DNA of 64,000 nucleotides from NCBI GenBank assembly GCA_026014745.1, contig JAOZHS010000002.1, positions 124,001 to 188,000 on the forward strand, given 5' to 3'. Made by a program: the position numbers and the translations under genes. This DNA is from Candidatus Bathyarchaeota archaeon. Lineage in GTDB: Archaea > Thermoproteota > Bathyarchaeia > Bathyarchaeales > Bathycorpusculaceae. This document shows positions 1 to 64,000 of the stretch, in pieces. The notes beneath the pieces are model-generated. The model did no database searches and had not been told where the DNA came from. It saw only the letters and a program-made list of their open reading frames with translations. Position 1 is the stretch's first letter. Every line of letters starts with the position of its first letter.

Positions 1-2
1 AA

Positions 3-662
3 AAAAACAGAGAACTAACCGAATCAGAGAAACTAGAGGTGTTAGAGCGGTTCGGGGTGAAACCTGACCAGCCAATCCTCACGCAGGTAGGACGATTCGA
101 CCCTTGGAAGGACCCTTGCGGCGCAATTGATGTTTACAGGCGCGTCAAAGAGCAGTTTGAAACGGTTCAGCTTTTGCTCATTGGGGGGATGGCAACGGAT
201 GACCCCGAAGGTATGCGATACTTCAAAGAAGCCCAACGCCATGCCGCCGGTGACCCAGACATTCACCTTATTTTGACGGATTCAAAAGGCATCAAAGATG
301 TCGAGGTTAACGCTTTTCAACGCGCCTCGCAAGTGGCGCTTCAGATGTCCACGCGTGAAGGTTTCGGCTTAACAGTGGCTGAAGCCCTCTGGAAGGGTGT
401 TCCGGTGGTGGGAAGAAGGGTTGGCGGAGTTCCACTTCAAATCGTGGACGGCGAGAATGGCTTTCTTGTCGGTAGTGTGGAGCAGGCTGCTGAGCGAACC
501 TTGTACCTGTTGAAGAATAGGGAGAGGGCTAAGCAGATGGGTGCCAGCGGGAAAGAGAGGGTGCGGGAACACTTTTTGATTATTAGCCATATCCGCGATT
601 ACTTACTGCTGTTTAACAGCCTGCTAAGCGTCAAACAGCCATTTAGTGGTAAGACGCTGTAA
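3..662 (+). CDS. treT: Trehalose synthase-like GT4 glycosyltransferase, C-terminal part (5' cut by window edge)
   Basis: The reading frame is open from the first bases of the window, so this is the C-terminal ~220 residues of a longer protein; the GTG at 39 is probably internal. It shows the C-terminal Rossmann half of GT-B enzymes: a QVGRFDPWKDP strand-loop, LLLIGGMATDDPEG, and the nucleotide-sugar site STREGFGLTVAEALWKGVPVV. The RFDPWKDP and MATDDPEG signatures are those of the trehalose synthase (TreT)/trehalose phosphorylase branch of GT4, which joins NDP-glucose and glucose to trehalose. Assignment to TreT rather than another GT4 enzyme is inference, because the N-terminal acceptor domain is outside the window. 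Confidence 0.75.
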   Translation, partial: KNRELTESEKLEVLERFGVKPDQPILTQVGRFDPWKDPCGAIDVYRRVKEQFETVQLLLIGGMATDDPEGMRYFKEAQRHAAGDPDIHLILTDSKGIKDVEVNAFQRASQVALQMSTREGFGLTVAEALWKGVPVVGRRVGGVPLQIVDGENGFLVGSVEQAAERTLYLLKNRERAKQMGASGKERVREHFLIISHIRDYLLLFNSLLSVKQPFSGKTL

Positions 663-748
663 GCTAAGACCACGGTTTTGTGTTGTTGTCTTTACGTAGC
701 CACAAAGCCTTATGAAAACCAAGTTTTCTGTGAAAAGTGGTGTAATTG

Positions 749-961
749 ATGACTAAACCCGATTCGCCCGCTCCAAAAAAACCTCGTGACCCTAAAAGAG
801 TTGCTGTTTCCCCCTCGTCGCCTGAAAATCCGCCTTCACCTAAACCATTAAACCGTCCTAACCCAGAAAAGTTTACATGTCTAACCTGCGGCGAAACCTT
901 TAGCACCCGAGAAGAACTCAGTTTGCATATGGAGATGGCGCATCACACTCGGATGCGTTGA
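749..961 (+). CDS. Small protein with one C2H2 zinc finger
   Basis: A 70-residue protein. The N-terminal 40 residues are Pro/Lys/Ser rich and probably disordered. The C-terminus is one classical finger, FTCLTCGETFSTREELSLHMEMAHH, with Cys-x2-Cys and the His pair visible. A TTG three bases upstream is in frame, but ATG at 749 is the better start. Single-finger C2H2 proteins are common in archaea and usually taken as nucleic-acid binding; target unknown. The gene runs toward the nusA end of the RNA polymerase operon. Confidence 0.7.
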   Translation: MTKPDSPAPKKPRDPKRVAVSPSSPENPPSPKPLNRPNPEKFTCLTCGETFSTREELSLHMEMAHHTRMR

Positions 962-1144
962 AGAGAATTGTCTACATAAAGATTATTCGCAAGTTTACTG
1001 ACAAAAGAAGTCAAGAAAAATTGACTAAGAGAAGTAGAGGGAAGCTGGAGGCTAAACGGGCAACCCGTTACAGGACTATAGGTAACATTACGTATCGAAT
1101 CAGCGACGGCTCATCGCCTAGTCAGCCGACAATGCGGCTATAAC

Positions 1145-1582
1145 TTAGGTAATGCTCACGTTCTGAATGTCAAAGTAACGCTTTGCTAAAAAGCGCAAAC
1201 GTTCGGCGTTTTTGCCGTTTTTACCTATTGCGACGCCCTTGTCTTTGGGGTTAACGGTTATGACAGCCATCTTTTTGCCGTCAGTACGTTCGGTGACGCG
1301 GATTTCGCGGACTGTGGCGGGTTTGAGAGCGTTTTTCATGAAGGTAACGGGATCTTCGCTGTATTCGATGATTTCGTGTTTTTTGCCGGTCATGCGTTCG
1401 AGGGTGTGGATGTTACGTCCGCCTTTTCCTATGGCGACGCCCACTTGGCCTTGGTTGACGATGAATATTGCCCGTTCTTGTTCTTCGTCTATGATGCAGT
1501 CTTTTACGCTTGCGCCGCTGATGCTTTCAAACAATGCTATGTACCGCATTTCGTCGCAGGTAATTTTTATGCCAGTTGTCAG
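1145..1582 (-). CDS. nusA: Archaeal NusA-like transcription factor (two KH domains), probable CTG start
   Basis: Two KH domains are visible through their GxxG loops, AIGKGGRN near residue 52 and AIGKNGKN near 121 (numbering from CTG). Archaeal NusA has only the KH part of bacterial NusA and binds RNA in transcription elongation or termination. It is last in the rpoB-rpoA-rpl30e-nusA operon, 34 nt after rpl30e. The first ATG is at 1549, but the conserved family N-terminus (IKITCDEMRYIALFE) continues 11 codons upstream. In that stretch there is no ATG, GTG or TTG before an in-frame stop. A CTG at 1580-1582 lies 7 nt after a perfect GGAGG (1588-1592), so I place the start there, giving 145 residues. 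Confidence 0.88.
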   Translation of the reverse strand: MTTGIKITCDEMRYIALFESISGASVKDCIIDEEQERAIFIVNQGQVGVAIGKGGRNIHTLERMTGKKHEIIEYSEDPVTFMKNALKPATVREIRVTERTDGKKMAVITVNPKDKGVAIGKNGKNAERLRFLAKRYFDIQNVSIT

Positions 1583-1616
1583 TTTTTTTCCTCCAATATT
1601 ATATTATCTTAAATTT

Positions 1617-1934
1617 TTATTCTTCTGTTGGTGCTGTCTCGACTATCTTGAGAATATCTGAGTCCCCAGTTTCGCGGATGCTAAGAGCAGAGATAATGAA
1701 GAGTTTGCTGCAGACTTCAGCGAGATCCATTGAGCCACCTTTGTAGGTTATCACGGGAACCTTTGAGATTTCTCCATAGTATTCGATTTCTTCTTTTATG
1801 TCTTGTGGACAGTTGTTGGCTAAAACAATCATTTTAGCCTTGCCAGTTTTGGCGTTCTGCAATGCAACATTGGCTCCGAAAGAGACTTTGCCAGTTTTCA
1901 CTGCTGACGCTAATGCTTTATCTATGTCTATCAT
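1617..1934 (-). CDS. rpl30e: Large-subunit ribosomal protein L30e
   Basis: A 105-residue protein of the L7Ae/L30e RNA-binding fold, with the characteristic segments SFGANVALQNAKTGKAKMIVLANNCP and VPVITYKGGSMDLAEVC. In archaea and eukaryotes L30e binds kink-turns in large-subunit rRNA. Its ATG overlaps the rpoA stop codon by four bases (ATGA), indicating translational coupling within the RNA polymerase operon. Position between rpoA and nusA is the conserved archaeal arrangement. Confidence 0.93.
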   Translation of the reverse strand: MIDIDKALASAVKTGKVSFGANVALQNAKTGKAKMIVLANNCPQDIKEEIEYYGEISKVPVITYKGGSMDLAEVCSKLFIISALSIRETGDSDILKIVETAPTEE

Positions 1935-4900
1935 TCAGTTTTTCCTCCATCTTTTTCTTGTCTTTCGAAAGTTGACATGTACAATTCAACTAGGCCTGTG
2001 CCGATTGGTATAGATTGCCCAACTATAACGTTTTCTGTTACACCAGCCAAGGGGTCACTTTCGCCTTTAACGGCGGCTTCCACGATGTTGGGAACAGTGA
2101 TTTCGAAAGCGGCGCGAGCAAGCACGCTGGCCTTTTTGCCGCTGATACCGTGGCGACCGATTTGCTGGACATCGCCTGTGGTGGTCATCATGTCTGCTAC
2201 GAGCATAACGTGGCGGACGTCGACGTCTAAGCCTTGGTCTTCGAGCACGCCTTTGGCTTCGTTAACCAATGCGTTTCGGGAGGCTTCTACGCCCAGGGTT
2301 TTTGCGATTTCGTGGATGTTGTTGGTGGTTGTGCGTGAGGTATCGACGCCTTCGACTTCTAAGACTTTGCTGAGGTTTGAGCCATCAGTACGGATAACCC
2401 ATTCACCGCTTTCCTCAGTTACGAGGACACGTTTGATGTCTGGGACACCTTTAACTTGGAAGTCAGGGATTTTGCCGAGCATACGTTTGATTTGTTCAGC
2501 TTTCTTGGGTTTAATTTCGACGGTCGTGTCGGTGACTGTGACGGTTGCGTTTTGTAGTTCGAGACGGTCTTTTAATTCGTCCATGGTTATGTTGCGGTCG
2601 TCCATCATTTGCTTGTTGAGTTCGATTATGATTTCTTCGCGCACGGGGTCTTCATAGATGGCTGAGGCGAGGTTTTCTACGCTGGTGTAAATGATGTTTC
2701 GGGCTACTTCGACGGCGCCTTCTTTGCTTTTCGCGTGGTCACCGGTCAAGTAGATGGTCATGATTGGGGTTGAGGGGATTCTGCGTGCGTCAACGATTTC
2801 GATTAACCGAGGCAAACCTAAGGTGACGTTTTGTTCTTTGACACCTGCATAGTGGAAGGTTCTAAGCGTCATCTGTGTACCAGGTTCACCGATAGATTGA
2901 GCTGCAACAATGCCGACTGCTTCACCGGGCTCCATTAGGGCACGTTTGTATTGTTCAGCGGTTATGGTGACTGCTTTTTTGACGCCCTTCTCAGATAGTT
3001 TTGTCTTGGCTAAGTTTGTTTTAAGCTGGTTTAGCAGGATAGGAGTGATTTGGTCCTCTACGCTCTTTAGTTGTTTCTTGATGTAATCAGCAGATGCGTT
3101 TTCCACGGTTTTTTCTTCACCGAGCCGAACTTGGTCGATTAGTCGGCTGACGTTGACGGCTTTACCGTGGTCACTTTTAGCGGGGTCCACGCCGTCTTCT
3201 CCGTAGCGGAACTGGATAATGTCACCAGCGGAGTCGCGTACGGTGCTGTCGTATTCAAGGCGGATGTGTTCAAGCGCGTTAATTAATCGACGCTGCATGT
3301 AACCGCTTTGTTGAGTACGCACGGCTGTGTCGACGAGACCTTCTCTGCCACCCATAGCGTGGAAGAAGAACTCGATTGCGTCAAGTCCAGTCTGGTAAGA
3401 GTTATAGACGAAGCCTCGGGCTCTTGGTGAGGGGTCGTTGGGTATGAAGTGGGGCAAAGCTCGGGCTGCGTAGCCTCTAAGGATACGTTTGCCTCGGACT
3501 GACTGTTGCCCAACGCAAGCTGCCATCTGACCGATGTTTAGGCTGCTGCCTCTTGCGCCAGTACGAGTCATAACGATGCCTGCGTTTTCCAGTGTGAAGT
3601 CGTCGTCTGCTATTTTGCCTGATTCGTCTCGGGCTACGGCGAGTTCGTGCATGACGTAGATTTCGAAGGATTCCTCCATGGTTTGACCTGGGAGGCGTGG
3701 GAGGGTTCCGTTGCGGTAGTTTTGGATGTGTTCGTCGATTTTCTTTTGGATGCGGTCCATGGTTTTTGCCATGCGGTTGCGAGCGCGTGGTGAGAGGACA
3801 AGTTGGTCGTAAGTGTAGCTGAAGCCTCTCATGGATATGTAGAGTTTGAGCAGGTGAGTAACGTTGTTGAGGAATTGTCGTCCTGCTTGGGTGCCGTAGT
3901 CTTTGATGATGCGGTGGAGTAAGCTTTCTGATTGTTCAGAGCCGATGCTTCTGCGGTCAATGATACCTGAAACCAGTTGACCATTGCGGACAACGACGTA
4001 GGCGTCGTGTTTGCATTCTTCTTCTTCACATTTTGCGCATCCTTGGCAAATGTTTGCCTTCAAGACGTAGTTGAGTGTCTTGGGTAAGAAGAGGCTGAAG
4101 ATTTGTTTGCCGCTCCACATGGGTACGGGTTCTTTGATTTCTGGTTCAGGTAGGTCGCCTTGGTAGTTGGTTGTTGTGAGTAAGCGGTCGATTTGTCCTC
4201 GGGTGAGGTAGCTGCCTGTTCGAGTGAAGTAGTATGCACCGGTGATGAAGTCTCTGATGGCGCCAATGATGGGTCCGCCGAATCTGGGTGAAAGAATCTG
4301 GTCCTGCACCTGCATGAGCAGCAAGGATTCTGTGCGGGCTTCTTCGCTCTGTGGAACGTGGAGGTTCATTTCGTCGCCGTCAAAGTCTGCGTTGTAGGGT
4401 GGGCAGACACAGAGGTGCATACGGAAGGTCTTGTAGGGTAAGACGCGTACGTAGTGGGCCATGATGGACATGCGGTGGAGTGAGGGCTGTCGGTTAAAGA
4501 TGGCGATGTCGCCGTTCTTGAGATGACGTTCTACGACGAAGCCTAATTCAACGGCTTCCGCGATTTTTGTGCGGTCCACGACGAATTCAAGGCGGATACG
4601 TTTGCCGTCGGGGCGAATAATGTAGAGTGCACCCGGATAGTTTTCGGGGCCGTTAACGACAAGTTTCTTCATTTCTTCAATGTTCCATGCCGTTACCTTT
4701 TCTGGTACGGATAGGCGCATGGCTACATCTTGGGGTACACCAACCTCGTTAATGTCAAGGTTAGGATCAGGTGAAATGACGGTACGCGCAGAGAAGTCTA
4801 CACGTTTGCCTGAGAGGTTGCTTCGGAAACGACCTTCTTTACCTTTGAGTCGTTGGCTGAGGGTTTTTAGAGCTCTGCCACTGCGGTGCCTTGCAGGTGG

Positions 4901-5767
4901 AATGCCTGATGCCTCGTTGTTAAAGTAAGTAGTAACATGGTACTGCAAAAGTTCGGAGAGGTCTTGGATGATCAGGGTAGGTGCACCTGCTTCCATGTTT
5001 TCTTTTAGACGCTGGTTAATGCGGATAATGTCGACCAGTTTGTGGGTTAAGTCGTCTTCACTGCGGATACCTGATTCCAGAGTGATTGAGGGACGCACAT
5101 ACACTGGTGGGACAGGGAGAACTTGGAGAACCATCCATTCGGGGCGTGCAACTTTGGGGTTGAAACCCAAAATCTCAAGATCCTCATCAGAGACACGTTC
5201 GAGACGTTCACGTATCATGCTAGGTGTTAGGGGCTCGGAGCCTGCCTCGGTTTGTTCTATGAATTTGGTTGGTTTCTCGAAGGTGATTTTGAATTGAGGC
5301 GCCGCGCAGTAGGGACATTGTTTGGCTTTGATGTCTGCCATGATTTCTTTGTAGACTTCGTCGGGTATGGCGCCGAGGAGTTCGTTGAAGCGTTCGATTC
5401 TTTGGCGTGCTTTCTTGGATGCGTCTTCGCTTAGAAGTATGCGTCCGCAGGTGCGGCAGGTGGATTTGAGGAGGTCGAAGATGATTTTTGTGAATTCAAT
5501 GTGGACAATTGGGACAGCTAATTCGATGTGCCCGAAGTGTCCTGGGCAGCGGATGGCGGTGTTGCCGCAGGTTTTGCAGCGTTGGCGGGGTTCAAGGGTG
5601 CCCAGTCTGCCGTCCATGAGTCCGGCGGTTATGGGTGCGCCGTCTTCGTCGTAGGTGTCTGGGGTTTGGATTTCTACGACAGATTGTTTTCTGAGGTCTT
5701 TGGGTGAGATAAGTCCGAATGAAATTTCATCTACTACTTTGTGGATTAATTCTTCCTGTTGTGCCAT
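1931..5767 (-). CDS. rpoA: DNA-directed RNA polymerase subunit A (A' and A'' in one chain)
   Basis: A 1278-residue unsplit largest subunit. An N-terminal zinc site (CKTCG...CPGHFGH) is followed by a second one (CRTCG...CPYC), then the active-site NADFDGDEMNLH near residue 460, whose three Asp bind catalytic Mg2+. The bridge helix and trigger loop follow, with GEPGTQMTLRTFHYAG, then the A''-type C-terminus (GLPRLIEIVDARRIPSTP). In many archaea this chain is split into rpoA1 and rpoA2; here the frame is uninterrupted. One nucleotide separates it from rpoB and it overlaps rpl30e. Part of the multisubunit RNA polymerase core. Confidence 0.97.
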   Translation of the reverse strand: MAQQEELIHKVVDEISFGLISPKDLRKQSVVEIQTPDTYDEDGAPITAGLMDGRLGTLEPRQRCKTCGNTAIRCPGHFGHIELAVPIVHIEFTKIIFDLLKSTCRTCGRILLSEDASKKARQRIERFNELLGAIPDEVYKEIMADIKAKQCPYCAAPQFKITFEKPTKFIEQTEAGSEPLTPSMIRERLERVSDEDLEILGFNPKVARPEWMVLQVLPVPPVYVRPSITLESGIRSEDDLTHKLVDIIRINQRLKENMEAGAPTLIIQDLSELLQYHVTTYFNNEASGIPPARHRSGRALKTLSQRLKGKEGRFRSNLSGKRVDFSARTVISPDPNLDINEVGVPQDVAMRLSVPEKVTAWNIEEMKKLVVNGPENYPGALYIIRPDGKRIRLEFVVDRTKIAEAVELGFVVERHLKNGDIAIFNRQPSLHRMSIMAHYVRVLPYKTFRMHLCVCPPYNADFDGDEMNLHVPQSEEARTESLLLMQVQDQILSPRFGGPIIGAIRDFITGAYYFTRTGSYLTRGQIDRLLTTTNYQGDLPEPEIKEPVPMWSGKQIFSLFLPKTLNYVLKANICQGCAKCEEEECKHDAYVVVRNGQLVSGIIDRRSIGSEQSESLLHRIIKDYGTQAGRQFLNNVTHLLKLYISMRGFSYTYDQLVLSPRARNRMAKTMDRIQKKIDEHIQNYRNGTLPRLPGQTMEESFEIYVMHELAVARDESGKIADDDFTLENAGIVMTRTGARGSSLNIGQMAACVGQQSVRGKRILRGYAARALPHFIPNDPSPRARGFVYNSYQTGLDAIEFFFHAMGGREGLVDTAVRTQQSGYMQRRLINALEHIRLEYDSTVRDSAGDIIQFRYGEDGVDPAKSDHGKAVNVSRLIDQVRLGEEKTVENASADYIKKQLKSVEDQITPILLNQLKTNLAKTKLSEKGVKKAVTITAEQYKRALMEPGEAVGIVAAQSIGEPGTQMTLRTFHYAGVKEQNVTLGLPRLIEIVDARRIPSTPIMTIYLTGDHAKSKEGAVEVARNIIYTSVENLASAIYEDPVREEIIIELNKQMMDDRNITMDELKDRLELQNATVTVTDTTVEIKPKKAEQIKRMLGKIPDFQVKGVPDIKRVLVTEESGEWVIRTDGSNLSKVLEVEGVDTSRTTTNNIHEIAKTLGVEASRNALVNEAKGVLEDQGLDVDVRHVMLVADMMTTTGDVQQIGRHGISGKKASVLARAAFEITVPNIVEAAVKGESDPLAGVTENVIVGQSIPIGTGLVELYMSTFERQEKDGGKTE

Positions 5768-5768
5768 C

Positions 5769-8700
5769 TTAAGCCTTCTCCTTTAGTCTTAATTTTGGTG
5801 TAATACAGAGGCTTTGAAGCTCCTGTAACAGAAGCTTGAAAGCGTAAGACACGATAACTGGGGAAATCTTTGCTTTTTCATCGCAGATTTTGCATACGTA
5901 GCGGCGTTGTTTCATGTCGAAGTAAGCGATTTGTCCGCAGTTCTCGCAGATATAGAGCGTGTACTTGTCGGATTCTTCCAGCAACCTGTCTCGAAGTAGC
6001 ATTGCAGCGCCGTGACCGATGAGGCAGTCTCGTTCCATTTCTCCGAAACGTAGACCACCACCGCGAGCGCGACCTTCAGTTGGCTGCCGAGTGAGCATCT
6101 GGACTTGACCGCGAGCACGAGCATGGATCTTGTCTGCAACCATGTGGTGTAGCTTCTGGTAGTAAACGATGCCTACGAAGACGTCGGCGACGAATTTTTC
6201 GCCTGATGCGCCGTTGTAGAAGACTTCACTGCCAGTGTGGCTAAAGCCGAGTTTGACGAGGTTTTTGCGGACTTCGTCGGGACCTTCGTTCGCGAAGGGT
6301 GTTCCGTCGCCGGGTTTGCCTCGTGCAGCTGCTGCTTTGCCGCAGAGTGATTCGATGAACTGGCCGATGGTCATACGGCTTGGGATAGCGTGTGGGTTAA
6401 TGATGAGGTCGGGGACTATGCCGTCTTCAGTGAATGGGAGGTCTTCTTGGGGTACGATTAAGCCTATGACTCCTTTCTGTCCGTGGCGGCTTGCAAATTT
6501 GTCGCCGAGTTCAGGGACACGTTGGTCACGGACACGGACTTTGACGAGTTTGCTGCCTTCGCCTGATTCAGTGATAAAGATGCCGTCGACGATGCCTGTT
6601 TCGGATGGGCGCATGTCTACGGATGTGTCGCGCATGCTGGGTCCTTTGACTTCGAATTCTTTGTATTCTTCAAGGAATCTGGGCGGGCTGATTCTACCGA
6701 TGAGGACGTCTCCGCCGATGACTTGTGATTCGAGTCCGATGATTCCGTCGGGTTCGAGAAGACGGTAATATTGTTCACCGCGGTAGCCACGTGTGCCAGG
6801 TTCGGGCACGGTGAAGCGGTCTTTTAAGCCTCCGAGGTATTGGCGGCATTCCGCTTCGTAAATGCGGTAGAAGGTGCTGCGTGCGAGTCCACGTTCGATG
6901 CTTGCTTTGTTGAATATGATGGCGTCTTCCATGTTATAGCCTTCAAAGCTCAAAACAGCGACAACACAGTTCTGTCCTGTGGGGCGTTGCTTGTAGCCCA
7001 TGACATCCATGTTTTCGGTTTGCACAAGTGGAACTTGTGGGTAGTGCAGGATGTGGCTGCGGCTGTCAACGCGGTGGTGGAAGTTGGTGCCATAAACACC
7101 TAGTGCCTGTTTTGCCATAGCGGCTTGGTATGAGTTACGTGGTGACTGGTTGTGTTCGGGGTAGGGAATGGTTGAGGCGCAGATACCAAGGATAGTGTAG
7201 GTGGCGATTTCTACGTGGCTAGTTTGAGGTTTGATGTCGTCATAGTCGATAGCTATGTAGGCGTTTTCTTCTTCTTCCGCGTCAAGATACTCGACAAGGC
7301 CGTTTTTGACGAGGTCTTCCCAGGTCCATTCGCCTAAACCGATTTTCTCAAAGTGCTTGCTTTGGAGTTTAGGTATGCCGTTTTCTACGATGATAAGGGG
7401 TCGTCTGACGCGTCCTTCATCGCAGTTGGCGTGGACTTCTTCAGTTTCGGTTTGTTGCTTAGAGAAGTATGTTACGTTGACTTCGGTTGAGATTTCTCCG
7501 GCTCTGCGGCGTTGGCGGAAGGATTCCACCATTTCTTTGGCGTTGTTGCAGTAGCCGATGATGTTGCCGTCCACGAAGACTTTGGCGCCTGAAATGCGCA
7601 GGTCGGTGCTTGCTTCATATGCTGGGACGGTTCCCATCTCGAAAAGCAGTTGCCGTACGCGGTCAGGGTTTACGCCGACAGCGATGGATGCGGATAGAGC
7701 GAGGTTCTTTACGAGGCCACAGTTTGAGCCTTCAGGGGTTTCGTTTGGACAGAGTCTGCCCCAGTGGGTGGGGTGTAAGTCTCTGGCTTCGAAGTTGGGT
7801 TGGCTTCTGCTCAGGGGTGACTGGAGCCTGCGGAGGTGGCTAAGGGTGGAGATGTAGTTGGTGCGGTCGAGAAGTTGGGTGATGCCGACTCTGCCTCTGC
7901 CCCAGTTACCAGTTGCTAATGCATGCTGGAACCGTTCTGTGATGATGCCGGGGCGGACAGCTGCGGAGACGGTGATTATTGGGCCTTTAACGCCGATGCG
8001 TTCAAGCTGGTACTTGATGTCTCGGGTTAAGTTGCGGAATGAAACACGGAATAAGTCTGCGAGTAGGGGTCCACCGAGGCGTAGACGTTTGTTTTTGAAG
8101 TGGTCTTTGTCGTCTGGTTGGCGCCTGCCCATTTTGAGTTGGATAACGCGGTAGGCCATTTCGCCGAGGAATATGGCTTTTTCTTTTCGGTTTTTGTCGC
8201 TTCGGCCCAAGTGTGGAAGGAAGTTTTTGTCCAGCGCGGTTTCGGCTTTTTGGACACGGTATTCTTCAACTTGTCCGTGGGCAACGCGGTTGCCGATGAA
8301 GAGTATGGCGTCTTGGGGTGTATCAACGCCGATGGCTTTCTCGAATGAGGCGCCGAGGTGGGTTTGGATGTCGTTGTCAAGAGATACGGCTTCTGCGATG
8401 TCTTTGTCTTTTTCCATGCTTAATGCGCGCATGATGACGACGAAGGGGATTTCGGTGGGGACACCGGGCATGGTGACGTAGATTGCGTCGTCGGATTTGA
8501 GTTTAAGTTCTATTCTGGCGCGGAAGCCAACTGTTGTGGAGAAGATTTTTGCTTGATAAACTGGAGAGGTGCCTTTTTCGTCGATGTCTACGATGACGCG
8601 GTTGGGGGCAAGGTCTTCCATGGCGACGATGACGCGTTCGGAGCCGTTAACTACGAAGTATCCTCCTGCGTCGTCGGGGTCTTCGCCTGCTGCAATGAGT

Positions 8701-9143
8701 TCTTCGCGGCTTAGTTGACTTAGGAAGCAAAGTTTGCTCTTTAGCATAACGGGGATGTTGCCGATGTATACGAGTTCGGTGTCTTGTTCGCGTCCATCAA
8801 TTATGGGAGTCATTTCCAACGCGATAGGCGCCGAATATGCTAAGTTTCTTAGGCGTGCTTCCATGGGGTAAATTTCATGTTTGGTCCCGTCCACTTCGGT
8901 GGCGTAGGGGCCGGTGATGCGTGATTGGGGGTCGATAACCCAGATTTGTCCGAGTTTGACTTTGTAGGGGCTTTCTGGAACCTCTATGGGGATTTCTGCG
9001 ACTTCATCTACGACTTCTTGGAGTCCGTGGTCGATGAATTCGTTGTAACTGTCAAGATGCTGGCGTACTAGGCCTTTTTCGTTGAAGAATGTTTTGAGCA
9101 GGTTATGTATGTCGTCTTTTTGAATTTTTTGTGTGGTCGTCAA
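5769..9143 (-). CDS. rpoB: DNA-directed RNA polymerase subunit B (unsplit)
   Basis: A 1124-residue unsplit second-largest subunit. It has the fork/lobe region, RRLQSPLSRSQPNFEARDLHPTHWGRLCPNETPEG near residues 440-475, the hybrid-binding RHGQKGVIG near 875, and a C-terminal zinc ribbon (CENCG...CKIC). It starts at TTG: an in-frame stop lies two codons upstream (TAA AGT TTG) and a GGGAGA sequence sits about 8 nt before it. It is first in the operon. The rpoH gene that often precedes rpoB in archaea is not found in the upstream 300 bp. Confidence 0.97.
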   Translation of the reverse strand: MTTTQKIQKDDIHNLLKTFFNEKGLVRQHLDSYNEFIDHGLQEVVDEVAEIPIEVPESPYKVKLGQIWVIDPQSRITGPYATEVDGTKHEIYPMEARLRNLAYSAPIALEMTPIIDGREQDTELVYIGNIPVMLKSKLCFLSQLSREELIAAGEDPDDAGGYFVVNGSERVIVAMEDLAPNRVIVDIDEKGTSPVYQAKIFSTTVGFRARIELKLKSDDAIYVTMPGVPTEIPFVVIMRALSMEKDKDIAEAVSLDNDIQTHLGASFEKAIGVDTPQDAILFIGNRVAHGQVEEYRVQKAETALDKNFLPHLGRSDKNRKEKAIFLGEMAYRVIQLKMGRRQPDDKDHFKNKRLRLGGPLLADLFRVSFRNLTRDIKYQLERIGVKGPIITVSAAVRPGIITERFQHALATGNWGRGRVGITQLLDRTNYISTLSHLRRLQSPLSRSQPNFEARDLHPTHWGRLCPNETPEGSNCGLVKNLALSASIAVGVNPDRVRQLLFEMGTVPAYEASTDLRISGAKVFVDGNIIGYCNNAKEMVESFRQRRRAGEISTEVNVTYFSKQQTETEEVHANCDEGRVRRPLIIVENGIPKLQSKHFEKIGLGEWTWEDLVKNGLVEYLDAEEEENAYIAIDYDDIKPQTSHVEIATYTILGICASTIPYPEHNQSPRNSYQAAMAKQALGVYGTNFHHRVDSRSHILHYPQVPLVQTENMDVMGYKQRPTGQNCVVAVLSFEGYNMEDAIIFNKASIERGLARSTFYRIYEAECRQYLGGLKDRFTVPEPGTRGYRGEQYYRLLEPDGIIGLESQVIGGDVLIGRISPPRFLEEYKEFEVKGPSMRDTSVDMRPSETGIVDGIFITESGEGSKLVKVRVRDQRVPELGDKFASRHGQKGVIGLIVPQEDLPFTEDGIVPDLIINPHAIPSRMTIGQFIESLCGKAAAARGKPGDGTPFANEGPDEVRKNLVKLGFSHTGSEVFYNGASGEKFVADVFVGIVYYQKLHHMVADKIHARARGQVQMLTRQPTEGRARGGGLRFGEMERDCLIGHGAAMLLRDRLLEESDKYTLYICENCGQIAYFDMKQRRYVCKICDEKAKISPVIVSYAFKLLLQELQSLCITPKLRLKEKA

Positions 9144-9461
9144 ACTTTAATTCTCCCAAAATTCTTTGATGACTAATTGATAATTATAACTGTTATTTTT
9201 CAACTTGCAATTCCTCCAATATGAAGTGGCGCCAACTTGAAAAAGGACTTCTCCCAACTTTTCTAAGAGCACAAACACATGCTACGCATCTTGCATATAA
9301 ACTTTTTTATGTGTATTGGGGCATAAGCAACAACTACCTAAACTTTCATAGAGCAAAACACCAAAAAACCGCTACAAATTCACAGGTCCACACCTAAAAA
9401 ACCGAAAGCACCACAAGCAAAGCCCTAAACCGCCAAACCAATCAAACCAGCAAGTTTACAG
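9144..9461. promoter_or_regulatory. Upstream region of the rpoB-rpoA-rpl30e-nusA operon
   Basis: An AT-rich gap of 318 bp with no plausible gene. Two TATA-like boxes face rpoB on the minus strand: TTTATATG around 9297-9304, with a purine-rich stretch upstream that could be a BRE, and TTATAATTATC around 9176-9192, nearer the gene. Which is used cannot be told by eye. The left third (9340-9460) is C/A-rich on the plus strand and holds nothing recognisable. Confidence 0.4.
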
Positions 9462-9776
9462 TTAATATCGGACAATTTTGTGGCGACTCCGCCCTAACCG
9501 CCGCTTACGCTGCGTCTCCGCCTCAGTAACTTTGGAGTTCCCCGACTTAACGTCAACCACCTTCGCGTCGCCTACTGTATTGCCGAAAAAGTCACGTTCC
9601 TGCATCACAAAATCACCGCCCCGACGCAACTTCGAACAATCATTGCCTTTTACGGCTTGCTCGTAGGCGAAGCGGTCTTTGGCGATTTTTCCCTGCGTAC
9701 GCCTGCCAGTTTGAGGAAACCTACGATTGGTGTTGCCAAATCCATAGGGCTTATCGGGCGAAGGTTTTTTGCTCAA
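9462..9776 (-). CDS. Small PD-(D/E)XK nuclease-like protein
   Basis: 104 residues, starting at TTG right after an in-frame TGA. The C-terminal half has GGDFVMQERD, then VVDVKSGNSKVTEAETQ and a basic tail HKIVRY. That spacing (Asp, then D-V-K-x-G, then a Gln-containing helix) resembles the core of PD-(D/E)XK nucleases and resolvase-like proteins, but the hydrophobic core is short. It lies 48 bp downstream of a DNA methyltransferase on the same strand, so a restriction-modification role is possible but not shown. The N-terminal 45 residues are basic and of low complexity. Confidence 0.5.
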   Translation of the reverse strand: MSKKPSPDKPYGFGNTNRRFPQTGRRTQGKIAKDRFAYEQAVKGNDCSKLRRGGDFVMQERDFFGNTVGDAKVVDVKSGNSKVTEAETQRKRRLGRSRHKIVRY

Positions 9777-9824
9777 ATCTTTTCAGCTCTTCCATAAATT
9801 ACGCAACAGTTACTATACATTAAA

Positions 9825-10712
9825 TTACTGCCTAATTATCTCCACAACAGCTTCCTTTGAGGCAAGATTAGCGGTTTTTTTGGTGATGACCGCACACAAG
9901 TTGGAGTCCACTTCGTAACCGATGCTGTTTCGCCCATTCTTCATTGCAACCATGGTTGTTGTTCCGGAACCCAAGAAGGGGTCAAGCACGGTTTCGCCTT
10001 TTACACTAAACATTCTGATGAGGCGTCCAGCGACTTCTTCAGGATAAGCAGCGGTTCGACGTTGCAGCTCGTCTTCAGTTTGGCGGGTACCCTTGAAGCT
10101 CCAGATTTGGCTAAACCACTCATCCCGCTGGGTTTTCGTGAATGCGCTATCGTATCGGGCGGCGTCTTTTGGTTGAAACTTGCGCAGCTCACCCTTGCGG
10201 AAAAGCAGTATAAACTCACAATCCAACGTAACATATGCGTTTGGGGGAAGAAAGCCTGAGCCCAAAAAGGCGCCTTTACCCTTGTAGGCGGGTTTATTGG
10301 TGGGTTTCTTCCAGAGAATGTAGGGGAGTGTTGTGAAGCCGATTTTTTCGCAAACTTCGATGATGCGGCTGTGGTTGGGGAAAAGCTGGAATTTTCCGTT
10401 GATGCTGCGGGTGGCGTCGCCGACGTTGATGGCTGCAATGCCCCCGTCGCAGAGGACGCGGTAGGTTTCTGCCCAGACAGCCCCAAGATAGCTGTGCATA
10501 GCGTCATATATGGCGCGGACTGTTGCTTCGTTGGGGGTTTCTTTTTGTTTGTTCCACAACTCAGCGATGGCGGGGTCAACTCTGCAGAAGGCGTCATCCC
10601 ACATGGCTATCAGGGGATAAGGCGGCGATGTAACCATCAGCTCTACCGAGCCATCTGTGAGTTCGCGCATGTTTTGGCTGTTGCCAAAGATAATCTTGTG
10701 GTAAGTCTGCAT
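9825..10712 (-). CDS. DNA methyltransferase (beta-class amino-methyltransferase, probably N4-cytosine)
   Basis: 295 residues. The catalytic motif IV VTSPPYP lies near residue 29 and the SAM-binding motif I DPFLGSGTTT near residue 243. This order marks the beta class of DNA amino-methyltransferases. A Ser-Pro-Pro-Tyr motif is typical of N4-cytosine enzymes, though some N6-adenine enzymes share it. ATG start at 10712. There is no clear target-recognition insertion beyond the central 150 residues, so the recognition site cannot be read from the sequence. It precedes the small nuclease-like gene and lies just outside the integrated element. Confidence 0.85.
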   Translation of the reverse strand: MQTYHKIIFGNSQNMRELTDGSVELMVTSPPYPLIAMWDDAFCRVDPAIAELWNKQKETPNEATVRAIYDAMHSYLGAVWAETYRVLCDGGIAAINVGDATRSINGKFQLFPNHSRIIEVCEKIGFTTLPYILWKKPTNKPAYKGKGAFLGSGFLPPNAYVTLDCEFILLFRKGELRKFQPKDAARYDSAFTKTQRDEWFSQIWSFKGTRQTEDELQRRTAAYPEEVAGRLIRMFSVKGETVLDPFLGSGTTTMVAMKNGRNSIGYEVDSNLCAVITKKTANLASKEAVVEIIRQ

Positions 10713-11446
10713 CGCCTCATACTATCGGTGAGTGGCATTTTTACCTTTGCGGTAAAAAACTGTGTATCCAGCGGTTTCTTAAGTACTGATTTTTAACATG
10801 TTACTGGGGAGTTTTTTGGTCAATACCGGCCTACCCCTCTTAGGAGTGCAAGGTTATTTTTAGTGACCTATAAGGGTGGGGAAGAAAGCTATTTAGGGGG
10901 ATGTGTATTGGGTTTAGGGTTGAGCATTGGGGTGAGACTGTTCCTACTCAGCGATGTCTCTTTCTCATCACTTTCTCCGATGCTGGGAAGTAAGGCATGC
11001 TTCACAGGCGCTCTTCACCCCACAAAATATCTCAACTAGCAATATTTAAGACTTGGGTTATTGTACACGGTTCAATTTCGGTATTGGACGTGTGGAGAAA
11101 AAAACCAGACTATACATACCCCCACATGCACATGGCGGCGACATTAACATAGACCTATGTTGAGCATGTGGAAGAGTTCGGTTATGCCACACCCAAACAG
11201 ACGCAAAAACACGTCGCAAACCCAAAAAACAACCCAAACCAACAACTAACTTGTGGCAGCCGTAAAACCGCCACACCCACACAAAGAGAAAAAACCAAAA
11301 AAGAAATACTGCCAAAAAAGAGAACCGGTACCGCCCATCAAAAAGAGGCACCCAACAAAATTTACCACACAGTCCATTCGACGCATAAGGAAGGGGTGGG
11401 AAATGATTAATAAGACAGAAGTAGACAGTTTTCTATCCCAACACGC
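10713..11446. other. 734-bp gap between methyltransferase and tRNA-Leu
   Basis: No convincing protein gene. The left part carries a structured element (10929-11024, listed separately) preceded by a TATA-like CTATTTAG at 10889-10896. The segment 11100-11440 is C/A-rich on the plus strand and contains short inverted repeats, such as ACATAG-AC-CTATGT around 11148-11161 and a TGTGGC/GCCACA pair around 11250-11275. An 80-codon reading frame here (11168-11410) has simple, Lys/Thr/Pro-rich content and no ribosome binding site, so it is not called. A TATA-like GATTAATAAG at 11404-11413 suits the tRNA. Confidence 0.4.
10929..11024 (+). ncRNA. Candidate small structured RNA (H/ACA-like hairpin)
   Basis: The 5' arm GGGGTGAGA (10929-10937) pairs with TCTTCACCCC (11012-11021) with one bulged T, enclosing about 75 nt with a partial inner stem (CAGC/GCTG). 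The trinucleotide ACA follows the stem directly at 11022-11024, as in archaeal H/ACA guide RNAs. A TATA-like box with a purine-rich BRE-like stretch sits about 30-40 nt upstream. I could not define the guide pockets or a kink-turn with confidence, and the hairpin is longer than most single H/ACA units. It could also be an unrelated structured RNA. Confidence 0.3.
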
Positions 11447-11571
11447 GCTACGGTAACCAAGCCAGGTCAAAGGTGAAGGACTCAAGATCAACGTTTGGCC
11501 GGCAGGTCTGGCCCCACGGATGGGAAATCCTTTCCCGCAGGGGTTCGCAGGTTCGAATCCTGCCCGTAGCA
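11447..11571 (+). tRNA. tRNA-Leu (anticodon CAA) with intron
   Basis: The acceptor strand GCTACGG (11447-11453) pairs with CCGTAGC (11564-11570); discriminator A at 11571; no CCA is encoded. The D-arm closes with ACC/GGT. The anticodon stem AAGGA/TCCTT frames the loop CTCAAGA (11481-11487), anticodon CAA. About 40 nt (roughly 11488-11527) interrupt the sequence just 3' of the anticodon loop, the usual archaeal intron position processed through a bulge-helix-bulge. A long CCC-GCA-GGGG variable arm confirms a Leu-type class II tRNA. The T-arm GCAGG-TTCGAAT-CCTGC is intact and forms the left end of element E1. Confidence 0.92.
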
Positions 11572-11572
11572 C
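11547..11572 (+). repeat. att left copy of E1 (inside tRNA-Leu)
   Basis: A 26-bp sequence covering the T-arm and 3' acceptor strand of tRNA-Leu plus one base. It is identical to 18367-18392, and the bases on both sides differ between the copies, so the repeat limits are sharp. It restores a complete tRNA at the left junction. Confidence 0.9.
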
Positions 11573-11639
11573 TTTTACCGCTACCTGCCCCACTTTTAAC
11601 ATAGAACTCTTAACGGACATCCTGAAAGTGGAGCAGCAC

Positions 11640-12488
11640 ATGAGAGCCAACGGCAACGCTGAAAGCACGATCGAAAGCACCATTAGGCGTTTGAAATTTT
11701 TAGGCAAAAATACAAACTTGGGAATACCGCAAATCTGCAAAGATTACATAACAAATTACAACGCAAGCAACGCATACAAAGAAGGCTTAGCAATGGCATA
11801 CAACCGTTATGCAGTATGCTTTAAGCTGAAATGGGAAATACCATATTTTCAAAAAGAGGAAAGATTGCCAAATGTTCCAAGTGTAGAAGAAGCCAACATA
11901 ATCATATCATCATTTAGCAGAAAATGGGCAACAATATTCACTATACTAAAAGAAACAGGACTAAGACCAATAGAGTTACACAGAACCTCTCTCAAAAACA
12001 TAGACTTAGAAAAAGGAACAATAAACGCAAAATCGTGCAAAAGAGGAAACGCAAGAATCCTAAAAATTACAGATTCAACCTTAGCAATGCTCAGAACATA
12101 CATCACAGAAAACAAAAGCAAAAACCTATTTCCAAAACCACACGACCAATGTAAAATATGGACTTTAGGAAGAAACCGCACAGCAAAAAAACTAAACAGA
12201 CCCGAACTAATCAAATACAGACTATACGACCTAAGACACCACTTCGCAACAATGCTATACCATAAGACCAAAGATATTTTATTGGTAAAACAGCAACTCG
12301 GACACAAAAAAATAGAGCATACCCTAATCTACACACACCTATTCAACTTCAAAACAGACGAATACATCTCAAGAACTGTGCAACTCGGAACACCAACAAC
12401 CCTAAAAGAAATATGCGAACTCGCAGAAGCTGGCTTTACCAAATTCACTGAAATCGAAGGCTACCAAATATTTAAAAAGCCAAAATAG
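11640..12488 (+). CDS. int: Tyrosine recombinase / integrase of element E1
   Basis: About 282 residues from the ATG at 11640, with GGAG six bases upstream (11630-11633). The open frame runs back through the tRNA to 11520, but translation of the T-arm (GSNPARS) is clearly not original coding. An N-terminal SAM-like core-binding segment precedes the catalytic domain: first Arg in TGLRPIELH, then YDLRHHFAT (the usual HxxR box with Tyr instead of the first His), then LGHKKIEHT and nucleophile Tyr in IYTHL. Expected to recombine the plasmid attP with the tRNA-Leu 3' end. Placement directly beside the att site is typical. Confidence 0.9.
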   Translation: MRANGNAESTIESTIRRLKFLGKNTNLGIPQICKDYITNYNASNAYKEGLAMAYNRYAVCFKLKWEIPYFQKEERLPNVPSVEEANIIISSFSRKWATIFTILKETGLRPIELHRTSLKNIDLEKGTINAKSCKRGNARILKITDSTLAMLRTYITENKSKNLFPKPHDQCKIWTLGRNRTAKKLNRPELIKYRLYDLRHHFATMLYHKTKDILLVKQQLGHKKIEHTLIYTHLFNFKTDEYISRTVQLGTPTTLKEICELAEAGFTKFTEIEGYQIFKKPK

Positions 12489-12569
12489 TTGTGTAGCCAT
12501 CATAAAAGGCACCTATAAGAGAGTAAATTGCGAAAAAATTAATAGTACCTGTAATTAGTAACTTTTCTT

Positions 12570-13337
12570 GTGCCTTACAAACAAAATAGAAAAGTTACTA
12601 GTATTGCTCAAATTATCGATAAATTATCAGAGGATTTAGAAAATCAGGGCAAAATTGTCTGGTATAGAGGTCAATCGGATAAAAAATGGTCGCTTACTCC
12701 ATCAATTTATAGAAACAATGTAAAACAAGACCTCAGCGAAATGCATTTATTAAAACATTTCAAACAGGATGCTATTTCGTTATTCAATAGAAACAACAAT
12801 AATATGCAGCCACATGAATGGTTGTTTATTATGCGACATTATGGGGTGCCAACGCGCCTTCTAGATTGGACCGAGAGCGCGCTAGTGGCAACTCACTTCG
12901 CAACAGAGCAAGAAGAAGTTGATGGCTCATTATGGATGTTATTTCCAAAAAAATTGAATCAACAAGATGGAAGGCACTTCTCCAACGTTGAAACGAGTCT
13001 GCCGTCTTTCGAAGAAGATACTGAAGTTATGCGCGATTATGAACCTAGAGAGGCTCTCGAAAAACAGAGGAAACTTGACATTAACCCTATCGCGTTTATA
13101 TGCCCACGAAATATTCCTCGCATGAGAGCGCAGAGAAGCGTTTACACCATCCACCATATCAAAAGTACCCCCATAGAGGAAATAGGTGATAAATCACATG
13201 TTTGGAGGTACATTATTCCAAAGGAGTCAAAAGCCAAAATAAGACGTGAGCTAGCAATTTTAGGATTCAGTGATTTCCAGATTTTTCCCGAAGCCAAATT
13301 TATCGGTCAAAAGTTGCAAAAAGAGTGTGAAAAATGA
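12570..13337 (+). CDS. FRG-domain protein
   Basis: 255 residues. WYRGQSDKKWSLTPSIYR lies at about 31-48 and MRHYGVPTRLLDWTESALVATHFAT at about 89-113; these are the two conserved blocks of the FRG domain, named for its F/Y-R-G motif. FRG proteins are frequent in bacterial and archaeal mobile elements and are suspected of roles in phage defence, but their biochemical activity is not settled. It starts at GTG 12570 with no clear ribosome binding site. Its stop overlaps the next gene's start by four bases, so the two are co-translated. Strongly A-rich, like the rest of E1. Confidence 0.85.
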   Translation: MPYKQNRKVTSIAQIIDKLSEDLENQGKIVWYRGQSDKKWSLTPSIYRNNVKQDLSEMHLLKHFKQDAISLFNRNNNNMQPHEWLFIMRHYGVPTRLLDWTESALVATHFATEQEEVDGSLWMLFPKKLNQQDGRHFSNVETSLPSFEEDTEVMRDYEPREALEKQRKLDINPIAFICPRNIPRMRAQRSVYTIHHIKSTPIEEIGDKSHVWRYIIPKESKAKIRRELAILGFSDFQIFPEAKFIGQKLQKECEK

Positions 13338-14428
13338 GCCTGAAAACTTACGCTATGCAAAACAATGCGATTTTGGGTTTAAATCTTATTACCGACCAGA
13401 TCGAATTTACCCCGACTTATCAGCGAAATAGCGATGTTTGGGATAAAGAAAAAAGGCAATTATTCATTGACTCAATATTGAATCATTTTGATATTCCAAA
13501 AATATATTTCCATGACATAAGTGCTCAACATCGAAAACTTCCAAACGGGAAGGAACTAAAATACGCAATTATCGATGGAAAACAAAGGATGGAGACTATC
13601 CTTCAATTTATGGCTGACAGTTTCCCTCTCGCAGACGATTTCGTTTACTATGAAGAACCCAAAATCAAACCTTTAGGTTTGACGTATTCTGAAATAGCCA
13701 AGAAATATCCAGAAATCAAAACAAGATTTGATTGCTATACATTACCCATAATTATTGTTGAAACTGATGATACTGAACTCATCGATGAAATGTTTTCTCG
13801 GTTGAACGAAGCGGTAGCACTAAGTTCTGCTGAGAAGAGAAACGCTTTAGGTGGTCCAATACCGAAATTCATTAATGAGCTTGCAGGCCACCCCTTCTTT
13901 ACAAGTAAAGTTAATTTTTCAAACAAGCGATATCAGCATAAAGAAACTGCTGCTAAGCTACTATTCCTTGAAGATACTATTTATTACCAAAGGAGAATAA
14001 TCGATACCAAGAGAGCATTTCTTGATGCGTTTGTAAAAGAGTATAAAAGAAGACAAGTTAGAGCTCAACAAAAAATAGTAGCTAAAGACCCAAAAATATT
14101 ACTTGATGCAGTCAGGGATAGGCTAGATAGACTTGACAAAGTGTTTCTAAATAAAGACCCATTACTCAGCCAGCAAGGCATCGTTATTATTTACTACCTG
14201 CTCATGAGGAAAGCCGATAAATGTCATAATTCTGAAATAATAACACGAGACAAGCTGGAGAACTTCAACCTCTTAGTATTTAATAACAAAATTGTGGCTG
14301 AACATGAGATCAGTGAGGCTGACTTTGACTACCTTGAATTCGACAGATTATCAATGCAAGGTTCAAATGATGCTAATTCAATAAAGGAAAGGCTTAGAAT
14401 AATAAGTTCATTTTTTGGACTTGAGTAG
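13334..14428 (+). CDS. DUF262 (GmrSD-N / ParB-like nuclease fold) protein
   Basis: 364 residues. Diagnostic DUF262 blocks are FTPTYQRNSDVWDKEKRQLFIDSIL near 27-50, YAIIDGKQRMETILQF near 75-90 (the D-G-x-Q-R signature), and MFSRLNEAVALSSAEKRNALGG near 153-175. DUF262 is the N-terminal NTP-dependent domain of GmrS/GmrSD type IV restriction enzymes and of other defence proteins. The usual C-terminal HNH (DUF1524) nuclease is absent; the last 150 residues are helical with no motif I recognise. ATGA overlap with the FRG gene argues that the two act together. Confidence 0.85.
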   Translation: MSLKTYAMQNNAILGLNLITDQIEFTPTYQRNSDVWDKEKRQLFIDSILNHFDIPKIYFHDISAQHRKLPNGKELKYAIIDGKQRMETILQFMADSFPLADDFVYYEEPKIKPLGLTYSEIAKKYPEIKTRFDCYTLPIIIVETDDTELIDEMFSRLNEAVALSSAEKRNALGGPIPKFINELAGHPFFTSKVNFSNKRYQHKETAAKLLFLEDTIYYQRRIIDTKRAFLDAFVKEYKRRQVRAQQKIVAKDPKILLDAVRDRLDRLDKVFLNKDPLLSQQGIVIIYYLLMRKADKCHNSEIITRDKLENFNLLVFNNKIVAEHEISEADFDYLEFDRLSMQGSNDANSIKERLRIISSFFGLE

Positions 14429-14587
14429 GGACATTAGCTCAGTTCCAATCGCTTCGCTTGCGCATGCGCGCTCGCTCCGCTCTTGCCGTGCATCACGCAA
14501 AAGCCAAACGATACGCCAAAAAAAGAAAACCGCAGAAAAGTTCAGCCTAACCGTAAAAAGGGGAATAAAAATAGCCGTATCAAACAG

Positions 14588-14944
14588 TCATCGTTGACTA
14601 TTCATAGATTGTTGAAAAGGCAAACCAGACGAAACCTTAACGTAAGGAATCAACGGCAGATTAGGGTAACGCTTCTGGACATCAAGGACTTTCTCGGCAG
14701 CTTTACGAATCTTTTTGTAGTCACCAGAAGTAACAGACATCGTAGTTAAGTCACCCTTCAAATCTATCACTTCAACCTCGTAGAGTTTGCTTGGTTTACC
14801 ATTATAAGTGCTGTCCACAGGCTTTGGACGCTTCAAAACAATGAAAACCAACTCATTCTTAGGAAGGAAATTCTTCTCGCCCTCAAGCAGTGAACCGAAC
14901 TCTTCAACACTCGCATCTAGGCTTTTAGCATCTTTAACGCTCAT
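14588..14944 (-). CDS. Hypothetical E1 protein, third gene of the rep operon
   Basis: 118 residues; not recognised. The middle (ELVFIVLKRPKPVDSTYNGKPSKLYEVEVIDLKGDLTTMSVTSGD) reads as alternating beta strands, compatible with an OB-like or small beta-barrel fold, followed by a helix and a conserved-looking NLPLIPYVKV. It sits immediately downstream of the 95-residue gene with no gap, in one operon with the replication initiator. A single-stranded DNA-binding or replication accessory role is a guess from position only. Confidence 0.6.
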   Translation of the reverse strand: MSVKDAKSLDASVEEFGSLLEGEKNFLPKNELVFIVLKRPKPVDSTYNGKPSKLYEVEVIDLKGDLTTMSVTSGDYKKIRKAAEKVLDVQKRYPNLPLIPYVKVSSGLPFQQSMNSQR

Positions 14945-15232
14945 TCAAATTTCACCTCCCCTCTCCCGTAGTTCATTAGGTGAGCAAAATTCAATCTCAA
15001 TTTCTAAATCAGCGCAGAAATGAAACTCTAAGAAATCCTGATAACAAACAGGCAAGACAGCTTTAGAGTAGTAGAACCGTTTAACCAAAAAAGTATGCCT
15101 AAATGCACCCTTCTTAAACGTCAACTCAAGAACAGGCGAATAAACATCATAATGAATAACCACCTCTAAATGAGTAAGTGAAAACACTTTCTCGCCCAGA
15201 CAGTGAGCGTTGGAGAGGGAACACTCATTCAT
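14945..15232 (-). CDS. Hypothetical E1 protein, second gene of the rep operon
   Basis: 95 residues, not recognised. It is rich in aromatic residues and beta strands (VVIHYDVYSPVLELTFKKGAFRHTFLVKRFYY) with four Cys, but no clear zinc motif. Its start overlaps the end of the HUH Rep gene by eight bases, so it is translationally coupled to rep. Found here only as part of the three-gene rep operon on the minus strand. Confidence 0.6.
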   Translation of the reverse strand: MNECSLSNAHCLGEKVFSLTHLEVVIHYDVYSPVLELTFKKGAFRHTFLVKRFYYSKAVLPVCYQDFLEFHFCADLEIEIEFCSPNELRERGGEI

Positions 15233-16175
15233 AGTGACCCCTCACTTTGGGCGCTTCAATCCACTTTACATTCCCGCCGCTATCATACAAGTCATCCTCA
15301 TATTCCTCTACCCACCATTGAGCATCCAAGGGGTCGCCTAAACCAACGTACTTAACGGGAACTAAGTCGTGACCGCAGATAGGGCAGACATGCTTTTTCT
15401 TACGTTCCCCCGCTACAAGCTTATGTTTAGTATAAGCCATAACGCCAACCCATGAGCCAACGTGAGAACGAATCTTACCGTAAACTATGGTCGCATGGTT
15501 TAGCTGATAGTAGGCAGTTCCAAAAACGGTCTTACGAGCACCCTTAACCTTAACGATATAGCCATCCGTCAAGTTTAAGCGTCGCGTTAGACCTTCAAAG
15601 CCCGAGCAATTCCAGCATTCCAGCTTTGACTTTTTGCAGCGCCGACACGCACCATAACCGCCGTCTAAGAAGCCTAAAAAGTGGAAATGGGGCGCATAGA
15701 ACCAATGTGCAGACTCACCGAAATATGTCTCGTTAGCTCTATGGTAGCGTTGGGCATGAAAAATCATAAAGCCCCCCAGAAAACCACGGTCTTTAGCAGC
15801 CTTTAGCGCTTTGACTTTGAGTTTATCGTAGGGCAAGCCATAGTCTGACACAGGACAAGAAACTATAATGTGCTCAGGGCAACCGAATTTGACGTAGAAG
15901 GGCTTAAACTGCTGCTCTACCCTGTCGGCTTGCTTGATTGCCCAACGCCTAAAACAAACTGGACACTCGGGACGGTCACAACTATGATAAACTCGTCTGA
16001 TGAAAACCTTGCCAGCATGGTTAACGCCGTCCAGAGTCATTAAACGGTGTAAATCCTCACGCAGACAGCCGACATGACCCATGAATTGACCGCACTTATC
16101 ATCCTTCTGTTTACCGTCACCAACACGGAGGTAACCGAGTTTTTGCATGAACTCAATTTCAGCAACAGCCGTCAA
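15225..16175 (-). CDS. rep: HUH-type rolling-circle replication initiator (Rep)
   Basis: 316 residues, TTG start with GGGAG about ten bases upstream. A Cys cluster CDRPECPVCFRRW (near 66-78) is followed by the HUH metal site in APHFHFLGF (near 173-180), then a zinc pair CRRCKKSKLECWNC and another CPICGHD near the C-terminus. Candidate nucleophile tyrosines are in AYYQLNHATI (near 225) and VMAYTKHK. This order matches rolling-circle Rep proteins of archaeal plasmids and pleolipovirus-like elements, which nick one strand at the double-strand origin. The first gene of a three-gene operon. The 118-bp divergent gap upstream is a candidate origin. Confidence 0.8.
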   Translation of the reverse strand: MTAVAEIEFMQKLGYLRVGDGKQKDDKCGQFMGHVGCLREDLHRLMTLDGVNHAGKVFIRRVYHSCDRPECPVCFRRWAIKQADRVEQQFKPFYVKFGCPEHIIVSCPVSDYGLPYDKLKVKALKAAKDRGFLGGFMIFHAQRYHRANETYFGESAHWFYAPHFHFLGFLDGGYGACRRCKKSKLECWNCSGFEGLTRRLNLTDGYIVKVKGARKTVFGTAYYQLNHATIVYGKIRSHVGSWVGVMAYTKHKLVAGERKKKHVCPICGHDLVPVKYVGLGDPLDAQWWVEEYEDDLYDSGGNVKWIEAPKVRGHYE

Positions 16176-16293
16176 TTTTCACAAGCTCCCATTTGTTATT
16201 CATATAGAACTCCACGCAAGCGTTAACCCGAAAGCGATATAAAGAAATTAATGAAACCTTTTACATTAAAAATGAAACTAATTAGGTGGGGTT

Positions 16294-17292
16294 ATGCAAG
16301 CAGAAGGCATAGATAAAGAAGCCATCAATAAGATTACAAAACTCGCATCAATACGGGAAAAAGCATTTTTCACAATTATGCGTCAATCAGGATTAAACCC
16401 AAAAATGCTAATGCAACTCAAAATCAAAGACATAGAACAAGGCATGCCCATACCTTGTAAAATAAGCTTACCTAACGAACTAAGAAAGGACAAACGCCAA
16501 AAATATCCAATCTTCGTAGGAAAAGAAGCCGTAACCTACCTAAACCAATACTTAAAGACCAGAAATAACTTAACCTCTGAAAGCTTACTTTTTTCAAGCC
16601 ATAATAACCCTGAAAAAGAAATCAACACCAAAGACGTAAGCAGAACCTTCAAACGAATAATAACCAAAAAAATAATCCCCACTTTAACAAACAAAGCTGA
16701 GAAAGATAAACTAAACAAGCTAACGTTATATGACCTGATTAATTTTTATAAAGAAAATACCAAGTCTTATGTTAAAACTCTGAAAAATACCGAAGGGTTT
16801 GAGACTGAGACTTTTTTCAAAACGATGTATAACGAGAAAGCATTACCCTTTTTGGAAATTCAAGAAGAGATTACAATAGAGGTCAGATACAATAAAAAAA
16901 GGCTCCAAAAAGAAATCAGAGAACTACATGCACAAAACAAATCAATGAAACAAACAATTGCAAGAGATTCCGATTTTATAAGTGAAATCCTAACTCTTCT
17001 CTACAATAATAAGGGTGACCCAGAGACACGCGAAAACGAAGACATAGGCGATGACTTTATCGCGCTTTGGAAAGAGACAAGTAACAAACAGTGGAATCTA
17101 CCCACTTATGTGGGTTTTCACATGCCTTTTGAATGGTTAGATATAGTTGAAGAATTGACAAAAACACTTAAACAAATCAAAAAACCTTACGACGAATTTG
17201 AAGCCAAACATGGAATTAATTTAGATAAAGCTTTACAAGAGTTAGAGCCGAGCGAGAGGCAAGCAATTGAGGGGAAAATGCGGTTAGATTGA
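16294..17292 (+). CDS. Catalytically degenerate tyrosine-recombinase-like protein with coiled coil
   Basis: 332 residues, ATG with a GGTGGGG element just before it. The N-terminal ~150 residues follow the recombinase catalytic fold: FFTIMRQSGLNPKMLMQLKIKDIEQG aligns with the usual SGLRxSELLxLxxxDI, but the catalytic Arg is Asn. The later box (LTLYDLINFYKEN) has lost the HxxR residues, and no LGH...Y motif follows. Residues ~185-230 are predicted coiled coil (KKRLQKEIRELHAQNKSMKQ). It is divergent from rep. Probably a DNA-binding regulator or structural protein derived from an integrase rather than an active enzyme. Confidence 0.65.
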   Translation: MQAEGIDKEAINKITKLASIREKAFFTIMRQSGLNPKMLMQLKIKDIEQGMPIPCKISLPNELRKDKRQKYPIFVGKEAVTYLNQYLKTRNNLTSESLLFSSHNNPEKEINTKDVSRTFKRIITKKIIPTLTNKAEKDKLNKLTLYDLINFYKENTKSYVKTLKNTEGFETETFFKTMYNEKALPFLEIQEEITIEVRYNKKRLQKEIRELHAQNKSMKQTIARDSDFISEILTLLYNNKGDPETRENEDIGDDFIALWKETSNKQWNLPTYVGFHMPFEWLDIVEELTKTLKQIKKPYDEFEAKHGINLDKALQELEPSERQAIEGKMRLD

Positions 17293-17443
17293 CTCAAAGC
17301 AAACAGTGTATGCATATCGCTAAGGGGAATCGAACAAAGTATTTAGGAATCACGCCACCGCAGACATCAACCGCAAGGGTTGAGTCTCGCACCCCAATGA
17401 CGAAACCTCTACACAGTAACAGCCAAAATCCATTCGTTAGTTA

Positions 17444-17459
17444 GTCAAGAAACCTTGAC
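17444..17459. promoter_or_regulatory. Palindrome GTCAAG-N4-CTTGAC upstream of a surface-protein gene
   Basis: The site reads GTCAAGAAACCTTGAC: 6-bp perfect inverted arms around four bases. It lies about 30 bp upstream of the TATA-like box (17489-17496) of the gene starting at 17520. The same palindrome occurs at 47223, 47903 and, with one mismatch, 47938, all between genes. Spacing and symmetry fit a dimeric transcription factor. Confidence 0.55.
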
Positions 17460-17488
17460 AGGGCTTAGTAGATGTGTAGACAAGAATG

Positions 17489-17496
17489 CTTTTAAC
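17489..17496 (+). promoter_or_regulatory. TATA-like box of the E1 surface-protein gene
   Basis: The sequence GCTTTTAACC has its centre 27 bp upstream of the ATG at 17520, which would give a leaderless or nearly leaderless transcript. No ribosome binding site precedes the ATG, which agrees with this. Assigned by position and sequence only. Confidence 0.45.
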
Positions 17497-17519
17497 CCCA
17501 CTACCTCGTAATACTAAAT

Positions 17520-18290
17520 ATGGCTAATACTGGCAAAAGACACGCACTAACCCTAACCATAATTATCACATTTTCATGTTTCACCCTGTATGCCGCTAAC
17601 CCTGCTAATGCTCAATCGATTCCTAAGCCTTCTGTGCCAGAATTTACTTTGAAATATGTCGATAATTCCTATGATGTCCCATCGACCTATAGCACAGACC
17701 CATACACTGGAAGAAATGTGCTTACTCAAACAGGTTATCACGTAGAAAACAAATCCATAGAAGTAATAATAAAAAATCAACCCTTCAACTCTTATCGTAA
17801 TGTAAATAACTCCCTTGTAGAATTGCATTATTATATATTCGCTAAGGGACATTTCCAAGATTGGAGTGACGTTCCAAGTCCTGACAGCCGTGTCGATCGC
17901 TCTAACGGAGAATATACAGTCGTAACCTATGGCTTAGGTGGAAACAACGGTTCTGACATTTATAACCATCAATTGGGCGAGGTTTCTGATGGGGGCAAGA
18001 TAGATTTTATAGTTCAAGCACTAACAGGCTATAGTACTCGAATTCAAAGAAGCCTCTATGAGAGCCAATTTGGTGAACATTATTACTGGGTTTTTACTGT
18101 TGTTGAAACAAGCGATTGGAGCAACGCACAAACAATAAGCATACCTGATGGGGTGGTTTCTTACTCTGCACCCAACCCATCTCCAACCGTTCCAGAGTTT
18201 CCCTTTGTCGTAGTCTTATCCTTGTTTGCAGTTATACCTCTGATTGCGACCTTTTTAAAGAAGAGGATTGGTCTAAAAGCTTATAACTAG
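17520..18290 (+). CDS. Secreted surface protein with C-terminal VPEFP membrane tail
   Basis: 256 residues. An N-terminal signal peptide (TLTIIITFSCFTLYAANPANA) precedes a beta-rich ectodomain, beginning VPEFTLKYVDNSYDVPSTY and containing VIIKNQPFNSY and SDWSNAQTISIP. The protein ends with TVPEFPFVVVLSLFAVIPLIATFLKKR, a PEF-type motif plus transmembrane helix and basic end. Such tails are common on surface proteins of these archaea and resemble archaeosortase sorting signals. A homologue lies at 35419-36126. Last gene of E1, next to the right att copy, so probably cargo. A palindromic operator and TATA box precede it. Confidence 0.8.
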   Translation: MANTGKRHALTLTIIITFSCFTLYAANPANAQSIPKPSVPEFTLKYVDNSYDVPSTYSTDPYTGRNVLTQTGYHVENKSIEVIIKNQPFNSYRNVNNSLVELHYYIFAKGHFQDWSDVPSPDSRVDRSNGEYTVVTYGLGGNNGSDIYNHQLGEVSDGGKIDFIVQALTGYSTRIQRSLYESQFGEHYYWVFTVVETSDWSNAQTISIPDGVVSYSAPNPSPTVPEFPFVVVLSLFAVIPLIATFLKKRIGLKAYN

Positions 18291-18366
18291 AAACCAACAA
18301 TAACACAAATCGGTTTGGACTATGAGCATAAAGATAAGAGAACCCACCAAAACAGTAAGCCGTAAG

Positions 18367-18392
18367 GCAGGTTCGAATCCTGCCCGTAGCAC
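18367..18392 (+). repeat. att right copy of E1 (duplicated tRNA-Leu 3' end)
   Basis: An exact 26-bp copy of 11547-11572. It marks the right end of E1. The DNA directly to its right encodes, on the minus strand, the C-terminus of another integrase that reads through this repeat. E1 therefore appears to have inserted beside an older integration. Confidence 0.9.
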
Positions 18393-18868
18393 CATTCCCG
18401 ATGAGCATTTGTACTGTCCGCTGTTTGGCGGATCAACTTCACTAACTCCTCAGTCAGCACGCCTACTTGGTGATCTTCAATATTTTGCTCGGTTATGTTG
18501 CCTCTGGTTAATGCTTCTCGTGTTAGTAGCTGCTCGGGGTTTTCGCCTAATGCCCGTATCATTTCTTTTATGGTGTCGATTTTGCTGATGGCTGTCTTTT
18601 TGCGTATTGCTAAGCCTGCTGCGGCGTAGATGGTGCGTAGTTTGTCGATGCCGAGGCTTTGGATGTCGTGGTAGGTGTCTACTGTGTGGCCCATAAAGTA
18701 GTCAGCGTAGTCTTCTTGAACGCCTAGTGCGATTAGTTGGGTTTTGAAGTATTTACGTATACTATGGACGCGGAGGTCGTACATTGCGCCTGTTTTGTTG
18801 GGTTTTATGAAGCCTGCTTTGACGTAGAGTTCGTGTACGAAGCCTAAACACGATATTATCGCAAACAC
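18393..18868 (-). pseudogene. Integrase remnant, C-terminal catalytic half only
   Basis: The frame encodes ELYVKAGFIK...YDLRVHSIRKYFKTQL, then DYADYFMGHTVDTYHDIQSLGIDKLRTIYAAAGL. These are the HxxR box (HSIRKYF), the GH motif and the C-terminal Tyr region of archaeal tyrosine integrases. The core-binding domain and the first catalytic Arg are missing; upstream of about 18840 the frame no longer resembles an integrase. At its 3' end the frame continues through the att repeat. The gene faces the att site. A non-functional leftover of an element older than E1. Confidence 0.75.
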
Positions 18869-19177
18869 GACATTTGCCTGTATCCCAAATATACGGGGCT
18901 ATGCGATAGAGCTGATGTCTAGCTGACATCGAGGCACCATGTAGCTGAAGAGTCGCGTGCAAGCAGAGATTCAGAACCATTTATTTTTTGCTATTTTACT
19001 CTTTGATGTATCTTAATTGGATCCTGATGTTGAATACAAAAAATAGTTTTTTGTTTGCCTCACAAAAGAGACTTTTGATCAGCGTACTCACTGGTCTTCC
19101 TGTTCCGTATGGCGTACCAAATGTCAGGCAAAAGTTCGGGTTAACAGCGATTTTCTTTTGTGGACAACAGCTACCTG

Positions 19178-20338
19178 TTATATTGACGGAAATCTTCGCC
19201 TCAAATAGCCCTGTACAAAGTCATGGTCATTTGCTAATTCAGTGCTTTTCACAATTTGACCCTCAAGCCTATCTAATGCAATCTTAAACGTCTGTTCAAC
19301 CCCATAGCCTTCACCTGAACTGAAAAACGCACCCTTCTTTGTTCTAAACTGCAGGCGACAATGAATTAACTGATCACCCTTGAAGTTAGTGCCATGCGTC
19401 TTCATGTAAACAAACAACGTGCCCGCCTCTAAGGTTCCTCCGTATCTGTGAGTGAAAGAGTCGAAGTCATCCATAACTGCGCCTCGCTGGATTTCATCAA
19501 TTTCCACGCCTTTTACTGAAAACTCCACGGTAAGCCTTTCCACTGGTTTTTCCATTTGCGCGAGCGGCTCAAGAAAGTCACGTTTAGTTATGATGCCGAC
19601 GGGTCTTCCCTTGCTGACGATCACCAAAGAGGAAATGTTGAATTTGTGCATCTGCTCCTCAGCATCTCGCAACTTGGATTCAGGCAAAACAGTGACTACA
19701 GGCTGAACCATAATGCCCGTCGCAGGAATACTCAGAGCAGAAACCTTCTGACCTACCCTTTCGCCAAACCTTTGCACATGTTTGGGCTGAAAAATATTAT
19801 CAATAATATCGGATAGGCTCACAATTCCCACGAGTTTTCCCTCTTTGACTATGGGAACATGCGAGATTCCCTCACTTCTTAAAAGGCTTAATACTGCCCC
19901 TAATGATTCGTCTTCTTCGATGACAAACGGCTTCTTGGTCATTATTTCTTCAACATGCGTGTTGCCCCATTGATCCATTATAGCGCCATGAATAACATCC
20001 TCGTCGGTTACAAAACCTACGAGCTTATTTTCACTGTAGACTGGAAGTTGCCTGATTTCGCTCTGGATCATTAACTTAGCAACCTTGCTAAGAGTATCCT
20101 GTAGAGTAACGGCAGGCGCTGACTGCGTCAAAGTTTTAACTTTGGTTCCAGATGCATCTAAACTTGACCGTTTTATCGATTTTTGGGAAATAATCCCTTT
20201 GTAACTGCCTTTATCATCGAAGACTGCTAAAACAGGCGGCATCCCTTCTTTAAAACGTGATAAACAAGAAGAAAGCGTATCATTTTCCTGTACTTGTATG
20301 AAACCCTTTGAAAAAACATCTTCCACAATTTTAACCAT
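19178..20338 (-). CDS. Four-CBS protein with C-terminal HPF/RaiA-like ribosome-binding domain
   Basis: 386 residues. Two CBS pairs (Bateman modules) occupy about residues 5-125 and 130-265, recognisable by repeats such as RQLPVYSENKLVGFVTDEDV, SHVPIVKEGKLVGIVSLSDI and SLVIVSKGRPVGIITKRDF. The last ~115 residues (LTVEFSVKGVEID...THGTNFKGDQLIHCRLQF...ALDRLEGQIVK) follow the beta-alpha-beta-alpha pattern of the S30AE/HPF hibernation fold. CBS pairs bind adenine nucleotides, so the fusion suggests ribosome inactivation gated by energy charge. That role is inference from domain content. It is convergent with nothing evident; the thermosome gene is upstream on the same strand. Confidence 0.75.
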   Translation of the reverse strand: MVKIVEDVFSKGFIQVQENDTLSSCLSRFKEGMPPVLAVFDDKGSYKGIISQKSIKRSSLDASGTKVKTLTQSAPAVTLQDTLSKVAKLMIQSEIRQLPVYSENKLVGFVTDEDVIHGAIMDQWGNTHVEEIMTKKPFVIEEDESLGAVLSLLRSEGISHVPIVKEGKLVGIVSLSDIIDNIFQPKHVQRFGERVGQKVSALSIPATGIMVQPVVTVLPESKLRDAEEQMHKFNISSLVIVSKGRPVGIITKRDFLEPLAQMEKPVERLTVEFSVKGVEIDEIQRGAVMDDFDSFTHRYGGTLEAGTLFVYMKTHGTNFKGDQLIHCRLQFRTKKGAFFSSGEGYGVEQTFKIALDRLEGQIVKSTELANDHDFVQGYLRRRFPSI

Positions 20339-20442
20339 AAAAACACTTCAGCACTGTTATTTATTATCCTTGAGTAATCTAAGCTTAAGAGACTTAGGGC
20401 ACACTCTTACATTAGTTTCTTAACAAAATTAAAGGGAGAAAA

Positions 20443-22083
20443 TTATTCTCCGCCCATGCCACCAGGCATTCCGCCGGGGCCGCCTCTGGGGGATTTAGCT
20501 GTTATAATGTCGTCTACGCGTAGGATCATGGCTGCTGATTCCGCTGCTGATTTGATGGCTTGCTCTTTGACGACTATGGGTTCGATGACGCCGTTATCGA
20601 TGCTGTTTTGGAGTTTACCAGTGAATATGTTGATGCCCATGTATTTGCCGTCTTCTTTGTCATGTACTTGACGTAGCTCTATGAGTGTGTCAATTGATTC
20701 TAAGCCGCCGTTCTCTGCAAGCGTGCGTGGAATGACTTCGACTGCGTCAGCAAAGGCTTCCACGGCGAGTTGTTGTCTTCCGCCAATTTTGGTAGAGTAA
20801 TTGCGTAGTTCTTTGGCGATTTCGATTTCGATGGCTCCGCCGCCAGCGACTATTTTGTTATTTTCCGTAACGTCTGAAATTACTGATAACGCATCGGTTA
20901 TGACTCTTTCAGCTTCATCAACCATTCGCTCAAGCCCTGCTCTTATGAGGATAGCTACGCTATGAGGATCCTTGCATTTTTCGACGAAAATCATTTTGTC
21001 ATCGCCAATCTTGCGCTCCTCCACGAGACCCGCAAAACCTAAGTCTGCCGCCTTTAAATCATTCAAATTAGAGCTCACTCGCCCTCCTGTAGCTCTCGCG
21101 AGTTTCTCCATGTCGGATTCTTTCACGCGGCGTGCTGCCAGGATACCTTCTTTTGAGAGAAAGTGTTGTACCATGTCGTCGATGCCTTTTTGGCAGAACA
21201 CAACGTTTGCGCCTGAAGCTTTAATCTTGGTCACCATCTCTTTGAGTGTGCTATCCTCCTGGTCTAAGAAAGCTTTCATCTGGTTTGGTTCATGAATGCG
21301 TATTTCCGCAGTTATTTCGGTTTTTTCAATTTCTAGCGCTATATCTAAAAGGGCGATTTTTGCGTTTTCTATCTTTTTGGGCATTCCCGAATTAATGACT
21401 TCTTTGTCCACGATTATGCCTCTGACGAGTTGTGTCTCGATGAGGCTTTTTCCCGTCTTTTTCACCAGTTGTATGTTATCTATGTCGGCTATCGTCTGGT
21501 CTGCGGCCTTCTGGGTCACTTGTTTTACCGCTTCTAGGGCTATTTCTGCAAAGTGCTCTTTAGCACCACCCACAGCTTTGCTTCCCATAGCGGTCAAAGC
21601 GACTTTCAGCATCATTTTTTGATCCTCTACGTCAATGGGTACCGCGTTTTTTGCAATTATCTCGATTGCTTTCTGTGCTGCTTTACGGTATCCTGCGACA
21701 AGTATCATTGGGTGAACGTTTTGGTCTAGGAGCTGTTCGGCTTTTTTGAGCAATTCACTGGCTAACACTACAACGGTTGTTGTGCCGTCGCCCACCATGT
21801 CATCTTGAGTTTTGGCGATTTCAATCATCATTTTCGCGGCCGGGTGCTCCACATCCATTTCCTTAAGAATTGTGGCGCCGTCGTTGGTTATGGTGATATC
21901 GCCTAAGCTGTCAATCAGCATTTTATCCATGCCCCGCGGGCCCAGAGTGGTTTTAAGCACTTCACCGATGACTTGGGCGGCCATAATGTTGTTTCGTTGG
22001 GCTTCTTTGCCCCTACTTCTGGTGGTTCCTTCCTTTAGGATGAGGACCGGTTGACCACTTTGGGTTTGTGTTAAATATGCCAT
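20443..22083 (-). CDS. ths: Thermosome subunit (group II chaperonin)
   Basis: 546 residues, full length. Hallmarks are [31 protein letters not shown] near 48-78, the ATPase motif [11 protein letters not shown] near 98, and the C-terminal [13 protein letters not shown] tail typical of archaeal subunits. It forms the double-ring ATP-dependent folding machine. ATG at 22083 with TTGAGGA about ten bases upstream. Which paralogue (alpha, beta or gamma) cannot be told without a tree. Lies between the integrase remnant and the radical SAM gene in a region with several integration scars. Confidence 0.96.
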
Positions 22084-22535
22084 ATTATTCTATCCTCAAT
22101 ATTATGTTCAAATAATATTCTTTAGCATCGTCAGCGTTTTAGGAATTCACGGGGCTCTCCCCTATCTATGAGTCATGCCGAAGAAGACGGGTTTGACCTG
22201 CAAGAGACTGAAGGCTTGATACTTTCAACTGTTAAAGAACCGCTGACTTTGTAAGTTATATATTGTCATACAGGGATTTAAACACGTTTAGAGAACAAGC
22301 GAGTACTAAGGTATTCACCATTATTGCTCTATTGGTTAATACCTAACTATTTGTGCCTCAAATTCCATATGTATTACTCGAAAAGAACTTGCAAAAAGAC
22401 TGAAGCGTTTCAGTAACATTAAGTAATAGTGTGCTGTTTAACGTGAGCATAGGCAATTAGGGAATAAGGGCGCCGCCATAGAAGAAGCTTAATGTTTTAT
22501 GGCAGCACCAATTTTCAGAGTTGAAAGGGATTAAC
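22084..22535. other. 450-bp gap upstream of the thermosome gene
   Basis: Divergent promoter region. Near the thermosome start, minus-strand AATATTATTTGAAC and ATAATATT could serve as TATA elements. On the plus strand a 28-codon frame (22168-22254: ATGAGTCATGCC... ending in Leu-Thr-Leu-stop) has coding-like content, but no ribosome binding site or homology I recognise. The remainder (22260-22500) is AT-rich with no clear gene or RNA structure. Confidence 0.3.
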
Positions 22536-22892
22536 TTGACAAAAACTGATGATATTTTATTGGAGTTGAATAGAACAGTCGCTAGGTATCTGCTGGGAGT
22601 TCGCCCGTTTCAATACAAGAAAAAGACATATCATTTAATCGACAATTACGTTGCAGTACCTTACATGAAGTGTGATGTGTGTGGGAATTATCCGACATAC
22701 GAGGTTTCCGTTATTGAAAGCAAAGAGGGCACGACGCTACGCGTGGGAAACGATTGTATTGATAATTTGACAGGACAAAACGTTTCAGAATGGTTTAAAA
22801 GTTTCAGAAGAAAACGCGAAAGCATCATGACAAACAGAAAATACACTGACCAGCTACCACAAGAACAGGAACAAATAGCGGTTGCTACCTGA
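22536..22892 (+). CDS. Small zinc-binding protein (CxxC...NDC)
   Basis: 118 residues from TTG 22536, chosen because AAAGGGA sits six bases upstream; an in-frame TTG at 22521 lacks one. The core is MKCDVCGNYPTYEVSVIESKEGTTLRVGNDCIDNLTG, a Cys-x2-Cys pair on a beta hairpin with a later Cys in GNDC, likely one zinc site. A helical N-terminus (LLELNRTVARYLLGVRPF) and Gln/Arg-rich C-terminus flank it. Not assigned to a family; such proteins are frequent in archaeal mobile elements. Isolated on the plus strand. Confidence 0.6.
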   Translation: MTKTDDILLELNRTVARYLLGVRPFQYKKKTYHLIDNYVAVPYMKCDVCGNYPTYEVSVIESKEGTTLRVGNDCIDNLTGQNVSEWFKSFRRKRESIMTNRKYTDQLPQEQEQIAVAT

Positions 22893-22999
22893 GCATAAGC
22901 GCCACGCATCACAGCTTAAGAGCTCGGCACAATAGACGTTTATTTAAAACGCTGTTGAATTTTGGGCAGTCAATTGTTTGTACGCTAACCATTCAAAAA

Positions 23000-23926
23000 T
23001 TAAATGTTTACTCGAAAGGCCCAATTCATGTAAGCGCTAATATCTCTCGAAAGCACCAGTGAAGGCTCAACGTAACAGTGAAGGCTGCATTTTTGGCAGC
23101 TACCTATTTTTTTCCAATCAAAAGCTGAAACGCCATCTTTAACGCCTTTTTTAAAGACCGAGACACTGCTCGCGTAGTCGTTGTGGACATAGCAAGGCAA
23201 AACCAAGTTTCCATGGGGGTCAATATTTATCATTGCCCAAGGCTTGCATTGCCAGTTTTTCTCTTTAGCCAGAACTTTTAGATAACCAATTGAGTTAACA
23301 ATGGGATAACCTTGCCGCTTCATTTCAATAAGCCTACGCGCCATTTTCGGTACCTTATCAATAGCAGCTGAGGATGCATTAGCATTGCAGTATTCATGTG
23401 CGACGGCTACGGAGATTTTTGTACCCAACGCTCGCGCTAACTCCACCAAACTTTCCGTTTCACCGATGTTCTCCGCCATCACAGTGGTGTTGATGGTTAC
23501 TGAAACTTTTTCTTTCGCCGCCTCTATGCCTTGCACTGCTTTTCTAAAGCTTCCACTGACCCCTCGGATAGCATCATGAGTTTTCTCCAACCCATCCAAG
23601 GAAACATAGACGACACCATTAAGGTACTTGGCTATCTCGCCTATTTTGGCTTCAAGCAGCGTACCATTGGTTATCAAACTTGTATGCAAAGGCAGAGACC
23701 GGGAAAAAGCAAGAATATCCACCAAATCACGCCTAAGCAACGGTTCCCCACCTTCAAATGCTACCCCAACGGCGCCTGAATTGTATATCTGTTTCAGAAC
23801 GGCTTTCGTTTGCGGTAAGCTTGGATCGGGGCTGGGTCTTTTCCAGAAAGGGCACATTTTGCAGCGAAGGTTGCAATTGTAAGTAAGCTTGTGCCCACAA
23901 AAGAAAGGAACCTTTGCACCAAGCAT
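23000..23926 (-). CDS. Radical SAM enzyme with SPASM-like C-terminus
   Basis: 308 residues from ATG 23926. The cluster motif CNLRCKMC (Cys-x3-Cys-x2-Cys) is near residues 18-25, followed by GGEPLLRRDL and LITNGT, which contact SAM. The C-terminus has CKPWAMINIDPHGNLVLPCY and CQKCSLHCYV, a Cys-rich region that may hold an extra cluster as in SPASM proteins. The substrate cannot be inferred. The same frame remains open 40 codons upstream, with a plausible family-like stretch (YCGSCKQVF...EPLWLGIRVYRVLISN), but it has no ATG, GTG or TTG, so the true start is uncertain. Confidence 0.85.
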   Translation of the reverse strand: MLGAKVPFFCGHKLTYNCNLRCKMCPFWKRPSPDPSLPQTKAVLKQIYNSGAVGVAFEGGEPLLRRDLVDILAFSRSLPLHTSLITNGTLLEAKIGEIAKYLNGVVYVSLDGLEKTHDAIRGVSGSFRKAVQGIEAAKEKVSVTINTTVMAENIGETESLVELARALGTKISVAVAHEYCNANASSAAIDKVPKMARRLIEMKRQGYPIVNSIGYLKVLAKEKNWQCKPWAMINIDPHGNLVLPCYVHNDYASSVSVFKKGVKDGVSAFDWKKIGSCQKCSLHCYVEPSLVLSRDISAYMNWAFRVNI

Positions 23927-24053
23927 GTTTGAGATTAAGACACGGTAAACTCGAATTCCTAGCCAGAGGGGTTCTACATATTGGCGAATGGTTTTTTCGT
24001 CTACAGAATAATTAAAAACCTGCTTACAACTCCCACAATAAATGAAGGGTGCA

Positions 24054-24362
24054 CTAACTTTTTAGTTCTCTATCTTCACTGTAGTCTCGGTCCTCATGAA
24101 CTTCTTCCTCAGCCGAATCTTGCCTTTCTTGTTCACGCACGCTTTCAGCTTCTCCTTTGGCTTTTGCTATATCTTCGGCTTGACCTTTTTGTGGATAAAA
24201 AGTATCCAACCAAACTTCAAACTGTCCCTTATAATCGGCATTGGAAAAAGCCCAATCACATAATCCATTGATAACTTTGCCCATATCAATGTCGTGTTCT
24301 TCGGATAGACCCTTCAAAAATTCGCCCCACTTTGCAGATAACGTTATTGAGAAACTAACCAT
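24054..24362 (-). CDS. Small protein with ribbon-helix-helix-like N-terminus
   Basis: 102 residues. The start MVSFSITLSAKWGEFLKGLSEEHDIDMGKVINGLCDWAF has the strand-helix-helix pattern of small archaeal DNA-binding or coupling proteins. The second half is a highly charged Glu/Arg/Lys coil (EDIAKAKGEAESVREQERQDSAEEEVHED). Function unknown. It ends just where the open frame leading into the radical SAM gene begins. Confidence 0.55.
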   Translation of the reverse strand: MVSFSITLSAKWGEFLKGLSEEHDIDMGKVINGLCDWAFSNADYKGQFEVWLDTFYPQKGQAEDIAKAKGEAESVREQERQDSAEEEVHEDRDYSEDRELKS

Positions 24363-24445
24363 AAAATCTCCAACTCCTTATTAGGGCTAACCTATATTTT
24401 AAGTTTCGACGCCCTTGAACCCATATTGCCACCAAATATTGCGTT

Positions 24446-26500
24446 TTAATTAAAAAGAACACTAAACGGGGGATATTTTTTCAGTTCGGGCGCTTCAGGG
24501 CATAAGACAAAAGCCGAAAGAGCGGGCAAATAAAGGCTAAGCATATTTTTTTGGTTATTGTCGGAAGCAGTAAAGTGTGTCTGTGTTGGTAATAACCGAC
24601 CGTATCCGCCGTACTTTGGTGCATCACTGTCAAGTATCATGTGATATTTTCCAGGGGACGCTTCAAATCGGTAGTCACTGAAGGATTGCGAAGGATTGAA
24701 ATTGAAGACAAAAATCAGATTGGCTCTTTTGAAGATTAGTATTTTTTTCTGGGAGTCTTCATGAAGGAGTTGAGGGGTACTTGTTTCAAGCAGGTGTTTT
24801 GTCTTAGCTACTGCAATCATGTCTTGGTCAAATTGGGTTAGAAAATGGTACTTCAGGTGAACATCGTCTTCTAGATGCCATTGGCGATAAGCATGCTTAA
24901 AAGACCAGTTATTTCCAGCGCGGGGAAAATCTATCCAGTCGGGGTGACCGAATTCATTGCCCATAAAGCTCAGATAACCCTGACCAGCGGTAGCTAATGT
25001 TATTAAACGGATCATCTTATGCAGCGCTACCCCTTGGGCAACCTTAAAGTTGTCATCATCGACCCACATATGATTATACATGTCTTCACCGATTAGTCGA
25101 AAAATAAGAGTTTGATCGCCCACTAACGCTTGGTCGTGGGATTCAACGTAACTAATTGTTTTCTCGCCCCTTCGGTGGTTGTTAAGTTCAAACCAAAGAT
25201 GACCAATAGGCCAGTCTTCCGTCTTGTAATCTTTTACTAGACGAATCCAGTAATCAGGCACCCCCATTGCAAAACGATAGTCAAAACCGAACCCGCCATC
25301 TGACTGTGAAACCGCTAGGCCCGGCATACCGCTGACATCTTCGGCTATAGTGACAGCATCTGGTCGAATATCATGAATTACCCGATTGGCTAGAGCCAAA
25401 TAGGTCAAGGAATCTTCGTCCACAAAACCATCGAAATAGTCGTTGTATGAAGTAAACTCCCTCTTTAGACCGTGGTCTAAATAAAGCATGCTGGTGACAC
25501 CGTCGAATCTAAAGCCGTCAAAGTGGAATTCGTCAAGCCAGTAGCGGCAATTGGACAACAAAAAATGCAAAACCTGCGGCTTGTGGTAATCAAAGAGCCG
25601 TGTATCCCATGCACTGTGTTTTCCACGTGATCCTTCATGAAAATACTGAAAGAACGTCCCGTCGAAACGGCCTAGTCCTTCCACCTCGTTGGACACGGAA
25701 TGGGAATGAATTAGATCCATCAGAACGGTGAGGCCTTGAGCGTGGGCTGTGTCGATTAAAAGTTTTAGGTCCTCGGGGGTTCCGTACCGCGATGAAGGCG
25801 CAAAAAAACTCGACACTTGATATCCAAATGAGCCATAGTATGGATGCTCTTGAATCGCCATCAACTGTAGAGTATTGTACCCACCTTTGGTGACTCGTGG
25901 AAGGATATTGCGCGTAAATTCTTGGAATGAACCGATTTTTTCTTCTTCTTGGGCCATGCCAACATGGGCTTCATAGATTAAGGGAGCTTCTTTGGGTCGT
26001 TTGAAACTGGTTTTCCAATGATAAGGTTCGGGGGGCATCCATACTTGAGCGTTAAAGATCAGGGTTTTTTGATCCTGTACCACCCGTCGAGTGTAAGCTG
26101 GAATACGATCGCCTTCACCTCCTGGCCAATAAACACGGAGTCGATAAAGGTCACCATGCGCCAGTTTATCAGTAGTTAGGTGAATTTCCCAAACTCCGTA
26201 GTCAGTGATTTTTTTAAGCTTAAATTCTTCGCGCTCTTGCCAGTTACTTAAATCTCCGATCAAATAAATGGCTGTAGCGTTTTGCGCCCATTCACGAAAA
26301 ACCCATTCGTCATTTTGGAGATGCAAACCAAAGTATTCGTGCCCGGAGGCAAACCCTGTAAGGCTAATTTTACTCTGAGTGAGGCGGTGCTCGGTTTGAT
26401 CTATATTCTCCAATCGGTGCTTAATTTGATTCAAAAACGGCGCGAGGTATGAGTCTATTGTCAGCAGTCGGCGAAGGCGGGTTTCAGTTTCGCTAATCAA
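24446..26500 (-). CDS. glgB: 1,4-alpha-glucan (glycogen) branching enzyme, eukaryote-like GH13_8 type
   Basis: 684 residues. An N-terminal CBM48-like domain (residues ~45-140) leads into the GH13 barrel. Nucleophile Asp is in FRFDGVTSMLY (~331), acid/base Glu in TIAEDVSGMP (~386) and the third Asp in YVESHDQ (~454). A C-terminal beta domain closes the chain. The segment DGFRFDGVTSMLYLDHGL is the pattern of eukaryotic-type branching enzymes rather than the common bacterial GlgB or archaeal GH57 enzymes, which suggests transfer. It makes alpha-1,6 branches in glycogen. No other glycogen gene is adjacent. Confidence 0.92.
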   Translation of the reverse strand: MISETETRLRRLLTIDSYLAPFLNQIKHRLENIDQTEHRLTQSKISLTGFASGHEYFGLHLQNDEWVFREWAQNATAIYLIGDLSNWQEREEFKLKKITDYGVWEIHLTTDKLAHGDLYRLRVYWPGGEGDRIPAYTRRVVQDQKTLIFNAQVWMPPEPYHWKTSFKRPKEAPLIYEAHVGMAQEEEKIGSFQEFTRNILPRVTKGGYNTLQLMAIQEHPYYGSFGYQVSSFFAPSSRYGTPEDLKLLIDTAHAQGLTVLMDLIHSHSVSNEVEGLGRFDGTFFQYFHEGSRGKHSAWDTRLFDYHKPQVLHFLLSNCRYWLDEFHFDGFRFDGVTSMLYLDHGLKREFTSYNDYFDGFVDEDSLTYLALANRVIHDIRPDAVTIAEDVSGMPGLAVSQSDGGFGFDYRFAMGVPDYWIRLVKDYKTEDWPIGHLWFELNNHRRGEKTISYVESHDQALVGDQTLIFRLIGEDMYNHMWVDDDNFKVAQGVALHKMIRLITLATAGQGYLSFMGNEFGHPDWIDFPRAGNNWSFKHAYRQWHLEDDVHLKYHFLTQFDQDMIAVAKTKHLLETSTPQLLHEDSQKKILIFKRANLIFVFNFNPSQSFSDYRFEASPGKYHMILDSDAPKYGGYGRLLPTQTHFTASDNNQKNMLSLYLPALSAFVLCPEAPELKKYPPFSVLFN

Positions 26501-26656
26501 GACACCTCTTTCTGCTTTACGGCCCTTTTTTAAACAAGTTAAGAATACTCCACACTATACCTAAGACCTAACCAGAAAGTCTCTTTATATCAATGCGCCC
26601 ATTTAGGGTGGTTTTAGCCCGAGACACCATATTTTTCATCGTTTAAGAGCTTTCCA

Positions 26657-27262
26657 TTAGTCTTTTCTTATTAACATTTCAACAGCTTGGTTACACGTAA
26701 CGTGTATTTTCGAGCTATCGCACTTATTTTGGGCAATATCCGTCGGCAAGGAGTTTTTTCTGATTCGTAAGTCTTTCTTTCTTTCAAGCAAGGTGGTAAC
26801 TTCATCAAATTCACAGGTGTACTCTTTGTGTTCCTTAACCAATCTTTTAAGTCTACATTGGCTAAAGTAACCCTCGTATAATCCAAACAATAGTATCCCC
26901 AAGAAGCCTAAGATAAGAAAATCAGAGAACGCTTCCGCTCCACTCGTATAGACTGCAAGTATAATAGGGAACAAAATTCCAATAGCGCCTAAGTAGGATG
27001 AAATTGCGCCTATGAGAGCACCCATAACATCTATTTTGTTATCGTTGATGCTCTTAGCGAGGCTGGCTTTTCTTTCCCAAAGCGTTGAAGTATCATTTGA
27101 TTCCACTGCACTGAACAGGTCGTCGAAAGCCTCGACCGACATATTGCCTGTTCTACTGAGAAACGCGCGGTTCATTTTCTGGTGATACGACTCGCGATTT
27201 TCTATATATTTCTCTTTTAGAGCGGTATTGTCAATGTAGGGCGTTTTTCGAACAACAGCCAA
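26657..27262 (-). CDS. Two-helix membrane protein, N-terminus possibly disrupted
   Basis: 201 residues from TTG 27262. Two hydrophobic helices (MGALIGAISSYLGAIGILFPIILAVYT and FLILGFLGILLFGLYEGYF) are flanked by charged, helical cytoplasmic regions. The frame stays open for about 40 codons upstream (ENFKQIINSQKQTRFNLTLNDSISGKSFLENTKYA) without an ATG or GTG, until a TGA. A GTG in the other frame just beyond suggests an N-terminal frameshift. No family recognised. It lies in a zone with other broken genes. Confidence 0.5.
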   Translation of the reverse strand: MAVVRKTPYIDNTALKEKYIENRESYHQKMNRAFLSRTGNMSVEAFDDLFSAVESNDTSTLWERKASLAKSINDNKIDVMGALIGAISSYLGAIGILFPIILAVYTSGAEAFSDFLILGFLGILLFGLYEGYFSQCRLKRLVKEHKEYTCEFDEVTTLLERKKDLRIRKNSLPTDIAQNKCDSSKIHVTCNQAVEMLIRKD

Positions 27263-27395
27263 TGCATACTTTGTGTTTTCAAGAAAACTCTTTCCTGATA
27301 TTGAATCATTGAGCGTCAGGTTGAAACGTGTTTGTTTTTGGCTATTGATTATTTGTTTGAAGTTTTCGATTCTTTTTCACATAAATGAAATGGAT

Positions 27396-27547
27396 CTACC
27401 TTTGTTCTTTTTGGAGCCTTAGTCGTGTTGCAATTTCTACTGAGATGCTTTTGACTCCTTTTGCTAACTCTTCGCTGTTAACCTCATCTAGGGATAGAAT
27501 TTGCCGTCTGGGTCTATGAATACAAGCTCTAATTTTTTATCAGTCAT
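27396..27547 (-). pseudogene. Broken small gene (single frameshift)
   Basis: From ATG 27547 the frame reads TDKKLELVFIDPDG and soon stops at 27488. The -1 frame takes over at once with QILSLDEVNSEELAKGVKSISVEIATRLRLQKEQR and stops at 27396. The two halves look like one ~50-residue charged protein with one indel near 27500. A TATA-like GTTTATAAC lies about 38 bp upstream. The site is not a homopolymer, so decay is as likely as a sequencing error. Confidence 0.45.
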
Positions 27548-27716
27548 GTCTTTCAGCTCGGGTGTTAATTACATACTACACATGTTATAAACCGGGGGGA
27601 CCGCGACTACTTGTTCCTTACGCAATCTTGCCATGCGTTGAGGCTAGTCGGCTTCCCCTAATACCTTTCTTCGTTAGAAAGGGCACTAAAATGCAGTTAG
27701 TGTGAATTGTTGGCGC

Positions 27717-27860
27717 TTATTCTTTTTTGACGAGCCATGTTTTTATTGCATCTTCGACGGCACGGGATAGGTCGCCTTTTTTTCCGCCAAATTTTTGGAC
27801 TGTCTTTATTCTGAGTTGCTTTTCGAGTTCGTCAGGTAAGTCTACGCTTATTCGACCCAT
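27717..27860 (-). CDS. Ribbon-helix-helix DNA-binding protein
   Basis: 47 residues, ATG at 27860. GRISVDLPDELEKQLRIKTVQKFGGKKGDLSRAVEDAIKTWLVKK is the classical strand-helix-helix layout of archaeal RHH regulators, with alternating residues on the DNA-contacting strand (RISVDL). The upstream region has three TGTGCA elements overlapping its promoter, suggesting autoregulation. No toxin gene is adjacent on the same strand, so it is more likely a stand-alone regulator. Confidence 0.75.
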   Translation of the reverse strand: MGRISVDLPDELEKQLRIKTVQKFGGKKGDLSRAVEDAIKTWLVKKE

Positions 27861-27882
27861 AGTTCATCTTCGGCTTGTTTTT

Positions 27883-27957
27883 TGTGCACTGTGAGCCCGT
27901 AGCCCTTATTTTTCTGATCTATTTGAGTTCACTTATGTGCATATACTGTTATGTGCA
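27883..27957. promoter_or_regulatory. Repeated TGTGCA sites in front of the RHH gene
   Basis: TATGTGCA occurs at 27934-27941 and 27950-27957, a direct repeat with a 16-bp period, and TGTGCAC occurs at 27883-27889. A minus-strand TATA element (GTATATAAGC, 27963-27972) lies just upstream, so a protein bound here would cover the transcription start of the RHH gene. Direct repeats of this kind are usual RHH operators. Confidence 0.45.
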
Positions 27958-28228
27958 CAGTAGCTTATATACATATGCCAACAAGTGTTAAAGATTAAAA
28001 AATACTCCACACCCAATAGTATTCGTTTATCGTGGAATCCACAACTACTCTACAAAACCATGACAATTTAACACTTTGTCACTCGTGCAGTTTTTCGATT
28101 ACGAAGAAGGGCGTTTGACTATATTGAAGAGTGATAAATTGAAAAAAGGCAACATAGAAATGCTTGTCTGCTATGCTGTTTATTGAGTGGAATTTTGTGA
28201 ATCATCGCAGATATTTTGATTCTCCTAA

Positions 28229-28636
28229 TTGTGGAATCTGCATATACAAAGGAAGCAGTTACGGTTGGGGACAATGCTCCTTAAACATCTGGAAGTTTTG
28301 ATTATTTTGGAGGCACTTACAGGACAGACTAACAAGCTTATTGTACGAGTAGTTGACTGTCAAAAGAAACCAATCCCTGATGTAAAGGTTAATGTTTTCA
28401 AGATAGAAAAAGAGCCAATAACACCCGAGCAGTGGGTTGAGAATCTAAAAAATGGGGCTCTATTTAAAAGATTAGTTGTCTCGATGAACACCGATAATAA
28501 TGGTGCCATAACCGCCGAGCTCCCCCAAGGGTCTTATGAAGCTAAAGTCGAAAGATACGGTTTTAATCAAACTTGCGATTTAACCCAAAATGTTGAAGTC
28601 CTCGTTGTAAAACCGAAAAAGCATTGGTGGTACTGA
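28229..28636 (+). CDS. Small protein with carboxypeptidase-regulatory-like beta-sandwich
   Basis: 135 residues from GTG 28229; an ATG at 28274 is an alternative start. From about residue 35, KLIVRVVDCQKKPIPDVKVNVFK...TDNNGAITAELPQGSYEAKVERYGFN follows the CarboxypepD_reg/prealbumin-like pattern (a Val-x-Asp strand, Pro-turn, N-G, then G-x-Y). No signal peptide is evident. Function unknown; such domains usually mediate binding. Isolated gene in a gene-poor, partly decayed stretch. Confidence 0.55.
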   Translation: MWNLHIQRKQLRLGTMLLKHLEVLIILEALTGQTNKLIVRVVDCQKKPIPDVKVNVFKIEKEPITPEQWVENLKNGALFKRLVVSMNTDNNGAITAELPQGSYEAKVERYGFNQTCDLTQNVEVLVVKPKKHWWY

Positions 28637-28719
28637 CAAAAGACACCAGACTCTTCCGATTAATCATTGCAGTGAAATGAAAAGCTTAACTTCCCTTTTT
28701 CCATAGCTGTAAATGGATT

Positions 28720-29240
28720 ATGGTTAATATGCAATACGACAATGTCATCTTTCCAAATTCCACAGACTTTCACTGTAGGAAATGCGGAATATGCTGCAGA
28801 AATCAACCGCCAGATATTAACTTCAAAGAACAAAAAAGAATACAAACTGCAGGTTACAAAAATTTCATGCAAGACCCATCCAACCCAAAGAACCGAAACA
28901 TTCGCAGAAAAAAGACGGAAGCTGCTTCTTCTTCACCAAAGAAAATACTTGCAAGATTAACTCTATTAAACCATCAATATGCATTCTAGAACCGTTCATT
29001 ATCGCGGACTTTGATTATAGCACAAACAAGATTTTTCTGAGCTTAAATCCGCTTGCAGTAAATGATTGTAAAGGTGTCATGACGGAGGAAAATGTAGCTT
29101 TAGAAGAAATTGGGAAAGCCGCTCAAACTATCGTTTCGGATTGTTTAGAAATAGTCGCTGAGAAAACAGGGCTCTTAGTAACCGATGAAAAAGTTGCTTT
29201 TTTAACGAGGCAACTATTTAATGATTCAAATCTCATCTAA
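28720..29240 (+). pseudogene. YkgJ-family Cys-rich (metal/Fe-S) protein interrupted by a -1 frameshift at AAAAAAG
   Basis: The first frame gives FHCRKCGICCRNQPPDINFKEQKRI...NIRRKK (28720-28914), the CxxxCxxCC signature of the YkgJ family. It then loses sense and ends at 28989. The -1 frame resumes exactly with DGSCFFFTKENTCKINSIKPSICILEPF, the expected next block, and runs to a TAA at 29240. The switch lies at A-AAA-AAG (28908-28914), in frame as X-XXY-YYZ. This is either a one-base loss in an A run (mutation or sequencing error) or programmed -1 frameshifting. The restored protein would have about 173 residues. Confidence 0.65.
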
Positions 29241-29285
29241 AACAAGATAGGACTAATTGGTCCAAGAAATATACCGCTTTACAGC

Positions 29286-29654
29286 CTAAAACATGATGCT
29301 GGAAATCAGCATGTCGGCAGTTGCTCTGTTACAGGCTGTTGGGGTATTGTATAGCACCGCTATTCTAAGAACAGCTTTAACATCAACATCATGAGGCTGA
29401 GACTCAAGAGGATCCCAAAAAAATATTAAACAATCAAGTTTTCTATTGGCGATCATACTTCCAAGCTCCATATCACCGCCATAAGGACCACTATTTAGCA
29501 AATTTACATCCAACAGGGTTTTTTCGATAATTCTTTTTCCGGTTGTTCCTGTTGCATACAGACAGTATTTGGAAAGCGTTCCTTTGTTGAAGTCACACCA
29601 TTCAACAATATCTTTTTTCTTGTTATCATGCGCTACAAGAGCAATACTCTTCAT
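29286..29654 (-). CDS. mgsA: Methylglyoxal synthase
   Basis: 122 residues. The family pattern is clear: IALVAHDNKK at the N-terminus, YATGTTGKRI for phosphate binding, GPYGGDMELGSMI with the catalytic Asp, and FFWDPLESQPHDVDVKAVLRIAVLYNTPTACN. It converts dihydroxyacetone phosphate to methylglyoxal and phosphate, a glycolytic overflow bypass. It is somewhat shorter than the usual ~150 residues, with all motifs kept. Bacterial-type enzyme, possibly acquired by transfer. Single gene. Confidence 0.9.
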   Translation of the reverse strand: MKSIALVAHDNKKKDIVEWCDFNKGTLSKYCLYATGTTGKRIIEKTLLDVNLLNSGPYGGDMELGSMIANRKLDCLIFFWDPLESQPHDVDVKAVLRIAVLYNTPTACNRATADMLISSIMF

Positions 29655-29783
29655 TGTTACTCACTCCTAAAAGTAATAGAGTACGAAGTATTCGTGCCCC
29701 CTATAAAAGCATGCTCGAACATTAACCAGTATCTCTTATAGAAGAACGATATTTATGGATCAAACTTCCGTAAGAAAAACGGG

Positions 29784-29996
29784 TCATGTATCTGAAGCAA
29801 GAAAGGCGGGCCGCTTGGATTTGAGTTTATCAACAAAGTCTAAATCCGCTTTCGCACGTTCCAGTTTCTTTAGAGCATTCTTTCTAGAGCGGGTCACGTT
29901 GGGCGTTTCCACCTTTAGTTTGCGAGCAATCCTATAATCAGACAACCCATCAACATTCAAACGTAAAATTGCCTTCTCCCGCTCAGTCAACGCCAT
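29784..29996 (-). CDS. Small helix-turn-helix protein (LuxR/sigma-region-4-like)
   Basis: 70 residues. LTEREKAILRLNVDGLSDYRIARKLKVETPNVTRSRKNALKKLERAKADLDFV is a classic HTH of the LuxR/region-4 kind: a start helix, the Gly-Leu-Ser turn, and a recognition helix rich in Thr/Ser/Arg. Its ATG is two bases after the stop of the upstream gene, so the pair is one operon. Probably a regulator of a former mobile element; its genes lie left of the att relic at 31896. Confidence 0.7.
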   Translation of the reverse strand: MALTEREKAILRLNVDGLSDYRIARKLKVETPNVTRSRKNALKKLERAKADLDFVDKLKSKRPAFLASDT

Positions 29997-29998
29997 AG

Positions 29999-30556
29999 CT
30001 ATGTCTCCTCTTCAGAAGTGCCATGTAAAGTCACGCCTTCGGATAGCAAGTCCTTCTCTGATGCTTTGTAGGCGTCTACGCCAAAGCTTGTCATAGCCCA
30101 ACACCAGCCGCGCCGCTCAACAACCGCTGAATCCAATTCTTTAGCCAGCCGCTTATTCATACGTACAATCCGACGGGTCACCTGATGGCGAGCAACCTTG
30201 AACTCAACCAATTTGGCGGCTATGTCTTTAGGCAGCATCCCAGAAGCGCCTGCTTCAAACAACAGTTGCAGAATAGCCCTGTCAACCTCGTCTTCACAGG
30301 CTGCCGCTTCAATAAGCGACTTCTCAAAATACAAAGAATCCTTCAGGCCAGCAAAGATAACACGGAGCATTAGTTTTATTTCGGCTACATCGCGGTCGAG
30401 TTTCTTGTCCTTGGCGAGCAGGTACTTGAGTTTTCCAACCTTGTCAGCTTGGCTACGCTTCTTTTTTGCTGCTTTTTGGGCTGAAAATGCCTTGTTTTGA
30501 ATGGGTTCCTCGCTTGTTTCCATGTCAAAATGCACACTCCAAGGTTTTCGCTCCAT
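29999..30556 (-). CDS. Hypothetical protein with winged-helix-like C-terminus
   Basis: 185 residues. A basic, disordered N-terminus (KAAKKKRSQADK) is followed by helices (LLAKDKKLDRDVAEIKLMLRVIFAGLKDSL). Residues ~100-165 then look like a winged helix (ILQLLFEAGASGMLPKDIAAKLVEFKVARHQVTRRIVRMNKRL). Not recognised. It forms an operon with the small HTH gene downstream. Inverted repeats lie between it and the larger wHTH gene upstream. Confidence 0.55.
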   Translation of the reverse strand: MERKPWSVHFDMETSEEPIQNKAFSAQKAAKKKRSQADKVGKLKYLLAKDKKLDRDVAEIKLMLRVIFAGLKDSLYFEKSLIEAAACEDEVDRAILQLLFEAGASGMLPKDIAAKLVEFKVARHQVTRRIVRMNKRLAKELDSAVVERRGWCWAMTSFGVDAYKASEKDLLSEGVTLHGTSEEET

Positions 30557-30568
30557 GCAGGCACGGGA

Positions 30569-30661
30569 CTTTTAGCACTCTGGCATCTACACCGATTAAC
30601 TGTAGAAAAGTGACTTCTGAAAAGCATGGACTTTTCCCATGCCCTCGGCATAGTGCTAAAA
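30569..30661. repeat. Inverted repeat in the promoter region of the HTH operon
   Basis: TTTTAGCACT at 30570-30579 is the reverse complement of AGTGCTAAAA at 30652-30661; 10 bp perfect arms, 72 bp apart, both near TGGCAT/GGCAT extensions. They lie in the 149-bp gap upstream of the operon starting at 30556. Two half-sites or two operators for one of the neighbouring HTH proteins are the simplest reading. Confidence 0.35.
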
Positions 30662-30705
30662 AGGCTTTTGAACAGGTTTTAACAGCCAAAAACCTGAAAC
30701 TACCG

Positions 30706-31704
30706 CTAAGAAACATAGCTTTTTCCTCCCTCTCCACCGGTCTTGGGCGCCTCTTGGGGACTGCCTTCCAAGTTTCCTACGAGCCTTCCCAAAGCATCCG
30801 CGACCTTAGCCAAGTCGCAACCCATCTTCTCCAGCTTTGCAAGACTGCCAGAAATCCGCTCCAAATCACCAAGCGCGGTTTCCACTTGACCTTCAAGTTT
30901 CTTGACCCGTTCAGGCATCAGCAAATACTCAACAGCAGCATCACGACCAAGATGATCCAGCTCGCCCTCGTCTTCGCCTGGGCTATCATCAATCAACCGC
31001 TTCGGTGTACTTACCTCAAAATAGCGGTTAAGCAAATTGGCTACTGGGTCGTCGATGCCTAACTCATGACGATTGTTAATTGTTCCCTGCCCCAAAACGC
31101 AACCATACTTACTCATTAATCCCTGAGCGACTCGGTCAGCCAAATTCTTAGCCAACGTCACCAGTTCCCCCGGGCTGCGACCATATAGCGTTTCCACATG
31201 CACAATCCAAGACGTCGTCGTATGCCTAACCTTAACACCCTGCTCCAACCCCAAAAGAGCCGTCCAATTCTGCATCTCAATCCGCTTAAAATCGCCCGAA
31301 GGATAAACGCCCTCACGCAGCACCGGATACTTGAAAAAACACCGATGCAACCGAAAAACACCACTACTGAAGAGGACTCCCTCACAGGATATGAGAAAAT
31401 TTTGACCTCGCTCCGTCAACTCATAATCGATGATGTTACTGCGCTTTAATCTACGGATTAAGCCTGCTTTTTCCAGTTTCTTAACATAATAAGCAACATG
31501 TTGCCGCTTCCAGCCACGTATTCGCCCTATCTTGGCAGGGTACATCTTTACTTCAATACCTTTGAGTATGGGGATGACGCGGGAGCGGACGGTATTGAAG
31601 TCAAATTTGACTTTTGACTTTAAACGCGAAATATTTTGACTTCTATCTCCAGGCGGGGTTTTCAAAAAAATCAGTCTCTCTTCGCTTTCAAGAACCGCCC
31701 GCAT
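30706..31704 (-). CDS. Winged-helix DNA-binding protein of mobile-element type
   Basis: 332 residues. An N-terminal winged helix (GRIRGWKRQHVAYYVKKLEKAGLIRRLKRSNIIDYELTERGQNFL, ~59-105) is followed by a ~120-residue beta-alpha region (VFRLHRCFFKYPVL...WIVHVETLYGRSPGELVTLAKNLADRVAQGLMSKYGCVLGQG). A C-terminal coiled coil (LEGQVETALGDLERISGSLAKLEKMGCDLAKVADAL) follows. The layout resembles plasmid replication or partition regulators of archaea, but no catalytic motif is present. It ends an array of HTH genes that abuts the att relic, so it is probably a leftover of an older element. Confidence 0.6.
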   Translation of the reverse strand: MRAVLESEERLIFLKTPPGDRSQNISRLKSKVKFDFNTVRSRVIPILKGIEVKMYPAKIGRIRGWKRQHVAYYVKKLEKAGLIRRLKRSNIIDYELTERGQNFLISCEGVLFSSGVFRLHRCFFKYPVLREGVYPSGDFKRIEMQNWTALLGLEQGVKVRHTTTSWIVHVETLYGRSPGELVTLAKNLADRVAQGLMSKYGCVLGQGTINNRHELGIDDPVANLLNRYFEVSTPKRLIDDSPGEDEGELDHLGRDAAVEYLLMPERVKKLEGQVETALGDLERISGSLAKLEKMGCDLAKVADALGRLVGNLEGSPQEAPKTGGEGGKSYVS

Positions 31705-31887
31705 GCTTCAGAAGAAGCGACACGATTAATGACTGCTCTGGTTCCTTTTAGAATTGGCTCGACGCAGCGCCCACACCAAAAGAGGCAGTCCATGCAGTAG
31801 AATAGTTGTTTTGAGAGAGAATTTGAAAGTGAAGAAACCGTTTGGGTAGAAAAAGAGGGGGAGGAGGCAGTACGAAAATGCTTCTGG

Positions 31888-31945
31888 CGGCGGGCATCCT
31901 GCCCGTAGCACTCATCCCGATAAGCATTTTTACGCCTCCGCTGCC
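31888..31945 (-). repeat. Second copy of integrase 3' end plus att core
   Basis: 16 bp (31896-31911) are identical to the end of the E1 att repeat. To its right the DNA remains similar to 18393-18432, in the shared order CCGC...CAGCGGA...AAATGCT.ATCGGGA. By eye about three quarters of ~58 positions match 18376-18432. Both copies have the same orientation. This looks like another tRNA-Leu att site with the end of a related integrase, left by a separate integration or a duplication. Confidence 0.55.
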
Positions 31946-32067
31946 TTGCGGAGTATATCCCTAAGCCGCATGCTATGTGGCAAGGTTGGATTGAATTGCA
32001 TAGTCACAAGCAGCAGATTTTGCACTTTCAAAGGCAAAATTTTAGATATTAATGCCAAAGGGTGCAT
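31930..32067 (-). CDS. Possible 45-residue ORF (integrase tail remnant or small protein)
   Basis: From ATG 32067 the frame reads HPLALISKILPLKVQNLLLV...MRLRDILRKAAEA and stops. Its C-terminal DNA aligns with the C-terminus of the integrase remnant at 18393, so it may be a decayed integrase end rather than a real gene. A weak GAGAGG lies ~13 bases upstream. It lies 40 bp downstream of the sensor kinase on the same strand. Confidence 0.25.
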   Translation of the reverse strand: MHPLALISKILPLKVQNLLLVTMQFNPTLPHSMRLRDILRKAAEA

Positions 32068-32107
32068 ATCGCTAGTAGTTAACCTCTCTGTAAGGCTTTT
32101 GCTAATT

Positions 32108-35100
32108 TTAGTCCGTGACTTTTGGGATTGTAATTTCTATTTTTGCACCTTCGCCAAATACACCTGTTTCTTGGATAGACCAGCCATAGGCTTCAATCAT
32201 CTTCTTAACCAACTTTAACCCTAAACCAGTACCGCCCGTAGTGAAACCTAAGAAAATCTTTTCTTTATTCTCTTGAGCGATACCTGCACCGTTGTCTTCG
32301 TAGATCAGTTTTAGAGCGTTATCGGCGTCGTAACTGTAGAGTTTTATTTGAGTAACCGTCTTCCCGTGTTTAAGCGAGTTATCAATTAAGTTGTAGAATA
32401 GTTGACTTAGCATAGAATCCGCGGTTACCGTTAATCCTTGGCAGTGGTTGATTATTTGCAGTGACAAATTGTTGTGCAACATGACTGCTTGGTTGAAGCT
32501 CTTAGCAACATCGATTTCTGATAGGTCTTCCGCGCCGATTTTTTCATATAAACGACTAAACTCAAACAACTGGTCCGACTGATCAATGGCTAAGTCTATG
32601 CCGTCAACGTATTTTTTTAACTCAGGGTTATTTATTCGTTTTTTGAGCAAGTACGCGTTGTTTTTTGCTACAAAAAGTTTGTTTTTCACATCATGACGGG
32701 TTAAGCTCTCGATAACCTGCATTTTTTCATTAAGATTTCTTAGTTTAAGGTTGGTAGAGTTAAGTTGCTTTAAAGTTTTCTCGACTTGCTGTTCACGTTC
32801 GCGAAGTGCTTTTAGGCTCCAACTGTTGTTTAAAGCAATAGCTGCATAATTCCCAAAAGAAGTAGCCATCAATGCATCTCTTTCAGTGAAATCAGACGGC
32901 TTATTCGCTAACCCAATCAACCCTACAACTTTATCTTTTACTATTATGGGCGAAAACATTGCGTTTGAAAGAGTAACATGACCAGCTGGCATGAGCTTTA
33001 CCCATTCGCTTTTCATAAATTTATTTTCATAAACAGCTTTTCCTGTGCGGTATGCTGTTTCTCTTAATCCACGAATAGGCATCGGCAATTTCTTGTCAAC
33101 AGTGCACCTCAGTCCGCCTGAGTCAAGGAATAGCACTTTATTTTCAGAGCCATCTTCAGATAATAAAGCCACATAACCCGCTGTGGCACCTGTTAATTTT
33201 TTGCAGGTATCAAATAGGTTCCGTGCAGCTTTTTTGAAAGATTGCTGCTTTAGCAAAGAACTAGCGCCCTCCAAGAGTATTTTACGTTCGTTGGCGATAA
33301 TTTCAAGTTCTTGCTGTTCTTTTTTGCTTTCAGTTATATCGATAAACACTGTGGCAAACTGATTTTTTGATGGCGAGAAAACCGAGATTAAAAAGTGTTT
33401 TTTCATTGGTCCAAAATAAGTTTCAAACTGATTGCTTTTGCCTGATTTTGCGACCTTAGCGTAAATATCAAGGTATGGCGCAGGGTTAGTGCCGTAGACT
33501 GCGGAGGCTAATTTACCTACTACATTTTTACGAGCCAATCCAGTGATCCGTTCATATGAGTGGTTAACGTCTATGATTTTGTAATCAACTGTTTGACCTT
33601 GGGCGTCATTTACAATTTCATGGAGACATACGCCTTCAGACATTTCTGAGAAAAGCGATTGGTACTTCTGGTGGCTAAGGGCAACTTCCCGCTCTAAAGC
33701 ACGCCGCGCGGTAATGTCACGGAAAATAAGTACAACACCCATAATTGCACCGTCCTCTTTGAAAATTGGTGCACCACTATCATCGATGGGAATCTCGGCG
33801 TTATTCTTCTTCACAAGCAGAGTGTGGTTAGCTAAACCAACAATGCAGCCTTTTTTTATCACTTTAGACACGGGGTCTTCAAGAGGTAAACGAGTTTTCT
33901 CGTTAACTATTCTAAAAACTTGCGCCAAAGGCTTGCCGTAGGCTTTCTCTATTGGCCAGCCAGTGAGAGTTTCAGCGACTTTATTCATGAAGTCAATGTT
34001 GCCTTTTTCATCGGTTGTAATAACAGCGTCGCCAATGCTTTTGAGAGTAGTTATCCACCGTTGTTCTTTGCAGTGCATCTCTATCTCGTTTTTGTTGCGT
34101 TCAGATATGTTTCGAGCAATGCTTAAAATTGCATTTTTCCCGAAGTAACTTGTAACAGATGAGCTGATTTCTACTGGAATTTCTACGCCAGATTTTGTTG
34201 TATGGACGGTTTCAAAAATTTGTGCTTTCTTTTTCTTTTTGGTTAGATTGTTAATTAGCTCTTCAATCTGTTTTTGAGTTAAATGTTTATCAATACCTGT
34301 CAGTCCAATTTCTTGCAATTCTTTTTTGGAATACCCCAGAAGGTTAACTGCGGCATCGTTTACTTCCAAGACGCGTCCATCGAAATCTATAACCCACGCT
34401 GTTTCAGTCATACCATTAATTAGACTTTGATAACTGTCTAAGGTCTCCTTGAGTATGTTTTCAGCTTTCTTTACATCTGTTATGTCGAAGATATAGTGAA
34501 CATAGAGTGTTTCACTGTATGGAACCCATACGCCACGGTAATATTTGCCGCTATACTCGACTTCAATTGTTTGAGGTTGATTGGATTTCCAAAGTTCGGG
34601 AGCTAAACAAAAGTCACACGGACAATCCCGTTTTGCAAAGACAGAATAGCAGTGCTGCCCAATTGCTCCGCCGTTATCTTGAGCAATCTTGTTTAATGCA
34701 ACAATCTTCCGTGTTTGCTTTTCAAGAACAACAGCTATGCAGGGAATATTGTCTAGAAGGATTTTACGCAGTTGCACTTCTTTCTGGTTTTCCTTCTGAG
34801 ATATGTTCCTCAAATGTGAGAGACGAATTCCGTGATTTAACTCGCCATAGACGGTTTCGGGGTTGCCTTGTTTGTTAACATAGCGGTCGGCGCCTAAATT
34901 AATTGCTTGGATGGCGATTTCTTCTCTGCCCTTACCGGTTAATAATATGAATGGAATCTGGTTTTTTTGCTCTCTTAAAGTTTTTAGGAGGTCTAAACCG
35001 TTTTTTGTGGGCATCTCGTAGTCTGATACTACAACGTCAAAGTTTTCGGTTGAGAGACGCTTTAGGGCTTCATCAACGCTGCAGGCGGTTTGTATTCGTA

Positions 35101-35215
35101 GGTTGCTGTTGAGGTCAGTCAGTATTTGTTTTGAAACCTCTAAAAACGTTGCATCGTCATCCACATGCAAAACGTTAATCAGGGCATTATTCGAGAGCTG
35201 AATTGATTGACCCAT
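32108..35215 (-). CDS. Hybrid sensor: receiver-PAS-GAF-histidine kinase
   Basis: About 1035 residues from ATG 35215. An upstream in-frame TTG exists, but MGQSIQLSNNALINVLHVDDD is the natural receiver start. Receiver domain ~15-135 with phospho-acceptor Asp in VVVSDYEMP; several PAS domains between ~155 and ~610 (for example MTETAWVIDFDGRVLEVNDAAVNLLGYS, SIGDAVITTDEKGNIDFMNKVAETLTGW); GAF ~640-800; H-box ESLTRHDVKNKL near 840; C-terminal ATPase with NSLKHG and GTGLGLKLVKK. No membrane helix, so it senses a cytoplasmic signal. No partner regulator is adjacent. Typical of methanogen-like archaeal two-component sensors. Confidence 0.9.
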   Translation of the reverse strand: MGQSIQLSNNALINVLHVDDDATFLEVSKQILTDLNSNLRIQTACSVDEALKRLSTENFDVVVSDYEMPTKNGLDLLKTLREQKNQIPFILLTGKGREEIAIQAINLGADRYVNKQGNPETVYGELNHGIRLSHLRNISQKENQKEVQLRKILLDNIPCIAVVLEKQTRKIVALNKIAQDNGGAIGQHCYSVFAKRDCPCDFCLAPELWKSNQPQTIEVEYSGKYYRGVWVPYSETLYVHYIFDITDVKKAENILKETLDSYQSLINGMTETAWVIDFDGRVLEVNDAAVNLLGYSKKELQEIGLTGIDKHLTQKQIEELINNLTKKKKKAQIFETVHTTKSGVEIPVEISSSVTSYFGKNAILSIARNISERNKNEIEMHCKEQRWITTLKSIGDAVITTDEKGNIDFMNKVAETLTGWPIEKAYGKPLAQVFRIVNEKTRLPLEDPVSKVIKKGCIVGLANHTLLVKKNNAEIPIDDSGAPIFKEDGAIMGVVLIFRDITARRALEREVALSHQKYQSLFSEMSEGVCLHEIVNDAQGQTVDYKIIDVNHSYERITGLARKNVVGKLASAVYGTNPAPYLDIYAKVAKSGKSNQFETYFGPMKKHFLISVFSPSKNQFATVFIDITESKKEQQELEIIANERKILLEGASSLLKQQSFKKAARNLFDTCKKLTGATAGYVALLSEDGSENKVLFLDSGGLRCTVDKKLPMPIRGLRETAYRTGKAVYENKFMKSEWVKLMPAGHVTLSNAMFSPIIVKDKVVGLIGLANKPSDFTERDALMATSFGNYAAIALNNSWSLKALREREQQVEKTLKQLNSTNLKLRNLNEKMQVIESLTRHDVKNKLFVAKNNAYLLKKRINNPELKKYVDGIDLAIDQSDQLFEFSRLYEKIGAEDLSEIDVAKSFNQAVMLHNNLSLQIINHCQGLTVTADSMLSQLFYNLIDNSLKHGKTVTQIKLYSYDADNALKLIYEDNGAGIAQENKEKIFLGFTTGGTGLGLKLVKKMIEAYGWSIQETGVFGEGAKIEITIPKVTD

Positions 35216-35418
35216 ACAAACGTTACCTTTGATAACCAAGCAATGTGGATATTAAAACTGTGTGTAATAGTAATCCATGTCCGCCGTCAATAAGCATTTA
35301 CTTCAGATATGCTCATCCAACGATTAGCAAATGGCAAATCTTTGAAAAACCAGTTAAACAGGTATGAAATTGTTTGGTCGAGATACCGAGAACTCAACAT
35401 CGATGACTTGTGCCACTT

Positions 35419-36126
35419 CTATGGCGCTGCGGTAGGCAATACGTACGCTGTTGATGGAGGGATAGCGATGGTTTGTGTTTTGCTCCACCCACTAGCTTGC
35501 CCTACATAGGCAAAAGACAGATTGTGGGGGGTAGAAGAGTTTGTCCTGATTGTATCGAAGTATTGGGTTAGCGATTGGCTGGTCGCGTTTATATGTCCGA
35601 TGAATGCTTCAACTTGAAAGTCTAATAGCTCATTAAGAGACGGAAAGGCGAAGGATTCATTGTAGCAATATTTGAACTCATTTCCCTGATAAGTGAATAA
35701 TACTTTTGTGTAACTCGAGTTATCGGCTACAAAATACAATTCAGGGTTGTTAACCGGGTAATAATACCAGTCGTCGGTGCCATGGCCCCTCACCCGAATA
35801 TGATAGTACAGCTGTATATTATAGCCGTTATAGTCATAATACCCTTTGAATGGCTGGTTCTCAATGTTTACGCCGATGCTTCCATTTCTAACGAAATGGG
35901 CAGGATACTTGTCAAATTGTCCGGTGTTTAAGTCAACATGACCGAAGGCAGGCACATAATAAGAGTTGTCTGTAGCTGAAACATGAAATTCTGGTATGGA
36001 AGGATCGGGCGAAGTATCAGGTATTGAAAACGGACCTAGTTGTCTAGGCGACAGCAAAACTAAGCTACACACGGCAAGCAATAGCAGCAGGAAGATAGGT
36101 ATCAGAATTTTGGCTAGCCTACCCAT
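35419..36126 (-). CDS. Secreted/anchored surface protein, homologue of the E1 cargo protein
   Basis: 235 residues with an N-terminal hydrophobic anchor (AKILIPIFLLLLLAVCSLVLL). The ectodomain shares the plan of the protein at 17520-18290: IPEFHVSATDNSYYVPAFGHVD against VPEFTLKYVDNSYDVPSTYSTD, then VNIENQPFKGY against VIIKNQPFNSY, and SGWSKTQTIAIP against SDWSNAQTISIP. It lacks the C-terminal VPEFP membrane tail, so it is held only by its N-terminus, if at all. It lies next to a tRNA-end scar, as the E1 copy lies next to an att site. Confidence 0.75.
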   Translation of the reverse strand: MGRLAKILIPIFLLLLLAVCSLVLLSPRQLGPFSIPDTSPDPSIPEFHVSATDNSYYVPAFGHVDLNTGQFDKYPAHFVRNGSIGVNIENQPFKGYYDYNGYNIQLYYHIRVRGHGTDDWYYYPVNNPELYFVADNSSYTKVLFTYQGNEFKYCYNESFAFPSLNELLDFQVEAFIGHINATSQSLTQYFDTIRTNSSTPHNLSFAYVGQASGWSKTQTIAIPPSTAYVLPTAAP

Positions 36127-36228
36127 ACATTTTACTTAACAGAAAAATGATAAATAGTTTACTTAGATGCATTAGAACAAATCTATACCCTAATAACTCT
36201 AAAGAAGGAAATGAAGATGTAAAAATAC

Positions 36229-36260
36229 CCTTCTGGAGGGCAAATCCTGCACGGGGCACC
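36229..36260 (+). repeat. Possible tRNA 3'-end scar 1
   Basis: AAATCCTGC-ACGGGGC-ACCA (around 36242-36261) has the look of a tRNA T-arm 3' half, acceptor strand and encoded CCA. The 5' half of the T-arm is degenerate (GGAGGGC), and no tRNA body is present upstream. Such fragments are left as att sites by integrated elements. Its parent tRNA is not in this window. Confidence 0.35.
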
Positions 36261-36323
36261 AACACTAATTCAATAACTCAGGAGCGAGACGCAAAAGCGA
36301 AAAAACATTTTAATTATTCAAAA

Positions 36324-36452
36324 TTATTTTCTGTTAAAACCTGGTTCAATAACTAATGATTTTATCACTTGGTTGTGGCTTTTGACATTCTTTTCTTTCA
36401 TGATTTTGTTTAATATTTGCAGGGTTTCTTCGTCGACTTGAATGGTTGGCAA
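36324..36452 (-). CDS. Very small ribbon-helix-helix protein
   Basis: 42 residues, TTG start with GAGGAG seven to eight bases upstream. MPTIQVDEETLQILNKIMKEKNVKSHNQVIKSLVIEPGF shows the strand (TIQVDEE), helix, turn and second helix of RHH antitoxins and regulators. It lies between two tRNA-end scars, in the remnant of an integrated element. No toxin-like gene is beside it. Confidence 0.6.
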   Translation of the reverse strand: MPTIQVDEETLQILNKIMKEKNVKSHNQVIKSLVIEPGFNRK

Positions 36453-36512
36453 ATTAACTCCTCATTGACTATTCCTATTGAAACAGATAAAAAACTTGCG
36501 GTTTTCAGAATT

Positions 36513-36553
36513 CCCCATAGAGGATTGCAAGTTCAAATCCTGCACATACCACC
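36513..36553 (+). repeat. tRNA 3'-end scar 2
   Basis: GCAAG-TTCAAAT-CCTGC is a T-arm with one mismatch, followed by acceptor strand ACATACC, discriminator A and CCA (ending near 36553). No matching 5' GGTATGT or anticodon arm precedes it, so only the 3' end of a tRNA gene is present. The best explanation is an att copy from an integrated element; the parent tRNA lies elsewhere. Confidence 0.55.
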
Positions 36554-36593
36554 AACCAGCTTTTAGTCGCTTAATTTTAATACATCAAAACCC

Positions 36594-36869
36594 TTGATAA
36601 AGAGGCGTCTTGGCTTGGTGGCGCGTTTGACAAAAAATGTCCTAGCCGACGAAGAAAGAGCTTGCCTTAAAATCATAGCGATGGAGCTCCGTGAAATCCG
36701 CAAACGCATCAACATATTAGCCGAAACCATTGTGAAAATAAGCGACAAAGAATTCAGAAAATCGTTTAATGCAAGCCCCATGGGTATTTCTGAAAAACAG
36801 CTTGATAACTACCAGTTAGAGATAGAAAAGCAAGCAAGTTTTGCCGAGGACGAATTTAAAGGTCCTTAA
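36594..36869 (+). CDS. Hypothetical helical protein next to tRNA scar
   Basis: 91 residues from TTG 36594. The central part (ADEERACLKIIAMELREIRKRINILAETIVKISDKEFRKSF) is amphipathic and coding-like; no domain recognised. No clear ribosome binding site. The end overlaps the 3' end of the opposite-strand hydrolase gene by 14 bases. It could be a truncated element gene. Confidence 0.35.
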   Translation: MIKRRLGLVARLTKNVLADEERACLKIIAMELREIRKRINILAETIVKISDKEFRKSFNASPMGISEKQLDNYQLEIEKQASFAEDEFKGP

Positions 36870-37536
36870 ACGCGAAGGGTTTCCCGTGACCTGGATAAGT
36901 GGTCGCTATCTTTAGTGTTTTTAGCTTCTCGATGCTTGCTTGAAAGGCTTTTTTGTCGGGCATCAAAGAGTTTTTAGCTGGAACCTTTTTGTTTTCTAGC
37001 AGGTCACCGCAGAAAAAGTCCCCTGACCCTGCGAGCACGCCGATGGAACCTAAAGAGTGCCCCGGGATATGGAGGACTTTCGCGTCCAACCCAAAGGCTG
37101 AAAGGTCAAAGCCGTCTTCTAAGTCTATGTCGGGGGTGAAGCGGTCTTCTTTTTTGAGATTTCCGCTGAGGAAAAACAGAATCAGTTTGCCCATAGCCTT
37201 CATCAAAAAGTTGGCTTTTCGGCTGTAGAAGAGGTCACCGGTTTCGACCATGCCTTTGTCTGCTGGGTGCAGTGCGATTTTTGCTCCAAACCTCTCACGT
37301 AGGTATGCGGCGTTGCCGACATGGTCAAAGTCGCCATGGGTAAGAACTATAAGCTTAAGCTGGTCAGGCATGCAGCCAGCCTTTTTTAGTGCAGCATCTA
37401 TTTCGGCGCGGTTTTTGGCGAAGCCTGTGTCGATTAGGAAAAATCCCCGCGGATTTTGTATGAGATAGCAGTTTACGCCGGCATAGCTGAGGGTTGTGAT
37501 TTCTTGCATGTTTACCCGCAGACTATCTGTAGACAT
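36856..37536 (-). CDS. Metallo-beta-lactamase-fold hydrolase
   Basis: 226 residues. Metal motif THGDFDHVG (His-x-x-x-Asp-His, near 66-75), later LHIPGHSLGSIGVL with a metal His, FCGDLLENK with the bridging Asp, and YPGHGKPF with the last His. This set is typical of glyoxalase-II-like hydrolases; the Gly in place of the first His of HxHxDH is seen in some subfamilies. ATG at 37536, or ATG at 37509 if the first nine residues are not used. Substrate unknown. Confidence 0.85.
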   Translation of the reverse strand: MSTDSLRVNMQEITTLSYAGVNCYLIQNPRGFFLIDTGFAKNRAEIDAALKKAGCMPDQLKLIVLTHGDFDHVGNAAYLRERFGAKIALHPADKGMVETGDLFYSRKANFLMKAMGKLILFFLSGNLKKEDRFTPDIDLEDGFDLSAFGLDAKVLHIPGHSLGSIGVLAGSGDFFCGDLLENKKVPAKNSLMPDKKAFQASIEKLKTLKIATTYPGHGKPFAFKDL

Positions 37537-37612
37537 TAGGTAATAAGAACTACACCTGTTTAATGATAGCTCAAGATTGTTTGAGAACTAAACGCACGGT
37601 AAATCAAAGGAG

Positions 37613-38533
37613 TTATTTTAGTTGGCGAACAAATGCCTCTATTTCCTTGATGTATCTGAGATTTAGGATAGCCCGGGTGTTTTGTTTAGTTTTGAAATCC
37701 TTAAGCATCCAAAACACGTGTTCACGGACCTCTTGCGAGGAGACCCGATTTTCATATTGATTATATAACTCGATGAAACGTAGCAGTTGTCTTTTTATGC
37801 CCTCATTATCGATTGAGGCGTTTTTTGGGTCAAAAATCCAAGGAGCGTCCCGCGCAGCCCTACCAATCATAACGAGATCACAGCCCGTCCGATCCAAAAG
37901 GCTAAGACCCTCCGCGTGACTGGTGACATCGCCGTTGGCCATAACGGGAACTTTGAGTTTTTGCTTGACTTGCTTCATGATTGTCCAGTTTACTTTCTTG
38001 CCGAGTTTTTGCTGCGCTGTCCGACCATGAATGCACACTGCGGCGACGCCAGCGTTTTCTAGAAGCTGGGCAACTTTGACGGCGTTTATGTTTTGGGCGT
38101 CGAGTCCGATACGCATTTTTACGGTTAGGGGTTTTTGAGTGGCGTTGACCATTTTTCTTGCAAGATTCTCCAAAGCGGCGGGATTGGATAATAGCGCGGC
38201 GCCGTAGCCTTTTGATAGGATTTCTTTTTCGCTACAGCCCACATTAAAATCTATGATGTCGGCGAAGTCTTCAACCATCTTGACACATTTTATTAAGGAT
38301 TCTTCGTAGTTGCCTATTAGTTGGACGCTTACGGGTCTTTCGGGCTCTTGGATGTTGAGGAGTTCTTTGACTTCAGTTTTGGTTTTGTTTTTTATTGTGT
38401 CGACATCTATCATTTGAGTGTAGACTAGGCTGGCTTTGTTTTCTCTGCAGAGCACCCGAAACGCGGTGCAGTTAACGGCTGCCATGGGCGCCAGAACGAA
38501 TTGGCCTGGGATGTCTACGTTTCCTATTTTCAT
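37613..38533 (-). CDS. dus: tRNA-dihydrouridine synthase
   Basis: 306 residues. An FMN-binding TIM barrel starts with FVLAPMAAVNCTAFRVLCRE. Catalytic Cys is in DFNVGCSEKEI (near 99), phosphate loops in VPVMANGDV and DLVMIGRAA. It reduces uridines in the tRNA D-loop using NADPH and FMN. The C-terminal helical tRNA-binding domain is short but present. ATG at 38533, single gene. Confidence 0.92.
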   Translation of the reverse strand: MKIGNVDIPGQFVLAPMAAVNCTAFRVLCRENKASLVYTQMIDVDTIKNKTKTEVKELLNIQEPERPVSVQLIGNYEESLIKCVKMVEDFADIIDFNVGCSEKEILSKGYGAALLSNPAALENLARKMVNATQKPLTVKMRIGLDAQNINAVKVAQLLENAGVAAVCIHGRTAQQKLGKKVNWTIMKQVKQKLKVPVMANGDVTSHAEGLSLLDRTGCDLVMIGRAARDAPWIFDPKNASIDNEGIKRQLLRFIELYNQYENRVSSQEVREHVFWMLKDFKTKQNTRAILNLRYIKEIEAFVRQLK

Positions 38534-38727
38534 GTCTAAGTTATGGTTTGGTGGTGTGTTTTAACGTTATGATTGGATGCGGTGGCGAGTGGGTCAATCA
38601 ATCTTGTTCAACTCACATTTAGATGAAGCCTCAAAAATTCTGCTCAAAACATCAACCAATCGCTAAGCAGCCATTTTAGGAAAAACAAATATGCGGGCGT
38701 CAGATGCTGATTTGTAGGTGACTTATA

Positions 38728-38943
38728 GTGACTTGTTGGAAATGGTTTAACAGCCTAGCAAAAGAGGCAGGCATAGAAATCAACGAAACAAACAAAGAAC
38801 AAATCGACTCGGTCATACACAAATACATAGGCGAAAAATCAAGCTATGGACGCTGCTCAGCAGACTGGAAAAAAGCCAAAAAAGAAATTGCAGCCGACCC
38901 AAACATGAAACAAGAACTGATAGCCGAACTCAAAAAAATTTAA
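38728..38943 (+). CDS. Small conserved-looking hypothetical protein
   Basis: 71 residues, GTG start with AGGTG eight bases upstream. TCWKWFNSLAKEAGIEINETNKEQIDSVIHKYIGEKSSYGRCSADWKKAKKEI reads as a compact helical protein with a distinctive SSYGRCSxDWKKA motif. I recall similar small proteins in archaeal genomes but no known function. Its end overlaps the stop of the convergent Imm5-like gene by four bases. Confidence 0.65.
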   Translation: MTCWKWFNSLAKEAGIEINETNKEQIDSVIHKYIGEKSSYGRCSADWKKAKKEIAADPNMKQELIAELKKI

Positions 38944-39425
38944 CGCTCCAATTCAATTTTTTTAAATTTATCTGCTGACCTTGCAGAGAGCACTAACTCC
39001 CTAATCTGCAGGGGCAAATGCTCATCTTGCCAACGCCGTTCTTCTTTGACGGATTTGTTGGCGCTTTTGGTAGCCTTCAAAGCGTACCATGCCGCGCCTA
39101 AAGAGTGGTCAGCCATGTGAGCAGTGGCTACGGCATGCCCAAAGGAGCGCGCCACAAAAATCGCCGTGGAATCCTTCAGTTCATGGGCTAAGGCGATGAT
39201 GCCGTAGGCGGCGTTTCTTGCATCCCCTACCGAGGCTTGCCCTAGGCGCCATTGCTCAGCCACCTGCTGCGCGGTTTTTATTCGGGGGTCTACTTTTTCT
39301 CCGAAAAGAGGCAACACATGCTCGGCGCAGTCGCAAGCCCATCTGATTAGTTGTTGGTGTTGCGGCTTTTTTAGGGGTCCACCGCGGTGTTCTGCTATGA
39401 ATCGTTTGTCCCGCAAGCCTGTCAC
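38940..39425 (-). CDS. Imm5-family putative immunity protein
   Basis: 161 residues. The family pattern DKRFIAEHRGGPLKKPQHQQLIRWACDCAEHVLPLF, then HAVATAHMADHSLGAAWYALKA and RRWQDEHLPLQIRELVL, matches the helical Imm5 proteins that neutralise polymorphic toxins in bacteria. No toxin gene is nearby, and many Imm5-like proteins occur alone, so the immunity label is by family only. Residues His and Asp in HMADHSLGA may bind metal. Confidence 0.7.
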   Translation of the reverse strand: MTGLRDKRFIAEHRGGPLKKPQHQQLIRWACDCAEHVLPLFGEKVDPRIKTAQQVAEQWRLGQASVGDARNAAYGIIALAHELKDSTAIFVARSFGHAVATAHMADHSLGAAWYALKATKSANKSVKEERRWQDEHLPLQIRELVLSARSADKFKKIELER

Positions 39426-39633
39426 TTCTGTATCTAATCATCGGGGTGGTTATTGAAGTATTTTTAGTCACCACAAACATGGTGAAAAAAAGTAGTTTTT
39501 GTTTACGGAAACAGATATACGGAGGCGGCTCTATTATATTTGGTAATACAAGTAAGCTGTTTCTCAGTAGTTGTCACAAACTATTCTCACACACGCTTAA
39601 TTGGATGAAAAAACTATCCCTGAAGGAAACAAA

Positions 39634-39825
39634 ATGAACAAACCACTACACGCCATAGTATTTAGGTGCCCCACATGCCATGAAAACTTTGAATTTGACG
39701 CTGTGGGCGAACACGAATACGTCGCATGCCCCCTCTGCGGAATGGGTTACGTTACCGTAAAGAAGGGCGGCAAAATGAAACTCGAAACCTTCGAATCCCA
39801 ACCTGAAGAATCAATTTTGGCTTAA
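39634..39825 (+). CDS. Small zinc-ribbon protein
   Basis: 63 residues from ATG 39634, chosen because AAGGA (39623-39627) precedes it; an in-frame TTG upstream has none. FRCPTCHENFEFDAVGEHEYVACPLCGMGYVTVKKG is a CxxC...CxxC zinc ribbon. Role unknown; single-ribbon proteins of this size are common in archaea as nucleic-acid binding or assembly factors. Confidence 0.75.
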   Translation: MNKPLHAIVFRCPTCHENFEFDAVGEHEYVACPLCGMGYVTVKKGGKMKLETFESQPEESILA

Positions 39826-39881
39826 CGCCAAAACCGTTTTCTTCTCCTTTTTAATCAATGCTCCACATGACCGGCGAGTAT

Positions 39882-40712
39882 TCATCGCCGCATTTTTTTC
39901 CGATAATAAATAACTAAACTCACAGCGGCAACAACCGCCAAAGCAGCAACCGTGACAGACACATTAATCGGCACTGCACCAACCGCTTCCCGTTCAATCT
40001 CTGGGGGTGAAACAGTAGGTGTGGCAGCCGCATACTGTTTTGTATCGATAACAAAAGAGGTGTCCGCAGAGTAACTGTTCCCAAAATCATCCTCTGCAAA
40101 AACCGTGACATGATGTGTGCCTTCTGTTTGATTAGCTAAGGGGTACCAGGTTAATTCTTCGGGAAACTCGGGTGGATAAGGATGAAGAACCCTCACCGTA
40201 ACATTTCCTGTATCATCTAAATTATATGTCACATAGACAACGGATTCGTCGAGTAACGAGAAATGCAGGGGAACCGTTGAAGTGTTGTATACGCGATTTT
40301 CGGGGGACACTAAAGAAACGAAGGGAACGGAGGTATTCACTGTAAAATACACGTCAGCACAGGAAGTCAACATGTTACCTGTTCTAAGATGGATATGGTG
40401 GACCCCATCCGTGAAGTTAACTGAAGTTCTAAAAGTTGCACTCTGCCCTATGTTTTCGTTAATTACCACCTCAGGACCACCGTCGATGCTGTAGTAACCT
40501 GTTGAAAGAAAAACATGACACCCAGTTACAAGTGTTATAGGGATAACATTGGTAATGTATGTCTTGCTTTGAGGCGACTCAATTATAGCTACAGTCAAAT
40601 CGCCCCGCTCATAGATGGGGTTTGCCTGCGCCAAATTACCAAAAGAAACCATAACTACCACCGCTAAGGTTAAACAAAAAATTGAAACCTTGCTTTGCGG
40701 CATATACATCAA
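39882..40712 (-). CDS. Surface protein with Ig-like repeats and C-terminal anchor
   Basis: 276 residues. Signal peptide FCLTLAVVVMVSFGNLAQA, then two bacterial-Ig-like segments, typified by FTDGVHHIHLRTGN and NQTEGTHHVTVFAEDDFGN, and a C-terminal helix (VPINVSVTVAALAVVAAVSLVIYYRKKMRR) with a positive stop. This is a common architecture of archaeal cell-envelope proteins. ATG at 40712. Downstream of the membrane protein at 40792 on the same strand. Confidence 0.75.
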   Translation of the reverse strand: MMYMPQSKVSIFCLTLAVVVMVSFGNLAQANPIYERGDLTVAIIESPQSKTYITNVIPITLVTGCHVFLSTGYYSIDGGPEVVINENIGQSATFRTSVNFTDGVHHIHLRTGNMLTSCADVYFTVNTSVPFVSLVSPENRVYNTSTVPLHFSLLDESVVYVTYNLDDTGNVTVRVLHPYPPEFPEELTWYPLANQTEGTHHVTVFAEDDFGNSYSADTSFVIDTKQYAAATPTVSPPEIEREAVGAVPINVSVTVAALAVVAAVSLVIYYRKKMRR

Positions 40713-40791
40713 TTCATTACTGATTTTTTCTTTTTATAACATTTACGACATGATAAGAAAAAAGTCCTGAAAAAACTCAAAGAAAGAGAGG

Positions 40792-42579
40792 TTATCTGCC
40801 TGTCTTTTTAGCTATATACATCAAAGGTATCCCAAGCAGCGGCAACGAGAGCATCCACAGGTCGAGGTTGTGACCAAGGAACCATCGGTACCAGTCGCTC
40901 CAGACGCCGCCAAAAAATATCCAAGACAGATAATTCCACAGGAAAAACAGTCCCAGCAAGCTGATGATGACGCCGGCGCCGCGTAAGTTTAGTTCCGTCC
41001 AGTTTTGGACTGGTGTGTTTTTCTTGGTGTAGTATGCAGCGTATATTAGCAGCCCTAATAAGCCCACAACTGTCACGGTGAAACTGAGGAGTTGTTGGGG
41101 GTAATTGGTGAGGTATGCGGTTCCTTGTTGTTGCACGGTCTGCATCCAACTGCCCATGTTGGTTAACCAGAATACCAAGACGTAGACGGTGCCTGTGATT
41201 AGCCCCCATTTGATGGCGGGATTTTGGGGCTTGTTGGGGCTCAGCTTTTTGGCTAAGATGAGCAGCGTGATGGTTGGCACGATGGATTCTACTAGGGTTG
41301 GCAAGGTAGTCCAGGCGAAGTAGCTGAGGGGGTCATACCATGTGGTGGTTAGATTGAAGTAGACGTTTATGCCTGCCATGGGCAAAAGCGAGAGCCAATA
41401 GATGGCTTCCAAAACCAAAATCCACTGCAAAATGCGACAGGTCTTCTGCGGTGTTGGGGCGCCTTTTTTGAAGTAGAAAATCAGCGCGGCAAAGGCGATG
41501 ACGCCGCCAATGAAGCGGGTGATTATGCCGACAAAATTGGTTATGTCTTGGATAAAAACAGACATCGAAAAGCCGCCGCCGATTCGGTTCCATTCGCCGA
41601 CCCACTCCAGTGTGAAGAGGCCGTGTAGGTTAAAGAGGAAGTATGCAGCGGCGACGATGGCTAAGCCGATTTTAACGGCAAAGAAGCTGTTGGAGGGGTT
41701 TTTTTGTTTTAGGGCTGCGAGAGTGTTTGTTAGTATGAGGACTAGCAGGGCGGCGCCGAAGACGTAGAGGACTGCGTGGAAGACGGGGTCGGAGTGGAGC
41801 ACAGTGGTGGAGGGCGTCATGAACATGCCTCCAAGGTAAGCTGCTAAGAATACGGCAGTAAATATGGCGCCAACTGCTTCTAGGGCAAGTTGAAGGAGAC
41901 GTGTTTTTTGTTGGCGTATCCAAAAAGCAGAAACCACAACCATAGCTATAGCAACTATGGCTACGACGACTATTAATCCGTAGAATACTGATTGTGAGAA
42001 ACCCAAGATTTCGGTGGGTTGAGTGGGTTGATCTGGTTGCCAGATGTTTGTTGCTTCGGTATTGGTTATCATGACATACTCGGGTTCGATGGATTCAGCA
42101 GCCACCAGCGTCCCTGTTTGTTGATCCCAGACATAACTGGTGTAGGTGGTTGAACCCAAAACCACGCTTCGCGTTGCGCCAGCGATGGTTTGCTGCTCCA
42201 CGCTGGATATGGTGACGTTTCCTTGGTAGACGTCATAGAATTGGTCTCCGACGTCAAGGTTGGGTGGGATGAAGAAGTCGTCGCCTAAAAAGCCAGTGGC
42301 GAGGTTTAATGTGATATGCTCCTCGAATAGAGTTCCATTGCTGAAGCGGGTTTGGATGTCAAGAACTATTTGGGAACCTTCTACGTCAGTGACGTTCATG
42401 GATGCCCACTGAATGTTGTGGTCGCCGGGGGGGTTGCCGGTTACGTTGACGTTGTAGCTTATCCAGTCACCTTCTTTGACGCCGGGAGTTACTTCGCCTA
42501 AAACCGATCCGACGGGCACTATTATACTGAATACAATTAAGACAATTGCTACCAAGACAAATCTATGCATGCTTATCAA
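40792..42579 (-). CDS. Polytopic membrane protein with N-terminal extracellular beta domain
   Basis: 595 residues. A signal/anchor helix and a ~190-residue beta domain (GVKEGDWISYNVNVTGNPPGDHNI...VEQQTIAGATRSVVLG) are followed by about ten membrane helices, starting at FYGLIVVVAIVAIAMVVVSAFWIR. The N-terminal domain resembles repeats found in archaeal surface proteins. No transport or enzyme motif seen. Possibly a sensor or an envelope assembly factor; not recognised. Confidence 0.65.
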   Translation of the reverse strand: MISMHRFVLVAIVLIVFSIIVPVGSVLGEVTPGVKEGDWISYNVNVTGNPPGDHNIQWASMNVTDVEGSQIVLDIQTRFSNGTLFEEHITLNLATGFLGDDFFIPPNLDVGDQFYDVYQGNVTISSVEQQTIAGATRSVVLGSTTYTSYVWDQQTGTLVAAESIEPEYVMITNTEATNIWQPDQPTQPTEILGFSQSVFYGLIVVVAIVAIAMVVVSAFWIRQQKTRLLQLALEAVGAIFTAVFLAAYLGGMFMTPSTTVLHSDPVFHAVLYVFGAALLVLILTNTLAALKQKNPSNSFFAVKIGLAIVAAAYFLFNLHGLFTLEWVGEWNRIGGGFSMSVFIQDITNFVGIITRFIGGVIAFAALIFYFKKGAPTPQKTCRILQWILVLEAIYWLSLLPMAGINVYFNLTTTWYDPLSYFAWTTLPTLVESIVPTITLLILAKKLSPNKPQNPAIKWGLITGTVYVLVFWLTNMGSWMQTVQQQGTAYLTNYPQQLLSFTVTVVGLLGLLIYAAYYTKKNTPVQNWTELNLRGAGVIISLLGLFFLWNYLSWIFFGGVWSDWYRWFLGHNLDLWMLSLPLLGIPLMYIAKKTGR

Positions 42580-42711
42580 TTGTCTGTTTGTTGGTTTTGT
42601 TTATAAACGTATCAGTTACAAAGCTTACCTGCAGCTAAATGTTGCGTGGTGGTGCAGTCACATAGCCTTAAGTGTAGCAGAAGTCTGTGTGTTTTTTTGG
42701 AGGTGTATGTT

Positions 42712-43044
42712 TTGGTCAAAGAAGACGAGGAAATCCTCACAACCACCACCAGTGCCGGCGACACCAGCTTTATTGTCTGCAAAACCAACGAAGAAAACAA
42801 GGACCAAAAAGTCTGCGTTGACCTCAACGTTTCAACGTCTTCGGAGAGGCGTATGCTTGACAATAACACGTATGACTTGATGGAGCAATTACTCATCGAG
42901 TGCAGGAGTTTGTGGCATATAAGAAACAACTATAAAGCGGATGCTGCTGCCGACAACGAAACTCGGCAACTCTGGGAAAGCATCGAGAAAGAGAAAGAAA
43001 CGATTGCGCAGAGGCTCTCAGAAAAACTCAGAGAACGCCTCTAA
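42712..43044 (+). CDS. Hypothetical charged protein
   Basis: 110 residues. Start set at TTG 42712 because a strong GGAGGTG lies at 42699-42705; the frame is open further upstream without one. A short beta region (SFIVCKTNEENKDQKVCVDLNV) is followed by long charged helices (YDLMEQLLIECRSLWHIRNNYKADAA and LWESIEKEKETIAQRLSEKLRERL). Not recognised. Confidence 0.55.
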   Translation: MVKEDEEILTTTTSAGDTSFIVCKTNEENKDQKVCVDLNVSTSSERRMLDNNTYDLMEQLLIECRSLWHIRNNYKADAAADNETRQLWESIEKEKETIAQRLSEKLRERL

Positions 43045-43169
43045 GTGCTTGGCTCAAAATTTTCTTCTGTGGTGGCTTAGCGGTGTGTTGAGGGCACTAG
43101 CTGTAGCTCTAAGACGACCACGCCCTTATTTGATGTAAATAAAAAAGAATATTGAATTTCTAAAAAAGG

Positions 43170-44078
43170 TTAAACTGGAGGTATAACGCCCATACGTGAA
43201 AGTTCCTCTTTGAGGCTGTCACGAATGTGTTTGAGGGTTTGGCGTTTATCCACGTATTCGTCCCCGTTGAGTCTGCCGCTGCGGAATTCTGTGTCTATCA
43301 ATTGCAGTTGGGTGCCAAGTTCGTTTATGCGGTCTTTGATTTGGTCCACGTAAGAGTGGGCTTTTTCCTGCACGATGACTTCTGAGGGTGCGAGAGCGTT
43401 TTTTATAATGCCGTCTTCGATACGCAGAATGCGACTTGAGACGCGTGCAACGCTGGGGTCGTGAGTAACCATGACTATGGTTTTGCCAAGTTCCTTGTTT
43501 ATTTTTACAAGATATTCCGCTATGAGTCGGGCGTTTGCTGTGTCTAATTCGCCTGTGGGTTCATCCGCAAGCAGAATTGGGGCATCGTTAGCGAGGGCAG
43601 AAGCGATGGCAATGCGTTGTTGTTCACCGCCGCTTAATTCTTCGGGTTTATGGTGAGCACGGGATTCTAAGCCGACCACGTTTAGGAGGTTTTGGACGCG
43701 TTCTTTGCGTTTGCCCCGTTTGACGCCTGAGGCAACCATGGCGAATTCAATGTTTTCTCGAGCGGTTAGGGTTGGGATGAGGTTGAGGTTTTGGAATATG
43801 TGACCAACGGTTTTGCGCCGATAATCAACGAGTTGGCGAACAGACAAGGAGGTAACGGTTTTTTCGCCGACGGTTACGGTGCCTGCGGTCGCTTTGTCTA
43901 GACCGCCTATGATGTTTAGCAGAGTGGATTTGCCGCTTCCACTGGGACCAATTATGGATACTAGTTCACCTGCCCAGATGTCGAGGTTTAGGCCACGGAG
44001 GGCTTGGACCTCGATTTTTCCGGTATGGTGGATTTTTACTAGGTCACGGATTTTTATATTCTGATTATTTGTGCTCAT
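43170..44078 (-). CDS. ABC transporter ATP-binding protein (MacB/LolD type)
   Basis: 302 residues. Walker A GPSGSGKST (~43), Q-loop HIFQNLNLIPTLTARENI, signature LSGGEQQRIAIA (~143), Walker B ILLADEPTGELD (~163), switch His in VTHDPSVARV. The last 75 residues form a helical extension (VDQIKDRINELGTQLQLIDTEFRSGRLNGDEYVDKR), which may regulate or bind a partner. Its ATG overlaps the permease stop (ATGA), so the two are one exporter. Confidence 0.93.
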   Translation of the reverse strand: MSTNNQNIKIRDLVKIHHTGKIEVQALRGLNLDIWAGELVSIIGPSGSGKSTLLNIIGGLDKATAGTVTVGEKTVTSLSVRQLVDYRRKTVGHIFQNLNLIPTLTARENIEFAMVASGVKRGKRKERVQNLLNVVGLESRAHHKPEELSGGEQQRIAIASALANDAPILLADEPTGELDTANARLIAEYLVKINKELGKTIVMVTHDPSVARVSSRILRIEDGIIKNALAPSEVIVQEKAHSYVDQIKDRINELGTQLQLIDTEFRSGRLNGDEYVDKRQTLKHIRDSLKEELSRMGVIPPV

Positions 44079-46996
44079 CTTGTTCTAACCATCTTTTCTA
44101 ATTTTGTGACGTATTGAATTGACATGATTATTATGGCCCCAATAGTTGAGGCATAGATTAAGGCGGCGTAGGTGCCGATTGTAGCAACTGCATCAGCAGG
44201 GAAGATTAGTCGTTGAGAGACCAATGACATCGTGTACATGGAGTTGTTTGCGATTGCTACTGTGCCATAGACAATGATAACACCTACAACGATACCAAGG
44301 ATAGCTGCAAAGGTGATGATTGACATGCTTTCTGTGATGAACATCCAGATTAGTTGCCGCAACGATAGTCCCCGGACGCTCATGAGAGTGGCTTCTCGGC
44401 TACGTTCTTTTAGGCTAACTATGGCGATCAGGGCTGTTCCAACGGAAGCAGAGATCACAGCGAATATTAGCCCAAAGCTTTGGAAATCAAGTGTTTGTAG
44501 GCTAGTGTATGTCGAGAGGTTATTCATCTCTGTGGAACTCTGCCATTCTTCGTCGAAAGAGACAACAGTGTTTATGTCGAGGTCTAAGTCTCGAATTTGT
44601 TGAGCAACTACAGCTCCATCGACCCCGGGTTTAAGTTTTATGAGGATGTTGGTGGAGAAGCTTTCTATTTGATAGATATCACTGTCTGCACCTGTTACGT
44701 TAAAGAGGTCTCTTGGTGCAAAGCAGTCAGTAGCTAGATCGTAGCTGCCTCCATAGTAGTAAGACGGCACAAATTGTGAACCAATAACGCTTTTCCCGCT
44801 CGCATCCTGGAATATTGTTGTTGTCCCTGACGTCCGGTAGGGTATTACAGTATTGTCTCCTGTGGGTTCAGGTCCAAAGAACCCGACAATCTTTAACATA
44901 CGCGGAACAGACTCGAAATTAATGGTCACTTTGTCGTAGAGTTTCCAATCATACTGCTTGGCAAAAGTGCGGCTTACAACGATGGTGTTGTTGTCAGCTT
45001 TCATCATTTTGAGTATGTCTTGTAGGTTGTTTCCGCTAAACCAGCCGTCCTCATAATAGGCAGATAACGCCCAACTGGTCGGGTCTATGGTTCTTAATCG
45101 TATCGTGGATGAATAATAACCGTTGCTGCCGCCATCGATTGGAGGATTAAGGATGCGTTCTACAGTAGCATTTTGGATGCTTGAAACGTTAGCTAATAAT
45201 TGGTTAAGGACAATTTGACCTTCGGTAGCATTAGCCAAATTAACAAAAATATCAGCGCCAACATCCGCCCGCAAATCTCTCACAATATAATCCTCTTGGC
45301 TTGCTATCTGGCCACTGACTTGAACACCAAGAGCCATAACCAAGGCAACAATGAAGGCTAAAGCCGCCAAACGGGCAGGATTTCTTCGCACGTTCTTAGC
45401 AGCCAAGGCACCCAAATCACCCATAACGGATGCAATTTTGGTTACGGCTGTTTGAAACTTTGTTGAATCACGAATAACCAGTTTAGTGAATCCCCACAAG
45501 AAAAAGAAAATCCCGAAGAACTTCAAGCCGTCGTCAATGATTGAAATGGGGTTGGATAATTCCATGAGGAAAACGTTACCTGACGTGTATAGCCACTGAT
45601 CAAATGCAGTAGGAACGTCGATAGCAAACAGGTATATCACAATCGGATAGCAGCCTATAATTAACGCTATTGCGGGAAATATTTTGCGGGGAGGTTTTTC
45701 GCTCAAAGACATATCGTTTCGTAATGCCTCAACCGCAGGAATTCTTGAAGCTTTGCGAGAAGAAAAGAACACTGAAAGAAGCGACAGAATTACAGCAAAG
45801 ATAATCGTGTATAGGGCAATTTCAGGACTGAATAATTGGCTTGTGAAGAGACTGTTGACATTGACTGAGCCGGCATAGTACTGGTTAAGAAGTAAACCGC
45901 CGACAACCCCGAGTAAGCCGCCGACTAAACCAATCACTATTGCTTCAGAGAGAAACATCCGCTGAATCTGCCCATTAGACAGCCCCTTAGTGGAGAGAAG
46001 ACCAATCTCTCTTCTTCGAATATTATAGGATACATCTGAGACAGTCATGCCCAGATACCATGATAAAAATAAAATAGGGATTGCAACGAAGGCAAAATTC
46101 ATTATGAACCCCGATATGTTGCTCTGATAGCCTGAAAGGGAATTGCCCAATTGGTTGTTTACCCATCCCCAAGCAAGATATTTACCTAAAACCTGGTTTT
46201 GGATTTTATCAGCGATTTGCTGAATTTTAGTTACTGAAGCCTGCACATTCCAGGGGCTAATGAGCCCTTCGCGATCAACATCTATGTAAAATTGGATGTT
46301 AACGGTACTGCTATCAAGAGCCTTCGACCAAAGGGGCACAAGGGTATTATCCCAGTCGACAACCAAAATGTCACTTTTGTAAGAACCGTAATATGAGTCT
46401 TCATAATAGTAGGTGTTACCGGTAAGTAATGAATAGCCTTTATCAGTTAACTCAATGAACCCGGCCACAGTCAAATTCATGTAAAAAGTAGTTTGATTAT
46501 AATATTTGGGGCTATCAAAAGTAACCATTGTTGTGATGATGTCGCCAATCTTGACGTTTTTAGCAAGGTCACTACCAGCCATCACATAGGTGTAATTTGT
46601 TGGCAACGGATCAGATGGTTTGTTGAGCCATTCGCCAAGAATTCGTGAATTATTCGGAAAACTAACCATCTGCGCGTAATAACCCATACGGGAATAGTTA
46701 TCTGAAGGCAACCCAACCGGTGAAAAGACACTCGCTATATAATCAGCGTGTGTGACGCCCTCTACACCTAGAATGTCGCGGTAGGCAAGATTGAGGTTTG
46801 ACAGGTTAAGCTGAACCTGAGAACTCATGTCAACCAGAACGGAACTAATCTGTTTATCTAGGGACTGCTCAGAAGCCACATTTGCTTTCACGCCGATGCC
46901 GGCAAAAAATGTTGCAGCAAGCGCAATTCCAATTAAAAGTGCAGCGAAAAGTTTCCAGTTGCGAAAGACATGTTTTATGGGGTAGAGTAGCGGCAT
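44075..46996 (-). CDS. FtsX/MacB-type ABC permease, double length
   Basis: 973 residues containing two FtsX units. The first has an N-terminal helix (LFAALLIGIALAATFFAG), a large extracellular domain and three helices from ~290 (PILFLSWYLGMTVSDVSYNIRRREIGLLSTKG). The second begins near 530 (ARLAALAFIVALVMALGVQVSGQIASQ) and ends with SLKERSREATLMSVRGLSLRQLIW and terminal helices. The ExGLLxxxG and R-E-A-T-L coupling loops contact the ATPase. Likely an exporter of lipids or peptides, or a mechanotransmission device. A TATA-like box (47031-47038) lies 35 bp upstream. Confidence 0.92.
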   Translation of the reverse strand: MPLLYPIKHVFRNWKLFAALLIGIALAATFFAGIGVKANVASEQSLDKQISSVLVDMSSQVQLNLSNLNLAYRDILGVEGVTHADYIASVFSPVGLPSDNYSRMGYYAQMVSFPNNSRILGEWLNKPSDPLPTNYTYVMAGSDLAKNVKIGDIITTMVTFDSPKYYNQTTFYMNLTVAGFIELTDKGYSLLTGNTYYYEDSYYGSYKSDILVVDWDNTLVPLWSKALDSSTVNIQFYIDVDREGLISPWNVQASVTKIQQIADKIQNQVLGKYLAWGWVNNQLGNSLSGYQSNISGFIMNFAFVAIPILFLSWYLGMTVSDVSYNIRRREIGLLSTKGLSNGQIQRMFLSEAIVIGLVGGLLGVVGGLLLNQYYAGSVNVNSLFTSQLFSPEIALYTIIFAVILSLLSVFFSSRKASRIPAVEALRNDMSLSEKPPRKIFPAIALIIGCYPIVIYLFAIDVPTAFDQWLYTSGNVFLMELSNPISIIDDGLKFFGIFFFLWGFTKLVIRDSTKFQTAVTKIASVMGDLGALAAKNVRRNPARLAALAFIVALVMALGVQVSGQIASQEDYIVRDLRADVGADIFVNLANATEGQIVLNQLLANVSSIQNATVERILNPPIDGGSNGYYSSTIRLRTIDPTSWALSAYYEDGWFSGNNLQDILKMMKADNNTIVVSRTFAKQYDWKLYDKVTINFESVPRMLKIVGFFGPEPTGDNTVIPYRTSGTTTIFQDASGKSVIGSQFVPSYYYGGSYDLATDCFAPRDLFNVTGADSDIYQIESFSTNILIKLKPGVDGAVVAQQIRDLDLDINTVVSFDEEWQSSTEMNNLSTYTSLQTLDFQSFGLIFAVISASVGTALIAIVSLKERSREATLMSVRGLSLRQLIWMFITESMSIITFAAILGIVVGVIIVYGTVAIANNSMYTMSLVSQRLIFPADAVATIGTYAALIYASTIGAIIIMSIQYVTKLEKMVRTR

Positions 46997-47030
46997 TAGT
47001 ATTCACTCGCTTCCTTTTGGAGTAAAATGC

Positions 47031-47038
47031 ATTTAAAT
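47031..47038 (-). promoter_or_regulatory. TATA-like box of the ABC exporter operon
   Basis: ATTTAAAT, centred ~38 bp upstream of the permease ATG at 46996, gives a predicted start of transcription about ten bases before the ATG. Assigned by position only. Confidence 0.4.
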
Positions 47039-47222
47039 CTACGTATTAGAACAACCAAACAAGCGCCTTTTGAAGCTAAACGGCAACAAGAAAACAATCC
47101 ATTACGGACTGGAAGGGCGGTTGACGCACAGATTAGGGGACAAAGGAGGCAACTTGGAAGTCGCGAAACCGTAGAGACGCACATAGCCGCCGTTTTGTTT
47201 CGTTTTAGTTAAAAGCGTTTCC

Positions 47223-47238
47223 GTCAAGATTTCTTGAC
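47223..47238. promoter_or_regulatory. Palindrome GTCAAG-N4-CTTGAC, second site
   Basis: The site reads GTCAAGATTTCTTGAC. It lies 12 bp past the stop of the secreted-protein gene (47251-47865) and ~190 bp upstream of the ABC exporter promoter, on which it could act at a distance. A looser relative, with TCAAA/TTTGA half-sites, overlaps the adjacent gene end at 47251-47266. Confidence 0.5.
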
Positions 47239-47250
47239 TAATGAACGCGA

Positions 47251-47865
47251 TCAAACTTTCTTTTGACTAGGAGGCAGGGCACTGCATTTTTTTAGGGGAA
47301 AAAAACCAAACACCGTCAAGCACACCACAAGTGTCCCAATCGCGGCAATACAGATTACTAGTAGGAAGTTTGATGAAGACGAGGTTAAAGGGGAAGGCGT
47401 TGGCTCCGCAGTTGGCGTTTCTAGTGTGAAGAACATTTTGCCAGAACAGCCATCTTTATAACAATCGCGGAGCTCCGGAGTAGGAAAAGCGAGAAGATAA
47501 TGAATTGTCACATTAACTTCTGTGTAATGTAAGCCTTCACGTAAATCAGTTATTTTAAATTGGTAGGAATAATTTTCAGCTTCAGAGTTTTTGAGGTTCC
47601 TTGTGTCCTTCTTTAAACCATCTACATAGCAGTCAAGCGTCACCGACTTCACCTCTAACTCTAAAACGACTCTTACAGAAAAGTTGAATTTGACCTGTGT
47701 TGAGCTGTGCAAAACTTCAATTCTTGAATCATTAGCAAAATTAGCAGTGACATAAACTTCAGGTCCTCTAAAACAAAAATTTGCCTTAGCTAAATTCCCC
47801 CTTGGAACTACCAATAGCATAAGCAAAAGAAGAAGGAAAAGTACAACGGCTAACCTTTTGACCAT
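47251..47865 (-). CDS. Secreted protein with C-terminal membrane anchor
   Basis: 204 residues from ATG 47865, chosen because AAGGA precedes it by five bases; the frame is open 21 codons further. Signal helix RLAVVLFLLLLLMLLVVPRGNLAKA; a beta-rich ectodomain with four to six Cys (NFCFRGPEVYVTANF...TLDCYVDG...RDCYKDGCSG); a Pro/Thr/Ser linker; a C-terminal helix (FLLVICIAAIGTLVVCLTVFGFF) and basic end. Function unknown. It is divergent from pncB across a gap holding two GTCAAG palindromes. Confidence 0.7.
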   Translation of the reverse strand: MVKRLAVVLFLLLLLMLLVVPRGNLAKANFCFRGPEVYVTANFANDSRIEVLHSSTQVKFNFSVRVVLELEVKSVTLDCYVDGLKKDTRNLKNSEAENYSYQFKITDLREGLHYTEVNVTIHYLLAFPTPELRDCYKDGCSGKMFFTLETPTAEPTPSPLTSSSSNFLLVICIAAIGTLVVCLTVFGFFPLKKCSALPPSQKKV

Positions 47866-47902
47866 AGTAATCCTTTTTGAGCATATGCTTAAGATTTTTT
47901 TC

Positions 47903-47953
47903 GTCAAGGTTTCTTGACTACCAGCCAAATAGGCTCAGTCAAACTTTCTTGAC
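47903..47953. promoter_or_regulatory. Two GTCAAG-N4-CTTGAC palindromes in the divergent pncB promoter
   Basis: GTCAAGGTTTCTTGAC at 47903-47918 and GTCAAACTTTCTTGAC at 47938-47953 (one mismatch) are 35 bp apart centre to centre. The second ends 14 bp upstream of the pncB TATA box (47968-47974). The first lies 38 bp upstream of the divergent gene's ATG (47865), where it could block its promoter. Confidence 0.6.
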
Positions 47954-47967
47954 CCACGTCTGGAAAG

Positions 47968-47974
47968 CTTAAAT
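47968..47974 (+). promoter_or_regulatory. TATA-like box of pncB
   Basis: CTTAAAT centred 28 bp upstream of the pncB ATG, with the purine-rich TGGAAAG before it as a possible BRE. This spacing predicts a leaderless transcript, and no ribosome binding site is present in front of the ATG. Confidence 0.5.
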
Positions 47975-47998
47975 CTGCAAATCGCCCCCTACGTAGTC

Positions 47999-49402
47999 AT
48001 GAAAGATTTCTTAGGCTTCCTAAAAACCCAAAACATGAGCCTCTTCACCGACTACTACGAACTCACTATGTGCGCCGCCTACTTCGACAACCAAAACTTC
48101 GAACCCGCAACCTTTGACCTCTTCATCCGCCGCCTCCCCGAAAACCGCAGCTACTTCCTATTCGCCGGACTAGAAGAAGCCTTAGAGTATCTGCAAACCC
48201 TAAAATTCACCGAGGAACAACTGGGCTACCTCACAAAACAGGGCTTCCGACCCGACTTCCTCGATTATCTTCGAGACTTCAAGTTTACGGGGGAAGTGTG
48301 GGCAATGCCCGAAGGAACCATAGCCTTCCCCAACGAGCCCCTCCTCCGCGTTACTGCCCCAATCATCGAAGCACAACTCGCCGAAACCTTTCTCCTCAAC
48401 TCCATAAACCTCCAAACCATGATAGCCACCAAAGCCTCACGTGTAGTACAGGCAGCAAAAGGCAAAACAGTCATAGAGTTTGGGCTACGCCGCGAACCCG
48501 GAATCGACGCAGGCATGAAGGTCGCGCGGTCCAGCTACATCGCTGGCTGCCAAGGAACAAGCAACGTCTTAGCAGGTATGGCTTATGGCATCCCTGTCTT
48601 TGGAACCATGGCGCACAGCTTCATCATGTCCTACCCAAAAGAAATCGACGCCTTCCGCGCATTCTCCAAAACCTTCCCCAACAAAACCACACTACTCATC
48701 GACACCTACGACGATATAGTAGGAGCCGAAAAAGCCGCAACCGTAGCCAAAGAACTCGAAGCCAAAGGCCACCGACTGGGCGGGGTGCGATTGGACAGCG
48801 GCGACTTAGCCGAAGTCAGCCGAAAAGTCCGCAAACTCCTCGACGCCAAAGGCTTAAACTATGTGAACATTTTTGCCAGCGGCGACTTAGAAGAATTCAA
48901 AATCGCTCAGCTACTCGAAGACGGCGCACCCATCGACGCGTTTGGCGTAGGAACAAAGATGGGTACCTCTGCCGACCGACCCTACCTTGACGGCATCTAT
49001 AAACTCTGCGAAACCCAAAACGGCGACGGCAGCTTCAACCCAATAATGAAGCTAAGCAAAGACAAAATCACCCACCCCGGACGCAAACAGGTATATCGAT
49101 TCTTCTCAAATGATGGAAATTTCCGCAAAGACCACATCGCATTAACCGAAGAGACTGTTGAAGCCAAACCTTTACTGGAGAAAGTTATGGAAAACGGAAA
49201 ACAAATTAAGGCGACGCCGACCCTGCAAGAAATCCGCGAAACAGCAAAAGCGAACCTTGCCAAGTTGCCAGCCCAATACAAAGTATTAACTAATGCCCCA
49301 GCATACCCCGTGGAGCTCAGCATAAAGCTCCAGAAGTTAATAGATAAGGTAAGACGACAAATTACTGAAAACGAAATTAACCACGCAAACGGAAAACAGT
49401 AG
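47999..49402 (+). CDS. pncB: Nicotinate phosphoribosyltransferase
   Basis: 467 residues. SLFTDYYELTMCAAYF at the N-terminus, VIEFGLRREPGIDAGMKVARSSYIAGCQGTSN (~160-190), GTMAHSFIMSY with the catalytic His, LLIDTYDD, and GVRLDSGDL for phosphoribosyl binding. It converts nicotinate and PRPP (with ATP) to nicotinate mononucleotide, the NAD salvage route. Predicted leaderless from a TATA box, with palindromic operator sites just upstream that could be the NAD-salvage control element. Codon choice is C-rich at third positions, unlike neighbouring genes. Confidence 0.93.
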   Translation: MKDFLGFLKTQNMSLFTDYYELTMCAAYFDNQNFEPATFDLFIRRLPENRSYFLFAGLEEALEYLQTLKFTEEQLGYLTKQGFRPDFLDYLRDFKFTGEVWAMPEGTIAFPNEPLLRVTAPIIEAQLAETFLLNSINLQTMIATKASRVVQAAKGKTVIEFGLRREPGIDAGMKVARSSYIAGCQGTSNVLAGMAYGIPVFGTMAHSFIMSYPKEIDAFRAFSKTFPNKTTLLIDTYDDIVGAEKAATVAKELEAKGHRLGGVRLDSGDLAEVSRKVRKLLDAKGLNYVNIFASGDLEEFKIAQLLEDGAPIDAFGVGTKMGTSADRPYLDGIYKLCETQNGDGSFNPIMKLSKDKITHPGRKQVYRFFSNDGNFRKDHIALTEETVEAKPLLEKVMENGKQIKATPTLQEIRETAKANLAKLPAQYKVLTNAPAYPVELSIKLQKLIDKVRRQITENEINHANGKQ

Positions 49403-49404
49403 CG

Positions 49405-49548
49405 CTATTTTTGTTTAAGGCGTCTTTTGTATTCGCCGCAGTAGCTGTTTCCGCCACAGGTGCATTGAGGCGTGACTTTGTCGCATTCCTTGAGGTATTC
49501 GCATTTATAGAAAAACGCGTCAAAACGCTCTTTTAGACCAGTAAACAT
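49405..49548 (-). CDS. Very small Cys-rich protein
   Basis: 47 residues, ATG 49548 after GGGGGA. FTGLKERFDAFFYKCEYLKECDKVTPQCTCGGNSYCGEYKRRLKQK has six Cys (CxxxxxC, CxC, C) arranged to bind a metal or form disulphides. Convergent with pncB, two bases from its stop. Together with 54609-54734 it represents a class of 40-50 residue Cys-rich proteins in this window. Confidence 0.6.
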   Translation of the reverse strand: MFTGLKERFDAFFYKCEYLKECDKVTPQCTCGGNSYCGEYKRRLKQK

Positions 49549-49579
49549 TAAGGGTCCCCCTTCTCTCTACATAGATATC

Positions 49580-49618
49580 GGACCACTGAAATATATTAGG
49601 TCATCGCTAAAGTGGTCC
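49580..49618. promoter_or_regulatory. Inverted repeat upstream of the thiolase/HMG-CoA synthase operon
   Basis: GGACCACT (49580-49587) and AGTGGTCC (49611-49618) are perfect 8-bp inverted arms around 23 bp. They lie ~27 bp upstream of a TATA-like TTTTTTAAAAC (49645-49655) in front of the gene at 49683. Candidate operator. Confidence 0.4.
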
Positions 49619-49682
49619 AGAATTAGCAAACACTTAATAGTCGTTTTTTAAAACCTTTAAGTCTAAAAAAGGGAGCAACATT

Positions 49683-50888
49683 ATGCAAAGTTGTCCAGCC
49701 ATAGTTGCTGTTGGCCGTACAAAATTTGGAGAACATTACGGCAAAGAACCCGAAAAACTCATCGAGGAAGCGTGGCTTGCCGCATCCAACGAATGCAGCA
49801 TCGAACGCAAAAACCTCGAAGCCTGCTACATGTCCGACTGTTTCTTACCCATAACCAACAAACTCGGACTAGAAGAGGGCTTCCTCTCGGAACTCACTGA
49901 ACTCCACGTACCCATGGAAGTCACCCGCAGCTTCAGCGCCGCCCTACAAACCGCCTGCCACGCCATACAAGCAGGAGTCTACAACACAGTACTCGTTGGC
50001 GGAATAGAGAAGATGACGGACAGATGGGACAAAATCCGCGACGACCTCATGCTGTTAGATGACCCCTGGTGCTACTATGCAGGCGGAACCCCCGAATCCA
50101 ATCATGAACTCATGCTCCGCGCCTACATCAAAAAACACGGACTAAACCCCAAAGACCAAGAAACCCTCAACATCGCGTTAGCCGAAGTTGCCGTCAAAAA
50201 CCATGCAAACGCAACCAAAAACAAATACGCGCAATTCCAAAGAAAAATCACCGTTGACCAAGTCATCAGCGCACGCAAAGCCGCCCAAAAACCCCTTGGA
50301 CTCTATGACTTCGCGCCCATATCGGATGGCGCAACCGCGTTAATTCTGACCAGCGAAAAAACCGCCCAAACCTACACCGCCAAACCGGTCTATGTGCTGG
50401 GTTGCGGTTTAGCTACCGATTACCTCAATTACCCCGCTCGCGAAGACCTCTCACATTTCATAGCGGCTGAGCTTGCAATGGGTAAAGCCTCTGAAATGTC
50501 CAAGCTTAGGCCCGAGGATTTGCAGCTTTTAGAACTCTATGACCAATCCACTATGATGGAGATGGTTTCGCTCGAAGACCTTGGCTTTTGTCAGCCCGGA
50601 ACCGCGTGGAAAGGAATACATGAAGGCTGCAGCACAGGCCAAAACTGCTACGAATTCAACGACAAACCCTACTTTGTTAATACTAATGGCGGATTAAAAG
50701 CAGATGGCAACCCGCTGGGTGCAACGGGGGGCGCTCAAGTCTTTGAGGTTTTCCGTCAACTCCGCGGCGAATCAGCTGAACGCCAAGTCCGACTTGAAGA
50801 GGGCTTACCTAAAAACGGTTGCGTTGTTGAATTTGAGGGCTTTGGCACAAAAGCCTACGTCAACATTTTAGGAGAGAAAAAACCATGA
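49683..50888 (+). CDS. Thiolase-fold protein lacking catalytic residues
   Basis: 401 residues, ATG after GGGAG. It follows the archaeal acetoacetyl-CoA thiolase over its whole length (VAVGRTKFGEHY; LVGGIEKMTD; AVKNHANATKNKYAQFQ; NTNGGLKADGNPLGATG; RQLRGE). Aligned to typical archaeal thiolases, the nucleophile in ACASG is Thr (TRSFS), the catalytic His of GHPxGATG is Asn (GNPLGATG), the HDCFT box reads YDQST, and the C-terminal GGxG region is altered (EGFGTK). Condensation by the normal mechanism is therefore unlikely. It overlaps the HMG-CoA synthase fusion gene by four bases, so it may serve as a scaffold or CoA-ester binding partner. Confidence 0.85.
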   Translation: MQSCPAIVAVGRTKFGEHYGKEPEKLIEEAWLAASNECSIERKNLEACYMSDCFLPITNKLGLEEGFLSELTELHVPMEVTRSFSAALQTACHAIQAGVYNTVLVGGIEKMTDRWDKIRDDLMLLDDPWCYYAGGTPESNHELMLRAYIKKHGLNPKDQETLNIALAEVAVKNHANATKNKYAQFQRKITVDQVISARKAAQKPLGLYDFAPISDGATALILTSEKTAQTYTAKPVYVLGCGLATDYLNYPAREDLSHFIAAELAMGKASEMSKLRPEDLQLLELYDQSTMMEMVSLEDLGFCQPGTAWKGIHEGCSTGQNCYEFNDKPYFVNTNGGLKADGNPLGATGGAQVFEVFRQLRGESAERQVRLEEGLPKNGCVVEFEGFGTKAYVNILGEKKP

Positions 50889-52393
50889 GCAGTGAACCTA
50901 TAGAACGCCGCGTATCATACCTTGGTGACCGCCTAAAGGGAAGCAGGTGCCAGATTTGCGGCAAGGAATACTTTGAAGTCCGTGACTACTGCAGTAACTG
51001 TGGCAGAAAAAGCTACGGGAAAATGGAAAGCAACGACCTCTTCTTCGAGAAAGGCACCCTTGAACTCGCCACGTTTATCAACGAACCCACCAACAAATTC
51101 ATGAAGCTCTCGAACTTTGTCTACGGCATCGTTTCCTTTCATGATGGCAAAATCCGTGTTCCCGCACGCCTTACTGATCAACTTGCTTGCAGCGGGAAAG
51201 ACATTGATTTAGCCAGTCTTGAAGGTCGAGAAGTTATCCCCCGCTTCCGCAGACGCTACTCCGTGGGCAAAAGTGATCTTGTGCCCACGATATCGTTAGC
51301 CTTTACCTTGGCTGATGAGTATTATCCGCATCAGGAATACAAGGTTGTGCAGCCCACTAAAAACTACGAGTTACCCGGCATCGTCGGTTACGGCGCTTAT
51401 TCGTCGCGTTTCCGCATAAAAGACGGCGGCATAGAACGTGCGGTGCCCTTTATTGATGAGGACTCTGTGACTGCCGCTGTTGAAGCAGGCAAATTGGCTC
51501 TGATTAACTCAGGGTTGGATAGCGCGTGGATAGGCAAAGTCTACGCAGGTTCCGAATCAAACCCATACGCAGTTAAACCCATAGCCGCCAAGGTTGCGCA
51601 AGTCCTCAAACTCGGAGAGGAAGATGGCGATGTACAGGGTGTTGATGCAGTGGACACTGAATTCGCGTGCAAAGCGGCTTCGAGCATGTTCAAAGACGCT
51701 TGCGCATTGGTAAGTTATCCCAAGTCAGGCATTAATTACGCGATGGTTATTGGCGCCGACAACTCTCAGGCGGCTCCTCGTGGTTGCCCTGGAGGCGAAT
51801 TGGACGCTTTTGTGGGATACGGCGGGGCAGCGTACATCTTTGGCAAACGCGATGTAATCGCGGAAGTTGAGGCATGGTATAGCTGTACCTCCGACACCCC
51901 AGACTTTTGGCGTCGTGACGGCGAACCCCATCCAAGCCACGGAGGCCGATTCACCGGCGACCCCGCCTATCATAAGCATGTTCGTAAAGCTGCGACCAAG
52001 CTTATGGAGAGCAACAACCTCAAAGCCAGCGACCTCAACTACTTCGTGCCGCACCAGCCGAACCCTGCGTTCCCGATGCGAATCGCCAAGGAACTCGGGT
52101 TTAAAGATGAGCAGTTTATGCCTGCGATTCAAATGACAAAATTCGGCAACACCTACAGCGGCGCATCCCTGATTGGGTTAGCCGCGGTTCTCGACATCGC
52201 AAAACCCGATGAGCGTATCTTGGTGACGAGTTATGGTTCAGGCGCAGGCAGCGACGCATATCTGCTTCGTACGACGAGTCAGTTGCTTGATAAACGCAGC
52301 CGCCAACGCATCACAGTCAAGTTCCAAGCCGACAACCCATTCATCGAATACATCGACTACACCACCTATCGACGACTAAAACAGGGCATGTAA
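50885..52393 (+). CDS. DUF35 (OB/zinc) domain fused to HMG-CoA synthase
   Basis: 502 residues. Residues ~18-145 are a DUF35 domain: rubredoxin-like zinc ribbon CQICGKEYFEVRDYCSNCG and an OB fold. From ~160 there is an archaeal HMG-CoA synthase (GIVGYGAYSSRFRI), with catalytic Glu in AGSESNPYAVKP, Cys in EFACKAASS, His in VPHQPN, and the family block FWRRDGEPHPSHGGRFTG. In other archaea, HMG-CoA synthase, thiolase and DUF35 are three separate chains of one complex that channels acetoacetyl-CoA. Here two of them are fused, and the third is the adjacent degenerate thiolase. Mevalonate pathway or a related ketoacyl synthesis. Confidence 0.9.
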   Translation: MSSEPIERRVSYLGDRLKGSRCQICGKEYFEVRDYCSNCGRKSYGKMESNDLFFEKGTLELATFINEPTNKFMKLSNFVYGIVSFHDGKIRVPARLTDQLACSGKDIDLASLEGREVIPRFRRRYSVGKSDLVPTISLAFTLADEYYPHQEYKVVQPTKNYELPGIVGYGAYSSRFRIKDGGIERAVPFIDEDSVTAAVEAGKLALINSGLDSAWIGKVYAGSESNPYAVKPIAAKVAQVLKLGEEDGDVQGVDAVDTEFACKAASSMFKDACALVSYPKSGINYAMVIGADNSQAAPRGCPGGELDAFVGYGGAAYIFGKRDVIAEVEAWYSCTSDTPDFWRRDGEPHPSHGGRFTGDPAYHKHVRKAATKLMESNNLKASDLNYFVPHQPNPAFPMRIAKELGFKDEQFMPAIQMTKFGNTYSGASLIGLAAVLDIAKPDERILVTSYGSGAGSDAYLLRTTSQLLDKRSRQRITVKFQADNPFIEYIDYTTYRRLKQGM

Positions 52394-52431
52394 GGGCGTT
52401 TTTGCCCAAAAATTTTTCTTTCTTTGTTTTT

Positions 52432-52962
52432 TTAGGTTCCTTCGTCTATGCTTTTCTTATAGAGGGCTTTGTCGATGGTACGTGTGGCGAGGTTGTGTTT
52501 GTTGGCGGTTTTGCGTAGGGCAGCGAGGAGTTTTAGGTAATTGGGGGTTTGGTAGAGGTTTGCGGTGGGGTTTCCAAGGATTGGTTTCCAGATACGGGTG
52601 TCAAAGACGCCGTAGTCCGCGGGGTCAAAGAAGGCTAAGATGATGCTGGCAAGCACGGGGTTGACGCCTTCAAGCATTGTTAGCGAGTTTAGGCGGTAGG
52701 CGTCGTCACAGTTGGGGAGGCTGAGCACTTGGCTTGTGATGCGACTGACTTTTTCGGGGTCGTTGCGAGCGACAAGTTCTTGGAGACGCTCTTTTTTATC
52801 GGGTTCATCGCGGTAGCGCCACTCCACCACAGCGGCTAAATCCGCAGGGGTGAGCTGCTTATTTTTGCGGAATTTTGCGCCTAATTCCCGTTCACGCTGC
52901 GCCAGCCAACCGTTGGCTTTGTCGTATTTGCGGCTCCAAAGTAAGAAATCAGCTTTATCCAA
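52432..52962 (-). CDS. HhH-GPD-like (DNA glycosylase-fold) protein
   Basis: 176 residues. The segment LNSLTMLEGVNPVLASIILAFFDPADYGVFDTRIWKPI (~92-130) looks like the helix-hairpin-helix plus Gly/Pro-Asp region of base-excision glycosylases: L-x-G-V hairpin, then Asp in FDTR. The iron-sulfur Cys cluster and catalytic Lys of EndoIII are absent. Related stand-alone proteins of this type are found as uncharacterised proteins. Convergent with the HMG-CoA synthase gene. Confidence 0.6.
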   Translation of the reverse strand: MDKADFLLWSRKYDKANGWLAQRERELGAKFRKNKQLTPADLAAVVEWRYRDEPDKKERLQELVARNDPEKVSRITSQVLSLPNCDDAYRLNSLTMLEGVNPVLASIILAFFDPADYGVFDTRIWKPILGNPTANLYQTPNYLKLLAALRKTANKHNLATRTIDKALYKKSIDEGT

Positions 52963-53211
52963 CTAAATCACGCCAAAGATATGGAGGTCGTAGAATTTTT
53001 GTGTTTCCCGCCAACCCGACAGTATGAGACCTACCCCTCCCTTATATAAAGGGGGTATTTGACATATTTTGCAACAAATTATTGTGATAAAAATCTGCAA
53101 GAGCCAAAAATTGAGATAATAAGAAAAATTCAACAGGTGGTATCGGGTATATTTTTTAGATATCATTGGTTTATAAGCTGAAAACGACTAAAGGGTCTTT
53201 AGATAGAAGGG

Positions 53212-54288
53212 ATGGTTTTCTTGGTAAATGAGGAGCATTATGCAGTTATAAAACAAGGGGCAGTAACGTGGAATAATTGGAGAGAAAGCAATTCTTCAGT
53301 TCAACCAGATCTTAGCGAAGCAGATCTTAGCAGAGCAAATATTAGCCAAGCAAAACTTAACGAAGTAAAACTAAGCGGAGCGAACCTCAATGAAGCAAAC
53401 CTCACCGGGGCATACCTTGTAAGAGCAAACTTTGCTGGAGCTGACCTTAGAGACGCGGACCTTAGTGAGGCAAATCTAAGTGAGGCAAATCTTTTCGGAG
53501 CAGATCTCAGAGAAGCAAACCTTAGTGCAGCAATCCTCACAGGTGCTAACCTAAGCCGAACAGACCTTAGAGGGGCAGTTCTCAGAGGAGTAAACCTTAG
53601 GGGCGCAGATATTAAAGGAGCAGACCTCTCGGGAGCAGACATTTCCGAATCTGAAGTCTACGGGGTTTCAGTTTGGGGTATAAAAGGTTTAGAAAACGCG
53701 GTCCAAAGAAATCTCAGGATTACGCCTGATGATGAACCTAAAATTACAATTGACAATCTTGAAGTTGCTCAATTCATTTACCTTATGCTCCATAGCAACA
53801 AGATTCGCAGCGTAATTGATACTATAACATCTAAGGTTGTACTCATACTTGGTCGTTTTACTCCTGAGCGAAAGGCTGTTTTGGATGCCATCAGGGGTGA
53901 AGCGCGCAGACGTGATTATTTGCCAGTTATATTTGATTTTGACAAACCGATAGGTAAGAGTACTGGCGAGACCCTTTCCACGTTGGCTCATATTGCAAAA
54001 TTTGTAATAGCTGATTTAACAGATGCAAACTGTATTTCTCAGGAATTGAAAACGATTGTTCCAAATCTTCCTTCTGTTCCAGTTCAACCAATACTTCTCT
54101 CATCGGCCAGAGTGTTTGGCATGTATGATACTTTTGAACCATATCCGTGGGTTCTCAATATTTATAGGTATAGTGATTTCGATAATTTACTCGCGAATAT
54201 TGATGAAAAAGTTATCCTACCAGCAGAAAATTATCTCAAAACAAAAAAGATCAAACAAGAAGACAAAGCGCTTAACTGCACAATCTAA
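53212..54288 (+). CDS. Pentapeptide-repeat protein with C-terminal nucleotide-fold (TIR-like?) domain
   Basis: 358 residues. Residues ~30-150 are about 24 tandem pentapeptide repeats of the A(D/N)LxX type, which fold into a right-handed quadrilateral helix. After a linker, residues ~180-340 (VVLILGRFTPERKAVLDAIRGEARRRDYLPVIFDFDKP...STLAHIAKFVIADLTDANCISQEL) have the alternating strand-helix pattern of a Rossmann/TIR-like domain, with D-F-D-K-P and I-A-D-L-T-D motifs. This combination also occurs in bacteria, including cyanobacteria. Signalling or defence is suspected; no activity is shown. Stand-alone gene in a low-GC setting. Confidence 0.8.
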   Translation: MVFLVNEEHYAVIKQGAVTWNNWRESNSSVQPDLSEADLSRANISQAKLNEVKLSGANLNEANLTGAYLVRANFAGADLRDADLSEANLSEANLFGADLREANLSAAILTGANLSRTDLRGAVLRGVNLRGADIKGADLSGADISESEVYGVSVWGIKGLENAVQRNLRITPDDEPKITIDNLEVAQFIYLMLHSNKIRSVIDTITSKVVLILGRFTPERKAVLDAIRGEARRRDYLPVIFDFDKPIGKSTGETLSTLAHIAKFVIADLTDANCISQELKTIVPNLPSVPVQPILLSSARVFGMYDTFEPYPWVLNIYRYSDFDNLLANIDEKVILPAENYLKTKKIKQEDKALNCTI

Positions 54289-54608
54289 AAAGATAAGATA
54301 TTGATGTTGATCCAAAATCCTGCGTACACGTATCAGTTATAGGTAATGTCGGTAACTATACGTTGTTGACCTAAAAAACGGGTGTTATTAGCTACTTAAG
54401 CACTCATTTTCAGGTATGAATAAGTATTGTCGCGGTTTAAAGTGTTTCATTAGAAAAATGAGACTTTTTCTAATATAGCGCTTTTAGTTGTAACGTAAAG
54501 TTTGAATGGTTTTGGAAAACCTTAGAGGTTCAAAATATGTCATCCTCTCTTCAAATCGACCAATAGACCTGTTGAAGGATATATAGGAAAAACAAGGGAC
54601 AGAATAAT
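54289..54608. other. 320-bp gap with one perfect hairpin
   Basis: No gene. ATTAGAAAAA (54449-54458) and TTTTTCTAAT (54465-54474) form a perfect 10-bp hairpin with loop TGAGAC. It would act as a T-rich terminator-like element for plus-strand transcription of the pentapeptide gene, or an RNA hairpin. The remaining sequence is AT-rich with no pattern I recognise. Confidence 0.4.
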
Positions 54609-54734
54609 TTAGTTTTGGTCGACTAGGTGTGCTGTTCCGTCGGGGCAGTAGACTTTTTCGTCTTTGCTGACGCGTTTGTAGCGTTCGCTGCACATGTGGA
54701 GCATTTCGCAGCCGTCGCAGTCTCTACTTAGCAT
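54609..54734 (-). CDS. Very small Cys-rich protein
   Basis: 41 residues, ATG 54734 with a strong GGAGG about eight bases upstream. MLSRDCDGCEMLHMCSERYKRVSKDEKVYCPDGTAHLVDQN has four Cys (CxxC...C...C) in a compact metal-binding-like arrangement. A minus-strand TATA box (CTTATAAGCC, 54776-54785) supports expression. No known function. Confidence 0.6.
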   Translation of the reverse strand: MLSRDCDGCEMLHMCSERYKRVSKDEKVYCPDGTAHLVDQN

Positions 54735-54878
54735 TGTTTCGCCTCCTCCTTGGGACTTGTGGTGTAGAGTTTTTTTGGCTTATAAGAATTTGTAATATGC
54801 ATGTATATACAACAAGGGGTTGGTTGGGAGCAGGGGAAGGCGAAACGGTTAGTTGCCGCTTGTTTGTTTTTAAGTTAC

Positions 54879-54954
54879 GTTAGCTCGCCGTTGCTCTTAG
54901 CGCGTGCCGAAACGCGATACGGACATACCCCATTAGTGTGATGGCGAAGCTAAC
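54879..54954. ncRNA. Strong structured element, possible small RNA
   Basis: GTTAGCTCGCC (54879-54889) pairs with GGCGAAGCTAAC (54943-54954) with one bulge. Inside, CGCGT-GCCGAA-ACGCG (54901-54916) forms a second perfect stem. An ACA follows the GCTA part of the 3' arm, as in H/ACA RNAs. It lies in a 430-bp gap between a small gene and the PH-domain gene. Strand and function cannot be decided by eye. Confidence 0.3.
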
Positions 54955-55170
54955 ACGCTTAAAGCCAAAGGTTGCGGTGCACAACCGTTCGCTTGTTTTC
55001 CACCAGATTTGTTTTGCTCTACCAGTCTACTGTACACGAGGTTATTTAAAGGGTTTTGAGAATTGTTCATAAAAAGTATGAATACCCCCAACAAACAGCC
55101 ACAAATCCCAATTATTGCTCTCCATTGACAATAAATGTCGCCAATCAACTGAACAAACGCCCAAACAACC

Positions 55171-55647
55171 CTAAGCGCAGTCGTCAAGGCGCACCACAGG
55201 CTTACCCATAATATCCCGAATCGTATCCGCCACCGCAAACGGCATCTTCACCAACATCAACTTCGTCTCCCGCGCCCCCTGCGAATTCACCGTCAAATTC
55301 CCATACCCAAAAATCCTGCCCCCCACCGACTGATAAACCGCCAAATCCCCAAACCCCCCCGGCGTAACACAAAACGAATGCAACCGCACAATGCCCCGCC
55401 GAGTCTCCAAACCATTACGCCGCAAAATATAGGTGTTAGACACCCAAAAGAGCAGCAAATCCAAAAGGCACAACGCCCACACAAACACAAACACCAAAAG
55501 CGTCCAAACATAGATGGGCAACTCTGCGACTAGAACAAGGGCGACGCCTGTGTAGTACTCGGTCATCAAGATGATGATGGCGATTACGACGGCGGTGGCG
55601 GTTCGAATGATGGCTGAGGGCACAATCCAGGGTTTATCCGTCCACAC
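55171..55647 (-). CDS. Bacterial-PH-domain membrane protein
   Basis: About 158 residues from GTG 55647; the frame is open to 55716. Two membrane helices (IIRTATAVVIAIIILMTEY and VWTLLVFVFVWALCLLDLLLFW) are followed by TYILRRNGLETRRGIVRLHSFCVTPGGFGDLAVYQSVGGRIFGYGNLTVNSQGARETKLMLVKMPFAVADTI, the bPH_2 pattern (Y-x-L-T, then G-x-G-N-L). A minus-strand TATA-like TCTTATAGTAG (55670-55680) 25-30 bp upstream supports the GTG start of a leaderless transcript. Function of such YdbS-like proteins is unclear. Confidence 0.7.
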   Translation of the reverse strand: MWTDKPWIVPSAIIRTATAVVIAIIILMTEYYTGVALVLVAELPIYVWTLLVFVFVWALCLLDLLLFWVSNTYILRRNGLETRRGIVRLHSFCVTPGGFGDLAVYQSVGGRIFGYGNLTVNSQGARETKLMLVKMPFAVADTIRDIMGKPVVRLDDCA

Positions 55648-55768
55648 AATAACGCCTTCGCCAACAGGGCTACTATAAGAAGACACACAAAACACGCCTA
55701 TAAAAAAAATGGGCAAAGACTCATTTAAGGATTAAAAATTGAATCCCAAAAGAAGGGATAGAGGATTT

Positions 55769-56092
55769 TTAGATCGCGACTACAGTTCGGTGCAGCAGAA
55801 CACGTTCAACGGTTCGCAACAGTTGGTACCCAAACAGTATAGCCACAAAGTAGGTGGGCCACAGAATCACGGGCCAATTTCCAGGCGTGTAGTCCCACAG
55901 TCCCGTGGAGACCGCGAAGAACTCCATAAGCGCCAAAGAAATCATGCCGCCCAACGCGAGCAGCAACTGCTCTTTCACTTCATGGGTAGCGCGCCATTTG
56001 CGGCGTAGAACCATCAAGGTTGCCCATCCAGCCAAGAAGCTGAACAGGAGAATATACCAGCTTGCATTAAAATCAAAAAACACATTCATCAT
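55769..56092 (-). CDS. Small three-helix membrane protein
   Basis: 107 residues. Three hydrophobic stretches (SWYILLFSFLAGWATLMVL; LLLALGGMISLALMEFFAV; WPVILWPTYFVAILFGYQLL) with WDYTPGNWPVILWPTY between the second and third. This recalls small archaeal/bacterial integral proteins of unknown role. Two bases downstream of the gene at 56095-56778, so probably co-transcribed. Confidence 0.6.
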   Translation of the reverse strand: MMNVFFDFNASWYILLFSFLAGWATLMVLRRKWRATHEVKEQLLLALGGMISLALMEFFAVSTGLWDYTPGNWPVILWPTYFVAILFGYQLLRTVERVLLHRTVVAI

Positions 56093-56094
56093 GG

Positions 56095-56778
56095 TTAACC
56101 TATTTTTCTAGTTGTTAGATCCTTTTTCGTTTTGGGTTTTCGAGCGGGTTTATGAGTGGCCCAACATTTCTTGCAATAGATGGGTTTGTCAGCTTTAGGT
56201 TGGAAAGGCACACGGCATTCGGCTCCGCAGTCACTGCAGACGGCGGCGTAGCTGGCTTGCTGCGTGTGGGCATGGTAGGGTTTGAAGAGTTGATAGTTTT
56301 TTAGGCGGGGCCAACCGGTTTTGGCGTACTTTAGCATTTGAGGGTTATCTTTGAGCCAACGCATCATGTGGAAGAAACTTTTGCCTCGCTTCTCTTCGCG
56401 TTCCGCCATGGGCTCGTAGCCTAAATTGCGGATTTCATCGAGGTAAGCGACTTCAACTAAGCGCTGAGCTTCACCGTCAACGTGAATGCGTTTAACGCGG
56501 TCTTCGCCGTAGACTTTTTGAAGTTCCTCAGCAGCGACATCAAAGATACAGCCTTGACAGATGTGGATTTCCTCGTCGGATTTGAGTTCGAAGCGGGATA
56601 CCAGTTTGGCGACAACCCGTGAAGACTCCTGCAGGTACTCTTTTTCGCGGAAGATCTCTTGATAGAAGCGCACGTCAATGAGGTCGTATTTGAATTGGTC
56701 AGTTTCGGGATGATAGGCGCCGACTACAACGCCGAAAAGTAAATCGCCGCTGCCAGCGTCATCAACAATAAGAGTCAA
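56095..56778 (-). CDS. Conserved archaeal protein, RNase H-like start and zinc ribbon end
   Basis: 227 residues. The start TLIVDDAGSGDLLFGVVVGAYHPET resembles the first strand of RNase H-like folds, with Asp pairs. The central part has IHICQGCIFDVAAEELQKVYG. The C-terminal ribbon CSDCGAECRVPFQPKADKPIYCKKCW (Cys-x2-Cys...Cys-x2-Cys) is the zinc knuckle seen in many archaeal and Patescibacteria proteins. No function known to me. Possibly nucleic-acid binding. Confidence 0.6.
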   Translation of the reverse strand: MTLIVDDAGSGDLLFGVVVGAYHPETDQFKYDLIDVRFYQEIFREKEYLQESSRVVAKLVSRFELKSDEEIHICQGCIFDVAAEELQKVYGEDRVKRIHVDGEAQRLVEVAYLDEIRNLGYEPMAEREEKRGKSFFHMMRWLKDNPQMLKYAKTGWPRLKNYQLFKPYHAHTQQASYAAVCSDCGAECRVPFQPKADKPIYCKKCWATHKPARKPKTKKDLTTRKIG

Positions 56779-56877
56779 ATGAATCTTTTCCCTCGCTCTT
56801 CTGCACCCAAATATACGGACAGATATAAAAAACTGTCTTAACGAAACTAAATAAAAACGGGAAAAACACCCACCAAA

Positions 56878-57054
56878 CTACGCCTTCAGCCGCTTTAGCA
56901 ACCCCCGAAGACGCTCCTCATCACCCACAGCATCCTCTAAGAGCGCATTCACCAAAACATAGATTTTAAGGTCATTGAGAACCGCAAGCTTACGCAGCTC
57001 CTTATGCAAATCCGCCCGCACCTCAACAACCACACGCCTACTCAAAGCTTCCAC
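56878..57054 (-). CDS. Ribbon-helix-helix protein at the end of the provirus tail operon
   Basis: 58 residues, GTG start one base after the stop of the tail hub gene. SRRVVVEVRADLHKELRKLAVLNDLKIYVLVNALLEDAVGDEERLRGLLKRLKA is strand-helix-helix RHH with a long basic C-terminus. Co-transcribed with the tail genes. A regulator of the provirus or its maintenance is plausible. Confidence 0.65.
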   Translation of the reverse strand: MEALSRRVVVEVRADLHKELRKLAVLNDLKIYVLVNALLEDAVGDEERLRGLLKRLKA

Positions 57055-57055
57055 C

Positions 57056-58642
57056 TCAGGGTTTGGCGGTTTTTATTCGACTCAACCGGTCAGTTCGGCT
57101 GCGCAAGGCATAGACGTAGTCGGCAAGCAGAGGTTTTTCGCGCCCAAGACATAGGGTGACTTGGAGGGTTTGGGTTTTGGCGTCTACTTTGTATTCGGCG
57201 CATTCAACGCGGAAGGCGCTGTTTATGGCTTCGTTGGGGAGGGTGATGTGGATTTGGTCGCCTGACAAAACGGGGGTGTAGCCATAGTCGAGCACGCTGC
57301 TTTGGATGGTGAGGGTTTCGTTGGGGTCTTTGAGGTTGGCTAAAAGCGCTTTGGCGTGCGATTCGCATTCCACGTCGCTGCCGAGTTCCTCGTTAACTTC
57401 GACGAGTTCGCGCAATCCGATGTTGCTTTGGCTGGCGGCATCGTCTTGGATGCTGCTGTATTGGCGTCCCCCAAAAAATAATCCATCAACCCAAAAGTTC
57501 CCCGAACCCACATTACTAAACCAACAGGTAACACGAACCTGCTTAACCTTACCCCAGTTGAATTGGCTAACTATCTGCCAGAGGTCAGCGTTTTGGGCAC
57601 CGACAGAGATTTTGGTTTGGAACCATTTCTCGTCACCCACCGAAATTTCGTGAACTGCAGAGAAACCGTCACTGTCGTAGAGGGTGAGGGTTATGTTGCC
57701 GTTGAAGGACGCATCTCGATTTAGCCAGAGATTAAGGGTGGGGTAGAGGTCTGCGTCGACTTCTTTGCCGCTGTCAAGGGTTAGTTGGCAGGCAGCGTAG
57801 TAGAGGTTGGTGGCGGATGTTTTGATGCTGTAGGTGCCTTTGACCTTAGAGGCGCTGTCGAGGCTAAGCGTGCCCGATGTAGCAGTCCATGCACCATCAG
57901 CGGGGGTTAGACTCTCGGTCCATGCGTCTTTATCTGCGGGGACACTTTTGTCGGCTGCTCCATACACGGAGGCGCGGTTACGGACGCGCAGGATATCCTT
58001 TGTGTATTCGCTGCTCTCGATACGCTCACTAAGGCTGACGTTGCTGGTTTTGGTGTTTTTGGGGAAAAACTCAAATTTGCCATCAGGCGCCACACGAAAA
58101 TCATAACCTATGGTTCCTTGTTTGTCGGAGCTGTCAGCTATAGCTTGGAGAATATCCATAACGGGGGTGTCTTTGTATTCGAGTCGGGTGTAGGTGGTGT
58201 CTGTGTTTTCGACGAGTTCAGTGCCGTCTCGGTTGTGGCTTAAACCGATGTAGTAGTCGAGGAGGTCTTTGACTATTTCTTCGCCTTTCTTGTTCTCATA
58301 AGTTTTTGATACCACGCGTCGAAAGAGGCGTTCGCCCCAGCAGCGCCCGCTTACGGCGAGGTAGTTTTCGGTTGGTGTGGCTTGATATTTGAGGCTCTCA
58401 ACGCGGCAGGTCATCATTAGCGGGCAGGTGGCGCCTCTGCCGACACTTAAGCTCCCGTCAGAGCCGACCGTGATTGGGTAGGTTCCGTTGGGACTGTATT
58501 TGCCATTCCAATTCTGCAACACCACCTCAAAACTACTCACCTCCTTGGTGCAGCCGAAATGGATAGTTAATTCGATTACGTCGCCTTGAGGCGGAGTGAC
58601 ATAGCCAAACACTATTGCCACTGCAGGGGGGTTGATGCTCAT
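57056..58642 (-). CDS. Tail/baseplate hub-like protein with carbohydrate-binding-like insert
   Basis: 528 residues. N-terminal ~120 residues (VIELTIHFGCTKEVSSFEVVLQNWNGKYSP...GRGATCPLMMTCRVESLKYQ) and the C-terminal ~110 (SGDQIHITLPNEAINSAFRVECAEYKVDAKTQTLQVTLCLG) resemble the hub proteins of siphovirus tails. Residues ~245-400 form an inserted beta-sandwich (SASKVKGTYSIKTSA...LYPTLNLWLNRDASFNGNITLTLYDSDG...VRVTCWFSNVGSGNFWVDGLFFG) similar to carbohydrate-binding modules. Probable receptor contact. Last large structural gene in the module. Confidence 0.7.
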   Translation of the reverse strand: MSINPPAVAIVFGYVTPPQGDVIELTIHFGCTKEVSSFEVVLQNWNGKYSPNGTYPITVGSDGSLSVGRGATCPLMMTCRVESLKYQATPTENYLAVSGRCWGERLFRRVVSKTYENKKGEEIVKDLLDYYIGLSHNRDGTELVENTDTTYTRLEYKDTPVMDILQAIADSSDKQGTIGYDFRVAPDGKFEFFPKNTKTSNVSLSERIESSEYTKDILRVRNRASVYGAADKSVPADKDAWTESLTPADGAWTATSGTLSLDSASKVKGTYSIKTSATNLYYAACQLTLDSGKEVDADLYPTLNLWLNRDASFNGNITLTLYDSDGFSAVHEISVGDEKWFQTKISVGAQNADLWQIVSQFNWGKVKQVRVTCWFSNVGSGNFWVDGLFFGGRQYSSIQDDAASQSNIGLRELVEVNEELGSDVECESHAKALLANLKDPNETLTIQSSVLDYGYTPVLSGDQIHITLPNEAINSAFRVECAEYKVDAKTQTLQVTLCLGREKPLLADYVYALRSRTDRLSRIKTAKP

Positions 58643-58643
58643 G

Positions 58644-59186
58644 TTATTCGACTCCTCGGCGGTAGAGTTCGTCTTCGCCTGCTCGGGTGATGCTTCGGGT
58701 TCGCGTGGTGGTTTCGGCAGTTTGGGCGTTGAAGTTCTGGACGCTGGCGGTTGCGGTGTTCATGCTGTTTGCAAAGCTGTACATGGCTGCGGCTGCCGCA
58801 ACAATCACTGCAACCCCGACTCCAGTTAGGGCGAGAAACGTGGCGAAGCTTATGTTTAGACTGTTCTGCACAGCTGTAGCAAAAGCTGTTGCGGCGGCAT
58901 ACACTTTTTGAGCCACTGCAACGCCTACGCTGGTTCGCATAAAGGTACCCATAACCGTGACCATCATCATCGCAGACGTGAAAGCCTTGGTTTGTGCATC
59001 GTCAAGTATGCCAAATTGGTTAGCGATGTAGCCAACAGCCATCCCCGCCGCGCCGATGCCGATGATTGCGGAAGATAGACTTCTTATTCGGGCTGCAAGG
59101 TTTTCGGCGTCGGTTTGGATACGGTAGAATTCGTTGCTCGCGCGGTTTACAGCTTGGACTGTGATAGAGATTTCGCTAAAACTCAT
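58644..59186 (-). CDS. Short tape-measure-like protein
   Basis: 180 residues. Start MSFSEISITVQAVNRASNEFYRIQTDAENLAARIRSL is typical of tape-measure N-termini, then hydrophobic helices (AIIGIGAAGMAVGYIANQFG, FATFLALTGVGVAVIVAAAAAMYSFANS). Tape measures set tail length and are usually 500-1500 residues; 180 residues would mean a very short tail or a truncated gene. Starts inside the stop of the gp10-like gene (ATGA). Confidence 0.65.
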   Translation of the reverse strand: MSFSEISITVQAVNRASNEFYRIQTDAENLAARIRSLSSAIIGIGAAGMAVGYIANQFGILDDAQTKAFTSAMMMVTVMGTFMRTSVGVAVAQKVYAAATAFATAVQNSLNISFATFLALTGVGVAVIVAAAAAMYSFANSMNTATASVQNFNAQTAETTTRTRSITRAGEDELYRRGVE

Positions 59187-59551
59187 ACTTTTGCCTCCGC
59201 TTTGGATGCTTCTATGGCATCTTTAAAGATGCGTTCTAAGCTGGATGTGTGGGCTTTGACCGCGGGCACAAGATAGGGACGGGCTGGGACGTAGAGAGTT
59301 CCAAATTCGACCGCAGCTGCATAACTGGCTTCAGCACCGACTTGAACCTGCCAATTCTGGACCTTGACAAAGATGGAGCGTTGCAGATGCCCCGTCCGAA
59401 CAGGCACCAACCGATCAGCATATGTCTTCACGTTTTGCGCCCAGCTGGTTAGTTGCTGTTGGATGCGGTTCTGCATGGCTGAATCAAATCTGCTCATCGC
59501 CGCCTTGAATTCCTCGGCGCCCGAGACGTTAACGTTAATGGATACGCTCAT
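59183..59551 (-). CDS. HK97 gp10-like / tail completion protein
   Basis: 122 residues. VPVRTGHLQRSIFVKVQ...VGAEASYAAAVEFGTLYVPARPYLVPAVKA matches the gp10/minor-capsid family: RTGxLxxS, then YAxxVEFGT, then RPYxxPA. Such proteins join head and tail. Unusually, this gene lies after the tail chaperone rather than before the tail terminator. Confidence 0.8.
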   Translation of the reverse strand: MSVSINVNVSGAEEFKAAMSRFDSAMQNRIQQQLTSWAQNVKTYADRLVPVRTGHLQRSIFVKVQNWQVQVGAEASYAAAVEFGTLYVPARPYLVPAVKAHTSSLERIFKDAIEASKAEAKV

Positions 59552-59743
59552 GTTGTTTTGCCTCTTTTTCTATTCGTTGTTTTTCTTCTTCGGCTTGGCG
59601 GTCTATTTCGTTGAGGATGATGACGTATTGGTGGATGACTCTGCTGGGTTGTTGGGCGAGTTGGGTTGGGGTCCAGCCGAATTCTTTACAGAGGCGAAAG
59701 TCTGTGATGGCGGGGTGGGGTTTTTGGCGTCGGAGGGCTCGGA
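59535..59743 (-). CDS. Tail assembly chaperone, -1 frame extension (GT-like part)
   Basis: 69 residues added after a -1 frameshift: IRALRRQKPHPAITDFRLCKEFGWTPTQLAQQPSRVIHQYVIILNEIDRQAEEEKQRIEKEA. DFRLCKEFGWTPTQL is the usual second half of tail chaperones. It is better coding sequence than the overlapping zero-frame tail, which is Ser/Thr/Pro rich. Total fused product about 183 residues. The four-base neighbour overlap (59551) couples it to the gp10-like gene. Confidence 0.75.
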
Positions 59744-60085
59744 TAAAAAAGAGGTTTCTTCCCTCGTCAAAGCACATAACCCGTTGGCGACCTGCGAGAA
59801 TAATTCGCCCAAGGGGATGGGGACGCCGTTTTCTTCGCCCAGCAGCTTCTCCAAAGTTACCGGGTTGCTTGGGGGTTGAGCTTTCAGCGCTGCCCAGATG
59901 GTTTCGGCTTGGATGGCGATGAAGTCGCTGCTCTGTACCTGTCCTGAGAGGGGGTGGTATTTGGTGTGTTTTTGGATGATACGGCTGCGTTTAGCCCACG
60001 TCAGCTCTTGGAAGATGTAGGTGCCTACGTATTCTGCGCCGTATTCGGGTCCTATGGTTAGGGTTTGTCTCCGCATCGGTTTCAC
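59603..60085 (-). CDS. Tail assembly chaperone, zero-frame product (G-like part)
   Basis: 160 residues. The first ~113 residues (YVFQELTWAKRSRIIQKHTKYH-type start with LTWAKRSRII; TIWAALKAQPP; VANGLCALTREETSF) form the G-like domain that binds the tape measure. The rest, after the slippery site, is low-complexity Ser/Thr/Pro sequence. Begins two bases after the tail-tube stop. In long-tailed phages this protein and its frameshift fusion are made in a fixed ratio. Confidence 0.75.
   Translation of the reverse strand: MKPMRRQTLTIGPEYGAEYVGTYIFQELTWAKRSRIIQKHTKYHPLSGQVQSSDFIAIQAETIWAALKAQPPSNPVTLEKLLGEENGVPIPLGELFSQVANGLCALTREETSFLSEPSDAKNPTPPSQTFASVKNSAGPQPNSPNNPAESSTNTSSSSTK
59744..59750 (-). 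promoter_or_regulatory. Programmed -1 ribosomal frameshift site T-TTT-TTA
   Basis: The minus-strand heptamer TTTTTTA is in frame as X-XXY-YYZ (codons TCT TTT TTA of the chaperone gene). Slipping back one base leads into ATC CGA and the -1 frame listed at 59535-59743. Uracil heptamers of this type are classical -1 slippery sites. A downstream stimulatory structure was not resolved by eye. Confidence 0.7.
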
Positions 60086-60943
60086 CTATGTGAGGGTTAG
60101 GGTTTTGGCTACGAATTGGGCTTTTAGGCTGACGAGTTCCTCGATTTGTGTAGGCGTAGAAGCGGTTTCCCATTTGCAGTCGCCAAACACGGCTTTGCAG
60201 GAGCCCCCTAAGCCAAATTCCAGGTCAAATTCGGTGTCGTTTATGATGTTGTCGTATTCTTCTTTGCTTTCAAACTCAAACACGACTTCGCCGGTTAGGT
60301 CACGTTGCCTGCTGGGGAGGTACTTTAGGAGGTGACCGTTGCTGCTGCGGATGACGGGGATGGCTTTGAGGTTGTTTGCGATGGTGAATTTCCAGTCGGT
60401 TACGCGGTCAAGTGCCGCGGCGTCTTTTTTGATGTAGCTCTCATAAAAGGGCACGGCACCAGCGTAGTCGGCGTAGGTTGCACCCGAAATTTTAGCTGTA
60501 GAAACCACCATGTCCTGAGCCAAAATATCAACAGTTGCCTTCACAACGTCTTCTACGCTGCATTCCACGGTGGCGCTGTTGAATTTGCAGCCCGTGTAGA
60601 GCAGCGAGATGATGTCGGTTGCGGTTGACCAGGAGCCTTTGTGGTAGATGGTTTGGATGCTCAGGGATTTGTCGAGTTCAGCTTTGGTGTATTGAAGGAA
60701 GTTGATGGGGGAATCGCTGGGCAATGGAAAGTTGATTTTTAGGGTGGCTGCGCGTAGGCCCCGTTTTATGACTTGCAGATCGATGGAGCCGACGCCTCGG
60801 AGTTTGATGTTGTTGGGGTTGATTTGAGGTTCAATGCTCTGTGCGGGAACGCTAAGCATCGCTGGGTTTTGGGGGGTTTGACCGAAAGTGGCTTCTTCAA
60901 TGTAGAAGAGGCGGCTTTCATGAGAACCATAGGTTTGTGGCAA
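60086..60943 (-). CDS. Tail tube (major tail) protein
   Basis: 285 residues. ESRLFYIEEATFGQTPQNPAMLSVPAQSIEPQINPNNIKLRGVGSIDLQ at the N-terminus and TGEVVFEFESKEEYDNIINDTEFDLEFGLGGSCKAVFGDCKWETASTPTQIEELVSLKAQF at the C-terminus match the two-sheet tail-tube proteins of siphoviruses. The last segment is the family's conserved end. Placed, as expected, between tail terminator and chaperone. Confidence 0.8.
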   Translation of the reverse strand: MPQTYGSHESRLFYIEEATFGQTPQNPAMLSVPAQSIEPQINPNNIKLRGVGSIDLQVIKRGLRAATLKINFPLPSDSPINFLQYTKAELDKSLSIQTIYHKGSWSTATDIISLLYTGCKFNSATVECSVEDVVKATVDILAQDMVVSTAKISGATYADYAGAVPFYESYIKKDAAALDRVTDWKFTIANNLKAIPVIRSSNGHLLKYLPSRQRDLTGEVVFEFESKEEYDNIINDTEFDLEFGLGGSCKAVFGDCKWETASTPTQIEELVSLKAQFVAKTLTLT

Positions 60944-60948
60944 ATTGT

Positions 60949-61920
60949 TTACACTCCAATATTTTTAATAAACCATGATTTCACCGAGAATTCGGTGCGA
61001 TAAATTGGGGGTTTGAGGTCGACTCGGTCGAGGTTTCGGTAGCCAGCGACGTCACAGTAGGTTACGCCATTAACTTGGGCGGTGCAGGAGGCGTAGTCGC
61101 AGAAGAGGCTGGCGGCTGTTTGACCATCGCTTGCATGGACGGTAGCGACAAGCAGCCACACATGACCGTCAGAATCAATGAGGTCGGGCAAATCGGCCTG
61201 CACAGCCACGGTAACAGACGAGTCGGCTGCAGTTGCCGCTGAAGTCTGGTTGTGCTGCCACGCCTCCGCCGCATTGTTCCAAACTTGGACTACGAAACCG
61301 TCGCCGCCAGGAGCCGTGCCATAACCCTCAAAAGATAACACTAACTGCTTCACAGTGTCGGGGGCGCTGTCAATTTTGAATCCTAGCAGCAAAACCGCCG
61401 ACTTGTCTGCCTCTGAAATGCTGATTTGGTAACGTGAGTCGTCGCTATACCACAATTCTTGATATTCACTGTCGGAGAGTTCAGCCCATCCAGATGTAGG
61501 GGGGTTTTCTGTGTCGCCATAAAATGCTTTTGAGCCCTCTTTTCCGACGCCTGCTCCGACAAAGCTATAGAGGGTCTCGTGGGGTTTGTTGCGGTTCTCG
61601 CAGATAACGCGGTTAACTTCATCCACAAGCTTGGCTCGAAGGCTTTTTCCGCCTTCAGCGGCGTTTAGCATGTCGGCTGCCCAAACATTAACCCGCAAAG
61701 CCGCGGTGCGCTGTCGGATTTTACCAGTTAAATCAATTTTCTTATCCAAGCAATCCGCCAAAGCCACCGTAACCTGCCCATCGCCGCTGCGCAGCGCGTC
61801 GCTGTTTTGCCATTCACCCGACACGGTAACTGTCGCTAAACTGCCATTATCCTTTACCACATGCAGATTATTCCGCAGTAGCCGCATTATGGTGACGGCG
61901 GGGTCTTCAGTTTGGCTCAT
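60949..61920 (-). CDS. Tail terminator-like protein with beta-sandwich insert
   Basis: 323 residues. The N-terminus (AVTIMRLLRNNLHVV...VTVALADCLDKKIDLTGKIRQRTAALRVNVWA...RAKLVDEVNRVICENR) fits the tail-terminator fold. From ~145 an inserted beta domain (AVLLLGFKIDSAPDTVKQLVLSFEGYGTAPGGDGFVVQVWNNAAEAW) resembles discoidin-like or carbohydrate-binding modules, and the terminator fold resumes with YRNLDRVDLKPPIYRTEFSVKSWF. Overlaps the head-closure gene by four bases. Both this and the hub protein carry such inserts. Confidence 0.65.
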   Translation of the reverse strand: MSQTEDPAVTIMRLLRNNLHVVKDNGSLATVTVSGEWQNSDALRSGDGQVTVALADCLDKKIDLTGKIRQRTAALRVNVWAADMLNAAEGGKSLRAKLVDEVNRVICENRNKPHETLYSFVGAGVGKEGSKAFYGDTENPPTSGWAELSDSEYQELWYSDDSRYQISISEADKSAVLLLGFKIDSAPDTVKQLVLSFEGYGTAPGGDGFVVQVWNNAAEAWQHNQTSAATAADSSVTVAVQADLPDLIDSDGHVWLLVATVHASDGQTAASLFCDYASCTAQVNGVTYCDVAGYRNLDRVDLKPPIYRTEFSVKSWFIKNIGV

Positions 61921-63332
61921 TGATGTAGCCTCCGCAGCGTCGCTTTGCGGAACAGGACTTGGTCTTTTAGGGTGAAGTCTTGGGTGGTGGTGACTTCGTA
62001 GTCGAGTCCGTTGCGGGTGACTTTGTCATGTCGACGGAGCGGTGCGTAGACGTGTAGGGTGAGGTAGTCGGTGGTGAGGTAGCCGGGTTCGAGGAGGAGT
62101 TCTTCAGTTTTCTGGGGCAACACGATGGCTTTTATTGTGGTGGCTTCGCCGTAGACTGGGCTGTCGCCTGTTTGGATTTGAGGGTGAAGGGTGAGGTTTT
62201 CGCCTTTGCTTCCCAGCACCTGCACAAACCTTGTCAGGGGCGCCTCATAATCCGCAAACATTATTCCAAGCCAGCACACCGTCGCCATGGCCTGCTTAAC
62301 CTCAACGGGCGCGTAATCAGCGTGTCTGGGACCCCAAAACATGAACGCCTCCGCGTGGGCACTGATGGTCTGCGCGCTATGGGCGTAGGAGGGTTGGTCG
62401 TGGCGTTGGCGGATTTTTCCAAGGATGCCCGCAGTGACGGCGTCGTAGTAGTTGCAGGCGGGGGTTTTGGTTTTGACGTTTAGGTAACCTGCCCAGCAGA
62501 CCGCGGGGTTGTAGGCGGGGTATAGAGGCGATTCAGCAATGGCGCCTAATGCTTCATAGACGTTTTTGACGGTTCCGCTGTAGCCTTCGTAATCGTTGAG
62601 ACCCAAGAGGGCATAGGCGATGGAGTCATCGTAGACTGTGTCGTCGCCTAAGCCTACCCTGTGCCATCCACCGTCGCCGGCTGGTTGGGGATCAAAAAAT
62701 AGGGCTAATGCTTCTATGCCGGGGCGGTAAAAGTTGGCGGCATCTTGGACCATAACCTGATAAGCTGCCTTGTTTGCGGGGTCAGCTTCCGTTAGCAAGC
62801 CCAACGCAACCAAATTGTAGAGAGATTCCACATCCATCTGAGGCTGCCACACACCCGAATCGTCAACGGCGCGGGCAAATCCACCGTGATAACGGTCATG
62901 CACTCCTTGCTCGGAGGGGCGATGTTGCATGTTGTAGAGAAAAGTGCCCACGGCAAGTTTAGCCGCATCCAAATAGGCACCATCCGAGGTCAACTCGTAC
63001 GCTTTCAGCAAGGCAGGAACCACGCGGCCCACGTCCACGCTGTAGCAGGCGACGCCGTTTTCGGTGCATACAAACCCGCCAAACGTCGCTTTCTGGCGGT
63101 CTTGTACTTGTTGGGTGAGCAGCCAGTCGGCGAGTTCCACGATTTTAGCTTCAATTTCACTGCTGCGGTCTTCAAACTGCAAGTTAAAGTAGGCTTCATA
63201 GAGAAAATCCACCCCAAACCCAGCGGCAAATGCTGCTTTGCCCCACGTCAAATCGGGCCCCGTTTGGGGGTCTACATAGAGGTAGGGGGCGTTGTCCATG
63301 ACAAATTGGTAGTAGACTTCGGGAACCTGCAT
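61917..63332 (-). CDS. Alpha/alpha-toroid protein with C-terminal head-closure-like domain
   Basis: 471 residues. Residues ~25-365 form an alpha/alpha toroid: a series of paired helices with Trp/Gly-rich loops (TFGGFVCTENGVACYSVDVGRVVPALLKAYELT; YHGGFARAVDDSGVWQPQMDVESLYNLVALGLL; TVYDDSIAYALLGLNDYEGY), seen in unsaturated-glucuronyl hydrolases and related enzymes. Residues ~370-471 (SPVYGEATTIKAIVLPQKTEELLLEPGYLTTDYLTLHVYAPL...DQVLFRKATLRR) look like a small head-closure beta barrel. The gene lies exactly where head closure is expected. Enzyme activity is not established. Confidence 0.65.
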   Translation of the reverse strand: MQVPEVYYQFVMDNAPYLYVDPQTGPDLTWGKAAFAAGFGVDFLYEAYFNLQFEDRSSEIEAKIVELADWLLTQQVQDRQKATFGGFVCTENGVACYSVDVGRVVPALLKAYELTSDGAYLDAAKLAVGTFLYNMQHRPSEQGVHDRYHGGFARAVDDSGVWQPQMDVESLYNLVALGLLTEADPANKAAYQVMVQDAANFYRPGIEALALFFDPQPAGDGGWHRVGLGDDTVYDDSIAYALLGLNDYEGYSGTVKNVYEALGAIAESPLYPAYNPAVCWAGYLNVKTKTPACNYYDAVTAGILGKIRQRHDQPSYAHSAQTISAHAEAFMFWGPRHADYAPVEVKQAMATVCWLGIMFADYEAPLTRFVQVLGSKGENLTLHPQIQTGDSPVYGEATTIKAIVLPQKTEELLLEPGYLTTDYLTLHVYAPLRRHDKVTRNGLDYEVTTTQDFTLKDQVLFRKATLRRLHQ

Positions 63333-63334
63333 GA

Positions 63335-63688
63335 CTATGCGCTCCGGAGGCTGGGCTTTTTTAGGCTGCAGAGGAGACGTTCGACTTCAGCTTGGAGGAC
63401 GGCGAGGGGCGGCGTGTTGCCTGCTACGCTGATGTTTTGGTCGCCAACGCTGAAGTTTAACCCGACTGCGGAGCCGCCTGTTAAGTAGCAGATTGCGTAG
63501 ACTGCGGAGAGCAGGGTTATGAATTCTTTTTCTGCGTCAGTGCAGCCTGTGGGGTCGACGGGTTTGTTTAGTTCTAGTGCGAGTGTGGTTGCGGCGCGGT
63601 TGACCATTTTTTGCAGCTTATCGTCGGGGATGTCGCTGCTGGTCAGATTGATGGTGTCGCGTACGTCGCTAAAGGTTACGTTTGCCAT
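63335..63688 (-). CDS. Head-tail connector protein (gp6-like)
   Basis: 117 residues, helical. FSDVRDTINLTSSDIPDDKLQKMVNRAATTLALELNKPV matches the start of phage head-tail connector proteins (first ~20 residues then D-D-x-L-x-x-x-I/V-x-x-A). EFITLLSAVYAICYLTGGSAVGLNFSVGD continues the pattern. Docks on the portal ring. ATG at 63688 with a short purine stretch upstream. First gene of this cluster after a 229-bp gap. Confidence 0.75.
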   Translation of the reverse strand: MANVTFSDVRDTINLTSSDIPDDKLQKMVNRAATTLALELNKPVDPTGCTDAEKEFITLLSAVYAICYLTGGSAVGLNFSVGDQNISVAGNTPPLAVLQAEVERLLCSLKKPSLRSA

Positions 63689-63917
63689 TTTGGGTTTACC
63701 TCAAGCTGACAACAGGCGAATAAGCGCGATTTAAAGAATTTTGAGGTTATAAAGGCAGAAAAATACCTATTTTCAACAATAAGCTAATTTTTAAAGGTAT
63801 TTCATAAAAATGCTTTTTTGAAATAGATTAAAAAACCAGCCATTACCCAAGCAAAAAGCTTGCCAGCCCAAAAACCAACAAAAAAAGAAAACAAAAAAGC
63901 AGGGATAAACACTCAGT

Positions 63918-64000
63918 CTATACTTCACTCTTCACCTTAGCCAAATACTTATTCACCAAACCCGAACCCGAAACCGCAACATTCACCAACCCACCAGAAA
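63918..64000 (-). CDS. C-terminal end of an upstream provirus gene (cut by window edge)
   Basis: The minus-strand frame SGGLVNVAVSGSGLVNKYLAKVKSEV then TAG at 63918-63920 is open to the window edge. By position before the connector it may be the capsid or scaffold gene, but 27 residues are too few to assign. The 229 bp between it and the connector gene are A/T-rich and hold no gene. Confidence 0.55.
   Translation of the reverse strand, partial: SGGLVNVAVSGSGLVNKYLAKVKSEV

Follow-up and report, generated by a model that had tools for sequence, protein, structure and literature searches.

An integrated element in a tRNA-Leu gene of Bathyarchaeia belongs to a plasmid-like family with an HUH Rep, a variable cargo slot and, in most members, an integrase gene split by integration

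Archaeal integrated elements encoding a rolling-circle Rep have precedents. NitAQ6f-E2, likened here to the present element by its description, is likewise small and integrated in an archaeal genome, and encodes an integrase together with an SNJ1-type rolling-circle Rep (PMC6563490). It is thaumarchaeal, hence from another phylum, is one element in its survey, and neither a cargo slot nor a turnover of defence genes is described for it. Rep-Arvir proteins of SNJ2 and other archaeal elements (PMC13107129) are similarly rolling-circle initiators of integrating elements, and an operon is rebuilt there by excision, as predicted for the present case; unlike the Rep described below, they have a Rep_trans-like fold and are not HUH proteins. 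Conserved transfer modules associated with changing defence cargo are found in bacterial defence-carrying elements such as Tn7-like transposons (PMC8649781). In contrast to these, the present element is archaeal, 4-8 kb in size in its family, and carries its cargo between an integrase and an HUH Rep. The suicidal integrases of SSV, pTN3 and pT26-2 have attP inside the integrase gene, which is split by integration, and carry PF16795; pNOB8-type integrases feature the signature R...YxxR...Y, and their gene stays whole on integration (PMC8371274). A review of archaeal recombinases links split integrase genes to PF16795 integrases and to a single origin (PMC8371274). Viruses of Bathyarchaeia have been described (PMC10848311), and no paper combining Bathyarchaeota, plasmid and rolling-circle replication was found in the literature searched.

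The window denotes here the whole stretch of 64,000 nucleotides analysed; it comes from contig 2 of an uncultured sediment archaeon whose genome measures 2.7 Mb in three contigs. The window hosts an integrated element of 6,820 bp, bounded by exact 26-bp direct repeats derived from the 3' end of a tRNA-Leu(CAA) gene (Table 1). The element is genuine and complete, and represents an undescribed plasmid-like family. The family is organized as att, integrase, cargo slot, small genes and HUH Rep facing the integrase, divergent regulator, right arm and att. We favour, with a probability of about three in four, the reading of an integrated plasmid from a Bathyarchaeia family built on one common plan, with a predicted rolling-circle form, a silenced integrase and protective cargo. 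The excised circle would replicate by rolling circle, the Rep nicking DNA with Tyr223, perhaps at a hairpin in the right arm. Integration would switch the integrase off and fix the element in place until integrase is provided in trans or made from an internal start, and the cargo of the window, an FRG-DUF262 pair, would shield the host, and hence the element, from viruses or competing elements. Silencing after integration, rolling-circle replication and antiviral activity are what we infer from the sequence. Within the literature searched we found no precedent for a family spanning the class, for its cargo slot or for a split integrase of pNOB8-like type. It is suggested tentatively, at slightly less than even odds, that small archaeal rolling-circle integrative plasmids found across the class ferry interchangeable immune systems, such as the bacterial-type FRG-DUF262, between genera, and that an integrase of the pNOB8 sort independently evolved self-disarming, losing promoter and start codon on integration.

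Table 1. Features of the integrated element and of its target, in window coordinates.
Feature	Position	Strand	Basis
tRNA-Leu(CAA) gene with intron, integration target, stays whole	11447..11572	+	ARAGORN with introns; homologues
attL, 26 bp	11547..11572	+	exact direct repeat with 18367-18392
Integrase body (PF00589, R...YDLR...Y)	11573..12488	+	Pfam; frame open through attL
FRG-domain protein, cargo slot 1	12570..13337	+	Pfam; PADLOC PDC-S15
DUF262/GmrSD_N protein, cargo slot 1	13334..14428	+	Pfam; PADLOC NsnA / PD-T4-2_A
Small protein, 118 aa	14588..14944	-	88-93% identical in five close elements
Small protein, 95 aa	14945..15232	-	77-92% identical in close elements
Rep, HUH endonuclease (H163-F-H165, Y223, Cys clusters)	15225..16175	-	alignment, profile comparison
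Tyrosine-recombinase-like protein without Arg I and C-terminal catalytic third	16294..17292	+	Pfam PF00589
12-bp hairpin, candidate double-strand origin	17360..17390		six-sequence alignment
Insertion in right arm carrying surface-protein gene	17398..18275		flanking blocks contiguous in relatives
Surface protein, secreted/membrane-anchored, 256 aa	17520..18290	+	translation: hydrophobic N-terminus, C-terminal TM
BRE/TATA-like box, putative integrase promoter	18275..18287	+	right-arm alignment
N-terminal leader of the integrase (15 codons from the ATG, continuing into att)	18322..18392	+	joins body solely in excised circle
attR, 26 bp	18367..18392	+	exact direct repeat with 11547-11572

Features expected of archaeal integrated elements are found, namely a tyrosine integrase (PF00589, E 1.7e-18), direct repeats at a tRNA end and a target site empty in relatives. 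An initial annotation, made from the sequence alone, had described the exact repeats from the tRNA-Leu 3' end, an integrase at one end and a complete mobile element of a Bathyarchaeia-type host. The att repeats, the integrase and the family members bear this out, and among named relatives Candidatus Bathyarchaeota MAGs are the closest. Empty tRNA-Leu sites, for which a search of related genomes had been suggested, are found in several relatives (e.g. L078, L079, L081-L085, L089), in which the left side is syntenic and the right side is syntenic with the window at 36.5-39.8 kb. The arrangement named in that annotation as contrary to its reading, the same genes at this locus in relatives lacking the repeat at 18367, did not occur. 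Genes homologous to the target are present in 69 of the 91 genomes of the same taxonomic family. ARAGORN detects the target gene solely with the intron option, and assigns Ser(CGA) to the copy of the window but Leu(CAA) to its homologues in L027-L029; because of these homologues the latter identity was preferred. The sequence shows that the element entered the tRNA-Leu(CAA) 3' end by site-specific recombination with an attP of 26 bp, the tRNA staying whole. In the relatives L075, L080 and L087 a second copy of the tRNA-Leu 3' end is located 0.6-2.1 kb downstream, and these loci are likely remnants of other small elements at the same site.

Eighteen further att-bounded elements were identified in Bathyarchaeia genomes, at tRNA-Leu, -Ala, -Thr, -Arg and other sites, and the family ranges in size from 3,983 to 7,850 bp. 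Five complete tRNA-Leu elements (that of the window, L025, L027, L028 and L029) have conserved boundary sequence, and two are found at tRNA-Ala (L043 and L044, the latter on contig 3 of the same genome as the window); repeats measure 26-56 bp and elements 5,085-7,600 bp in these two groups. In the twelve elements that are more distant, repeats measure 19-31 bp, and some of these elements are located at tRNA-Ala, -Thr or -Arg. The elements L032, L034 and L036 have one att sequence, CTGGGACGGCRACATCATCCCCC, in common, and no tRNA 3' end was recognised as its target. In loci where both integrase and Rep were found, the two genes converge on the intervening slot. Relatives of Rep occur in 15 of the 91 genomes of the same taxonomic family, five other copies being 91-94% identical, and in 24/257 Bathyarchaeia genomes class-wide. 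Compared to copies from another genus, identity at fourfold degenerate sites is 60-72% for Rep and the 118-aa gene, 49-53% for the integrase, and 25-51% for the host genes flanking the site in relatives. Rep and the small genes are thus closer across genera than host genes, which fits horizontal movement between lineages. The value of the integrase is near the host range, and parts of the core may therefore have different histories. The ends of these elements are defined, their replication protein has a known relative and several integration sites are used, and a vector backbone for a lineage without genetics could be built from the family.

When the window is compared by blast to close elements, slot 1 never aligns. 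The aligned blocks are att and integrase (~11.4-12.49 kb), small genes and Rep (~14.45-16.19 kb) and right arm (17342-17397 and 18276-18394), and part of the recombinase-like gene aligns in two close elements. While Rep is 91-94% identical in close relatives, the slot holds other genes each time. The overlap between the FRG and DUF262 genes of the window is 4 bp. The slot of L025 hosts a complete Hachiman pair, HamA and HamB (PADLOC E 7e-43 and 8.5e-185), that of L028 an OLD-like TOPRIM protein, and that of L029 an NERD nuclease and a membrane protein. DUF5343 and DpnII/MboI-like proteins are found in L043, a methylase, HNH, DUF262 and Ymh proteins in L044, and unknown proteins in L026 and L027. 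Among more distant elements, TIR, DUF4365 and viperin-like proteins are encoded in L041, TIR in L099 and HEPN in L042; L126 and L127 carry almost nothing in the slot, and elsewhere the slot holds a surface protein or pentapeptide repeats, or lacks anything recognisable. These comparisons indicate that the segment between integrase and Rep has been replaced each time, around a core of integrase, two small genes, Rep and right arm that is common to close relatives in two genera. Defence-like cargo amounts, as a plain count, to about seven clear and two weak cases among 27 loci. The notion that every slot carries defence was rejected, as several slots are nearly empty or have no recognisable defence gene. 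A GC-rich stretch at the right edge of the slot is common to the window (14453-14489) and L025 (near 11390-11430), and is a possible recombination point; it was rejected as a hairpin origin, since it folds no better than shuffled sequences.

The FRG-DUF262 pair and its defence-like character, both proposed at the outset, are supported by matches to FRG (E 5.7e-26) and GmrSD_N (DUF262; E 5.8e-16), and by the PADLOC assignments in Table 1. Of the 257 Bathyarchaeia genomes, one contains the FRG protein; the remaining 256 have no relative of it at E 1e-10. A Hymenobacter plasmid carries FRG and then DUF262 in the same order, the latter 35.6% identical to the protein of the window, which makes the pair a two-gene unit common to the archaeal element and bacteria. 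Identity with the type IV restriction enzyme GmrSD was rejected, because the DUF262 protein has the GmrS N-terminal domain alone, and no match to the GmrD part was obtained among element proteins in Pfam. The cargo might instead stabilise the element, as an addiction or toxin module, since the functions of FRG and DUF262 are here predictions and some slots carry unrelated genes; we consider this unlikely, because the slots of relatives hold complete known antiviral systems, such as Hachiman. The variable slot can be regarded as a catalogue of immune genes from archaea.

The HUH Rep with a PHFHFL motif and Cys clusters, and the two overlapping small genes beside it, had been noticed in the initial annotation, and the absence of any HUH match, which did not come about, had been named there as evidence to the contrary. 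In an alignment of 20 members H163-x-H165 and Y223 are invariant and cysteines are shared, and the 118-aa and 95-aa genes are conserved in close elements. Pfam yielded a sub-threshold match to Rep_1 (E 0.0086). A profile built from RepA of the haloarchaeal virus SNJ1 (L133) and three plasmid relatives aligns to the Rep profile by hhalign with probability 98.4, E 8.4e-15 and 21% identity, pairing PHFHFLGF with PHVHLIGA and YQLNHATI with YALSHCAI, so that Cys cluster, PHxH and YxLxH all correspond. SNJ1 RepA was found by profile-profile comparison alone, a direct HMM search with the Rep profile giving no match, and the same profile had no match in a PDB sequence search; nearer relatives of Rep occur in Thaumarchaeota. 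The AlphaFold model of Rep (mean pLDDT 73, parts of the core >90) matches a viral fold library from E 2e-5, two matches being named microvirus replication initiators (E 0.007 and 0.02); against solved structures nothing is significant, with weak ferredoxin-like matches at E>0.1. The model of the 118-aa protein is poor (mean pLDDT 53). By these alignments Rep and the rolling-circle RepA of SNJ1 are homologues. Its role in replication is assigned from family membership, from which we infer rolling-circle replication, and the element probably copies itself as a rolling-circle plasmid. In L043 (9598-10785) and L044 (9112-10536) Rep is interrupted at the same place by an in-frame TAA, with a 93-aa frame downstream, perhaps reflecting two genes or readthrough.

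HUH enzymes act in replication, transposition and mobilisation, and Rep also gives a weak match to Zn_Tnp_IS91 (E 0.7). It might accordingly be a transposase-like HUH protein or a mobilisation relaxase whose main job is transfer; this is improbable, as the ends of the element are integrase att sites and not HUH transposon ends, and a viral replication initiator was identified as its homologue. It is similarly improbable that the element is a provirus or a virus satellite, that is, a small integrated virus genome with cargo excluding rival viruses and packaged by a helper. Kinship of Rep to RepA of SNJ1 would suit such an origin, as would size and cargo, satellites being similarly small and carrying defence genes. 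SNJ1 (Simuloviridae) is, however, a virus with capsid genes, whereas no structural, packaging or capsid family, and no PHROG viral structural match, was found among the element proteins with Pfam and PHROG; moreover, the element has no relative in phage records or IMG/VR. The initial link to pleolipovirus-like genomes is abandoned. A pleolipovirus origin was rejected, as spike or other virion genes are missing in Pfam and PHROG searches and Rep belongs to a different family, resembling RepA of the simulovirus SNJ1.

Against the integrated plasmid that we favour stands that searches of phage, plasmid and IMG/VR collections gave no match, that IMG/VR yielded no attP junction and that no circular form was seen. 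The integrase start is located at the other end of the element. Integrated, the integrase frame of the window is open through attL, with internal start candidates at 11628 (GTG) and 11640 (ATG); in the excised circle it runs back through attP to the ATG in the right arm. As judged from this arrangement, in the circular form the integrase would be read from the right-arm ATG across attP, and insertion would take away both the ATG and the TATA-like box located about 40 bp upstream. Boxes similar to this one are present in L034, L036, L043 and L044. An integrase ATG lies 31-58 bp upstream of att in 12 of the 19 elements (among them the tRNA-Leu, -Ala and -Thr groups and L032), which are not independent and correspond to about four groups of related right arms; the remaining seven have no ATG within 65 bp of att. 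Shuffled right arms yield such an upstream ATG about 7% of the time, frame-slipped arms never within the 31-58 bp interval. In L029 the ATG is at -53, and the gene contains a run of N. In integrated L028, L029, L032, L099 and L124 the left-end integrase frame has no start until 59-80 bp inside, and in L025 the integrase gene is itself broken into two frames.

The integrase shares with the SSV type an att inside the gene and the splitting of the gene on integration; in contrast to that type, only a short leader is cut off here. Membership in the SSV-type suicidal integrases was rejected, because Pfam identifies PF00589, with YxxR, and not PF16795. The signature is that of pNOB8-type integrases, but the gene does not stay intact after integration. 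The integrase thus looks pNOB8-like yet split as in the SSV type, and either the split is a separate case or the link to PF16795 is not strict. It would add a second instance, apparently of independent origin, of integration taking an integrase gene apart. That the element is a dead relic no longer able to excise, its genes kept solely for the use of the cargo to the host, is very improbable: the integrase is cut off from its start and an old degraded integrase adjoins the element, but all genes are open, the 26-bp repeats are identical, and relatives with high Rep identity in another genus indicate movement.

The second recombinase-like protein of the window matches PF00589 with E 4e-7 over profile positions 9-120 of 172, and sits where other elements have a winged-helix protein. 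In it and in similar proteins of L027 (9759-10634) and L028 (8719-9729), Asn or Ser replaces the first catalytic Arg and the catalytic third at the C-terminus is missing; all are encoded divergently from Rep. These truncated proteins are possible regulators.

In the right arm, the 12-bp hairpin pairs in six close elements (100% of cells), four pairs showing two-sided changes, and its covariation score was not reached by any of 500 shuffles; the evidence is moderate, because the six sequences are few and related. The hairpin is a candidate double-strand origin. It was not found in distant elements, being restricted to the close tRNA-Leu group, and for this reason may be instead an att accessory site or a terminator. 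The blocks at 17342-17397 and 18276-18394 are contiguous in L025, L027, L028 and L029. The surface-protein gene counted in the initial annotation among the genes of the element is indeed present, but the contiguity marks it as a separate insertion inside a conserved right arm and not as part of the core. A homologue 36% identical is found in L004/L026.

To the right of attR, about 18 kb (18393-36530) are missing in syntenic relatives between tRNA-Leu and the following genes. An older, degraded integrase with a weak PF16795 match is located just outside attR (18405-18868, minus strand), and att-like copies are found at 31889 and 36530. A locus in a genome of another genus (G058) matches tracts 18841-24435 and 26762-30152 at 96% and 94% identity, and the CBS protein and thermosome show 99% protein identity to those of G058. 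This stretch was rejected as the rest of a larger element of the same family and treated as a separate island, because it contains chromosome-type genes, named from translations as CBS protein, thermosome, branching enzyme and histidine kinase. A protein encoded at 35419-36126, just inside its far end, resembles by eye the surface protein of the element.
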